Below are positions 1 to 44,025 of a stretch of 44,025 bases of DNA, piece by piece (the first letter of the stretch is position 1; each line of letters starts with the position of its first letter). The notes beneath the pieces are model-generated. The model did not search any database. It was not told where the DNA came from and worked only from the letters and a program-made list of their open reading frames with translations. The stretch covers positions 1-44,025 of the forward strand of contig CALFNB010000384.1 of NCBI GenBank assembly GCA_937902425.1. Reading direction: 5' to 3'. The position numbers were made by a program, and so were the translations under genes. This stretch comes from an uncultured Acetobacteraceae bacterium (lineage in GTDB: Bacteria; Pseudomonadota; Alphaproteobacteria; Acetobacterales; Acetobacteraceae).

Positions 1-295
1 AAATTGCGGAAAGTCGAGCTAAGTTCATCGATAAGAACTTAGTGCCTTAGTGTCTTAGTGGTATGACTTTCGGCATTTCACCCGGCACGACACTGTTCAG
101 ATTGGCGTTGGCTACCATGCATCGAGGCCAATTCGAATACAACCTGGCGCATGGGTTCTCGCCGCCAATCCAGGATGCCGTCGACTGGTTGATCTTCGGG
201 ATCGAGTGAGATGTGGGCATATGACAGGGGTGAATTGGGGGATAATGTCGAAGTGAGCCGTACCGATGACGCACTTATTGTTGGGCGTCGCCATA
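1..295. other. Leading non-coding stretch with short repeat
   Basis: No gene is recognised here. The first 60 bases are AT-richer than the rest of the window and hold three copies of CTTAGTG at an 8-bp period (38-44, 46-52, 54-60), which looks like the end of a dispersed intergenic repeat. The part from about 65 to 295 can be read as short open frames on both strands, but none resembles a family I know. It may be 3' flank or remnant sequence behind the minus-strand gene that ends at 296. Confidence 0.4.
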
Positions 296-919
296 TCAGC
301 TTATCACGCCCACGCCACTCACCGGGTAAAAACTCCCAAGCGGCACCACAATCCCAGGCGGGTCCAGCGCGATATCCCCTTCCGTCAACACGCGTGTTTC
401 GATCTGATCCCCGTTCCGCCGGTGATGAATGGCCTGGACACGGTCGGCGAACAAAATCAGGTAGTGCTGGACCGTCGGCACCCGAAAGTAATCCGCCAGT
501 TTCTGGCTGACATCGGTCCGGCGCGTGGTCGGTGACAGCACCTCGACAATCACCGTCGCGTCCGGCACCACGAGGCTGTCGTCGGAGACGGCATCGGTTC
601 CGCACCGCACGATCACATCTGGCTCGTAGTCACTTTCTCCGACCTCGATCGTCGGGCCGTCCACCAGCACCTCGCACGGCAGGCGGGCCGCCTCGACCGC
701 CGCGGTCAGCGCCATGAAGACCTTACCCTTGATCCGAGCGTGGCCGACACGCTCAGGCGCCATGGCGACGACCTGGCCGTTGACCCGTTCGAACCGGCCG
801 GGTCGGCCCTCGGCCCAGAGGCGGTACTCGGCACGGCTCATCCACCCGTCCGGTTCGTCAACTCTCGCCAGAACGCCCATTTCGTGGCCTCTCTGTTCAG
901 GCACAGGATAGGTCGGCAT
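296..919 (-). CDS. Uma2 family (DUF820) putative endonuclease
   Basis: A 207-residue protein of the Uma2/DUF820 family, which has a PD-(D/E)XK restriction-endonuclease-like fold. Its biological role is largely unknown, and the family is very expanded in cyanobacteria and many soil and freshwater bacteria. The family pattern is visible: an N-terminal segment with SRAEYRLW and FERVNGQVV, then the core metal-site motifs EPDVIV and VIVEVLSPTT, then the helix KLADYFRVPTVQHYLIL that normally follows the active site. Length is normal. Internal ATG codons at 880 and 841 are possible alternative starts, since the first 13 residues are not family-like. The gene stands alone, with no partner antitoxin or methylase beside it. 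Confidence 0.85.
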   Translation of the reverse strand: MPTYPVPEQRGHEMGVLARVDEPDGWMSRAEYRLWAEGRPGRFERVNGQVVAMAPERVGHARIKGKVFMALTAAVEAARLPCEVLVDGPTIEVGESDYEPDVIVRCGTDAVSDDSLVVPDATVIVEVLSPTTRRTDVSQKLADYFRVPTVQHYLILFADRVQAIHHRRNGDQIETRVLTEGDIALDPPGIVVPLGSFYPVSGVGVIS

Positions 920-969
920 GATAAGTGGGGCAACCAGTCTTCATAGCGAACTCTCTTCGGGAGTCCCCC

Positions 970-1434
970 ATGCGCGAACCCCCCAAACCGCGTCTCGTCG
1001 GTATCAACCACGTCGCGATCGAAGTCGGTGACATCGACCAGGCGCTCGAATGGTATGGCCGCCTCTTCACCTTCACCCTGCGCGGCAAAGGCGAGCGTAA
1101 CGCCTTCATCGACATGGGCGACCAGTTCATCAACCTGACCCTCGCACCCAGCCCCACCAACCAAGAAACAGAACGCCGCCACATCGGCCTCGTCGTCGAC
1201 GACCGCTCCCGCATCACCGAACTCATGCAAGCGGCCGGCGCGCGCATGGTCGAGGGCCCGTTTCTCGACTTCCTCGACCCATGGGGCAACCGGCTGGAGA
1301 TCGTCGAATACGCCAACATCCAGTTCACCAAAGCCGCACACGTGCAACGAGGCATGGGGCTCGCCCTCGCCAAGAACGACCACGCGAAACGCGAACTCTC
1401 CGACAAGGGCATGGCGGAGCAACCAACCCAATAA
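970..1434 (+). CDS. VOC family protein (glyoxalase/bleomycin resistance fold)
   Basis: A 154-residue protein of the vicinal oxygen chelate superfamily. The N-terminal module begins GINHVAIEVGDIDQALEWYGR and the C-terminal half carries HIGLVVDD and DPWGNRLEIVEY, the usual paired beta-alpha-beta-beta-beta signatures with a metal-binding His in each half and the Glu of LEIVEY. Family members are lyases, dioxygenases or isomerases, so substrate cannot be assigned. The ATG at 970 is chosen because family similarity begins a few residues later; an upstream in-frame start at 925 would add 15 unrelated residues. It converges on the MFS gene 13 nt away. A decayed second copy of its 3' end lies at 3061-3200, so the gene was probably duplicated around the transporter. 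Confidence 0.85.
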   Translation: MREPPKPRLVGINHVAIEVGDIDQALEWYGRLFTFTLRGKGERNAFIDMGDQFINLTLAPSPTNQETERRHIGLVVDDRSRITELMQAAGARMVEGPFLDFLDPWGNRLEIVEYANIQFTKAAHVQRGMGLALAKNDHAKRELSDKGMAEQPTQ

Positions 1435-1447
1435 CCGCCCAGAAACG

Positions 1448-2875
1448 TTACCTGACCGGTGCGCGATCTCCCGCGGCAACCGCCGGCGCCGGCGTGCCGT
1501 GTCTGTCGTCGATCTCCTCGAACGTCTGGCCCTTGGGTTCGAACCCGAACAGCCAGAATCCGATCACCCCAAGGACATACCACGCGGCGAAGTAACTCAG
1601 TGCCGGGCCAAGCATGACCAGGTTCGGTGCCGCCGGCCTGATCACGTCGCCCGCGCCCATGATCAGCGCCAGCCCGAGCGGGCCAACGAACTTGCCGCAA
1701 TTGCCGACGCCATAGCTCAGTCCCATGCCGCTGGCGCGCAGCCGGGCCGGCCAGATCTCCGCCATGTAAGGCCCGACGACGGTATAGACGGCACTGCCGA
1801 AAAAGCCTTGCGCCACCATCAGAATGTAGAACAGCGAAGCCCCAAATATGTAGACATCGTACAGATAGCCGGCGGCCACCATCAGCACCGCCGCCAGCAC
1901 GCAATACAGCGTGCCCGAGCCTCGCCGCCCCATGGGTTCGATCAGCGCGGTGATGCTGAACCGCCCGAGAACCCCCGCCATGTTGACGAATATCATCAGA
2001 AACGCCGCGTGTTCCGGGGGGATCTTTGGCACCAGGACCAGCACCAGCAGCGTCGGTCCCCACAGCCCCAACGAGGCGCCCCCGGTCTGCGTCAGGCCGG
2101 TGAGACACCCTGTAGCGACCAACCGCGGATATTTGAACAACTCGACCCAGCGCGTTTTCTCCACCGCCGGCGCCGTCGCTGGCAAGGCGATCCGCTGTGG
2201 ATCGATCATCAGCGCCCAGGCGAGCGACTGTCGCGCCTCTTCATGGCGTCCCATGAGCATCAGCCAGCGCGGCGATTCCGGCACCCAGTAGCGGATCATG
2301 AACACCAGAACCAGCGGCGCCAGGCCGACCAGGAACAGCCCGCGCCAGCCGACGATCGGCAGCAGCTGCCAGGCCACGAGACCGGCCAGCATGCTGCCCG
2401 CCGGCAGCAGCGTCGTAACGAGCGCACTGACCCAGCCGCGCTTGTAGGCGGGGATGAACTCCTGCACCAACGGCAGATCGATCGCGAAAATGCCGGCGTT
2501 GCCGACTCCGACGAAGAAGCGGAAGAACATCAGGAACGCCCACCCCGGGACGAATCCGTCTGGTCCAGGTGTGAAAACCATGACACCGGTGGCGAGCGAG
2601 ATGGTGACCGCCGACAGCATGAACACCGTGCGGCGGCCGATCTTGTCGCCGAGCCACCCCCAATAGAACGCGCCAGGCACCGCGCCGAGACCGGAGGCGA
2701 GCAGGATTGCTCCGCCCTCCCAATAGGTCAGCGACCATTGTTTGGTCAGCGCCGCGGTGACGTACCCGATCAGAAAGAAGTCAAAAAAGTCGAGCATATC
2801 CGCGATGTTGGCTGTGCAGATCAACTTCCACTGGTTGACCGTCAGCTTCTTCTGCTGTTCCAGGAGCTCGATCAT
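1448..2875 (-). CDS. MFS transporter (sugar/aromatic acid porter type)
   Basis: A 475-residue, 12-helix major facilitator superfamily permease of the inner membrane, probably a proton symporter. The signature loop between helices 2 and 3 is present (GWLGDKIGRRTVF), the N-terminus contains the acidic DMLDFFDFF helix 1 typical of organic and aromatic acid porters, and the C-terminus ends with the cytoplasmic FGFEPKGQTFEEID segment common in this group. Length is normal. A strong purine-rich ribosome binding site (GGGGAGGGA) lies about 8 nt before ATG 2875. It sits between two VOC copies and beside LLM oxidoreductase, CMD and CoA-transferase genes, so uptake of the substrate of that group is a reasonable inference. 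The actual substrate is unknown. Confidence 0.85.
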   Translation of the reverse strand: MIELLEQQKKLTVNQWKLICTANIADMLDFFDFFLIGYVTAALTKQWSLTYWEGGAILLASGLGAVPGAFYWGWLGDKIGRRTVFMLSAVTISLATGVMVFTPGPDGFVPGWAFLMFFRFFVGVGNAGIFAIDLPLVQEFIPAYKRGWVSALVTTLLPAGSMLAGLVAWQLLPIVGWRGLFLVGLAPLVLVFMIRYWVPESPRWLMLMGRHEEARQSLAWALMIDPQRIALPATAPAVEKTRWVELFKYPRLVATGCLTGLTQTGGASLGLWGPTLLVLVLVPKIPPEHAAFLMIFVNMAGVLGRFSITALIEPMGRRGSGTLYCVLAAVLMVAAGYLYDVYIFGASLFYILMVAQGFFGSAVYTVVGPYMAEIWPARLRASGMGLSYGVGNCGKFVGPLGLALIMGAGDVIRPAAPNLVMLGPALSYFAAWYVLGVIGFWLFGFEPKGQTFEEIDDRHGTPAPAVAAGDRAPVR

Positions 2876-2916
2876 TATCGTTCCCTCCCCTGGCTGGCGG
2901 ACGGCGAAATGACGAG

Positions 2917-2950
2917 ACCCACGCGACGATCTTCACCGTGTCGCGTGGGT
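2917..2950. promoter_or_regulatory. Perfect 11-bp inverted repeat upstream of MFS gene
   Basis: ACCCACGCGAC at 2917-2927 is repeated as its exact reverse complement at 2940-2950, with a 12-nt loop. It lies 42-75 bp upstream of the MFS start codon, between that gene and the divergent VOC remnant/LLM gene. The position fits an operator for a transcription factor or a hairpin in the 5' leader. There is no T-run, so it is not a typical intrinsic terminator. No regulator gene is adjacent. Confidence 0.4.
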
Positions 2951-3060
2951 GGTAAGGAAGTGCCAACCGGCCACCGTTGGCCGGAAACGCCAGCCAGTTC
3001 AAGCGTAACTCCGACACGGGACCACCATCAAGAACAATCCGCGACCGCCTCGCCCCGCCG

Positions 3061-3200
3061 CTTGAGATCGTCGAATATGTGAACATCCGGTTCACCAGGG
3101 CCCCGCCCGCGAGCGGAGCATGGGGATCGCCCTCGACAAGGCCGCGAAGCCGAGGCACGAACTGCCTGACCAGAGCATGCCGAAGGGCCCAACCCAATGA
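3061..3200 (+). pseudogene. Decayed 3' end of a second VOC gene
   Basis: From 3061 the sequence reads LEIVEYVNIRFTR, matching LEIVEYANIQFTK of the intact VOC gene at 970-1434. After a one-base deletion between about 3095 and 3120 the match continues in another frame as MGIALDK...ELPDQSMPKGPTQ then stop, against MGLALAK...ELSDKGMAEQPTQ then stop. The N-terminal two thirds are missing or unrecognisable between 2951 and 3060. The TGA stop (3198-3200) overlaps the ATG of the next gene as ATGA, so the ancestral copy was translationally coupled to the LLM oxidoreductase. Confidence 0.75.
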
Positions 3201-4207
3201 AGCTCAGCCTGATCGTTCGCGGCCAGCATCCGCCCGGCGACACCGTCCAGCACCTGAACGACGACCTCGACCTGGTGCGATGCGCCGACCTTCTGGGCTT
3301 TGACGGCATCGTCAAGGGCTCACATTACAGTGCGCACCCATTCTGCTCCGTGCAGCAGATCCCGTTCCTTTCCTGGTGCGCCGCGATCGCGCCACGGCTG
3401 CGGATCATCTGCGGCCTCGTGCTGGTTCCGTTGCACAAACCGCTCGATCTCGCCGAGCAACTGGCGACGCTCGACCTGCTGTGCGGCGGCAAGCTCGTGT
3501 TCGGCGCCGGGATCGGCTACCGCGACATCGAGTTCAAGGCGTTCGGCGTGCCGCGCGGCCAGCTCGGTGCCCGGTTCGAGGAATGCCTCGCGGCCATCCG
3601 CCGCCTTTGGACCGAGGACTTCGTCACCATGAAGGGTTCGGATTTCGAACTCGACCACGCCACCTGTCCCGTGAAGCCGTTACAGAAACCAACCCCGCCG
3701 ATCTGGATTGGCGCCAATGCCGATGTCGCGATCCGCCGCGCCGCCCGCCTGGGCGATTGCTGGTACATCAACCCGCACAACACCCTGGCGACGATCGAGC
3801 GGCAGATGGACCTGTACAAGCGCGCCCTGGACGAATACGGCCGCCCCTTCCCCACCGAGGTCCCGATGCGGCGAGAGGTTTTCGTCGCGCCGACCCGCGC
3901 CGAGGCGATACGCCGCGCGCAGCCCTGGCTGGAGGAGAAATACAAAGCCTACCGCGCCTGGGGTCAGGACAAGGTGATGCCAGAAGGCGACAATTTCGAT
4001 CACAAGTTCGATGAATTACTGGAAGACCGTTTCCTGCTGGGCTCGCCTTCAGAGGTCGCGGATCAAATCAATCGGCTCAACGAACGACTCGGGGTGAACC
4101 ACCTTGTCGCCTCGATCCACTGGCCCGGCATGCCGAACAGCCTCGCGCTGGAACAGTTGCATCTCCTCGCCGAGGAGGTCCGTCCCCTGCTTCGCCCCAA
4201 CCCATGA
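3197..4207 (+). CDS. LLM class flavin-dependent oxidoreductase
   Basis: A 336-residue member of the luciferase-like monooxygenase superfamily: a soluble TIM barrel using reduced FMN (two-component systems) or F420. The sequence has the family's ordered landmarks: an N-terminal strand with DLDLVRCADLLGFDGI, the RLRIICGLVLVPLHKPLDLAEQLATLDLL segment of strands 3 and 4, GKLVFGAGIGYRDIEFKAFGV, and the phosphate-site region PPIWIGANADVAIRRAARLGD. Length is normal. The start ATG at 3197 overlaps the stop of the VOC remnant (ATGA). Downstream is a CMD-family gene on the same strand, so the two are probably co-transcribed. No flavin reductase gene is adjacent. Substrate is unknown. Confidence 0.88.
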   Translation: MKLSLIVRGQHPPGDTVQHLNDDLDLVRCADLLGFDGIVKGSHYSAHPFCSVQQIPFLSWCAAIAPRLRIICGLVLVPLHKPLDLAEQLATLDLLCGGKLVFGAGIGYRDIEFKAFGVPRGQLGARFEECLAAIRRLWTEDFVTMKGSDFELDHATCPVKPLQKPTPPIWIGANADVAIRRAARLGDCWYINPHNTLATIERQMDLYKRALDEYGRPFPTEVPMRREVFVAPTRAEAIRRAQPWLEEKYKAYRAWGQDKVMPEGDNFDHKFDELLEDRFLLGSPSEVADQINRLNERLGVNHLVASIHWPGMPNSLALEQLHLLAEEVRPLLRPNP

Positions 4208-4284
4208 TCGTCCGCGCACGGTCGACACGGCCGCGCGGCCGTCGCACGATGCGCCATTGATCAAGCCTGGGAAGGAAACCAAAA

Positions 4285-4845
4285 ATGTCCGACACACCAA
4301 CCTTTGGCCGTTACGCTGAGCTCCCCTACGACCAAATGACGCCGGAGCAGCAGGACGGCTATAACTCCATGATGGCGTCCCGGGGCGGGCTGCCCGGGCC
4401 GAGCAAGATCTGGGTGCACAATCCGAAGCTGGCGAAAGTCGCGGGACCGTTCGGTGCCCATTTCCACGCCGGCCGTTACTCCCTCACCGAGCGCGAGCGT
4501 GAGATCGCCGTGTGCATCATCACCAGCAAATTTCATTCGGCCTATCCGACCAGCGCGCATGAGCGTCGCGGTAAGGAAGTCGGACTGCCGGCCGACAAGG
4601 TCGAGGCGATCATCGCCGGCCTGCAAACGTCATTCCCGGACGAGCGCGAGCAGGTGGTCTATGAGATGGCGATGGCCCTCGCCAATGCGCGCTGGGTCCC
4701 GCGCGGCCTGTATGACCGCGCGGTCAAGGCACTCGGCCATGTCGGCATCACCGACGTGATCACCTTGATGGGCCACTACAGCAGCGTCGCGATGACCCTG
4801 GCCTTCTACGACGTGCCGGTCGGGGCGACGGGCATGGCACGCTGA
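4285..4845 (+). CDS. Carboxymuconolactone decarboxylase (CMD) family protein
   Basis: A 186-residue all-helical protein of the CMD/AhpD superfamily. The core reads SLTEREREIAVCIITS, then AYPTSAHERRGKEVGLPADKVEAI, the usual helix-turn segment with the conserved His and Glu. The CxxC redox pair of AhpD is absent, so peroxidase-reductase activity is unlikely and a decarboxylase or other role is possible. A good ribosome binding site (GGAAGGA) lies about 9 nt before ATG 4285. It follows the LLM oxidoreductase by 77 bp on the same strand and converges on the CoA-transferase gene. With the VOC, LLM, MFS and CoA-transferase genes it suggests degradation of a carboxylic or aromatic compound that I cannot name. 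Confidence 0.82.
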   Translation: MSDTPTFGRYAELPYDQMTPEQQDGYNSMMASRGGLPGPSKIWVHNPKLAKVAGPFGAHFHAGRYSLTEREREIAVCIITSKFHSAYPTSAHERRGKEVGLPADKVEAIIAGLQTSFPDEREQVVYEMAMALANARWVPRGLYDRAVKALGHVGITDVITLMGHYSSVAMTLAFYDVPVGATGMAR

Positions 4846-4867
4846 ACCGCTTCATTCGGGCAACGCC

Positions 4868-6067
4868 TCAGACGATGCCGTCCTGACGCAAGGCGGCGAC
4901 CGCGGCGGCGTCGAGCCCGAGCCAGTCGGCCAGCACTTCAGCGGTGTGCTCGCCGAGCAATGGCGCGGGCTTTACCTCGGTCGGAACGCCGTCGAAGCGC
5001 ACCGGCCAGGTGGGCATCGTCATCGTGCGTTCGCCATGTGTCATCGTTTGCAGGATGCCGCGCTGGCGGAAGCTCGGCTCGTTGGTCAGTTCCATCGAGT
5101 CGAGCACGGCCCCGGCGGGCACACCGACCGCGCTCAGTTGCGTCATCGCCTCGTGTTTCGTGCGCTGCCGAGTCCAACTCGAAACGATCTCGTCAACCTC
5201 GGCCTCGCACTTCATGCGCGCGTCGGGGGTGTCGTAGCGCGCATCGCCGATCAGGTCCTCGCGCCCGATCAGCTTCAACAGGCGAGGCCAGTGTTCGGGA
5301 TTGGCGCGGCTGGTCAGCAGGTAGACGTAATCGTTGGGGCCGCCCGGCTTGCACGAATAGATCCCGCCGGGCGGGTTGTTGGCGGGCGGCCGCCGCGGCG
5401 CCGCCTTCCCGGTGCGCGCCTGCGTGATGAACATGCCGCGGCTGTAATGCATGACCGAATCCTGCATCGCCACCTGTAGCCGCCGTCCTTTGCCGGTTCG
5501 CGCGCGCTCGAACAGCGCACTGACGATGCTGAACGCCAGCAGCATGCCGGTGCCGGTATCACCGATCGTCGGGCCAGGTTTGACCGGCCTGCCGTCGCGC
5601 TCGCCGGTGATGCTCATCGCCCCGCCCGCCGCCTGCGCGATCGGGTCGAACGACAAGCCCTTCTCATACGGGCTGCCATCCCCAAATCCTTTGACCTGGG
5701 CATAGATGATGCGCGGATTGATGGCGCTGACGACGTCATAGCCCAGACCCAGACGCTCGACCGCGCCGGGGGCGAAGTTCTCGGTGAAGACATCGGCCTG
5801 CTTCACCATTTCCTTGACCAGCGCCAGTCCGCGCTCCGATTTCAGGTTGACCGTGATCGAGCGCTTGTTGGCGTTGTACATCATGAAATAATACGCGTCG
5901 CCGAAGCCTGTGCGGCCGGCTTCGCCACCCTTGGGGTTTTCCACCTTGGCGATGTCGGCGCCCATCCAGGCGAGCGCCTCGGTGCACGTCGTGCCAGCCT
6001 CGAACTGCGTCAGGTCGAGCACGCGAATGCCAGCCAGGCAGCCAGGCGATGCGGGAGTTACGTCCAT
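4868..6067 (-). CDS. CaiB/BaiF family (class III) CoA-transferase
   Basis: A 399-residue class III CoA-transferase, a cytoplasmic interlocked-dimer enzyme that moves CoA between carboxylic acids. It begins with the family start GIRVLDLTQFEAGTTCTEALAWMGADIAKVENP, contains YNANKRSITVNLKSERG, and has the catalytic aspartate at D170 in GPTIGDTGTG, matching the Asp169 region of formyl-CoA transferase. The ATG at 6067 is preferred over an upstream in-frame start at 6145 because AAGGAG lies about 8 nt before it and homology begins immediately after. Length is normal. It converges on the CMD gene. It probably activates the substrate of this catabolic group, but the acid and CoA donor cannot be read from sequence. 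Confidence 0.88.
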   Translation of the reverse strand: MDVTPASPGCLAGIRVLDLTQFEAGTTCTEALAWMGADIAKVENPKGGEAGRTGFGDAYYFMMYNANKRSITVNLKSERGLALVKEMVKQADVFTENFAPGAVERLGLGYDVVSAINPRIIYAQVKGFGDGSPYEKGLSFDPIAQAAGGAMSITGERDGRPVKPGPTIGDTGTGMLLAFSIVSALFERARTGKGRRLQVAMQDSVMHYSRGMFITQARTGKAAPRRPPANNPPGGIYSCKPGGPNDYVYLLTSRANPEHWPRLLKLIGREDLIGDARYDTPDARMKCEAEVDEIVSSWTRQRTKHEAMTQLSAVGVPAGAVLDSMELTNEPSFRQRGILQTMTHGERTMTMPTWPVRFDGVPTEVKPAPLLGEHTAEVLADWLGLDAAAVAALRQDGIV

Positions 6068-6359
6068 TGGGAAACTCCTTGTCGGAACAGAAGTCGCCAC
6101 TCTCTCCCGAAAACGCGGCGCGTCAATCGGCGTCCGGTGACCCATACTTCGTCGAGCACTTCAGATATGGTCCGCGCCGCTTCCCTGGTCTCCCGGCGTG
6201 TGGAAATGGGCCACCACACATCGACAACCTTCTTGCGCCGATCAGCCGCGGCAGCGGCAACGGTTTCGCCACCGTCACCATTGCCTGAACGGGCACGTTC
6301 CACGTTGAATGGAATGGTCATGAAACGGCCTTGGCGCGTCGTGGCCGGCGATTACCGCG
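6068..6359. other. Intergenic region without recognised gene
   Basis: This stretch lies between the CoA-transferase start (6067, minus strand) and the stop of the efflux outer-membrane gene (6360, minus strand). It can be read in several short open frames, none recognisable. It should contain the CoA-transferase promoter, but I see no convincing -35/-10 pair and no intrinsic terminator for the efflux operon. Confidence 0.4.
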
Positions 6360-7823
6360 TCACGGGAACACCGGATTGGCCCGCTTCACCGTTTCCGGCG
6401 CGGGCAATGCCTCGACTGACCAGCCACCGCCGAGTGCCTCGATCAGCGCCACACTCGCGACCAGACGGCTTTGCCGCACGGACAGCGCCGCCTGTTGGTC
6501 GGACAACAGCAAGGTCTGTTCGGTGATCACGCTGGTATAGGCCACCGTGCCCGCGCGATAAGCATTCAATGTCGCTTGCACCGCGCGATCGGCCGAGGCG
6601 ACCGCGATTGCCTCCGCCGCCGCCTGCTGCTCCAGGATGCGCAGATTGGACAGCGCGTCCTCGACTTGTTGGAACGCTGTCAGAACGGTCTGGCGATAGG
6701 CCGCGACAGATTGATCGTAAGTCGCGCGTGCCGCCGTTACCGCGGCGGGGCGGGCACCGCCGGAGAACAATGTTTCGGCCCCGGCGGCGCCCAGTGACCA
6801 AACGCGACTGGCGACATTGAACAGGCGCGAAATCATCGAGGCATCGAACCCGCCCAGAGCGGACAGCGATACGTCCGGATAGTAAGCGGCGACCTGCACG
6901 CCGATCAGCGCATTCTCCTGCTGCATGTTTCGTTCCGCTGCCGCGACGTCCGGCCGCCGCTCCAGCAACGCTGACGGCAGACCGGGTGGTACCACCGGAA
7001 CAGCACTGGTCAACGGCGCGGGCGCGATTGTGAGTTCCGACGGCGCATGTCCGGTCAGCACGGCGATCGCGTGTTCGAACTGCTGCCGTTGGACGCCAAC
7101 CCCGACCAGTTGCGCCTGAGCCGACTGTAGTTGCGCCTGCGCGGTCACGACGTCGATATTCGACTGCGTGCCGGCGTGATACTGGTTCTGGGCAATTTGC
7201 AACGCGCGGCCATAGGCATCGACGGTTTGCCGCAGCAATCGCGTCAATGCATCCTCCGCGCACAGATCGAAATAATCGGTGGCCAATGTCGCCTGAGCCG
7301 ACAGTTTCGCGTTCGCCAGATCAGCGGCGCTCACCTGGGCGCCGGCGACATTGCTTTCGACCTGACGCCGAACGCGGCCCCACACATCCAGGGTCCAGGA
7401 TACACTGCCCTGAACGCTGTACAACGTGCTGTCGCCGCGGCCACCGCCGCCCGATGAAAGGCCTGACGAACCGCCGCCACCGCCGCCACTGCGTGTCACG
7501 CCGCCGTTCATCGCGACCGTGGGAAACAGGCCGGCGCGCGCCTCCCCCACCAGAGCGACCGCGTTGCGATACTGCGCCTCGAACTGCTTCACCGTCTGGT
7601 TGGAGACCTCGACCATCCGTTCCAGCCGATCCAGTTCCGGATCGTTGTAGACCGACCACCAGGCGCCCTTGTCGATGTCGTCCCGCGGTTGACCGGGCTT
7701 CCAGCCGGCCAACTCCTTGAAGCCGGGGGACGGCGGTGCCTCGGGGCGTTTATAGTCCGGCCCAACCATGCACCCGCTGGCGAAAACGCACAGCGCCAAA
7801 GTGGCAGCCAGCCGCCGTGTCAT
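6360..7823 (-). CDS. Efflux transporter outer-membrane factor lipoprotein (NodT/OprM family)
   Basis: A 487-residue TolC-like outer-membrane channel of RND efflux systems. The N-terminus is a lipoprotein signal with lipobox ASGC (Cys 18) followed by [12 protein letters not shown], the hallmark start of NodT/OprM proteins. Two outer-membrane efflux repeats follow, including [43 protein letters not shown] and, in the second half, [28 protein letters not shown] glycine-rich loop (about residues 110-130) is a local oddity. It is the last gene of the four-gene efflux operon, and its ATG overlaps the stop of the preceding RND permease by 4 nt, so it is very likely translated with it. It would complete a trans-envelope pump. 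Confidence 0.92.
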
Positions 7824-10800
7824 TCCGCCGCCCCTCCAGAAAGCCCAGGGTATGCTTCCCGCCAGCGCCGTCGCGCCGCGAGGCGGAATCGATCCATGTA
7901 AAGATACAGCACCGGCGTGGTGTACAGCGTCAGCAACTGGCTCAGCAGCAGCCCGCCGACAATTGAAATACCGAGCGGCCGGCGCAGTTCCCCGCCATCG
8001 CCAAAACTCACCGCCAGAGGTAACGCGCCCAGAATGGCCGCGCTAGTGGTCATCATGATTGGCCGGAACCGCAGCCGGCAGGCTTCGAAGATCGCATCGC
8101 GCGGACTCATGTCGTGGCTACGTTCCGCCTCCAGCGCGAAGTCGATCATCAGGATGGCGTTCTTTTTGACGATGCCGATCAACAGGATCACGCCGATCAA
8201 TGCGATGATGCTGAACTCGATGTTAAGGATCCACAACGCCAGCAACGCGCCGAGGCCGGCCGACGGCAAGGTCGATATGATCGTGATCGGATGGATATAG
8301 CTCTCATACAGCACACCCAACACGATGTAGACGGCGATCAACGCGGTGGCGATCAGGATCGGTTCGCTGTCAAGTGAGGCCTGGAAGGTCTGCGCGGTGC
8401 CCGCGAAACTGCCATGGATGCTCGCCGGCATACGGATCTGCCGCATCGCATTGGTGACCGCTTCGGTCGCATCGCTGAGCGATTTCCCCGGCGCCAGATT
8501 GAAAGAAATCGTGCTGGCGACAAACGGCCCCTGATGGTTCACCGCCAACGGCGTGTTACCTGGGCCGTATGTCGTGAACGCGGCCAACGGTACCATCGTT
8601 TCTTTGCTGGTGCTGACGGCCGCTCCGGACGAGGCGGCGCCCTTGCCGGTATTCGCCAACGCATTGGTCGATGCATTGCGCGCGGAACTACCGGCGATGC
8701 TGGCCGCCGTGGTCGTCGCGCCGCTATTGGCCCGGCCGGTCTTAGCGGCGCTCACCGTGCCAATCACCGCGTTACTCAATTCCGTGCCCTTGGCCGTCCC
8801 GCCCGAGGTGCTGACAAAAATATCGCGCAACGTCTCGGGGGTTTGCCAATAGCGAGGCTCCACCTCCATGATGACATGGTACTGATTTTGCGCGCTGTAG
8901 ATCGTCGAGACCTGGCGCTGGCCGAACGCATCGTACAGCGTGTTGTCGATTTGCGTGGCGGTCACTCCAAGCCGGCTCGCGGTGGCACGGTCGATTACCA
9001 GATCAGTCTCCAGGCCCTTCTGCTGCTGGTCGGAATTGACGTCGACGAGCACGGGAACGTGTTCCAACGCGGTCACCAGCTTCGGCGTCCATTCATAAAG
9101 CATCGCGGTGTTGTCGGCCTGCAGCGTGTATTGGTAGGCGGCGTTGCTTTGCCGTCCGCCGACGCGAATATCCTGGATCGGCACCAGAAACAGTTGGGCG
9201 CCCGGCACCGCCGCGAGCTTCCGACGCAGGCCCGCCATCACCTGATCGATCCCGGCGCGTTCCGCCAACGGTTTCAGGGCGACGAACACCTGGCCGGTGT
9301 TGGTCTGTCCGCCGCCGCCGCCACCGCCCGCACCGGTGAATCCGACCACGCTCTGCGTTGCCGGGTCGTGCTGCACGATGTCCATCATCTGCGCCAGCTT
9401 GCCCTGCATCGCCTGGAAGGACGTGCTCTGGTCGGCCTGCAGCCTGCCGATCATCCGTCCGGTATCCTGCTGCGGGAAAAACCCCTTCGGCACGATCACG
9501 TACAAAACGACATTCAGCGCGATCGCGATCAGCAACACCGACATCACCAGAATGCCGTGGCGCAAAGCCCAGTTGAGACTGCGCTCGTACGAGGCCAGAA
9601 CGCGGTCGAACAGAGAGCGCCGCTTCGGTCCGGCGCGGCGCTGCTCGGGCTTCAACAATAACGCGCACATCATTGGCGTCGTAGTGAGTGAAATCGCCAG
9701 CGACACGATGATGGCGAGCGATAATGTCATGGCGAATTCGCGAAACAGCCGGCCGACGATGCCGCCCATCAACAGGATCGGCAGGAACACCGCGATCAGG
9801 GAAACGCTGATCGACAGCACGGTGAATCCCACCTCGCGCGCGCCGAGAAGTGCCGCCTGAACCCGGGGCATGCCGCTTTCGATGTGCCGGGAGATGTTTT
9901 CCAGCACAACGATCGCGTCGTCCACGACGAAGCCGGTGGCGACCGTCAATGCCATCAGCGACAGATTGTCCAGGCTGTAGCCCAGAAGATACATCGCGCC
10001 GAAGGTTCCGATGATCGAGACCGGTACCGCGATCGCCGGGATCAACGTCGCGCGGCCGCTGCGCAGGAACAGGAACACGACGACGGTCACCAGAACGACC
10101 GCGATCAGCAACGTTGTCTCGGTGACCCGCAGGCTGGAGCGGATCGTCGTGGTGCGGTCATTGGCGATCAGCAGATCCATATCGTGCGGCATCGCCGCCA
10201 TCAGTTGCGGGATCGCGGCCTTCACGCCGTCAACCGTATCGATGATGTTCGCGCCGGGTTGCCGGAACAAAATGATCAGCACCGCCGGCTTGCCGTTGGC
10301 GAGGCCCGCGTTGCGCAGGTTCTCGACCGAGTCCTGTACGTCCGCCACGTCGGCCAGCCGCACCGCGGACCCGTTGCGATAAGCCACGACCAGCGGCTTG
10401 TAGTCTTCCGCGTGCGACGCCTGATCGTTGGTATAAAGCTGGTAATGCAGGCCGTCGGCCTCGATCGCGCCCTTCGGGCTGTTGGCATTGGCCGAGGCAA
10501 GCGCGGCGCGGACATCTTCCAGCCCAATGCCGTACTTGAACAGCGCTTTAGGGTTCAACTCGACGCGGACCGCCGGCAAAGCCGCACCGCCGATGATCAC
10601 CTGGCCGATGCCGGCGATCTGCGACAGACGTTGCGACAGCACATTGGTTGCCGCGTCGTACATCTGGCCGCGAGTCAATGTCGTCGAGGTCAGCGCCAGG
10701 ATCAGGATCGGCGCATCGGCCGGATTGACTTTGCGATACGTCGGGTTGCTGCGCAGGCTGGCCGGCAGGTCGGCTCGCGCGGCATTGATCGCCGCCTGCA

Positions 10801-11122
10801 CGTCGCGCGCCGCGCCATTGATGTCGCGATTCAACCCGAACTGCAGCACGATGCGTGCCTGCCCGACCGAACTGCTGGAGGTCATCTCGGTCACGTCGGC
10901 GATCTGCCCAAGATGGCGTTCGAGCGGGGCGGCGACACTGGTCGCCACCGTATCGGGGCTGGCGCCGGGCAATGCCGCGTTCACCGATATGGTCGGGAAA
11001 TCGACCTGCGGCAGCGGCGAGACCGGCAATTTGAAGTATGCGAAAATTCCCGCCAGCGCGATGCCGACGGTCAACAGTATTGTCGCGACCGGGCGCGCGA
11101 TGAACGGCGCGGAAAAGTTCAT
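7820..11122 (-). CDS. mdtC: RND multidrug efflux permease, MdtC-like
   Basis: A 1100-residue inner-membrane RND/HAE1 permease driven by proton flux. It has the family N-terminus ([39 protein letters not shown]), the duplicated 6+6 helix design with two large periplasmic loops, and the proton-relay aspartate pair in TM4 ([18 protein letters not shown]). It is about 70 residues longer than usual. The excess is a low-complexity Ala/Ser/Thr/Gly insertion at about residues 770-840 (DNA about 8600-8810) in the second periplasmic part, and there is also a run of seven glycines in [15 protein letters not shown]. It follows the MdtB-like permease with a 4-nt overlap, and the MdtABC-type order suggests a heterotrimeric pump. 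Substrates cannot be deduced. Confidence 0.92.
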
Positions 11123-14100
11123 GTCGGCGCGCGACCCGCCGGAGCGCGTCGACCGGACAGCCGCACCGCCAGCCGGTCGAACAGCAAATAGATCACCGGC
11201 GTGGTGAACAACGTCAGCACCTGACTGACGATCAACCCGCCGACGATCGCCACGCCCAGAGGCCGCCGCAGTTCCGAACCGGTGCCATTACCCAACATCA
11301 GCGGCAACGCGCCGAGCAACGCGGCCATGGTCGTCATCAGGATCGGGCGGAAGCGCAGCAGACAGGCCTGATGGATCGCCTCGCGCGGCGACTTCCCCTC
11401 GTCGCGTTCGGCGACCAGCGCGAAGTCGATCATCATGATGGCGTTTTTCTTGACGATGCCGATCAGCAAAATGATGCCGATGATCGAAATGACGTCGATG
11501 TCGTCGCCGGCGATCCACAACGCCACCAGCGCGCCGGCACCGGCCGAGGGCAACGTCGACAGGATCGTGATCGGATGAATAAAGCTCTCGTACAGCACGC
11601 CGAGCACGATGTAGACCGTGACAACAGCCGCCAGCACCAGCAGCAACTCATTCGACAGCGACGCCTCCAGCGCCTGGGCGGCGCCCTGGAACGCGGTCAC
11701 GAAACTTTCCGGCAGTTGAATGTCCTGCTCCGCCTGACGGATCGCCGCCACCGCCGCACCTAAAGAGGAACCCGCGGTGGTATCGAATGAAATCGTCGTC
11801 GCCGGGAACTGCCCGAGATGACTGATCTGCAACGGTCCAGGCTTTTGCTCGATCCGCACGATCGAGGTCAGCGGCACCTGGCCAGTGGTTGACGCCGCCG
11901 ATGGCAGATAGATCGCCGACAACCCATCGAGCGAGTCCTGCAACGACGGGTCCGCCTCCATGATCACGCGGTACTGGTTGGATTGCGAATAGATCGTCGA
12001 AATGATGCGCTGACCAAACAAATCGTACAGCGCGTTGTCCACCGTCGCGGGCGTGATGCCGAAACGCGCCGCCGTCTCCCGGTCTATCGCCAGGTTCACG
12101 GTCAGCCCTTGTTGCTGCAGATCGCTGGCGACATTGGTCAGGTCGGGCAGTTGCTTCAGCCGGTCCAGCAGTTTCGGCACCCACTCGTTGAACGCCGACA
12201 GGTTCGGGTTTTCCAGCACGAACTGGTATTGGGTGCGGCTGATCGCGGCGTCGATCGTCAGGTCCTGCACCGGTTGCAAATACAGCGAGACGCCGGGCAC
12301 CTCGGCTGTCTCCTGCTGCAACCGGCGCCCGATCTGGGTCGCGTTCAGCGTGCGGTCGTCCTTCGGCTTCAGGTTGATCAGCAGCCGGCCGCTGTTCAAC
12401 GTCATGTTGCTGCCGTCAACGCCGATGAACGAACTGACGCTGACGACGTCGGCGTCTTTCAGGATCGCCGCCGCCAGCTCCTGTTGATGCCGCGCCATCG
12501 CGTCATACGACGTGGTTTGCGCCGCGACCGAAATGCCCTGGATCACGCCGGTATCCTGCACCGGAAAGAATCCTTTTGGCACGACGATATAGAGCAACAC
12601 CGTGATCGCCATGGTGACCACCGCGATGAACAACGTGAGCGGCTGATGCTCCAGCACCACGTTCAGCGCGCGGTCGTAACGGCCAATCACCCAGTTGAAG
12701 CCACGTTCCGCCGCCAGATCGAAACGGCTGCGCTGAGCCTCGGGGCGATGCCGCACCAGGCGGGCGCACATCATCGGCACCAGGGTCAGCGACACCACGG
12801 CGGAGATGACGATCGTCACCGACAGCGTGATGGCGAACTCGTGAAACAGCCGGCCGACCACGTCGCCCATGAACAGCAACGGGATCAGCACGGCGATCAG
12901 CGATACGGTCAGCGAAATGATGGTGAAGCCGATCTGCTCGCTGCCTTTCAGCGCGGCGTCGAGCGGGTCGTCACCGGCTTCGACGTAACGAGACACGTTC
13001 TCGATCATCACGATGGCGTCATCGACCACGAATCCGGTGGAGATGGTCAGCGCCATCAGCGACAGGTTATCCAGGCTGAACCCCAGCAGGTACATCACCG
13101 CCAGCGTACCGACCAGCGACAGCGGCACCGACAGGCTGGGGATGATCGTCGCCGGCACGTTGCGCAGGAATACGAAGATCACCGCCACGACCAGGACGAC
13201 GGCGAGGCCCAGTTCGAACTCGACGTCGCTGACCGAGGCGCGGATGGTCGTCGTGCGGTCGGTCAGCACCGCGACATCCACCGCCGCGGGCAAGGTGGAC
13301 GTGAGTTGCGGCAGCAGCGACTTAATATTGTCCACCACCTGGATGACATTGGCGCCGGGCTGGCGCTGCACGTTCAGGATCACCGCCGGCGTGGTATTGG
13401 CCCAGGCGCCGAGTTTGGTGTTTTCGGCGCCACTGACGACGGTGGCGACATCTTTCAACCGCACCGGATTGCCGTTGCGGTAGGCGATCACCAGGTTGAG
13501 ATACTCCTGGGGGTTACTGATCTGGTCGTTGGCGTTGATCGTCGACGCCTGGGCCGGCCCGTCGAAATTGCCCTTCGGCGTATTGACGTTGGCACTGCCG
13601 AGCGTGGTGCGCAGATCGTCGATGTTCAGCCCGTAGGAGGCGAGGGCCCGGGGATTGATCCGCACTCGCACGGCGGGCCGCTGACCACCGCTGATGCTGA
13701 CCAGGCCGACGCCGGGTTGTTGCGAGATCTTCTGCGCCAGCCGCGTGTCGCCCATGTCCTCGACATCGGTCAGCGGCAGCGTCTTCGAGGTCAACGCCAA
13801 CGTCATGATCGGCGCGTCGGCCGGGTTCACCTTGGCATAGATTGGCGGCGCCGGAAGATCGGCCGGCAGCAGGTTGCCCGCCGCGTTGATCGCCGCCTGC
13901 ACCTCCTGCTCCGCGATATCCAGACTGATATCCAGGCTGAACTGCAAGGTGATCACCGATGCCCCGGCCGAACTCGTCGAGAACATCTGGTTCAGGCTCG
14001 GCATCTGGCCGAACTGCACCTCGAGCGGCGAGGTGACCGACGATGTCATGACCTCGGGACTGGCACCGGGATAGAAGGTCTGCACCTGGATGGTCGGGTA

Positions 14101-14223
14101 GTCGACTTCCGGCAGCGCGGAGATCGGCAGGAAGCGGTAGGCGACGATGCCGACCAGCATGATGGCGGCCATCAGCAGCGTGGTTGCGACCGGCCGCAGG
14201 ATGAAGGGGCGCGACGGGCTCAT
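11119..14223 (-). CDS. mdtB: RND multidrug efflux permease, MdtB-like
   Basis: A 1034-residue RND permease of normal length, the first of two tandem permease genes. Recognisable segments are the N-terminal [39 protein letters not shown], the porter-domain stretch [18 protein letters not shown], the TM4 proton-relay pair in [19 protein letters not shown], and the C-terminal [15 protein letters not shown] with the repeat of the RND signature. MdtB and MdtC assemble as mixed trimers in Enterobacteriaceae, and the tandem arrangement here suggests the same. Both ends overlap neighbouring genes by 4 nt (ATGA at 14220-14223 and 11119-11122), so translation of the operon is coupled. Confidence 0.93.
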
Positions 14224-15812
14224 GCGGCGCGCGAGCGATCAGGCCGGCGGCCGCGGATCATTGCGTTTGCGGCTGGCGGCGCTGGCCATGCGGGGGCTGC
14301 CCCGGCTGATCGGAAGGCTGCTCGGGCGGAGCGGTCTGACCTGGGGGCGCCGCCCGACCTGGGGACGCGGCCTGACTCGGCGGCGCGGCCTGACCCGGGG
14401 ACGCGGCCTGACCCGGGGACGAGGCCTGACCCGTGGACGCAGCCTGACCCGGCGGCGCGGCCTGACCCTGGGCCTGAGCCTGCGCTTGGGGACGCAGCCT
14501 GAGCCGGCGGCGCCGCCCGACCTGGGGACGCGGCCTGACCCGGCGGCGCGGCCTGATCCTGGGCCTGAGCCTGCGCTTTGCTCGGAGGCGGTATCGTCAC
14601 AGTCGCGCCATCGCGCAGCCGATCGGTGCCGTCGGACACGACCTTCTCGCCGGCCTGTAGCCCCGACAGCACCGCCATGAAGCCACCATCGGTCGGTCCG
14701 ACCTTCACCGGACGCACCGAGACCGTGTTGTTGGCGTTGATGACATAGGTGTACGTGCCCGGCTCGCCGCGTTGCACCGCCGGGACCGGCACCCGAACCG
14801 TGTTTTGCATTGTGTTGACCAGCAGCCGCGCATTCACGAACTGGTTCGGGTACAGGAGCTCATCCGGATTGGCGAACAAAGCACGCAACTTCACCGTGCC
14901 GGTGGTCGTGTCGATCTGATTGTCCACGGTCCCAAGCTCGCCCTTCGCCAGCAGCCGCACATTGGCCCGGTCATAGGCCTCGACAATCAAGGTGGCACCC
15001 GAGCGGACCCGCTGGATAATGTCGGGCAGGTTGTCCTCGGGGACCGCGAAAAGCACCGAAATCGGCTCCATCTGGGTGATCACGATGATCCCCGTGGTGC
15101 TGTTGGCGGTGACGTAATTGCCGGGATCGACCTGGCGCAGTCCGACCTGCCCATCGATCGGCGATACGATATGGCAATACGCGAGGTTGAGCTTCGCGTT
15201 GTCCACCGTGCCCTGATCGGTCTGCACCGTGCCGGTGTATTGCGCCACGACAAACCGCTGGTCGTCCACCTGTTGCTGCGCGATCGAATCCTGCCGGCCG
15301 AGGGTCTGGTAGCGTTTCAGGTTGGTTTTGGCCTGCTCCAGCAGCCCTTGGTCATGGGCGAGGGTGCCCTGTGCCTGATCCAGCGCCGCCTGATACGGCT
15401 GCGGATCGACCTGCGCCAGGAAGTCGCCCTTCTTGACGGCCTGGCCTTCTTTGAACCCGACCTCGGTCAACTGGCCGCTGATCTGGGTCTGCACCGTCAC
15501 CGTGTCGAGCGATGCCACGGTGCCGAGCTGGTTCAAGACGATGCGGATGTCGCCTGTATCGATAATGGCGGCACCGACCGGCTGCGGCGGCGTCTGCGCG
15601 GCACGTCCCGGACCACCGCCGGCCGCTCCCCGCGTCGTCGCCACCTGCGTCGCGTGCCGGGTCCACAGATACCAGCCGGCCCCCGCCGCGAGCGCGAGCA
15701 GGATGACCCAAATGATCAGGCCGCGTAGCCGGGATCGGCGGGTAACCCGCGTTTCACGCGACAATGGGCCCGGTTCGACGTGAGGTTCGGGCCGGTCGAC
15801 GCGCTCATCCAT
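14220..15812 (-). CDS. mdtA: RND efflux periplasmic adaptor subunit, MdtA-like
   Basis: The membrane fusion protein of the pump, 530 residues as read. A cytoplasmic basic start is followed by one anchor helix ([19 protein letters not shown]), then the lipoyl half-motif [34 protein letters not shown], a coiled-coil hairpin, the second lipoyl half with [23 protein letters not shown], and beta-barrel and membrane-proximal domains ending near [19 protein letters not shown]. Beyond about residue 410 the protein is a long low-complexity tail coded by imperfect repeats. An out-of-phase duplication appears to have shifted the frame there: the other frame gives an A/Q/P-rich tail ending QPQTQ-stop at 14258-14260. 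The frame as read ends in the ATGA overlap with the next gene. It is the first gene of the operon. Confidence 0.9.
14341..14579 (-). repeat. Imperfect tandem repeats with 91-bp frame-shifting duplication in adaptor tail
   Basis: The adaptor tail is built from GGTCAGGCCGCG-type units. A longer block beginning AAGCGCAGGCTCAGGCC occurs twice, exactly 91 bp apart (its core lies at 14558-14576 and again at 14467-14485), with near identity over about 55 bp. As 91 is not a multiple of three, the first copy reads [16 protein letters not shown] and the second copy is read out of phase as [14 protein letters not shown]. In the other frame the second copy would again read [16 protein letters not shown]. 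Confidence 0.75.
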
Positions 15813-16196
15813 GGACTGACGTCACACTCCGCGGTTGATCTCAGGGTTTGCCGGAAGCTGGGGGCACGCCGGAAGCTGGGGGCACGCCGGAAGCTGGAAC
15901 GGCCTGAATGCGATAAAGGGCATGTCAACGGCTTCGCAAGCCTTTGGCGCCGCCGGGTTACGGATTTCCGTGGTTTGTTACAAGGCGGACACCGCCTCGC
16001 GCGCGGGCCGGTCGCAATCGCGGCCATCGAGCACCAAGGTTTGGGAACCAATTGGCGCGGCGGGAGTTAACGGGCGGTTCTGGATCACTGGTGGAGAACG
16101 CGCCGGTGTGCTGTAATTCGTTCGGATCGATCATGCGGTCGGGCGGTGCCACGTTACCCACTGTCCAGAATTTGGAACGAGCGATAGGAAACACCA
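15813..16196. promoter_or_regulatory. Divergent intergenic region between efflux operon and pigment cluster
   Basis: This 384-bp region separates the adaptor start (minus) from the ACP start (plus) and must hold promoters for both operons. It contains an 18-bp tandem repeat at 15850-15897 (separate entry). A TTGACA hexamer lies on the minus strand at 15923-15928 facing the efflux operon, but no good -10 box follows at the right distance. A ribosome binding site (AGGAA) precedes the ACP ATG by about 8 nt. No regulator gene is present. Confidence 0.4.
15850..15897. repeat. 18-bp tandem repeat, 2.7 copies
   Basis: The unit GCCGGAAGCTGGGGGCAC occurs at 15850-15867 and 15868-15885, with a partial third copy at 15886-15897. 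The full copies are identical. They lie about 40-85 bp upstream of the efflux operon start codon, in its probable 5' leader or promoter. Confidence 0.85.
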
Positions 16197-16472
16197 ATGT
16201 CAGACCAGGCCACCCAGACGGAGCGGGAGCAGCAACTGGCGCGCCTGATCGTCAAGACGCTCAACCTCGATATTCCGGTTTCCGAAATCGACCCCGAGGC
16301 GCCGTTGTTTGGCGAAGGCCTCGGGTTGGACTCAATCGACGTTCTGGAAATCGCGCTGGCGATTTCGCAGAACCATGGCGTGCAATTGCGCTCCGACGAC
16401 CAGAACAACGCCGCGATCTTCCAGTCGCTGCGCAGCCTGAGCGAGCATATCCAAAGGGCTCGGACGATCTGA
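16197..16472 (+). CDS. Acyl carrier protein (aryl-polyene type)
   Basis: A 91-residue acyl carrier protein. The phosphopantetheine attachment motif is GLGLDSIDVLE, with the serine at position 46, preceded by the LFGEGLGLDS spacing typical of carrier proteins in aryl-polyene clusters. It would carry the growing polyene chain as a thioester in the cytoplasm. It opens the plus-strand cluster and its stop is followed directly by the ATG of the COG4648 membrane protein with no spacer, so the two are co-translated. Many aryl-polyene clusters have two ACPs; only one is seen here. Confidence 0.9.
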   Translation: MSDQATQTEREQQLARLIVKTLNLDIPVSEIDPEAPLFGEGLGLDSIDVLEIALAISQNHGVQLRSDDQNNAAIFQSLRSLSEHIQRARTI

Positions 16473-17171
16473 ATGGCCGGAGCACACCCAGGCTCTTTCG
16501 CCAGAGCGTTCCGCATGTCCGGCGTGACCTCCGGCTTCCGCTCCGGGCTGGCGATTCTGGGGCTCATCGTCGCGCCGATCGGTGTCCACATCGCGATGGC
16601 CACGCAGCGCGGGATGCTCTGGGCTGGTATCCTGGTCATCGCGGAAGCCGGCATTGTCGCATGGCTCGCGCTGTCCTTCCTGCCCGGCCGAAATGCTCGC
16701 TGGGTTGGGTGCGTCTGTGTCCTGGTCGTCACCGCGGCGATCTGGCGTTTCACGCCAGGCGGCATCCACGCATCCACCGCCATTCCGCACGCGATTGCTT
16801 ACCTCTCCATTCTCGCGATCTTCGGCGCATCGCTGCTGCCTGGACGCAAGCCAATCGTCACCATTTTCGCCGAGCGATCGCGTGGCGAGTTGCCACCGGC
16901 GCTGCGCGTCTACACGAGACGCGTCACCTGGGCGTGGTGCTTTTTTTGCGCTGGTCAGTTGCTGACGTCGTTGCTGTTGCTGCTGTTCGCTCCGACCCAG
17001 GTTTGGTCGGCGTTCGTGAACCTCTGCAACATGCCGTTGCTGATCGCGATGTTCTGCGGCGAGTTCGCCTGGCGAACGTGGCGTCATGGCGCGTGGCCGA
17101 AGGAGCGCCTGACTGATGGATTTCGCATGGCCGGCCAACTGAAGGCGACGACCTCTCATGACGCCGGGTAG
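16473..17171 (+). CDS. COG4648-type membrane protein of aryl-polyene clusters
   Basis: A 232-residue inner-membrane protein with about five or six hydrophobic helices (for example GLAILGLIVAPIGVHIAM, WAGILVIAEAGIVAWLALSFL, CVCVLVVTAAIW, AIAYLSILAIFGASLL, LLTSLLLLLF). The segment GRKPIVTIFAERSRGELPPALRVYTRRVTWAWCFFCAGQ matches the conserved centre of the COG4648 family, found between the ACP and AMP-ligase genes of aryl-polyene clusters. Molecular function is not established. It starts immediately after the ACP stop. An internal ATG at residue 15 (16515) is an alternative start. The gene order supports the cluster assignment. Confidence 0.78.
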   Translation: MAGAHPGSFARAFRMSGVTSGFRSGLAILGLIVAPIGVHIAMATQRGMLWAGILVIAEAGIVAWLALSFLPGRNARWVGCVCVLVVTAAIWRFTPGGIHASTAIPHAIAYLSILAIFGASLLPGRKPIVTIFAERSRGELPPALRVYTRRVTWAWCFFCAGQLLTSLLLLLFAPTQVWSAFVNLCNMPLLIAMFCGEFAWRTWRHGAWPKERLTDGFRMAGQLKATTSHDAG

Positions 17172-17213
17172 TCGCGCGATACGCGCAACTCCAGCATTGG
17201 ATACCGGCGGCGG

Positions 17214-18605
17214 ATGACCGCCCATCCGCTGCTTCAGGCGCACGGGCCCGGTACGATTTTCGCGTCGCGTTCCGGTCAACCAATCAGCGTCGATACGTTT
17301 CTGCGCGACGTCGCGGCATTGGCCGCGTTGCTTCCTGACCGCGGCGCCATGGTCAACCTCTGCCCCGATCGCTATCGCTTCGCCGTCGGGTTCGCCGCCG
17401 CGCTTTGCCGAGGCCAGGTCAACCTGCTGCCGCCGCACGACGCGCCGGATCTGCTGGAGCAACTGCGGACCGATTACCCGGAGCTGTATTGCCTGACTGA
17501 CGACGCCTCACCGAAGCCGGGCCTCGCCGTTTTCCGTTATCCGTCCATGCTACAGCATGGGAAGGCCTCGCCGGCGATTCCCGTCATCGCCGCCGAACAG
17601 CCGGCGGCCGTGTTGTTCACGTCAGGCTCGACCGGCCGGCCGCGGCCGCATGCCAGAAGCTGGGGCGAACTGGTCAGCAGCGCGCTGGCCGAGGGCAAGC
17701 GTCTGGACATCGCGGCTCTGGGCTCCGCCGCACTGCTTGGAACGGTGCCGCATCAACACAGCTACGGTCTGGAATCGCTGCTGATGCTCGCGCTGCGGCA
17801 CGGACTGACGCTGCATGCGGAGCGGTTGTTCTTCCCCGCCGACATCCGTGCCGAACTCGCCGCCGCGGCGCGACCCAGGATCCTGGTCACCACGCCCGTG
17901 CATCTGCGCGTGCTGCTCGCCGAGCCGGAAACGCCGCCGCCGGTCGATATGGTACTCTGCGCGACCGCGCCGCTGGCGACGCATCTGGCGCGGGAGGCGG
18001 AGGCACGGTTCGCGGGGGCGTTGTTTGAGATCTACGGCTGCTCCGAGGCCGGACAGATCGCGGCCCGCCGCACGGCACTGACCGAGGAATGGCGTTGCCT
18101 CGACGGCATCACGCTCCGGCGGGACGCAACCGGCGTCTGGGCTTCGGGCGAACCGATCGCGGTGGAGACTTTGTTGCCCGATGTGATCGAATTGCGCGAT
18201 GCGACCCGCTTCCGGTTGCATGGGCGCATCGCGGACATGGTCAATGTCGCCGGTAAGCGGACCTCGCTTGTGCATCTCAACTACCATCTCAACGCGATCG
18301 ACGGCGTGCGGGATGGTGCGTTCGTGTTGCCCGATGAGGCGGGGGCCGATGAGGCGGAGGCCGATGAGGCGGAAACCGATGAGGCGGGGGCCGACGCCGT
18401 GAGCCGGCTGGCCGCTTTCGTTGTCGCCCCCGGCCGAAGCGCTGAATATATTCTGGGCCAGCTTCGCCGGCGCATCGATGCGGCGTTTCTGCCGCGGCCG
18501 ATCTGCCTTGTCGCGGAATTGCCGCGCAACGCCCTCGGCAAGCTGCCGCGCCAGGAAATCCAGCGCATGATCGCCGATGCGCGCAAGGGTCTGGGCTGTG
18601 ATTAG
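17214..18605 (+). CDS. AMP-dependent acyl/aryl ligase (ApeH-like)
   Basis: A 463-residue member of the adenylate-forming enzyme superfamily, expected to activate the aryl starter acid with ATP and load it on the ACP. Core motifs are in order: P-loop TSGSTGRPRPHARSW (136-150), YGCSEAG (274-280), the hinge region LHGRIADMVNVAGKR, and the C-terminal catalytic lysine K443 in PRNALGKLPR. The protein is short for the superfamily, as is usual for the enzymes in aryl-polyene clusters. An acidic repeat (DEAGA/DEAEA/DEAET/DEAGA, residues 374-393) lies in the C-terminal domain. It starts 42 bp after the membrane-protein gene, and its stop overlaps the start of the dehydratase gene. Confidence 0.88.
   Translation: MTAHPLLQAHGPGTIFASRSGQPISVDTFLRDVAALAALLPDRGAMVNLCPDRYRFAVGFAAALCRGQVNLLPPHDAPDLLEQLRTDYPELYCLTDDASPKPGLAVFRYPSMLQHGKASPAIPVIAAEQPAAVLFTSGSTGRPRPHARSWGELVSSALAEGKRLDIAALGSAALLGTVPHQHSYGLESLLMLALRHGLTLHAERLFFPADIRAELAAAARPRILVTTPVHLRVLLAEPETPPPVDMVLCATAPLATHLAREAEARFAGALFEIYGCSEAGQIAARRTALTEEWRCLDGITLRRDATGVWASGEPIAVETLLPDVIELRDATRFRLHGRIADMVNVAGKRTSLVHLNYHLNAIDGVRDGAFVLPDEAGADEAEADEAETDEAGADAVSRLAAFVVAPGRSAEYILGQLRRRIDAAFLPRPICLVAELPRNALGKLPRQEIQRMIADARKGLGCD
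18333..18392 (+). repeat. 15-bp tandem repeat, four copies, inside AMP ligase
   Basis: GATGAGGCGGGGGCC is repeated four times in frame with small changes (18333, 18348, 18363, 18378), coding DEAGA, DEAEA, DEAET and DEAGA. It lengthens a loop of the C-terminal domain between the hinge and catalytic lysine. In-frame 15-bp units suggest replication slippage, with copy number likely to differ between strains. Confidence 0.85.
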
Positions 18606-18978
18606 GCGGCTTTCACAACCTGATCCGATTGGTTCGGGGGATGACCTTGGAAAGCCGACTGGCGGAAACCCGACCGGCGGGACAGCCTCCCGCCATTTCG
18701 CCGCCGGGCACCCAGCCGCGGATGGCCATTTCCCGGGCAACCCAATCATCCCGGGCGCCGTGCTGCTGCGTGAAATCATCGCGGCGGTCCGCTCCACCGA
18801 CGACGCGGCGGCCGGATGGGACATCCGTTCCGCGAAATTCCATCGGCCGGTCCGCCCAGGGGACACGGTGGTCATATGCTGGACGGCGCGAGCGGGTGGA
18901 GATGTCAGATTCTCGTGCTCGCTCGCCGGCGCCGAACGGCCGGCCGTGACCGGCGCGCTGCATCCGCGGAAACCGTGA
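18598..18978 (+). CDS. 3-hydroxyacyl-ACP dehydratase-like hotdog protein (ApeI-like)
   Basis: About 126 residues. It has the FabZ/FabA-type hotdog core motif GHFPGNPIIPGAVLLREI, followed by KFHRPVRPGDTVVICW. In aryl-polyene systems the ApeI-type subunit pairs with the ApeP-type subunit (27408-27869 here) to remove water from the 3-hydroxyacyl-ACP. The start is uncertain: GTG 18598 has AAGGG about 9 nt upstream and overlaps the AMP-ligase stop by 8 nt, whereas ATG 18577 in the same frame would add seven residues. The first 35 residues are low-complexity (GKPTGGNPTGG) and unlike the family. Its TGA overlaps the GTG start of the acyltransferase gene. Confidence 0.75.
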   Translation: MIRRLSQPDPIGSGDDLGKPTGGNPTGGTASRHFAAGHPAADGHFPGNPIIPGAVLLREIIAAVRSTDDAAAGWDIRSAKFHRPVRPGDTVVICWTARAGGDVRFSCSLAGAERPAVTGALHPRKP

Positions 18979-19886
18979 GTCGCCGCGCCGCCGCGCCAGC
19001 ACGCGAGGAATGGGCAACGCGGCGGGAACGCGGTTCGCTCACCCTGATCGCGCTGATCGTCTGGATCACGTTGCGCCTTGGGCGTTCCGCGGCGCGGCTC
19101 CTGCTGGCTCCGGCCTGTGCCTATTTTTACTTCTGCGCGCCGAAAGCTCGCGCGGCGTCGCGGGCCTGGCTGACGCGCGCGCTCGGGCGTCCGCCGGCCC
19201 CGGCCGATGGCTGGCGCCATATCTGGTGCTTCGCCTCCTGCGTGCTCGATCGTGTCCTGCTGCTGAATGACCGCACGGATTTGTTTGAAATCAGTCTGCA
19301 CGGCGCGGACGTCCTGGCCGGCGTTCGCGCGCGCCACGGCGGCGGGTTCCTGTTCGGCGCGCATATCGGCAGCTTCGAGGTCATGCGCACCATGGCTCGC
19401 GCTCTGGGCGACACGCGCGTCACCCTGGTCATGTACGAGGACAACGCACGCAAGACGAACCAGGTACTGAACGCGATCAACCCGACGCTGGGGATCGAGA
19501 TCATCGGACTGGGCCGGCCCGGGTCGATGATCGCGGTCAAGGAGCGGCTCGAGGCAGGCCACCTGGTTGGCATTCTGGCGGATCGCGCCCTGGACGGCGA
19601 ACGAACGTTGAGCCTGCCGTTTTTAGGCGAACCAGCGCGCTTTCCCGTGGGACCATTCCGTCTGGCCGCGATCCTGCAGCGGCCCATCGTGTTCATGGCC
19701 GGGCTGTATCGCGGCGGCGCGCGCTACGACATTCATTTCGAAGTGATCGCCGAACCCGACGCGGTGTCCGGCGAGCCCTCCGATCAGGCGATCGAGCGAA
19801 CGATGCGGCGTTACGTGGCGCGGCTTGAGCATTACTGCCGGGTGGCGCCGTATAATTGGTTCAATTTTTACGACTTCTGGGGGTGA
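18975..19886 (+). CDS. LpxL/HtrB-like lysophospholipid acyltransferase family protein
   Basis: A 303-residue membrane-associated acyltransferase of the LpxL family. The catalytic HX4E motif is present as HIGSFE (H130, E135), with the substrate-site segment GHLVGILADRALDGERTLSLPFLGEPARFPVGPFRLA and an N-terminal helix (SLTLIALIVWITLRLGRSAARLLLAPACAYFYF). Proteins of this type are regular members of aryl-polyene and xanthomonadin clusters, where they are thought to join the polyene to the lipid anchor. The GTG at 18975 overlaps the preceding stop as GTGA and gives a normal family length. The gene ends the first tight block of the cluster; a 393-bp gap follows. Confidence 0.85.
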   Translation: MSRRAAAPAREEWATRRERGSLTLIALIVWITLRLGRSAARLLLAPACAYFYFCAPKARAASRAWLTRALGRPPAPADGWRHIWCFASCVLDRVLLLNDRTDLFEISLHGADVLAGVRARHGGGFLFGAHIGSFEVMRTMARALGDTRVTLVMYEDNARKTNQVLNAINPTLGIEIIGLGRPGSMIAVKERLEAGHLVGILADRALDGERTLSLPFLGEPARFPVGPFRLAAILQRPIVFMAGLYRGGARYDIHFEVIAEPDAVSGEPSDQAIERTMRRYVARLEHYCRVAPYNWFNFYDFWG

Positions 19887-20039
19887 GGGCCACGCCTCCG
19901 GCCCGCGAGAGTCCAACTGTTGCGGGAGGCGGCAATCCGCGTCATGCTGTCTTCACCGCGAACGAACAGGCCGTTCGCCGGGGGGAGTCCAGGCGCGGGA
20001 GCGATGCGCGATCGGCCGCTTCATCCAGGAGATGTTGAT

Positions 20040-20215
20040 ATGGGTGTCCTTGACAGATATGAATTCTACAAGTCAGCGATAACTGGTTATATGAACTGCT
20101 CGCCATGTGGCCGGGGTTGTACCTCGGATGCGGTGAACAAGGCGCCACATGGGGATTTGAATATTTGTTTGTTTTTAATGATCCGAAAAAGACGATAGAG
20201 GCGCTTGGAAACTAA
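20040..20215 (+). pseudogene. Small frameshifted gene of unknown function
   Basis: In the gap 19887-20279 a ribosome binding site (AGGAG, about 8 nt spacing) precedes ATG 20040. This frame reads MGVLDRYEFYKSAITGY. At 20088-20092 the sequence is TATAT; removing two bases joins it to a second frame that continues YELLAMWPGLYLGCGEQGAT, then WGFEYLFVFNDPKKTIEALGN and a TAA stop at 20213-20215. The joined product would have about 57 residues and reads like real protein on both sides of the break. The stretch is clearly AT-richer than its surroundings. I do not recognise the family. The rest of the gap holds nothing I can name. Confidence 0.45.
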
Positions 20216-20279
20216 GTTGGTCCCCGACCAGATCTGATTTGGACATGACATCGAACCCGATCGGCCTGGTCTGGACCGG

Positions 20280-20873
20280 ATGACTCGCCGTCTGATCGTG
20301 GCGCTTGCCATGCTGAGTGCCGCCGCGCTCCCGGCACCGGCTCAGCACGCCGCTCCGGCACCGGCATGGAGCCTGCCCGTGCTCATGGCCACCATGCATG
20401 ATGTGCGTTCATCGACAGCACGCTTCGTCGAGACGAAATATTTTCATCTGCTGAACCAGGCGCAGCGATCCTCCGGCCAACTGATCTACGTCGCACCCAA
20501 TTACATGCGAAAAGCCACGGCCGAGCCACGCCAGGCGCGGCTGACGATCAATGGCGACCGGCTGACGATCGAACAGCAAGGCGAACGGACCCGGGAAGTT
20601 TCGTTGCAGGATTATTCCGAAATCGGTCCCCTGGTGGAAAGCGTCCGGGCGACGCTCGCCGGAGACCTCGCCGCCCTGACCCGATATTTCACCACCACGC
20701 TGGAGGGTGGCGCGGATAACTGGACGCTGACCTTGACGCCCAGGGAACCGAGGCTGCGCGAGCTGGTGGCGGCGATCCGCATTCAGGGTGAGCGCAATGC
20801 GATAAGCGACGTCCAGACGTTGGAGGCCGACGGCGACCGGACCGACATGGCTGTCTTGCCCGATTCGAAATGA
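20280..20873 (+). CDS. LolA-like outer-membrane lipoprotein carrier
   Basis: A 197-residue periplasmic protein. An N-terminal signal peptide (MTRRLIVALAMLSAAALPAPAQ) is followed by a LolA-type fold: LPVLMATMHDVRSSTARFVETKYFHLLNQAQRSSGQLIYVAPNYMRKAT matches the start of LolA domains (a helix, then antiparallel strands with the S/FxE and GxLxYxxPxxL pattern). LolA paralogues occur next to the MMPL exporter in aryl-polyene clusters, probably carrying the lipid-like product across the periplasm. The stop overlaps the MMPL start (ATGA, 20870-20873), so the two are coupled. No clear ribosome binding site is seen before ATG 20280. Confidence 0.8.
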   Translation: MTRRLIVALAMLSAAALPAPAQHAAPAPAWSLPVLMATMHDVRSSTARFVETKYFHLLNQAQRSSGQLIYVAPNYMRKATAEPRQARLTINGDRLTIEQQGERTREVSLQDYSEIGPLVESVRATLAGDLAALTRYFTTTLEGGADNWTLTLTPREPRLRELVAAIRIQGERNAISDVQTLEADGDRTDMAVLPDSK

Positions 20874-23236
20874 ATTCCACCCGTTTGGCCATTATCGCGG
20901 TTTGGATCGCCGTGCTGCTCGCCAGCGGCGCCGTCATCATGAGCACGCGTTTGAGCACCGACATGTCGGCCTTTCTGCCGCGCTCGCCCAACCCGGCGCA
21001 ACAAATCCTGGTCGATCAGCTGCGCGAGGGGGTGGTGTCCCGGTTGATCCTGCTCGCGGTCGAGGGCGCGGACCCGGATACGCTGGCCGCGCTGAGCAAG
21101 ACCATCGCTCACGACCTGCGCGCTGGCGCGGAAGCGGGAGGGGGCGGGTTCGGCATCGTGAACAACGGCGAGGCCGACGCGTTCGCGCACGACCGCGACA
21201 TCCTGTGGCGCAACCGCTATTTGCTCAGCCCGGCGGTGACACCTGGGCATTTCGCGCCCGCCGCCCTGCGTGCCGCGCTCGAGAACGATATCAGATTGCT
21301 GAATTCCGACATGGGCATGCTGGTGAAACGCACCATTCCGGCCGATCCCACCGGCGAAATGCTGCGTCTGCTGGACGTGTTCACAACTGAGGCCCATGCG
21401 GAAACCCATGACGGCGTCTGGATGTCACACGACCACAATCGGGCTTTGCTGATGGTACAGACGCTGGCGGCGGGTTTCGACCTCAACGGCCAGGAACAGG
21501 CGCTCGACCGCATCCAAAAAGCGTTCGACGCGGCGCGCCAGGAGGTGCCGGCGGCAACCCAGGCGCGATTGATCGAGAGCGGGCCTCCGGTATTCGCGGT
21601 GCGCACGCGGATCCGCATGAAGCACGACGTGCAGCTTCTGTCGGCGATCGCCACGGTTCTGGTCGCCGTGATCCTGCTGCTCGCTTACCGTTCGGCGCGT
21701 GTGCTGGTGCTGGCGCTGTTGCCCGTGCTCAGCGGCATCGTCAGCGGCATCGCGGCGGTCAGCCTGGGGTTCGGCTTCGTGCACGGCATCACGCTTGGCT
21801 TCGGCGTCACGCTGATCGGCGAGGCCGTGGACTACGCGATCTACCTGTTCACGCAGACCGCTCAGGGGGCCGCGCCGGCCGCGACCTTGAAGCTGATCTG
21901 GCCGACGCTGCGGCTTGGGATGCTGACATCGGTGTGCGGCTTCAGCGCCATGCTGTTTTCGAGTTTTACCGGATTCGCCCAGTTGGGACTGTTCACGATC
22001 GTCGGGCTGCTGGTGGCGCTGGCCGTCACGCGATGGGTGCTGCCGGCGCTGCTGCCCGCGCGATCCCCGTTTCGCGGCGCGACGATGTTCGCCATTCCGC
22101 TGCTCGCGTTGATGCGCCAGGCGAGAATGGCCCGTTTCGCGGTGTTGGGTCTGGCTCTGCTGGCCGCCCTCGCACTGGTCTTGCATAAAGGCCGCTATTG
22201 GGAGGATGAGCTTGCCAGCATGAGCCCACTTCCGGCGGCGGAAAAACGCCTCGACGACCAACTGCGCCGTGAGACCGGTGCCCCGGACGTGCGCTATTTT
22301 CTGGCGGTCGAAGCGGCGGACCGGGAGCAGGCGTTGGTGGCCAGCGAGGAGGTCGCCGCCCGCCTTGACCCACTCGTTACAAACGGAACGATTTCCGGAT
22401 TCGATTTTCCTGGCCGGTTCCTGCCGAGCGAGGCCATGCAAAAGGCGAGACTGGCGGCACTGCCGGATGCGGCCACGTTGTCCGCCGACCTGGCTCAGGC
22501 GGTCGCGAGTACCGCGTTTCGGCCGGACACGTTCGCGCCGTTCCTGACGGATGTCGCCGCCGCGGCTCAGCGACCGCCGCTGAACCGGGCGGATCTGGAT
22601 GAAACCGGTCTGGCGTTACGGCTCGACTCGTTACTGCTGCCGGGTACGCATGGATGGACGGCGCTGCTGCCGCTGCGAGGCGTTGCACATCCCGATTTGC
22701 TCGCGGCCCAGATCGCCGGCTTCGGGGAATCGCATCTGTTGTTGCTTGACCTCAAAACTGAGTCGGACCGGTTGCTGGCCACCTACCTGCACGAGGCACT
22801 GACACTTTCGCTGGTTGGCTGCCTGGTCATCGTGGCCCTTTTGTCGGTCAGCCTCCGCTCCGCCCGGCGTATCGCCGCGGTTTGCCTGCCATTGGGCGCG
22901 GCGGTGATCTGCACCGCGGCATCGCTGCTGGTCGGCAACGGCGTTTTGTCGGTCTTCAATTTGTTCGGCCTGCTGCTGGTTGTCGCCGTCGGTTCCAATT
23001 ACTGCCTGTTTTTCGAGCGTCAGGATCCCGACGATCCCTCGCGCGAACGGATGGTCGCCTCCCTCATGCTCGCCAATCTGTGCACCGTGATCGGGTTCGG
23101 CATCCTGTCCTTTTCGGGCTTTCCCGTGCTGCATGGGATCGGTTCCACCGTCGCGATCGGCGCATTCCTCTGCCTGCTGTTCGGCGCCACGGTAAATGCC
23201 CCCCGGGGAACGCGCCACGACGGCGCGAGGCATTGA
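20870..23236 (+). CDS. MMPL/RND superfamily exporter of the pigment cluster
   Basis: A 788-residue inner-membrane transporter of the MMPL branch of the RND superfamily. It has an N-terminal helix, a first periplasmic domain (about 25-255), a block of helices beginning LLSAIATVLVAVILLLAYRSARVLVLALLPVLSG, a second periplasmic domain (about 440-635), and a second helix block beginning SLVGCLVIVALLSVSLRSARRIAAVCLPLGAAVI. The family segment GVTLIGEAVDYAIYLFTQ carries the conserved acidic and Tyr positions of helix 4. Such exporters with a LolA partner move aryl polyenes toward the outer membrane. It is coupled to the LolA-like gene upstream, and the alpha/beta-hydrolase gene starts directly after its stop. 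Confidence 0.88.
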   Translation: MNSTRLAIIAVWIAVLLASGAVIMSTRLSTDMSAFLPRSPNPAQQILVDQLREGVVSRLILLAVEGADPDTLAALSKTIAHDLRAGAEAGGGGFGIVNNGEADAFAHDRDILWRNRYLLSPAVTPGHFAPAALRAALENDIRLLNSDMGMLVKRTIPADPTGEMLRLLDVFTTEAHAETHDGVWMSHDHNRALLMVQTLAAGFDLNGQEQALDRIQKAFDAARQEVPAATQARLIESGPPVFAVRTRIRMKHDVQLLSAIATVLVAVILLLAYRSARVLVLALLPVLSGIVSGIAAVSLGFGFVHGITLGFGVTLIGEAVDYAIYLFTQTAQGAAPAATLKLIWPTLRLGMLTSVCGFSAMLFSSFTGFAQLGLFTIVGLLVALAVTRWVLPALLPARSPFRGATMFAIPLLALMRQARMARFAVLGLALLAALALVLHKGRYWEDELASMSPLPAAEKRLDDQLRRETGAPDVRYFLAVEAADREQALVASEEVAARLDPLVTNGTISGFDFPGRFLPSEAMQKARLAALPDAATLSADLAQAVASTAFRPDTFAPFLTDVAAAAQRPPLNRADLDETGLALRLDSLLLPGTHGWTALLPLRGVAHPDLLAAQIAGFGESHLLLLDLKTESDRLLATYLHEALTLSLVGCLVIVALLSVSLRSARRIAAVCLPLGAAVICTAASLLVGNGVLSVFNLFGLLLVVAVGSNYCLFFERQDPDDPSRERMVASLMLANLCTVIGFGILSFSGFPVLHGIGSTVAIGAFLCLLFGATVNAPRGTRHDGARH

Positions 23237-23935
23237 ATGGCTGAAGGCGACATGGACACCATTGTTTTCCCCGGACCGTCGGCGGGCAGCGATCGCACCT
23301 TGCTGGTCATGCTTCCCGGCGCGCATGTCGTTCCATCCGATTTCGCGGAACACGGCTTTCTCGACGCTCTGCGCGCACACCCGGCGTACGGCGCGGTCGA
23401 CGCCATGGCCGTGGGGCTGAAACCGGACGACTACCTTGACGGAGATGTCGCCGCGCGCCTGCACGACACGGTGATCGGACCCGCGATGGCTCGGGGTTAT
23501 GCGCGGCTTTGGCTGCTGGGGATCTCGCTCGGCGGCATGGGAGCGCTGCTCTGTGCCCGCGCTCGCCCAGGAACGGTGGATGGCATTATTTTGCTGGCGC
23601 CGTTCCTGGCGACACGCGGCACGATCGCGGAGGTGGTCGCGGCGGGCGGGCTGGAGGCATGGGAGCCGGGCGCGCCGACCAGACCGGACATCGAGCGAGG
23701 GCTGCTTTCGTGGCTCAAATCCAGGCCCTTCGCGGACGGCGGGCAGCCCAGACTGTTGCTCGGCCACGGCACCACGGACCGGTATGCCGACGTGAGCAGG
23801 CTGCTGTACGGGCAGGTGCCGCCGAACCGGATCGCGGTCACCGCCGGAGGTCATGATTGGCCTACCTGGGCCGCGCTGTGGCACCAGCTGCTTGATGCCA
23901 CGCCGTTTGGCGCGGACCGCGAGACCGCGCCTTGA
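23237..23935 (+). CDS. Alpha/beta-hydrolase family protein
   Basis: A 232-residue soluble alpha/beta-hydrolase. The nucleophile elbow is GISLGG (S97), the likely acid is D181 in GTTDRYAD, and the likely base is H206 in GGHDWPTW, all in normal order and spacing; LLVMLPGAH near residue 25 provides the oxyanion-side loop. No signal peptide is visible, so it acts in the cytoplasm. Its ATG abuts the stop of the MMPL exporter, so it is part of the cluster transcript. The usual thioesterase of aryl-polyene clusters is a hotdog protein, which is absent here. This hydrolase could fill the release or trimming step, but that is inference. Confidence 0.78.
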   Translation: MAEGDMDTIVFPGPSAGSDRTLLVMLPGAHVVPSDFAEHGFLDALRAHPAYGAVDAMAVGLKPDDYLDGDVAARLHDTVIGPAMARGYARLWLLGISLGGMGALLCARARPGTVDGIILLAPFLATRGTIAEVVAAGGLEAWEPGAPTRPDIERGLLSWLKSRPFADGGQPRLLLGHGTTDRYADVSRLLYGQVPPNRIAVTAGGHDWPTWAALWHQLLDATPFGADRETAP

Positions 23936-24159
23936 CCGCGCCTGCTTGCATCCGGAGATATCCTGCTTCAGGTTCCGGTCATGCTGGCGATCGGCACGCC
24001 GCACCTGATTACCGGAGACAACTCCTTGAACCGCCGCGGGGCGGCGGGACGGTGTGTGGACCACGCTTACGCCGACGGCGACCAGGCGTGTGTATACAAG
24101 CCCAGACCCCGCGGCCGCACTGAGCCATTCCACCTGACATTCTGGATGCGAACCCACAC

Positions 24160-25431
24160 ATGACTTTTCGGCGCGTGATTGCCTGGGCCGTATGCGCCTC
24201 GATTTGGCTCAGCGGCTGTGCCAACTCAACGTTCAATATGCCCGAGACCAAGATCGACGAAGCGGCCTATGTGTCAGTCTACCCCTGGTACGCGGAATTT
24301 TGCGCCCTGTCGGAGATCGACAAGATACCAGGCTTCGGTGCCGAAATCGTGGCGGGCGGGCCGGGCGGACATTCCGTGCTCTACCTCAATGGCATCTGCC
24401 GGGTGAAAGGCGCGGGATACCCTGTCGTCGCGCTTTGCGTGCCCGGGGACCCGAAGCCAGGCCAGGGCGTCGGACTTAGCGTCAACGACCACTACCGGAA
24501 CGCGAACTGGATCGCCACGGAGGGACGCGATTTTCTGTTTCATGGCGACCTCGCGCCGGGGGAGCCGCTGACCCGTGACGCCTATCTGCGAACGCAGCGG
24601 AAGGCCGCGGCTTTGGGCATCCTCGACGGGGTCGACTTCCATTCCCAGTACTTGGACGATCGGCCCACCACCATGTCCAAAGACGATTTCAAATACGCCC
24701 TGTCGGTCGCGACCGATTACGCGATCGATTTCGGCCGCGACCGTTATTGCGCGCGCGTGCCCCTGGACCGCGCGAAGATGGCCGCCGCGGTAGACTATTT
24801 GAATGCCGTCAACGCGCCTTATCGATCGGGACAGCAGGTCTTCAATTGGAACGTGATGGAGAACAATTGCTCACATCTGGCGCACAACGTGCTGGCGATC
24901 GCCGGCCTGTGGCCGGTTTGGCCCACCGACCGTTGGTTGCTGATCTCCGCGTTCGATTTCCCCACGCCGAAGAACGAGTTCGTCAATCTGACGCGCCGCG
25001 CCAACGACATGCCAATCGCGGACCCTGGTACCCTGTATGACGACGCGACGGCACGCGCCGCGATTCTGCGGCAGGGCTGGATCCAGACCCGGCCAGGGGG
25101 TCTCGTCGAGGCCGAGCACGCGGTCCGGCGAAACGACGTCTACAACACCAAACTCCGACTGATTTTCTTTGACGATCCAATTCTTTTCGGTCACTACCAG
25201 CAGCAGTTCGATGCGATATTCAAAGACTCGCGCTACACTGATCTCCGTGCGAATCTGAACTATTTCTCAAGATTGTATGCCGCCATCCTGGCCGCCGAGG
25301 CCACGACACCGGCGAACGCGGGCGGAGCAGCGGCGTTCCACGCGAAGTACTACCAGACGATCGCCGCCGAGCGCGCGAAACTTGACGAGACGCTCCGGCT
25401 TCTGTCGGCTGTGCCCGGCGAACGATCCTGA
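24160..25431 (+). CDS. Lipoprotein with possible permuted papain-like (His...Cys) domain
   Basis: A 423-residue protein with a clear lipoprotein signal (IWLSGC, lipidated Cys 20), so it is anchored in a membrane facing the periplasm. I do not recognise a named family with confidence. Two segments stand out: GGPGGHSVLYLNGICR (H71) and MENNCSHLAHNVLA (C237). A His early in the chain followed by an NNC(S/T) segment is the order seen in circularly permuted papain/NlpC-P60-like enzymes and DUF4105-type proteins, so a peptidase, amidase or acyltransferase activity is possible. A 224-bp spacer separates it from the hydrolase gene, and the ketosynthase ATG follows its stop by 4 nt. It appears to belong to the pigment cluster. 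Confidence 0.6.
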   Translation: MTFRRVIAWAVCASIWLSGCANSTFNMPETKIDEAAYVSVYPWYAEFCALSEIDKIPGFGAEIVAGGPGGHSVLYLNGICRVKGAGYPVVALCVPGDPKPGQGVGLSVNDHYRNANWIATEGRDFLFHGDLAPGEPLTRDAYLRTQRKAAALGILDGVDFHSQYLDDRPTTMSKDDFKYALSVATDYAIDFGRDRYCARVPLDRAKMAAAVDYLNAVNAPYRSGQQVFNWNVMENNCSHLAHNVLAIAGLWPVWPTDRWLLISAFDFPTPKNEFVNLTRRANDMPIADPGTLYDDATARAAILRQGWIQTRPGGLVEAEHAVRRNDVYNTKLRLIFFDDPILFGHYQQQFDAIFKDSRYTDLRANLNYFSRLYAAILAAEATTPANAGGAAAFHAKYYQTIAAERAKLDETLRLLSAVPGERS

Positions 25432-25435
25432 GCCC

Positions 25436-26620
25436 ATGCGAAACCTTATATTGAGCCATATGTGCATTGCCTCCAGCGTCGGCTTTGGCCAGCAAGCGAC
25501 GCTGTCGGCGCTCGCTTCCGGCCACAGCGGCCTGCTGCCGTGCCATTTCGAAACTGTAACCCTCCCCACCTGGACCGGTGAGATCGAAGCGCTGGACACG
25601 ATCCGGCTGCCGCCGTCACTTGAAACCTTTGACTGTCGCAATAACAAACTGGCGGAACTCACGATCCGTCAGGACGGGTTCGACGATGCGGTCCGCGCCG
25701 CCGTCGAGCGTTATGGCGCGGCGAGGATCGGCCTGTTCGTCGGCACCAGCACCTCGGGCATTCTGCAAACGGAACAGGCCTACCGGAAGCGCGATCCGGC
25801 GTTGCCCGCCTGGTTTCATTACGCGGAGACCCATAACACCTCGTCGCTCGCCGCGTACCTGCGCGTCAGGCTCGGCATCGCCGGGCCATCGTTCGTTGTC
25901 TCCTGCGCCTGTGCATCCTCCGCCAAGGCGTTCGGCAACGCGGCACGCATGATCGCGGCGGGTCTGTGCGACGCGGCCATCGTCGGCGGCGCGGATTCGC
26001 TGTGCCTGACGACGTTGTATGGCTTCCATTCGCTGAACCTGAACGCCCCGGGTCCGTGCCGTCCGTTCGACGTCAACCGCGATGGCATATCGATCGGGGA
26101 AGCCGCCGGCTTCGTCCTGCTCGAACCGATGCGAACAGGCGATCGGACCGACGGCGTGCGACTGCTTGGCATCGGCGAGAGTAACGATGCCCATCACATG
26201 TCGTCACCGCATCCGGAAGGTGTCGGCGCCCGATTGGCGATGGAGCGGGCACTCGCCAGCGCCGGACTGAGACCCGCCGACATCGACTATATCAATCTGC
26301 ATGGGACCGCGACGCGGGTCGGCGATGCGGCGGAGGATGCCGCTGTCAACAGCGTGTTCGGCGATGCCACGGCCCGCGGTTCCACCAAGGGCCACACCGG
26401 TCATACGCTCGGCGCCGCCGGGGCCGTGGAGGCGATCATCTCGGCGTTGGCGATCGAGCACGGGCTGTTGCCAGGCAGCCCGCACACCGAAATGATCGAT
26501 CCCGCGTTCCGCGGCCGCTATCAACTCACCAGTGAGCGGGCGCGGGTGGATCGCGTGCTGAGCAACTCCTTCGGCTTCGGCGGCAGCAATTGCAGCCTGG
26601 TTCTGGGCTGCTCGCGATGA
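25436..26620 (+). CDS. Beta-ketoacyl-ACP synthase (ApeO-like ketosynthase)
   Basis: A 394-residue thiolase-fold condensing enzyme. The active site is complete: nucleophile C159 in VSCACASSAKA, H289 in HGTATRVGD, K318 and H323 in TKGHTGHTLGAAG, and the C-terminal NSFGFGGSNCSLVL. It would catalyse decarboxylative elongation with malonyl-ACP. The gene immediately downstream encodes an active-site-free partner, so the two probably form a KS/CLF pair as in aryl-polyene and type II polyketide systems. ATG 25436 is chosen because the family start (LILSHMCIASSVGFG) follows at once and the start lies 4 nt after the lipoprotein stop; a longer frame from 25277 would run inside that gene. Confidence 0.9.
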   Translation: MRNLILSHMCIASSVGFGQQATLSALASGHSGLLPCHFETVTLPTWTGEIEALDTIRLPPSLETFDCRNNKLAELTIRQDGFDDAVRAAVERYGAARIGLFVGTSTSGILQTEQAYRKRDPALPAWFHYAETHNTSSLAAYLRVRLGIAGPSFVVSCACASSAKAFGNAARMIAAGLCDAAIVGGADSLCLTTLYGFHSLNLNAPGPCRPFDVNRDGISIGEAAGFVLLEPMRTGDRTDGVRLLGIGESNDAHHMSSPHPEGVGARLAMERALASAGLRPADIDYINLHGTATRVGDAAEDAAVNSVFGDATARGSTKGHTGHTLGAAGAVEAIISALAIEHGLLPGSPHTEMIDPAFRGRYQLTSERARVDRVLSNSFGFGGSNCSLVLGCSR

Positions 26621-27414
26621 TCAGGGTTTTCGTCGAAGGCATTGGCATCGCGGGACCCGGCCTGGACGGATGGTCCGCCTCGCGTGCCACGCTCGCCGGT
26701 CTGGCGCCGTACGAGCCCGCGCCGTTCGTCCCGCCGCCGGTGGTTTTGCTGCCGCCGGCGGAGCGGCGCCGCGCCGGGACCGCGATCAGGCTCGCGATTG
26801 GCGCCGGACTCGAGGCGCTGATCCAGGCCGGGCGGGATCCGGCGGGCATGGCGATGGTGTTCGCATCCTCGAATGGCGACAGCGATACCGTGCACGAGAT
26901 CCTGTGCGTCCTCGCCACGGATCGGCGCGAGGTGTCACCCACCCGGTTCCATAACTCGGTGCACAACGCGCCGGCGGGGTACTGGGCTGTCGCGACCGGT
27001 TCGCGCGAACCCAGCACCAGTCTCTGTGCATTCGACGACGGCTTCTCCGCCGGCTTGCTGGATGCCGCGGTGCAGGCGACCGTCGACAACCGGCCGGTCA
27101 CGTTGACCGCCTACGACCTGCCCTATCCGGAGCCGCTGCATGGCGTGCGCCCGATCGAGGCGCTGTTCGCCGCCGCACTGGTCCTGACCCCAGAACCGAC
27201 CAACCGGACCATCATCGCGCTCAGCATCGCTCCCGGACGGTCCGGCGGGACCGCGACGGCCATGACGGACAGCAGGCTCGAGCGGTTGCGGCTCGGCAAT
27301 CCCGCGGCGCGCGGCCTGCCCTTGCTTGCCGCGATCGCCCGCGGCGCGCCTGACACGGTCCACCTGACGGCGAGTTTCGGAACAGGTGCCGAAATCGCGG
27401 TCGAGCCGTGTTAG
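26617..27414 (+). CDS. Beta-ketoacyl synthase chain-length-factor-like protein (ApeC-like)
   Basis: A 265-residue protein matching the short ketosynthase-like family (Ketoacyl-synt_2) found in aryl-polyene clusters. It keeps the N-terminal KS half: VFVEGIGIAGPGLDGW, then MVFASSNGDSDTVHEIL, then TRFHNSVHNAPAGYWAVATGSREPSTSLCAFDDGFSAGLLDA, where the catalytic Cys region of a true KS is replaced. The C-terminal catalytic histidines are absent, so it should be a non-catalytic partner of the ketosynthase upstream. Its ATG overlaps the KS stop (ATGA), and its TAG overlaps the GTG of the next dehydratase gene, consistent with stoichiometric co-translation. Confidence 0.82.
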   Translation: MIRVFVEGIGIAGPGLDGWSASRATLAGLAPYEPAPFVPPPVVLLPPAERRRAGTAIRLAIGAGLEALIQAGRDPAGMAMVFASSNGDSDTVHEILCVLATDRREVSPTRFHNSVHNAPAGYWAVATGSREPSTSLCAFDDGFSAGLLDAAVQATVDNRPVTLTAYDLPYPEPLHGVRPIEALFAAALVLTPEPTNRTIIALSIAPGRSGGTATAMTDSRLERLRLGNPAARGLPLLAAIARGAPDTVHLTASFGTGAEIAVEPC

Positions 27415-27869
27415 CCGCCACCATCGGCAAGGCGGAAATCGCGGCGTTGATTCCGCATGCAGGCGCCATGTGCCTGCTGGACTCGGTGGTTGGCTGGGAC
27501 AGCATCTCGATCACCTGCCTGGCCTCCAGCCACCGTGACGCGGACCATCCTTTGGCCCGCGACGGTCGCCTCGATTGCGTCTGCGGCATTGAGTACGCGG
27601 CGCAGGCGATGGCGGTCCACTTCGGGCTTACTGCCGGTCAGCGGCCCACGTCCGGCTACCTCGCCAGTGTGCGCGACGTGGTTTGCCATGTTGCGCGGCT
27701 GGATCTGCTGGCAGGGGATCTGGAGGTGACCGCCACGCGGTTGGCCGGCGATGCCGCGGGTGCGGTTTATGGTTTTCGCCTGCGTAGCGGCGAAGCAACG
27801 ATCCTGGAGGGGCGCGCGGCCGTCGTGCTCGACGCCGGCCAGCCGCGGGACGGTGGAGGATCCGCATGA
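27408..27869 (+). CDS. Hotdog 3-hydroxyacyl-ACP dehydratase-like protein (ApeP-like)
   Basis: A 153-residue hotdog protein with the ApeP-type signatures LIPHAGAMCLLDSV (near residue 15) and GIEYAAQAMAVHFGL (about 60-75), then GYLASVRDV and the LEVTATRL strand. It is the expected partner of the ApeI-like subunit at 18598-18978. The GTG start at 27408 overlaps the preceding stop by 7 nt. Its own stop lies in an ATGATA overlap (ATG 27866) of the kind that normally starts a coupled gene, but that frame soon runs into repeat DNA. In related clusters a FabG-type ketoreductase and a second ketosynthase follow here; neither is present. Confidence 0.85.
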   Translation: MLAATIGKAEIAALIPHAGAMCLLDSVVGWDSISITCLASSHRDADHPLARDGRLDCVCGIEYAAQAMAVHFGLTAGQRPTSGYLASVRDVVCHVARLDLLAGDLEVTATRLAGDAAGAVYGFRLRSGEATILEGRAAVVLDAGQPRDGGGSA

Positions 27870-27917
27870 TATCAGCCGCCGTAACCGTTGACTCTTGGCA
27901 GTGCTGTCCACGCATTG

Positions 27918-28253
27918 GCATTCTCGGGTCGAGCCCTGTGGCATGCACACATCGTTGGGCTGAACCGTCACCATACTCCGGTGTCGGGACGGGGGCGCCA
28001 GAACCTCGGCAAGTAAGTTTTCTGACACGGAGGAGACAGGGAAAAGGAAGTGTGGCGCTTCGTGCGGGCGGTCGATCATACACCGCTCGAAGTATTCAGA
28101 ATTCTTGCTTTCCGTGAGAATCCGTGTCTTTTCCCTGTCTTCTCCGTGTTAAAGCCTTGCTTTCTTTCGGCCGGCGGACCAACCGATGAACACCAAAGAC
28201 GCACATCTGAATTCGAGATGTGTGAATCTTGTAGGGCTCGACCCTGAGGCATG
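27918..28253 (+). repeat. MITE-like palindromic element, copy A
   Basis: About 336 bp that aligns along nearly its whole length with the reverse complement of copy B (38930-39292). Shared landmarks in order are CACACATCGTTG, CATACTC/CAATACTC, GCCAGAACC, GGCAAGTAAGTTTTC, the ACGGAG-AGACAGGGAAAAGG arm, GATCATACACCGCTC, the complementary arm TTTCCGTGAGAATCC...CTTCTCCGTGTT (28109-28150), AACCAACCGATGAAC and GATGTGTGAATCTTG. Its first internal arm (28024-28047) is shortened: about 20 bp present in copy B are missing, probably by slippage between GGAAAAGG repeats. It fills most of the 484-bp gap 27870-28353, which otherwise has no gene. No transposase is encoded. Confidence 0.8.
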
Positions 28254-28334
28254 CACATCTTGAGCGAGACATTCGCGGGATGCCGCGCGAAGCTCAGCAA
28301 TCAAGTAAGCAAGGATTTAACACGGAGGACGCTG
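28241..28334. repeat. Degenerate half copy of the palindromic element
   Basis: Directly after copy A, the sequence ACCCTGAGGCATGCACATCTTGA ... AAGTAAGCAAGGATTTAACACGGAGGAC resembles the first half of copy B read on the plus strand (CCCTGCAAGATTCACACATCTTGA ... AAGCAAGACTTTAACACGGAGAAGAC). It is therefore a half element in the opposite orientation to copy A, suggesting a nested or repeated insertion. The middle is poorly conserved. Confidence 0.5.
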
Positions 28335-28353
28335 ACCGGCGCGGACGGCACCG

Positions 28354-29136
28354 TCACCGATCGACCGGCTGAATTTCCTCAACGCCGGTTGATGCCTGTC
28401 GCGGCATGCGCGAGCCCGTTAAAAGCGCCGCGGACAATCGCGCATACATGCCGATCAACAGCAAATTATCGCGCAGGTATTTGAAGTGCGAAACACCACC
28501 CTCGACACGGCGAAAATATCGCACCGGAGTGGGAACGTTGATGGGGCGGACGCCCAGCCAGCATAACCGTATCGCTGCTTCGGAGTCGAAATCGAAGCGC
28601 CGCATCCCCGGCGTCTCCGCGAATATCCTGATCAGGGGAGCGATCGGATAGACGCGAAATCCGAACAGCGAATCCCCAATCGCGCCGCGCGGCGTCACCA
28701 CACCGGCGCAGAAATTCGCGATCTTATGCCCAAACACCCGGATACGCGGCGCGCTCTCATCGAACAACGGCAAGCCCAGTACCATGGAATCGGGATGTGC
28801 GAGGGACGCCGCGATCATGACTTCGATATGCTCCGCCGAATGTTGGCCGTCCGCATCCATGGTCAGCGCATGCGTGAAACCCCGCGATCGGGCGAGCTTC
28901 AACCCATGCAGGATCGCCGCTCCCTTGCCTTGATTTCTCGGCAGGATACAAGTGAACAGGCCCGGGTCGTCCTCGGCCATGCGGGTCAATGCCTCTCCGG
29001 TGCCATCCGTGCTGCCGTCGATGACCACGATGACCGGCCATGCGAGCCGACGGGCACCGGCGATTGTCTCGTAGAGGCGCGAGCCGGTGTTGTAACTCGG
29101 AATCAGGACCACATGGGTCAGCCGATCAGCATTCAT
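28354..29136 (-). CDS. Glycosyltransferase family 2 protein
   Basis: A 260-residue GT-A fold glycosyltransferase. The start VVLIPSYNTGSRLYETI, the loop VIVVIDGSTDGTGEAL and the metal/nucleotide motif MDADGQH are the standard family 2 landmarks (close to dolichol-phosphate-mannose synthase types), followed by RNQGKGAAILHGLKLAR. ATG 29136 is preferred over an in-frame TTG at 29142. Glycosyltransferases of this type are common in aryl-polyene and xanthomonadin clusters, where they decorate the lipid-like product. It is the last gene of a minus-strand group (PqiC-like, FAD enzyme, GT2) that faces the plus-strand pigment genes. Only 25-31 bp separate it from the FAD enzyme gene, so they are co-transcribed. 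Confidence 0.88.
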   Translation of the reverse strand: MNADRLTHVVLIPSYNTGSRLYETIAGARRLAWPVIVVIDGSTDGTGEALTRMAEDDPGLFTCILPRNQGKGAAILHGLKLARSRGFTHALTMDADGQHSAEHIEVMIAASLAHPDSMVLGLPLFDESAPRIRVFGHKIANFCAGVVTPRGAIGDSLFGFRVYPIAPLIRIFAETPGMRRFDFDSEAAIRLCWLGVRPINVPTPVRYFRRVEGGVSHFKYLRDNLLLIGMYARLSAALLTGSRMPRQASTGVEEIQPVDR

Positions 29137-29167
29137 ACTCAACCATTACCTGGCGGGCCTGGTGGCT

Positions 29168-30472
29168 TCATGCTTTACCGGACCGCGCCAACGGCCTGGC
29201 GGTATTCCGGGCCAGCAGTCGTTCCGCCTTGGCCGCGAGGGACTTCAGGTAATACAGACCCTTGAACAGGCCCAGGCGGGCGTGGATCGGCGATGGGCGA
29301 AACACGTCGCCCGCCAGCAGCGACATCACCGACTCCCGCAGGCGCAGCGGATTGCCGTTGTTCATGAACAGCGCGCGGATCGCCGGACGGTTGACGCGAT
29401 AGATGAACCAGGAAAACCGCTCCATCGCGCGGTTCACGTCCGCCTCATAGCGGCGCAGCGCGAGCGCGGCCTCGTCCGCCGTCTTGTGCAGACAGGCAGT
29501 GACCGCATCGGCGGCGAGGAACCCGCTCTGCATGGCGATAAAGACCCCTGACGAGAACACCGGATCGATAAAGCCATAGGCGTCACCAACCATGAGATAA
29601 CCGGGTCCGGAAATGCGGTCGGACTTGTAGGAGTAATTCCCGGTGGCGGTTGCCGGGCCGATCAGCTCGGCGTCGCGCAACCGGTCCGACAACGCCGGCG
29701 ACATGGCGATCACGTCCTTGAGAAACGTGGTCACGTCGGTCTTGCGCGTCTTCATGAAATCCGCGTGGCAGACCGCTCCGACGCTGGTGGTTCCATCCAA
29801 CAGCGGAATGAACCAGAACCACCCGTGGTCGAACCAGAACAAACTGATGTTGCCCACCGCCTTGCCGGGCAGCCGCCGCGCGCCGGTGAAATGACCATAT
29901 ATCGCCGCGGTATGATGTTGCTTATTGCTGACCTTGGTTCCCAACTTATTGGCGAGCAGCGTGTCGCGTCCGGAGGCATCGACGAGAAACTTCGCCGCGA
30001 ATTGTTGTTCCCGCCCATCCTCCGCGCGCGCCCGCGCGACGACGCCGCCTTCCGCCGGAAATTCCACCCCGGTGATCCGCCAGCCGTCGATCACCTGAGC
30101 GCCGGTCGCGGCCGCGTGTTTCCACAAAACGTGATCGAACTCCGATCGCCGGACCTCGTAGGCGGAGGAAAGACTCTTGTCCCAGGCTTGCGCGAACTCC
30201 AGGTGCGACGGTTTGTCATGCCATGGAGAAACGAATTCGGCGCCGTATTTGGGGATCCCGATGCGGGCGATCTCATCGGCGACCCCGAGTTGTTCGAACA
30301 ACGGCATGTTCATCGGCAACAGCGACTCGCCGATGTGAAAGCGCGGGTGATGGTCTTTCTCGATCAACAGGACGCGCTCACCGCGGCGGGCCAGCAGGGT
30401 CGCGACAGTCGACCCACCTGGGCCGCCGCCGACCACGAGGACGTCGTACCGCTCGTCGCTGGTAATCACCAT
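29168..30472 (-). CDS. FAD-dependent oxidoreductase, flavin halogenase-like
   Basis: A 434-residue FAD enzyme. It starts with a Rossmann dinucleotide site (VLVVGGGPGGSTVATLLARRGERVLLIEKD) and has the second FAD motif GYLMVGDAYGFIDPVFSSGV. Two features point to the flavin-dependent halogenase group: WFWFIP (218-223), which fits the WxWxIP signature, and a lysine in GIPKYGAEF (K75) at the place of the catalytic lysine. Halogenase-like enzymes accompany xanthomonadin-type aryl polyenes. It could halogenate or oxidise the aryl head, or have lost halogenation. ATG 30472 is chosen (AAGG about 8 nt upstream); a GTG at 30490 in frame is an alternative. It is probably co-transcribed with GT2. Confidence 0.8.
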   Translation of the reverse strand: MVITSDERYDVLVVGGGPGGSTVATLLARRGERVLLIEKDHHPRFHIGESLLPMNMPLFEQLGVADEIARIGIPKYGAEFVSPWHDKPSHLEFAQAWDKSLSSAYEVRRSEFDHVLWKHAAATGAQVIDGWRITGVEFPAEGGVVARARAEDGREQQFAAKFLVDASGRDTLLANKLGTKVSNKQHHTAAIYGHFTGARRLPGKAVGNISLFWFDHGWFWFIPLLDGTTSVGAVCHADFMKTRKTDVTTFLKDVIAMSPALSDRLRDAELIGPATATGNYSYKSDRISGPGYLMVGDAYGFIDPVFSSGVFIAMQSGFLAADAVTACLHKTADEAALALRRYEADVNRAMERFSWFIYRVNRPAIRALFMNNGNPLRLRESVMSLLAGDVFRPSPIHARLGLFKGLYYLKSLAAKAERLLARNTARPLARSGKA

Positions 30473-30572
30473 GGCATCGACCTTTGGCACGAGTTCAACC
30501 GGAGGTTCGGTGGCTTATAGCCGCCAGGCGGGACAGGACGCCAGCGTCGCCGCGCCGCGGAGCACCGGCCCT

Positions 30573-31175
30573 TCACCGCGGGTGAGCCGAGCCCCGGCGC
30601 AGACTGATCGCGATGCGGTCCGCGAGTTGATCGACGGTTGCCTCCATGGCTGACACGATGGCGGCGTCCGTGAGGGACTCTTTGGACCCCGCCGCCGCCA
30701 TGGTCAGGAATGTTCCCCGCTCGGCGACCGCGGCGGTCCCCGGGTCTTGCCCCGGGATCGTCCAGCGCGCGGTCAGCACGCATCGACCATCCGGCTGGAC
30801 ATCGAAGGAACCGACGTCGACCAGCAGCCGTCGGGCGGGCTGACCCGACAGCCACGAATGCACCACCAGCATGCCCGGCAGGCGCCGCTCCAGTGAGGCC
30901 TCCAGCGCATGCGTGATCCCGACCGACAGCCGCTCCCCCCACTGGCCCGTCTTACTCGGCTTTAGTTCGTTGCGGCCATCGCGCAGCAAAATGTCCGTGA
31001 TGTCGAGGTAGTCTGGCAGCGAGACAGTGGGCAACTCCAGCACCGGCCGGCCCGCTTCACCGTGCACGCCCACGATCGGATCGGCTGGCGCGCTGAGCAC
31101 GTAAGTGCGGGGAACCGGGTTGGATGAGCAACCCGTCAGAACGATCAACGCCAGCAACGTCAGATGTGATCTCAT
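30573..31175 (-). CDS. PqiC/ABC-type transport auxiliary lipoprotein family protein
   Basis: A 200-residue lipoprotein. The signal ends in the lipobox VLTGC (Cys 16) followed by SSNPVPRTYVLSAP, and the body has PVLELPTVSLPDYLDITDILLRDGRNELKPSKTGQWGERLSVGITHALEASLERRLPG, which matches the DUF330/PqiC family (outer-membrane lipoproteins that bridge MCE transport systems). Partners PqiA/PqiB or MlaEFD-like genes are absent from the window, so this is an orphan copy. It precedes the FAD enzyme and GT2 genes on the same strand, suggesting a role in envelope delivery of the pigment; this is inference. ATG 31187 in frame is an alternative start. Confidence 0.78.
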   Translation of the reverse strand: MRSHLTLLALIVLTGCSSNPVPRTYVLSAPADPIVGVHGEAGRPVLELPTVSLPDYLDITDILLRDGRNELKPSKTGQWGERLSVGITHALEASLERRLPGMLVVHSWLSGQPARRLLVDVGSFDVQPDGRCVLTARWTIPGQDPGTAAVAERGTFLTMAAAGSKESLTDAAIVSAMEATVDQLADRIAISLRRGSAHPR

Positions 31176-31223
31176 CGTAACGATCATCCCAACAGACCGG
31201 TGCACTGGTTGGTTCCATCCCAT

Positions 31224-31432
31224 GGCTCGCCGGTCACGGGCGTGTCTTTCAACGTGATACTGTTACGCTCTGGCGGCCCTGGGTTGGGCGCCAAAGCAGC
31301 CGGGTCAGGCGACGCCCGACCGCATTAGTGCCAAGTGAACCTCATGGCTGACGGACGATAATTGCCGGCTTTCGATCGGAACAGATTCGGAATCTACTCA
31401 GGTTGCCCTTCGACCCGCGGGTCTGCTCAGTT
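31224..31432. other. Intergenic region without recognised gene
   Basis: About 209 bp between the PqiC-like gene start and the stop of the next minus-strand gene. It should carry the promoter of the PqiC-like/FAD enzyme/GT2 group. I see no repeat, RNA gene or convincing promoter boxes. Confidence 0.35.
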
Positions 31433-32554
31433 TCAAAGCACCGCGATCCGCTCCAGAAAGCGCGCCTTTCGTGCGTGCCGTGCCCGGATTTCCACAATGC
31501 GACGGATGAAATCCGGCAGTGCATCGCGCTCATCCGCGACTGCCTTGAGTTCCTCAAGCAAATCCGCCGCACGGTCGTAGCTGGAGGCGTTGCTCCGCTC
31601 GATTTCGGCCTCGACGTCACGCCACACGCCTTCCCCGCGGCGCGCGATCGCCAGCAGCCGCTGCCGGCGCTTCTCCTCCTGTTGCCGCGCGCGCTGTTCG
31701 CGTTCCTCAGCCTCACGCCGGGCGGCTTGCTGTTGGCGGGCGAGGCTGAGTTCCGCGGCGCGGGCCCGGAGATCAGCGACAGTGCGCGGCGGTGTTGGCT
31801 CCCGTTCGGCATCCAGGCGGTTCCTTACGGCGGCGCGCAATTCGGCGGCGACATGCGGGTCGCCCTCGACCAGCCGCGACAGGAGTGTGGTCTTTGCCTG
31901 ATCGGACAGGCTGGAGATGGCGTCTCGCGCGGCATCGGGCGGGATCGCGCCAAGGCCAGGCACACCTTCACGTTCCGCTGCCGCCTGGACCAGATCGGGG
32001 TCGAGGCAAAAGAACGCGGCGAATGCCTCCAGCCGACCGGTCAGCGGTCCAATTCCCGGCAGCGGTTCCGGCGTGTCCGCACCAACCACGTCAAACTCAA
32101 CCGCCATCAGCCAAATGAGATAAAGCAGCCGCGAATCGCCCGCGAGCAGATCGGCCCGCAACGGCGCCAGCGTATCGAGCAAGCCTGGGCCGTCATCCCA
32201 ATCCACCTCCAGTTCCCGAAGTTCGACGTTGAGGATCAGATGATCTCCCGCGACCCTGACCCTGGCGAATTCGGGGTCAACCAGGCACGCATCGACCACT
32301 CGGCGGTCAATCAATCGTTCCGGAACACGAATCATCAAACGGCGGGTGCCCCAGTTCGCCAGGTAGAGATGGAGGTCGAACCATTCCTCCATCAGCGCAT
32401 TGGGATCACCCTTGAAGTCGCCCCACTGGTAGGTATTCGTGAAACTCGTGGCCGTGATCTGGGCGCGGGACGACAAGGCCCGCAACGAGTTTCGCGCGGC
32501 CGTGTCGAGCAGGCGGTCGATCGCCCGAAATTCGTAATACTGGTATTCGCTCAT
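31433..32554 (-). CDS. Conserved protein of unknown function with C-terminal coiled coil
   Basis: A 373-residue soluble protein. The N-terminal part (EYQYYEFRAIDRLLD, then ITATSFTNTYQWGDFKGDP, then WFDLHLYLANWGTRRLMIRVP) is a pattern I have met in conserved bacterial proteins without known function. The middle is helical, and residues about 265-320 form a charged Arg/Glu/Gln-rich coiled coil (SLARQQQAARREAEEREQRARQQEEKRRQ in part). There is no signal peptide or membrane segment. It is the second gene of a two-gene unit, 32 bp behind the gene that ends at 32587, so the two products probably work together. I assign no activity. Confidence 0.7.
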   Translation of the reverse strand: MSEYQYYEFRAIDRLLDTAARNSLRALSSRAQITATSFTNTYQWGDFKGDPNALMEEWFDLHLYLANWGTRRLMIRVPERLIDRRVVDACLVDPEFARVRVAGDHLILNVELRELEVDWDDGPGLLDTLAPLRADLLAGDSRLLYLIWLMAVEFDVVGADTPEPLPGIGPLTGRLEAFAAFFCLDPDLVQAAAEREGVPGLGAIPPDAARDAISSLSDQAKTTLLSRLVEGDPHVAAELRAAVRNRLDAEREPTPPRTVADLRARAAELSLARQQQAARREAEEREQRARQQEEKRRQRLLAIARRGEGVWRDVEAEIERSNASSYDRAADLLEELKAVADERDALPDFIRRIVEIRARHARKARFLERIAVL

Positions 32555-32586
32555 GATCTCATGTGTCGTCGGAGGGGGGAACGTTA

Positions 32587-33003
32587 TCAGATGGGGTAGA
32601 GTACTTCATCCGTTTCAAGTATGTGCAATGCCTCGGCGAGCGTGACGCCCGAGTGCAACGGCAACCAGCGCCCCGTGTGGCGCATCCAGTAGATATTGAA
32701 CCGATCCGGCCCCATGTGGTCGATGCGAGCAAACGGCGCATCGAATTCCTCGCCGCGGTTTTCTTCAAATCCCGACCGGTAGCGCTGCATGAAGCGATAT
32801 CGCCCGGCACCCCATGCACCATGAATGTCGATGACGTAGTTCCATTGGGTCGGCCTGATTTCCCGCAGGAATCGTGGCTTCAGGACGTCGCGAATAAAGT
32901 TTTCGCAGGCGCTGACGATCGCTTGCTGTTCCAGCGCGTCAGGCCGTGCCGGCCCTGGGCTTCGGCTGGACAATCGCCAGACTTTTGGTTGCTTTCGGGC
33001 CAT
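32587..33003 (-). CDS. Small conserved protein of unknown function
   Basis: A 138-residue protein: a basic start (MARKQPKVWRLSSR), a helical stretch LEQQAIVSACENFIRDVLKPRFL, then WNYVIDIHGAWGAGRYRFMQRYRSGFEENRGEEFDAPFARIDHM and GPDRFNIYWMRHTGRWLPLHSGVTLAEALHIL, which looks like a compact aromatic-rich domain. I recognise it only as a conserved hypothetical type. ATG 33003 is chosen because AAGGA lies about 10 nt upstream and similarity starts after it; the open frame extends far upstream into the AtuA gene in another frame and should not be used. It pairs with the coiled-coil protein gene 32 bp downstream. Confidence 0.7.
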   Translation of the reverse strand: MARKQPKVWRLSSRSPGPARPDALEQQAIVSACENFIRDVLKPRFLREIRPTQWNYVIDIHGAWGAGRYRFMQRYRSGFEENRGEEFDAPFARIDHMGPDRFNIYWMRHTGRWLPLHSGVTLAEALHILETDEVLYPI

Positions 33004-33064
33004 TCCATCGATCCTTGTCCGCCGCACTGGCCACGAAGAGTATGAAACGCCGCGTCCCGATTCG

Positions 33065-34465
33065 TCACCCCTGTATCGTCTCGATCTCCATCGGAAACAA
33101 CGCGTCAGGGTCATCGACCTTGAGCAGATGGTAAACGTTGAACCGGTACGCGGGCCCAAGCGAGACCTCCGGCGGCGTGAACGGAAACGCGAGATTGCCG
33201 GCGGTGGAAAGCCGCCCAGGATAGCCGAAGTGAAGCAGGTACTGCTTGCAGGTACGCACGACTTCTGACGCGCGCTCCCGAGTCGGCGCGATGCATTCGC
33301 CCATGATGAACACTTCGCCGGGCGGCGCCTCGCTCGCGGGCACGACCATGCGAACCCCATCCACGCCGTAAACCCGCCAGCGTAACGTATAATCCTGGGC
33401 CTGATCCTCGCACACCAGATCGCGCACGAGGTCGGACAGCTTCGGCAGAATTTCCTTGCTCTGGGCTATGAAGCGCGGATCGGCGGCACCGGCGAGCAGC
33501 ACCGCACGCTCGCCGATCAGACGGGCGCCCTCCATTTTGATCGTGGGACGGTCAGTGTCGTGCCAGACCGCGCCGGAGACCCGGGTCCGCCGGTCGTCCA
33601 CCGCCTCATACCGCGCGTTCGACAGGTCGAGCATTCCCTCCGGCTCATGCACGGTGAACGGGTCCGCCTGCTCATACAGGCTGTGCGCGGCGACCGAGGT
33701 TGGGGTGGCACGGCGCTCGGGGTTGGTGCTTTCCAGCACGAATCCGTCGTCGTCCAGCTCGGCGATGATCGGGTCGCGCCCACCGGGAACGCAACAAAGC
33801 GAGGCGCACTCGATGATCTTGGCCATGTGCATCGCGAGACCGGCGTCAAAGCCCAACAACATTGGCAGCGCGGCGAAGATGCCGGTGTCGCAGGCGCGGC
33901 CGGCGATGACGACATCGACGTCCGCCTCCAGGGCGCGGCGGAACACGCCAGTGCCCATCTGGCCCACAATGTGAGCAGCTTCGGTGATGTCGTCGTCGGT
34001 CAGGTCCGGCATGTCGTCGAAGCTGACGATCCGGCCGGCGCGGGACGCCTCCAGCAGCATCGGCCGCGACAGATCGGCGCGGATCACCGCCATGCGGAAC
34101 CGCAGCCCGTCGGCGCGCGCGATGTCGCGGATGATCGCCAGCGTCGCGTCGAGATGCGGCGCCGCGCCCGCCGAGCCCGCCGAGCCGATGACCAGCGGCA
34201 CATCCAGGCTCCTCGCCGCCAGCAGCACTTTACGCAGATCGCGACGGGTTGCCTCGGGCGCTGTCGCCATCTCGCCCTTGCCGAGGTAGGTCGGCCCAAT
34301 ATCGATCGAGCCCATGTCGCAGCCGATCAGATCCGGCTGGCGCGCGAGGCCGGTGTTGAAGCCCGGCGTCGGAATGCCGTAGCCGAGCTGGCCGGATGCA
34401 CCCAGCAGACGCAGCGGCCGGCGGGCGCGGCGAACTTCGGACAGAATGCGGCCGGAGGCGCTCAT
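33065..34465 (-). CDS. AtuA family (DUF1446) acyclic terpene utilization-like protein
   Basis: A 466-residue member of the AtuA/DUF1446 family, named from the citronellol/geraniol degradation locus of Pseudomonas. Biochemical function is still unclear. Family segments are LRLLGASGQLGYGIP near the start, DLIGCDMGSIDIGPTYLG, VPLVIGSAGSAGAAPHLD, VIAGRACDTGIFAALPMLLGFDAGLAMHMAKIIEC and the C-terminal YGVDGVRMV and EVFIMGECIAP. ATG 34465 overlaps the stop of the DUF4387 gene (ATGA 34462-34465). Longer starts to 34831 would run out of frame through that gene. AtuA with a DUF4387 partner is a common pair near CoA-dependent acid catabolism; the acid here is unknown. Confidence 0.86.
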   Translation of the reverse strand: MSASGRILSEVRRARRPLRLLGASGQLGYGIPTPGFNTGLARQPDLIGCDMGSIDIGPTYLGKGEMATAPEATRRDLRKVLLAARSLDVPLVIGSAGSAGAAPHLDATLAIIRDIARADGLRFRMAVIRADLSRPMLLEASRAGRIVSFDDMPDLTDDDITEAAHIVGQMGTGVFRRALEADVDVVIAGRACDTGIFAALPMLLGFDAGLAMHMAKIIECASLCCVPGGRDPIIAELDDDGFVLESTNPERRATPTSVAAHSLYEQADPFTVHEPEGMLDLSNARYEAVDDRRTRVSGAVWHDTDRPTIKMEGARLIGERAVLLAGAADPRFIAQSKEILPKLSDLVRDLVCEDQAQDYTLRWRVYGVDGVRMVVPASEAPPGEVFIMGECIAPTRERASEVVRTCKQYLLHFGYPGRLSTAGNLAFPFTPPEVSLGPAYRFNVYHLLKVDDPDALFPMEIETIQG

Positions 34466-34764
34466 AATTCGATCCCCAGCAACGGCGCGTGCTGCTGCGC
34501 GCCATAGACGTCGACGTCGCCCGGATCGCCGGCCATGATGCGGCGCGCGAGCACGATCTTGATGGCGCGGCCGGCGGGATACGGGATGACGGTCACGGCT
34601 TCGGGAGGCACGCCGTACAGCCGGCCGACCGCCTCGGGGCCCAACGCTGGAGATTGCGCGACTCGTTGATAGTCGGCGTCGGTGGCGAACATCACATCCA
34701 GCGTCAGCCGCCGCGGCCCAGCATTTTTGCTGCGTATGACCTGGGCGAGATCGGAGAGTTTCAT
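34462..34764 (-). CDS. DUF4387 domain-containing protein
   Basis: A 100-residue protein covering a whole DUF4387 domain (MKLSDLAQVIRSKNAGPRRLTLDVMF through PYPAGRAIKIVLARRIMAGDPGDVDVYGAQQHAP). The family is small, soluble and found next to or fused to AtuA-family proteins, presumably as a subunit of the same enzyme. ATG 34764 gives the usual family length; upstream in-frame starts to 34893 would add non-family residues and run into the divergent shikimate dehydrogenase gene. It is the first gene of the minus-strand pair and diverges from the quinate genes across about 121 bp (34765-34885), which must contain promoters for both directions. Confidence 0.85.
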   Translation of the reverse strand: MKLSDLAQVIRSKNAGPRRLTLDVMFATDADYQRVAQSPALGPEAVGRLYGVPPEAVTVIPYPAGRAIKIVLARRIMAGDPGDVDVYGAQQHAPLLGIEL

Positions 34765-34885
34765 GGTGACCCGAACAAGGTTGATCCCGCGGCGGGAAGG
34801 ATGCCAGATGCGGGTCCGGGCATGGAGACATGGCCGGCGATGGTCCGCAAGGGCAGCAGGGAGACCCAACGGGGAGTCAAGGTCC

Positions 34886-35758
34886 ATGTTCAACCGTCAG
34901 GCCCTGATCGGACTGATCGGCGCCAACATCATGAAGTCGCTGGCGCCGGCGCTGCACATTGACGCCTTCGCGGCGGCCGGCATCACCGGGCACTACCATT
35001 TGATGGACGTCGATCAACTGCCCGGAAGGACGCTGAAGGGTCTGCTGAACGCGGTGAAGACCGCCGGCTTCCTCGGGGTGAACATCACGTTTCCATTCAA
35101 GCAGGAGGTCATGCCGCTGCTGGACGAACTCTCGACCGAGGCGCGGCAGACCGGAGCGGTCAACACCGTGGCGATCTCGCGGGAGGGTCGCACAACCGGC
35201 CACAACACGGACCGCGGCGGCTTCCGGTTGAATTTCGAAGACGGACTCGGCCGCGCCGCCGCCGCAGGTAAGACGGCGGTGCTGGTCGGTGCGGGAGGTG
35301 CCGGCAGCGCGGTGGCGTTCGCGCTGATGGACCTCGGGCTGCGCGAGTTGATCGTGTTTGACAAGGACTCCGCGCGCGCGTCGGCGTTGGCCGCTGACGT
35401 GTGCACGCATTTTGGGGTGGGACGTTGCCGCGTGTCGGAACGGTTGAATGATGAAATCGCCGCCGCCGATGGTGTCGCGAATGCCACGCCGATCGGGATG
35501 GCGGGCTTCCCCGGCAATCCGGTCCCGGTCGAGGCATTGCGTCCGGATCACTGGGTCGCCGACGTGATCTACACGCCAATCGAGACCGAGCTGATCCACG
35601 CGGCGGCGGCCCAGGGGGCGCGCGTGCTGACCGGAGGCGGCATGTGCGTCCATCAGGGCGTCGACGCGTTCCGGCTGTTCACCGGCATCAGCCCCGACGT
35701 GGCACGCATGCACCGCACGTTCAACGATGCACTCGCGACGCGGGATGCGGTGCCATGA
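34886..35758 (+). CDS. Shikimate/quinate dehydrogenase (AroE family)
   Basis: A 290-residue NAD(P)-dependent dehydrogenase that interconverts shikimate (or quinate) and 3-dehydroshikimate (or 3-dehydroquinate). The substrate pocket is visible as IMKSLAPALH, NITFPFKQ (catalytic K72) and GHNTDRGGF (catalytic D109); the nucleotide site is VGAGGAG (134-140), and the C-terminal GGGMCVHQGVDAFRLFTG is also typical. Overlap by ATGA with the QuiC1 gene and the PcaHG genes beyond it point to a catabolic role feeding 3-dehydroshikimate to QuiC1, rather than the biosynthetic AroE. Cofactor preference is not clear from sequence. ATG 34886 has AAGG upstream and begins just before the family start. Confidence 0.88.
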   Translation: MFNRQALIGLIGANIMKSLAPALHIDAFAAAGITGHYHLMDVDQLPGRTLKGLLNAVKTAGFLGVNITFPFKQEVMPLLDELSTEARQTGAVNTVAISREGRTTGHNTDRGGFRLNFEDGLGRAAAAGKTAVLVGAGGAGSAVAFALMDLGLRELIVFDKDSARASALAADVCTHFGVGRCRVSERLNDEIAAADGVANATPIGMAGFPGNPVPVEALRPDHWVADVIYTPIETELIHAAAAQGARVLTGGGMCVHQGVDAFRLFTGISPDVARMHRTFNDALATRDAVP

Positions 35759-37605
35759 AAACCGCGATCGCGACGGTTTGTCTCAGTGGCGGGCTGGATG
35801 AGAAGCTGTTGGCCATCGCCGCCGCCGGCTTCAAAGGCGTCGAGATTTTCGAAAACGATCTGCTCTCGTTCAACGGCACGCCAAAAGATGTCAGGCACGC
35901 GGCCGAGGATCTCGGCCTGACGATCGTCACGTTCCAGCCGTTCCGCGATTTCGAAGGCATGCCGGCTGACAAACGCGAGCGCGACTTCGTCCGCGCCGAG
36001 CGCAAATTCGATCTGATGGCGGAACTAGGCTGCGATCTGCTGATGGTTTGCTCCAACGTGTCTCCGGAAAGCGCCGGCGGGATCGACCGCGCCGCCGAGG
36101 ATTTTCATGCGCTTGGCGAGCGTGCGGCGAAACGCGGGATGCGCGTTGGGTTCGAGGCTCTGGCCTGGGGCCGCCACATCAACGACTACCGCGACGCGTG
36201 GGAGGTCGTGCGGCGAGCCGGTCATGCATCGGTCGGCCTGGTGCTCGACTCGTTTCACATTTTGTCGCGCAAGACCGACCTCAAGGCGCTGACCGCGGTG
36301 CCGAGGGATCGAATCTTTCTCGTGCAATTGGCCGACGCGCCCGTCCTGGAAATGGATTTTCTCTCCTGGAGCCGTCATTTCCGCAACTTTCCTGGGCAGG
36401 GCGACTTCCCAGTGCTGGACTTCATGATCGCGTTGCAGCAGACCGGCTATGATGGGTTGTTGTCGCTGGAAATCTTCAACGATCAGTTCCGCGCCGGCTC
36501 CGCGCGGAGCGTCGCCATCGATGGGCATCGCTCGTTGATCTGGTTGCTGGACCAAATGGGTGGTTCGGCACCGTCGTTGCCGCCTCGCGCGCTTTGTCTC
36601 GGCACCGAATTCATCGAATTCGCGATGGACGAAGCAACTGAGCCATCGTTCAACGCGCTGATGCGCGGCCTGGGTTTCGCGCGTAGCGGGGTTCATAAAT
36701 CCAAATCGGTGACGCGATGGTCGCAAGGCGGCATCAATCTTGTCGCCAATACCGAAAAGGAAGGCTTCGCCCATTCTTACTACATCACCCACGGTACCGC
36801 GGTTTGTGCCCTGGGTCTGCGAGTTGACGATGCGGCGGCCACATTGCGCCGGGCGCGCGGCCTGCTAGATCAGCCGTTTCAGCAGGCGGTCGGCCCAGGG
36901 GAACTGGAGATTCCGGCGGTGCGGGGTGTGGGTGGCAGTTTGATGTATTTCATCGATCCGGCGAGCAAGCTCGCGCGGGTCTGGGACATCGAGTTCGAGC
37001 CGACCGGCGAGACGGCGCCGGATGCCGGTCTCACCGTCGTCGATCATATCTCGCAGTCGATGCATTACGAGGAGATGTTGACCTGGTTGCTGTTCTATTC
37101 GTCGTTGCTCAATCTGGACAAAGTACCGGCGCAGGACGTGCTGGACCCGGGCGGCCTCGTGAAAAGTCAGGTGGTGCGATCGGCGGACGGCGCGGTCCGG
37201 ATCATTCTGAATGCGTCGCAATCGAGTCGTACGCAGTCCTCGCGGTTCCTGTCGGAGGTGTTCGGATCAGGCGTGCAGCATATCGCCCTGGCGACCGACG
37301 ATATCTTCGCAACGGTTGCGAAACTGCGGGAAAACGGCGTTCCCCTGCTCCGCATCCCGGAGAATTACTACGATGACCTGGAAGCTCGGACCGGCCTGAG
37401 CGGTGACGAACTCGACCGGCTGAAATCATTGGACATCCTGTATGACCGGGATGGCACGTCGGAATATTTCCAGGTTTACACGCACACATTCGAGGACCGG
37501 TTTTTCTTTGAGGTCGTGCAGCGGCGAAATTACACGGGCTTTGGCGCGGCCAACGCGTCGATCCGCCTCGCCGCGCAGACCCGTCTCGCACAACAAATCG
37601 ACTGA
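35755..37605 (+). CDS. quiC1: 3-dehydroshikimate dehydratase QuiC1 fused to HPPD-like domain
   Basis: A 616-residue two-domain protein. Residues 1 to about 285 form a sugar-isomerase-like TIM barrel that dehydrates 3-dehydroshikimate to protocatechuate. The metal ligands E134, D165, Q191 and E239 all fall where QuiC1-type dehydratases have them. Residues about 300-616 are a 4-hydroxyphenylpyruvate dioxygenase-like domain with an intact 2-His-1-Glu set: H431 in VDHIS, H509 in VQHIALATDD and E586 in FFFEVVQRR. Annotation pipelines often call such proteins 4-hydroxyphenylpyruvate dioxygenase, but the order AroE-like, QuiC1, PcaH, PcaG supports the dehydratase role. The start overlaps the dehydrogenase stop (ATGA 35755-35758). 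Confidence 0.9.
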   Translation: MKTAIATVCLSGGLDEKLLAIAAAGFKGVEIFENDLLSFNGTPKDVRHAAEDLGLTIVTFQPFRDFEGMPADKRERDFVRAERKFDLMAELGCDLLMVCSNVSPESAGGIDRAAEDFHALGERAAKRGMRVGFEALAWGRHINDYRDAWEVVRRAGHASVGLVLDSFHILSRKTDLKALTAVPRDRIFLVQLADAPVLEMDFLSWSRHFRNFPGQGDFPVLDFMIALQQTGYDGLLSLEIFNDQFRAGSARSVAIDGHRSLIWLLDQMGGSAPSLPPRALCLGTEFIEFAMDEATEPSFNALMRGLGFARSGVHKSKSVTRWSQGGINLVANTEKEGFAHSYYITHGTAVCALGLRVDDAAATLRRARGLLDQPFQQAVGPGELEIPAVRGVGGSLMYFIDPASKLARVWDIEFEPTGETAPDAGLTVVDHISQSMHYEEMLTWLLFYSSLLNLDKVPAQDVLDPGGLVKSQVVRSADGAVRIILNASQSSRTQSSRFLSEVFGSGVQHIALATDDIFATVAKLRENGVPLLRIPENYYDDLEARTGLSGDELDRLKSLDILYDRDGTSEYFQVYTHTFEDRFFFEVVQRRNYTGFGAANASIRLAAQTRLAQQID

Positions 37606-37619
37606 AACGGATCCATACC

Positions 37620-38321
37620 ATGACAGAACTCTTCAATCCCCGCGATTGGTCCGGCCAGCCGGGCTACATCGCGCCGGACTATAAATCCACACCGTTGCGC
37701 GGCCCCACGAAGCCGCTGATCCCATTGCCGCAAACACTCTCGGAGCTGACCGGACCAGTTTACGGCCAGGAGAGTGTCACCGGACAGGATGCCGACCTGA
37801 CGCGTAATGGCCGTCGCAATGGCGAACCGTTGGGCGAACGCATCATCGTGGCCGGCCGCGTGCTGGACGAAGATGGCCGGCCTGTCCCCAATACGCTGCT
37901 GGAAATCTGGCAGGCCAACGCGGCGGGCCGTTACATCCATCAGACCGATCAGCATGACGCGCCGATTGATCCAAACTTCTTCGGCGGCGGTCGTTGCGTG
38001 ACGAACGCTGACGGCGCTTATCGCTTCATGTCGGTAAAGCCCGGCGCCTATCCCTGGCCGAACCACCACAACGCGTGGCGGCCGAACCATATTCATTTCT
38101 CGCTGTTCGGGCCGAGCTTTGTGACGCGCCTTGTCACCCAGATGTATTTTCCGGGCGATCCGTTGCTCGCTCTCGATCCAATCTTTCTGGCAACGCCGGC
38201 GGAGACCCGCGACCTGCTGATCGCGCAATTCAGTCTGGACCTGACGGAACCGAATTATGCGCTTGGCTATGCGTTCGACATCGTGCTGCGTGGCCGTACC
38301 GCGACACCGATGGAGGCCTGA
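37620..38321 (+). CDS. pcaH: Protocatechuate 3,4-dioxygenase beta subunit
   Basis: A 233-residue catalytic subunit of the intradiol ring-cleavage enzyme that converts protocatechuate and oxygen to beta-carboxymuconate. All four Fe(III) ligands are present: Y105 in GRYIHQ, Y144 in GAYPWPN, and H157 and H159 in PNHIHFSLFG. The N-terminal segment PRDWSGQPGYIAPDYKSTPLRGP and the intradiol signature RVLDEDGRPVPNTLLEIWQANAAGRY are typical of PcaH. It lies 14 bp after QuiC1 and 3 bp before pcaG, in one transcription unit. The rest of the beta-ketoadipate pathway is not in the window. Confidence 0.95.
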   Translation: MTELFNPRDWSGQPGYIAPDYKSTPLRGPTKPLIPLPQTLSELTGPVYGQESVTGQDADLTRNGRRNGEPLGERIIVAGRVLDEDGRPVPNTLLEIWQANAAGRYIHQTDQHDAPIDPNFFGGGRCVTNADGAYRFMSVKPGAYPWPNHHNAWRPNHIHFSLFGPSFVTRLVTQMYFPGDPLLALDPIFLATPAETRDLLIAQFSLDLTEPNYALGYAFDIVLRGRTATPMEA

Positions 38322-38324
38322 GCG

Positions 38325-38912
38325 ATGACGAAACTGAGACAAACGCCATCGCAGACGGTTGGGCCATACTTCGCGTATGGTCTGTCGCCGGAACAATACG
38401 GCTACCAGCAGAATTTGACCAGCATCGCGGGCAGCCAGATGGCGGAAGGCGATGTCGAGGGCGAGCGCATTCGCGTCGAGGGCCGGGTGTTCGATGGTGC
38501 CGGCAATCCGATCTCCGACGCATTGATTGAAGTCTGGCAGGCTGACTCGCTGGGGCGGTACGCGCATCCGGCGGATCCGCGGGGCAGCAACAACACGTTC
38601 AAGGGGTTTGGACGTTGCGGTACCGGCACGGACCCGCGAAACCGATTTTGGTTCGACACGATCAAGCCAGGCCAGGTTGCCCCTGGGCAGGCGCCGCATT
38701 TGAACGTCATCGTGACCATGCGAGGGATGTTGCTGCACGCATTTACTCGGATTTACTTTTCGGACGAAACGGCGAACGCCACCGACAAAGTGCTGGCCGC
38801 GGTGCCGGCGGAGCGGCGCGGCACCCTGATCGCCACACATCAGGGTGGCAATGTCTACCGTTTCGATATCCACATGCAGGGCGACGATGAGACGGTGTTT
38901 TTCGACGCGTGA
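38325..38912 (+). CDS. pcaG: Protocatechuate 3,4-dioxygenase alpha subunit
   Basis: A 195-residue structural partner of PcaH. It starts with the alpha-subunit signature QTPSQTVGPYFAYGL and shares the intradiol fold segment GRVFDGAGNPISDALIEVWQADSLGRY, but lacks the full set of iron ligands (HLNVIV replaces the HIHF site), as expected for alpha subunits. The QYGYQQN and YFSDE segments are also characteristic. The gene follows pcaH by 3 bp with an ATG at 38325. It is the last gene of the quinate/protocatechuate unit; repeat element copy B begins 17 bp after its stop. Confidence 0.95.
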   Translation: MTKLRQTPSQTVGPYFAYGLSPEQYGYQQNLTSIAGSQMAEGDVEGERIRVEGRVFDGAGNPISDALIEVWQADSLGRYAHPADPRGSNNTFKGFGRCGTGTDPRNRFWFDTIKPGQVAPGQAPHLNVIVTMRGMLLHAFTRIYFSDETANATDKVLAAVPAERRGTLIATHQGGNVYRFDIHMQGDDETVFFDA

Positions 38913-38929
38913 TACGGGCCGCCATTGTC

Positions 38930-39292
38930 GTCATACTCGGGCCTGACCCTGCAAGATTCACACATCTTGAATTCAGGTGTCCGTCTTTGGCGTTCATCGG
39001 TTGGTTGCCTGGCGGAAAGAAAGCAAGACTTTAACACGGAGAAGACAGGGAAAAGGCAGGGATTCTCACGGAAAGTCCGGAGTTTTACACGCTTAGAGCG
39101 GTGTATGATCGAACGTCCGCGCGAAGCCCACACTTCCTTTTCCGTGAGAATCCGTGCCTTTTCCCTGTCTTCTCCGTGTTGGAAAACTTACTTGCCATGG
39201 TTCTGGCGGCACCGTCCTGACAAGGGAGTATTGTGAGGGTTAAGCGCAACGATGTGTGCGAACCGCGGGGCCTGCCCTGGCCCGGGGATGAC
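38930..39292 (-). repeat. MITE-like palindromic element, copy B (complete)
   Basis: A 363-bp element filling almost the whole pcaG-thrC gap (38913-39299, no gene). Its ends are imperfect terminal inverted repeats: GTCATACTCGGGCCTG at 38930 and, reading inward on the other strand from 39292, GTCATCCCCGGGCCAG; both are followed by a TTC(A/G)CACATC block. Inside lie two long arms, 39033-39074 and 39139-39180, that pair at 41 of 42 positions around a 64-nt loop. Its reverse complement aligns with copy A at 27918-28253. No target duplication or transposase is visible. Ends this close to both genes suggest it may also act as a transcription boundary. Confidence 0.85.
39033..39180. repeat. Long hairpin: 42-nt inverted arms (41/42 match)
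   Basis: Arm one, AACACGGAGAAGACAGGG... to ...ATTCTCACGGAAA (39033-39074), is the reverse complement of arm two, TTTCCGTGAGAATCC... to ...CTTCTCCGTGTT (39139-39180), with a single mismatch. The transcript could fold into a very stable stem between the convergent pcaG and thrC genes, working as a bidirectional terminator or 3'-end stabiliser. That function is inferred; the pairing is visible directly. Confidence 0.85.
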
Positions 39293-39299
39293 GGTCGTG

Positions 39300-40700
39300 T
39301 TACCTGTTCCGTCCCACCAGCGCGCGGACGTTCGCCTCCACCGCGGCCAGATCGTTTGGTAGCACGACGAAACGTTCCGGCCGCGCCATCAGGTCCGCGA
39401 GTCTGGGCGGCAATACGGGCCGGATACCGACCGCCTGCTCGATCGCATCGGGGAATTTCGCCGGGTGCGCGGTGGCCATCGCCACCGTCGGAACGCCATG
39501 CGCGGGTGGCTGCGCCCGCGCCGCCGCGATGCCGATCGCGCTGTGGGGATCAGCGAGATACCCACATGCGTCATGCAGACGGCGGATCTCCGCCGTGGTG
39601 CCGGGATCGTCCAGTCGGAAGCCATGGAACACCGTCCGCACACGATGCCAGTCGGCATCGGACACCGCCATGCGGCCGGTGGCACGGAAGCCGCGCATCG
39701 CATCGGCGGTGGCGACGGGATCACGGTCAAACAGTTCGAACAACAACCGCTCGAAGTTGGAGCTGACCTGGATATCCATCGACGGCGACAGCGACGGCTC
39801 AACCGGCGCCATCGACATGTCGTTGCGTTCCAGGAATCGGGTCAGGATATCGTTACGGTTCGAACCGACGATGAGTCGCGCCACCGGCAGACCCATGCGG
39901 CGCGCGGCCCAGGCGGCGAGGATATTGCCGAAGTTGCCGGTGGGAACGGAGAAGGCGACTTCTCGATCGGGCGCGCCCAGAGCCAGCGCGGCGGCGACAT
40001 AATAGGGAATTTGCGCGGCGATGCGAGCCCAGTTGATGGAGTTGACGGCGGACAGACTCATTTCGGTACGGAATGGAACGTCGGCGAACAGTGCTTTGAG
40101 GAGGTCCTGACAATCGTCGAATGTGCCCTCAATCGCGACATTGCCGACATTTGGTGCCAGCACGGTGGTCATCTGGCGGCGCTGCACGAGGCTGGTGCGC
40201 GCGTGCGGATGCAGAATGACGATGTCGATACGATCGCGATTGGCGCAGGCCTCGATGGCGGCGGATCCGGTGTCGCCCGAGGTGGCGCCGACAATCGTCA
40301 CACGAGCGTTTCGTTCAGCCAGCACGTGCTGGAACAGCAAGCCCAGTACCTGCATCGCCATGTCCTTGAAGGCGAGCGTCGGGCCGTGGAACAGTTCTTG
40401 CGCGAACAGATGGGTTTCCAGTTGCACCAGCGGCACGACCGCCGGATGGTCGAAGCCGGCATAAGCCTCATGACAAATCTTCGTCAGCGCCTCGAAAGCG
40501 ATCGAGCGGCCGACGAACGGGCACATCACGCGCGCGGCCAGGTCGGGATATGACAGCCCGCGCATGGCGCGCCAGTCGGCGGCGGAGAAAAGCGGCCAGC
40601 TCTCGGGCATGAACAGGCCGCCATCCTCGGCGAGGCCCGCGAGCAGGACACCGGCGAAATCGCGTACGGGCGCCTGCCCGCGGGTGGAAATATAGCGCAT
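39300..40700 (-). CDS. thrC: Threonine synthase
   Basis: A 466-residue PLP enzyme converting O-phosphohomoserine to threonine. The N-terminus MRYISTRGQAPVRDFAGVLLAGLAEDGGLFMPE is the standard ThrC start; the PLP lysine is K112 in LAFKDMAMQ, and IVGATSGDTGSAAIEAC, SINWARIAAQIPYYV and VPTGNFGNILAAW are family hallmarks. Length is normal for the longer bacterial ThrC class. It is a housekeeping gene transcribed toward pcaG, with repeat copy B between the two stops. Upstream (40701-40918) is a 218-bp divergent region with a 29-bp tandem repeat. No thrA or thrB is adjacent. Confidence 0.95.
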   Translation of the reverse strand: MRYISTRGQAPVRDFAGVLLAGLAEDGGLFMPESWPLFSAADWRAMRGLSYPDLAARVMCPFVGRSIAFEALTKICHEAYAGFDHPAVVPLVQLETHLFAQELFHGPTLAFKDMAMQVLGLLFQHVLAERNARVTIVGATSGDTGSAAIEACANRDRIDIVILHPHARTSLVQRRQMTTVLAPNVGNVAIEGTFDDCQDLLKALFADVPFRTEMSLSAVNSINWARIAAQIPYYVAAALALGAPDREVAFSVPTGNFGNILAAWAARRMGLPVARLIVGSNRNDILTRFLERNDMSMAPVEPSLSPSMDIQVSSNFERLLFELFDRDPVATADAMRGFRATGRMAVSDADWHRVRTVFHGFRLDDPGTTAEIRRLHDACGYLADPHSAIGIAAARAQPPAHGVPTVAMATAHPAKFPDAIEQAVGIRPVLPPRLADLMARPERFVVLPNDLAAVEANVRALVGRNR

Positions 40701-40730
40701 GGCTCTCGTTTAAAGCGTATCGCCGATCGA

Positions 40731-40828
40731 CGGAAGCACCGCGCTGCCGGCACGAGCGGCGGAAGCACCGCGCTGCCCGCGCGAGCGACGGAAGCACCGC
40801 GCTGCCCGCGCGAGCGACGAAAGCACGG
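40731..40828. repeat. 29-bp tandem repeat between thrC and the SDR gene
   Basis: The unit CGGAAGCACCGCGCTGCC plus (C/G)GC(G/A)CGAGCG(A/G) begins at 40731, 40760 and 40789, with a partial fourth copy at 40818. Copies two and three differ only slightly from copy one. It lies 30-130 bp upstream of the thrC start codon, inside the divergent promoter region. There are no spacers, so it is not a CRISPR array. Confidence 0.85.
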
Positions 40829-40918
40829 CCAGGCGATGGAACAAGCGATCGCCTCCCGGTATGCTGGGTGGCAACCAAAGGACCGCGCGATGCACAACTC
40901 ACCGATGGCCCACAACCC

Positions 40919-41683
40919 ATGATCAAAAGCGCGCTCGTCACCGGCGCCGGTGGCGGACTTGGCCGTGCGGTGGCGCTGGCGCTGGCGGGCCGCGGATGCG
41001 CGGTCGTGGCGCTGGATATCGTTGCTTCAGCGGCCGAGGAAACCGCCGCCGAGGCGGGATCTGGCCTGGTCACTCCACTCGTCGTGGATCTGACCGCGCC
41101 GGGGGCGGCGGAACTGGCGGTAGCGGAGAGCCTGGAGGCTCTCGGCGGACTGGACATCGTGGTCAACAACGCCGGCTGGGGCATCGGCGAGGCGTTCCTG
41201 GCGATGACCGAAGCGAGCTGGGATCGCACGCTGGCGCTGAACCTGAAGGCCGTGGCGCTGATCTGCGCGGCGGCGGGACGCCACATGAAGACCCGCGGGT
41301 CCGGCCGGATCGTCAACGTGACCTCGCCGGCGTCGCGCATGGCGTTGCCGAACTATCTCGCTTACGCGGCCAGCAAAGCCGGCGTCGACGCGGTGACGCG
41401 GGCGGCGGCGGTGGCTCTGGCACCGTTCGGCGTGCGGGTGAACAGCGTGGCGCCCGGGATGATGGATACCGCGATGCAGGCGGTGACCGAGCGGCAGCTC
41501 GCGGCGATCGACGGGCGGGACGACGTGGCGGCGTTTCTGGCGGAACGCACCGCCAGGATCCCGGTCGGGCGCCGGACGGATGTCGATACGGTGGCGGGCA
41601 TGATCGTTTGGCTGGCGTTGGATGCGCCGGAGTATATCACAGCGGAACGGTTGAATGTGAGCGGCGGGTTGGATCGGGATTGA
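40919..41683 (+). CDS. SDR family oxidoreductase
   Basis: A 254-residue classical short-chain dehydrogenase/reductase. The cofactor motif is TGAGGGLG (9-16), the structural motif is NNAG (83-86), and the catalytic residues are S136, Y149 and K153 (NYLAYAASK), with the PG motif in NSVAPGMMDT. The D33 after strand 2 (VVALDIV) suggests NAD preference. Substrate is unknown. It diverges from thrC. ATG 40919 fits the family start; a GTG at 40868 would add 17 residues. A FabG-type role in the pigment pathway is possible but not supported by position, 13 kb away. Confidence 0.88.
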   Translation: MIKSALVTGAGGGLGRAVALALAGRGCAVVALDIVASAAEETAAEAGSGLVTPLVVDLTAPGAAELAVAESLEALGGLDIVVNNAGWGIGEAFLAMTEASWDRTLALNLKAVALICAAAGRHMKTRGSGRIVNVTSPASRMALPNYLAYAASKAGVDAVTRAAAVALAPFGVRVNSVAPGMMDTAMQAVTERQLAAIDGRDDVAAFLAERTARIPVGRRTDVDTVAGMIVWLALDAPEYITAERLNVSGGLDRD

Positions 41684-41800
41684 TCCCGCTGAGAAGCGCC
41701 ATCCCGGTCCAGGCGGTCCCACCAAAGCAACACGCGTCTGACTTTGTTTCGCCACGCCGGCATGGGAACCAATCCGCCGCATTCCCATTTACAGACCGGT

Positions 41801-44025
41801 ATGATACGCCAAAACCCCCGAATTTTTCGTCTGTCCGCCACCGTCGCCATCGGCGCCTTGCTTTGCAACGCGGCCACGCCGATCGCCATGGCCCAGGCGC
41901 CGCCGCCACCCGCCGGGCAGCCCGGTCAAACCCCCCCCGGTCAAAGCCCCCCCGGTCAAAACCAGGGTGACCCTCCGGACCGGGTCGGACGCATCGCGAG
42001 CGCGACCGGCGCGGTTTCCTTCCGCACCAGCGCGGACACCGATTGGAGCGCGGCCACGGCGAACTATCCGGTCAGCGCCGGCAACGCGTTCTGGACTGAA
42101 CCGAACGCTCGCGCGGAACTGGAGATTTCCGCCAGCCGCATCGACCTGTCGGGGCAGACCGAGTTCGACGTGACGACATTGGATGCCGGCGGACTCCAGG
42201 CGGTGGCACCGCAAGGTGAAATGTATCTCCATGTTCTCGATCTCGCCCCGAATGAGGTCTGGTCGGTGCAAACTCCGCGCGGCATGGTGCGACTGACCCA
42301 GGCCGGCCGTTACGGCATCGTTGTCGGCACCACGGAGCAGCCGACGCAGGTGACAGTCCTGGAGGGCGCGGCCGAAATCGAGGGCCCGGGCGTGTCCCTG
42401 AAAATCGCGGCCAACCAGACCGCGACGGTGACCGGGGCCGACACCTTCCAGGGCAGCGTTGGCCCGGCGGTGCGCGACGCGTTTCTTGCCGCCAGACTGG
42501 GGGCGGACCGTCCTCCACCCCAGCGGACGGCAGCGATCCCAGCCCAGATTGCATACATGCCGGGCGGCGAGGACCTGCAAACCTATGGCGAGTGGTCGCA
42601 GGCGCCGGATTATGGCGAGGTCTGGTATCCGCCCGTCTCGCCGACCTGGGTTCCCTATCGGGACGGTCAGTGGGCGTATGTCGCGCCCTGGGGTTGGACC
42701 TGGGTGGACGCCGCTCCATGGGGTTTCGCACCCTTCCACTACGGCCGCTGGGCTCATATCGGCCCGCGCTGGGGCTGGGTCCCTGGCGAGGAAAGCGCCC
42801 GCGAACGGCCAGTCTACGCACCCGCTTTGGTGACCTTCATCGGCGTCGGCGCCGGGCTCGCCGTGGGCGCCGCGATCGCCCACCGCTCGGTCGGCTGGGT
42901 GCCTCTGGGCCCGCGCGAGGCATACCATCCCTGGTACCATGCCTCGGATAACTACGTCCGGCAGGTCAATGCCGGTCATGTCAGGGATGCGACCACGATC
43001 AACAACAACGTCGCCATCAACAATTTCGCCAACCGCGCCGCGGCGACCTCGGTGCCGGCGAGCATCATGACCGGGTCGCGTCCGGTGCGCGTGGCGGCCA
43101 GGCCGATTTCGCAGCAGGCATTCGCGGCGGCCCATCCGGTGATCGGGCAGCAGCCGATAGGCCCCACGGTCAGAACGCTCGGTGTCACCCCGGCGGTGGC
43201 GCGTCAACTGGATCTGCACGCCGCCGGTCCCCAGGTTCCCGCACGGCGGCCCGCCCCCGGTCCGGTGGTGCGGGTCCAGGAACCCGGCGCCGAGAAGGGT
43301 CCCCCACCGCGCCCGGCGCTTATCGGTTCGCATGGGGAACAACCCGGTGGTCCACGCCCCGGCGAGCCGGCCGGGCCAGGCCCGGGAGCAACGCATGCGC
43401 CAGGCGTTCCGCCGCCGTTGACAGGCCCGGGACCACGGCCCTCTGGGGTGCCGGAGGGGGCTCGTCCTTCAGGCCAGCCGTCCGGTACAGCCGCGCCACC
43501 GGGGCAGCCACCCCGGCCCGCCACATCTCAGGGCCAGCCCGCGAGTATCGCCGCGCCTCCTCCGGGCCCTCGCCCCGAGGGCGTGCCTCGGCCCGGAATC
43601 GCGCCTGAGGTAACTCGTCCAGGCGGTCCTCCACCGCTCGCTGCCCCAGGGACGCCGCCGGCCGGGGTGCCGGGGACTCCTCCTCCAGGAGGTCGCCCGC
43701 CCTCGGTTGAGCGTCCAACGCCTGGCGCCAATCCCACCGCACCGGGTGGTCATGAACCGCCGCCGCATGTCGTGACGCCGGAGGCCGCGCATCCCGCGCC
43801 GCCACCGCATATCGCCACGCCGGAGGCACCACGTGCCGCGCCGCCGCCGCACATCGCGACGCCCGAAGCACCGCGTCCAGCGCCGCCACCGCATGTCGAA
43901 GCGCCGCGGCCCGCGCCTCCGCCTCCGCCACCCCACGTGACGGCGCCCGCACCGCCGCCGCCACCGCATGTCGAAGCGCCGCGGCCCGCGCCTCCGCCTC
44001 CGCCGCATGTCGAAGCGCCGCGGCC
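41801..44025 (+). CDS. FecR/DUF6600-like secreted protein, Pro-rich, cut by window end
   Basis: The frame from ATG 41801 stays open to the window end (at least 741 codons). An N-terminal signal peptide (LSATVAIGALLCNAATPIAMAQ) and PPGQ repeats precede a FecR-like beta domain (RVGRIASATGAVSFRT ... VTVLEGAAEI, about 60-220). Then come Trp/Tyr-rich DUF6600-type repeats (YGEVWYPP, TWVPYRDGQWAYV, PWGWTWVDAAPWGFAPFHYGRWAHI, RWGWVPG; about 265-330) and a membrane-like glycine/alanine segment (VGAGLAVGAAIA). The remaining half is extremely proline-rich with PPPHV/EAPRPAP repeats. It is probably periplasmic or surface exposed; function is unknown. A long open frame on the opposite strand (41789-43396) is a GC shadow. 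The C-terminus is not in the window. Confidence 0.82.
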   Translation, partial: MIRQNPRIFRLSATVAIGALLCNAATPIAMAQAPPPPAGQPGQTPPGQSPPGQNQGDPPDRVGRIASATGAVSFRTSADTDWSAATANYPVSAGNAFWTEPNARAELEISASRIDLSGQTEFDVTTLDAGGLQAVAPQGEMYLHVLDLAPNEVWSVQTPRGMVRLTQAGRYGIVVGTTEQPTQVTVLEGAAEIEGPGVSLKIAANQTATVTGADTFQGSVGPAVRDAFLAARLGADRPPPQRTAAIPAQIAYMPGGEDLQTYGEWSQAPDYGEVWYPPVSPTWVPYRDGQWAYVAPWGWTWVDAAPWGFAPFHYGRWAHIGPRWGWVPGEESARERPVYAPALVTFIGVGAGLAVGAAIAHRSVGWVPLGPREAYHPWYHASDNYVRQVNAGHVRDATTINNNVAINNFANRAAATSVPASIMTGSRPVRVAARPISQQAFAAAHPVIGQQPIGPTVRTLGVTPAVARQLDLHAAGPQVPARRPAPGPVVRVQEPGAEKGPPPRPALIGSHGEQPGGPRPGEPAGPGPGATHAPGVPPPLTGPGPRPSGVPEGARPSGQPSGTAAPPGQPPRPATSQGQPASIAAPPPGPRPEGVPRPGIAPEVTRPGGPPPLAAPGTPPAGVPGTPPPGGRPPSVERPTPGANPTAPGGHEPPPHVVTPEAAHPAPPPHIATPEAPRAAPPPHIATPEAPRPAPPPHVEAPRPAPPPPPPHVTAPAPPPPPHVEAPRPAPPPPPHVEAPR
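43760..44025 (+). repeat. Proline-rich coding repeats at right edge
   Basis: In-frame repeats code PPPHV(V/I/E)(T/A)PE and EAPRPAPPPPPHV units. GCATGTCGAAGCGCCGCGGC recurs at about 43892, 43967 and 44006, and near copies of CCGCACATCGCGACGCC at about 43807 and 43844. The array continues past the window end, so its copy number cannot be given. Confidence 0.75.

Follow-up and report, generated by a model that had tools for sequence, protein, structure and literature searches.

Results

Two inverted elements at the locus

The window, which is the whole 44,025-nucleotide stretch of DNA from an uncultured Acetobacteraceae bacterium analysed here, carries two oppositely oriented repeats, copy A and copy B, each bordered by parts of REP palindromes (Table 1). 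A sequence-only reading had described a match between the two along nearly their full length and a 42-nt arm pair within copy B, and both descriptions were borne out: of the 290 positions at which copy A aligns with the reverse complement of copy B, 254 are identical, and another 25 columns hold gaps (identity 88%, or 81% with gap columns counted), a repeat finder recovers the pair in inverted orientation with arm lengths of 129, 115 and 36 nt, and 41 of the 42 positions in the arm pair are paired. The repeats that this reading had placed at 27918–28253 and 38930–39292 are real, but the elements themselves are shorter (27936–28234 and 38949–39268), because the outermost bases belong to the REP palindrome. 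RNA folding yields z-scores of −8.0 for copy B and −7.4 for copy A (100 shuffles each).

Table 1 Features of the two elements and their surroundings, as interpreted here.
Feature	Position	Strand	Details
Left half of REP palindrome (ATTCTCGGGTCGAGCC)	27920..27935	+	Register test, 30 element ends
9-bp palindrome centre within left REP half	27927-27935
MITE copy A, 299 bp	27936..28234	-	IS 5′-type end at 27936, IS 3′-type end at 28234
REP centre common to copy A and the next element	28235..28243	+
Start of second, truncated MITE of another subfamily	28244..28345	+	Right boundary approximate
Left REP half (GTCATACTCGGGCCTGACC)	38930..38948	+	Holds 9-bp duplication GGCCTGACC at 38940-38948
MITE copy B, 320 bp	38949..39268	+	IS 3′-type end at 38949, IS 5′-type end at 39268
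Central hairpin of copy B	39033..39180	no strand	42-nt arms, 64-nt loop
Second 9-bp duplication (GGCCTGCCC) and remaining imperfect REP half	39269..39295	+

Absent from the earlier reading were the other copies in the genome, the loss of 21 nt from one arm of copy A and the truncated second MITE that adjoins this copy, which begins with an IS 5′-type end followed by a hairpin arm (AACACGGAG), a design also found in L100. Since 28235–28243 is the reverse complement of 27927–27935, the flanks of copy A form an inverted pair and not a direct duplication; at copy B, the second duplication equals the left one at 8 of 9 bases. Within the window, the exact half-REP pattern occurs only at 27920 and 38933, both at element ends, and with up to two mismatches it occurs 19 times against 22 in shuffles, which is no enrichment. 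Judged from reading frames alone, copies A and B likely encode no protein: their longest frames span 59 aa (A) and 89 aa (B), those of other copies differ (33 to 110 aa), and one 68-aa frame recurs in just 3 of the 12 near-complete copies.

The elements belong to a dispersed family

In the source genome, probably that of a Rhodopila-like member of the Acetobacteraceae, 49 blastn matches resolve into 12 near-complete copies, A and B among them, and at least 8 partial copies, dispersed and 75–85% identical to copy B, with several of the partial ones sitting at contig ends. The terminal inverted repeats are imperfect and about 18 bp long, with CACACATC in common. Relatives lack the element at the locations of both copy A and copy B; the flanking genes compared at these empty sites come from other species (61–88% protein identity), so its absence there may also reflect deletion. 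The earlier suggestion that the repeats are MITEs is thus upheld by multi-copy dispersion, terminal repeats, partial target duplications, element-free sites and a transposase fragment with a matching end; with at least 20 copies and empty sites in relatives, it withstands the refutation that the earlier reading had set for it, a lone pair and no empty sites. A plasmid search with copy B as query gave no match, nor did Rfam over the window at the gathering threshold, and an exact 28-mer of the hairpin arm was absent from a genome-contig collection that covers other genomes and possibly excludes the source genome.

Element ends lie at the centres of REP palindromes

CGTC-type REP palindromes enclose the element ends; a REP half lies outside each of the ends lined up, of which 13 belong to one type and 17 to the other. 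In the exact register, these 30 ends match a mean of 8.4 of the 11 letters specified for the REP, and 21 of them reach 9 or more; shifts of 3 to 30 bases reduce the mean match to at most 4.3. Whole REPs occur at 16 sites in the source genome and are found in 30 of 33 genomes of the genus, a reversed control giving 0.

Target duplications, where they survive, are 9 bp of the form GGN5CC across the palindrome centre. For the 10 of 12 near-complete copies in which both ends were located (L004 and L011 have no located 5′-type end), the flanking 9-mers score 59 as direct repeats against 43.9 when re-paired (p 0.005), and 39 against 40.3 as inverted repeats (p 0.63). Agreement within single copies reaches 8–9 of 9 bases in four cases, 7 in one, 6 in one and 2 to 4 in the remaining four. 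Flanking 11-mers likewise show an excess of direct repeats. IS231-type elements have the target GGGN5CCC with an 11-bp duplication; this 11-bp reading was dropped because in L113 and L126 the C beside the duplication is part of the element, so that 9 bp remain. Of 29 related, distinct ISs that could be read, 12 have a 9-bp duplication without mismatch and 17 do not, in a count for which IS edges were partly picked by the duplication obtained. One IS with an exact duplication, L126, lies outside any REP, and REP-type palindromes harbour other complete ISs whose inner ends are those of the MITEs.

The ends resemble those of Tn5-like insertion sequences

Each MITE has one 5′-type end (C TGTG GCATGCACACATC) and one 3′-type end (C TACA AGATTCACACATC) of an IS4-family, Tn5/IS50-like IS, a likeness limited to about 18 bases per end. 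Across 24 loci, to which a single R. palustris genome contributes four copies, the MITE A end is closer to IS 5′ ends in 22 (with 2 ties), and the MITE B end is closer to IS 3′ ends in 19 and to the 5′ end in 5; over 19 bases, the MITE B end is identical to the 3′ end of L110/L175 from a relative.

Scanning 18 DDE_Tnp_1 transposase loci with full MITE ends produced a single weak match (L088, 6 mismatches). A looser REP-plus-end pattern, applied after that scan, located L091 in the source genome, an IS4-type transposase fragment with YREK residues (YRARWMIEQLFRTMK) that adjoins an end (TACAAGAGTCACACATC) with one mismatch in 18 to the MITE end, in a REP-like flank. The L091 gene runs off the end of its contig, and the homology carries on in a different reading frame, so it looks broken. 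No complete transposase of this type was found in the source genome; full-length ISs of the clade are present in related genomes. Three of four scanned proteins exceed the cut-off of the IS4-family model NF033590, L091, a fragment, falling below it, and the L110 protein matches the Tn5 transposase with an E value of 2e-27. We infer that this transposase clade moved the MITE family.

The hairpin is part of a wider module

The long imperfect hairpin inside the MITEs belongs to a wider module type found in several subfamilies. Across 16 hairpin copies from several subfamilies and two genomes (L102 having been left out beforehand), arms match within the copy, with a score of 489.5 against a mean of 247.5 and a maximum of 390 in 20,000 shuffles. 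Three of the 16 (L243, L244 and L245) score lower with their own partner arm than they do on average with other copies, and L243 and L245 seem to lack the right arm; in L247, L250, L031, L036 and L040 the arm of another copy outscores the element’s own partner arm. Within the A/B family, arm-to-arm correction found no support: 11 of 12 copies (L006, with the 21-nt deletion, was left out) gave 0.910 for arms of the same copy and 0.904 between copies (p 0.23), so a constraint on pairing is not visible there. In a speculative extension, which we are inclined to doubt, a Tn5-like transposase clade spread across the Alphaproteobacteria would favour CGTC REP centres as landing sites and would also have become the carrier of a genus-wide hairpin module, with an inner stem (CGCTTCGCGCGG...CGCGCGAAGCGC) and outer arms of CACGGAG- or CACGAAG-like units. 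The arms of this module would remain palindromes even as their sequence changes, which would imply episodes of one arm being rebuilt from the other.

Discussion

We consider it highly probable that copies A and B represent a family of non-autonomous miniature transposons of ~300–320 bp, with Tn5-like ends, that land at REP dyads. A transposase encoded elsewhere would bind the 5′-type and 3′-type ends and move the MITE, by cut-and-paste if its mode is like that of its family, and insertion at the dyad of a CGTC-type REP would duplicate 9 bp, GGN5CC. The copies have since diverged, and we infer that they are now probably fossil or rarely mobile.

The inverted REP halves at both element ends, together with the occurrence of the same palindromes as whole REPs, could also be read in a REPIN- or BIME-like manner, with the REP halves themselves being the mobile ends and a REP-associated tyrosine transposase driving the movement. 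We regard this as very unlikely, given that PF01797 (Y1 transposase) has 0 matches in the source genome, which is 89% complete, against 5 of 14 genomes in the control, that the flanking 9-mers pair as direct duplications and not as inverted ends, and that complete ISs share the inner ends within REPs while L126 has its exact duplication outside one. Somewhat less improbable, though still unlikely, is that the host retains the hairpins to terminate transcription from both sides or to stabilise RNA where genes converge, their mobility lying only in the past. Strong folding and within-copy arm matching across subfamilies would fit such a role, as would the location of near-complete copies, which by a codon-position heuristic lie between convergent genes in 7 of 12 cases, tandem genes in 4 and divergent genes in 1. 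REPs are, however, said to favour convergent intergenic places (PMC1525189), and this preference would explain the location. Relatives without the element at both sites and, within the A/B family, arms that resemble each other no better inside a copy than between copies also speak against host retention.

The sequence-only reading had further proposed that recombination between A and B could invert the 11-kb block, and two oppositely oriented copies on one contig are what a functional invertible switch would have. This proposal found no support, and we judge such a switch extremely improbable: the genome holds at least 20 copies, of which these are two, the relatives found to keep both neighbours of a junction (G028 on the left, G006 and G027 on the right) have the gene order seen here, and the identity between the copies is poor for homologous recombination. 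Rather than a switchable unit, the 11-kb stretch is probably a mere gap between two copies of the transposon family.

If REP dyads are the target of a Tn5-type IS clade and of its MITEs, CGTC REPs gain a mobile-element partner, with a target rule (GGN5CC, 9 bp) that is testable. Long hairpins of Acetobacteraceae genomes are explained as well, and probably, as several partial copies sit at contig ends, some contig breaks; the hairpin cargo also makes it testable how lengthy palindromes keep pairing while their sequence changes. A literature search that reached few of the subscription journals returned no report on REP-targeted MITEs and none on Rhodopila transposable elements.

Among known bacterial MITEs, of which one survey names ERIC, NEMIS, Nezha and others (PMC3733652), the present elements are typical in being short, dispersed and foldable, with terminal inverted repeats and target duplications, and likely in encoding no protein; they differ in their distinct 5′ and 3′ ends of Tn5/IS50 type and in their insertion at REP centres. 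ISRm22 of Sinorhizobium meliloti is described as a full IS of the IS4 family with 6-bp repeats that inserts into alphaproteobacterial REPs on the axis of the palindrome; imperfect duplications at some of its copies were ascribed to recombination (PMC1525189), and it has been assigned to subgroup IS4Sa (PMC2266710). Our elements are likened to it by that description and differ as MITEs of a Tn5-like clade with 9-bp duplications.

With the IS50/Tn5 subgroup (PMC2266710), the partner ISs share the YREK motif and duplications of 8–9 bp. By eye, the MITE B end fits the subgroup’s end consensus (CW------Y---CA-A--W-) at all listed positions, and the MITE A end departs from it at position 19, with G in place of W; unlike the subgroup as outlined there, our elements have the target GGN5CC, often in REPs. 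The palindromes themselves resemble the CGTC-tagged REPs, which the survey describes as mainly alphaproteobacterial, with a CGTCAT start, a short stem and a 5-base loop (PMC3733652), all three of these structural traits being found here. The survey reports CGTC REPs as missing in Acetobacteraceae and their links to transposases as only fortuitous (PMC3733652), whereas in the Acetobacteraceae genus studied here CGTC-type palindromes are present in 30 of 33 genomes and appear to serve as transposon landing sites.

Copies A and B are members of one multi-copy element

The two MITE-like copies in the window are inverted versions of a single element, as the sequence-only reading had proposed, with 254 of 290 aligned positions equal and 25 gap columns; a repeat finder resolves the pair into inverted arms of 129, 115 and 36 nt. 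Such an inverted pair is in itself ordinary. The longest reading frames inside A and B (59 and 89 aa, respectively) are not common to other copies; three of the 12 near-complete copies share one of 68 aa. Elsewhere in the window, GGCGGCGCGGCCTGACCC-like units of 18 bp are arrayed in tandem at 14307-14596, and a GC-rich tandem array with a period of about 42 bp fills the contig end (43755-44025).

Searching the source assembly (89% complete; 6.8 Mb in 667 contigs) with copy B, with 40 of 60 candidate places scored, returned at least 49 matches, which fall into 12 near-complete copies and at least 8 partial places, several of the partial copies being at contig ends. The multi-copy character expected of a mobile element is thus borne out. 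Any match at all was found in 6 of 59 genomes, the source genome included, the other five containing partial matches only. A 28-base segment of the hairpin arm, searched as an exact string, had no match in the genome_contigs collection, from which the source genome was possibly left out, and plasmid records gave no match to the element. The MITE family appears confined to this species or its near relatives.

Features of the window around the two MITE copies, and hairpin modules in other loci (coordinates of the respective locus)
Feature	Coordinates	Remarks
Left neighbour of copy A	ending at 27869	reading frame
MITE copy A	27936-28234	between convergent genes
Truncated start of second MITE subfamily	28244 to about 28345	adjoins copy A, REP centre common to both
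Right neighbour of copy A	28354-29142	family-2 glycosyltransferase gene
Left neighbour of copy B	38325-38912	dioxygenase-family gene
MITE copy B	38949-39268	between convergent genes
Right neighbour of copy B	39300-40700	threonine synthase
Hairpin module, L031	1501-1696	inner stem CGCTTCGCGCGG...CGCGCGAAGCGC
Hairpin module, L036	1501-1700	inner stem CGCTTCGCGCGG...CGCGCGAAGCGC
Hairpin module, L108	1534-1705	inner stem CGCTTCGCGCGG...CGCGCGAAGCGC
Hairpin module, L249	485-672	inner stem CGCTTCGCGCGG...CGCGCGAAGCGC

Probable insertion into REP palindromes

When every located end is aligned (13 of one type, 17 of the other), two related, distinct termini emerge, C-TGTG-GCATGCACACATC and C-TACA-AGATTCACACATC, each bordered on the outside by a half palindrome, ATNCTCGGGN5CCC. 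In the exact register, these 30 ends match a mean of 8.4 of the 11 specified letters, with 21 of 30 reaching at least 9, against a mean of at most 4.3 throughout when the same ends are shifted by 3 to 30 bases. Without mismatches, the half palindrome is present in the window at two sites, 27920 and 38933, both of them element ends; with up to two mismatches, its 19 occurrences in the window, against 22, are at the chance count. With up to one mismatch, the complete palindrome is found at 16 sites in the source genome and is present in 30 of 33 genomes of the genus, while its reversed control has no matches. Its form is that of CGTC-type REPs.

Target-site duplication was assessed in the 10 of 12 near-complete copies with both ends located (L004 and L011 excluded). 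Read as direct repeats, the flanking 9 bases agree with a sum of 59, compared with 43.9 in random re-pairing (p 0.005); read as inverted repeats, the same 10 copies give 39 versus 40.3 (p 0.63). Agreement per copy is 9, 9, 8, 8, 7, 6, 4, 4, 2 and 2 of 9, copy B scoring 8 and copy A 4. The telling case is L005, a MITE copy in which an unusual REP centre recurs exactly at the two ends. Since the right flank of copy A is the reverse complement of its left flank and adjoins the truncated second MITE, a chimeric junction is likely there. The report on ISRm22 attributes imperfect repeats around that element to recombination between copies (PMC1525189).

Both sites also occur without the element in relatives, as a mobile-element origin predicts. 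The genes flanking copy A are convergent neighbours in the relative G028, with ~25 bases between aligned ends, and those flanking copy B are likewise ~25 bases apart in G006; in G027, the copy B junction is element-free and comprises ~330 bases with several REP-like palindromes. The left neighbour is present beside the glycosyltransferase in one of six relatives having that gene, and dioxygenase genes lie beside threonine synthase in 2 of the 29 relative loci examined; the loci extend no more than 1.5 kb past the match, and less at contig ends. The suggestion that the pair could invert the enclosed ~11 kb finds no sign between species, because G028, G006 and G027 all share the window gene order.

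Related insertion sequences

Among 18 DDE_Tnp_1 matches in the source genome, one (L091) lies directly inside an end, TACAAGAGTCACACATC, that is flanked by REP-like sequence. This transposase gene looks broken in sequence, since it is truncated by the contig end and homology goes on in a second frame. Relatives of its 247-aa open frame occur in 15 of 59 genomes (source genome included), and relatives of the clade in 58 named loci, 47 alphaproteobacterial by title. Three of four scanned proteins pass the NCBIfam cut-off for the IS4 family (NF033590), the L091 fragment falling below it, and the protein of L110, an IS of a relative, matches Tn5 transposase structures (E 2e-27).

We examined IS edges in 31 of the 58 named loci and in five more found via relatives of the L091 frame, 36 in all; omitting four that repeat an IS already counted left 32, and setting aside three without a flank left 29 readable. 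Exact 9-bp duplications flank 12 of these 29, a somewhat favourable figure because edge selection was partly guided by the resulting duplication; they include ISs of Rhodopseudomonas palustris JSC-3b, Mesorhizobium sp. L-8-3 and Pannonibacter phragmitetus. Several ISs (L176, L178, L179, L180, L188 and L194) sit in GTCATGGCC-like palindromes, others in a different sort of palindrome (CTCCCC...GGGG), and L126 lies outside any palindrome. Across 24 loci, among them four copies from a single genome and an L190 whose ends differ from those in the edge reading, the A end of the MITE is closer to IS 5′ ends in 22, with two ties, and its B end is closer to 3′ ends in 19, the remaining 5 favouring the 5′ end. 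With one end mostly nearest to the 5′ and the other to the 3′ ends of ISs, the MITE looks like an IS whose middle has been replaced.

A modular hairpin interior

A long hairpin makes up the middle of the MITE. Two of the 12 copies, L007 and L012, have their loop in the opposite orientation to the element ends, which points to probable past recombination or strand switching between the arms. Within the A/B family, the two arms of a copy resemble each other no more than they resemble the arms of other copies, and the palindrome is therefore drifting. Hairpins with the same inner stem and quite different arms occur elsewhere in the source genome and in G027; of those examined, 8 of 12 in the former and 0 of 4 in the latter have an IS-type end (up to two mismatches) no more than 350 bases away. 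Over 16 hairpins, arms match far better within than between copies, with three exceptions, meaning either that the structure is selected or that an arm is occasionally reconstructed from its partner. The arms of the tabulated modules consist of CACGGAG/CACGAAG-like units, varying between copies and mostly matched within a copy.

Further palindromes were seen in two MITEs. At L098 (442-798, contig C549 of the source genome), the loop holds an additional palindromic repeat of the CACAGATACACACAGAT type, flanked by an inverted TCGCTCTTATCGCGA pair. At L039 (1504-1883), a relative's MITE has similar ends in REP halves, with centres agreeing at 10 of 11 bases, and carries a different palindrome of CCAGAGACCCAGAG units.

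Comparison with known elements

Taken together, the MITE family is well supported, its transposase clade likely and its target explicit. The literature searched contained no element combining Tn5-like ends, REP-centre targeting and modular hairpin cargo; the kind of MITE is itself already known.
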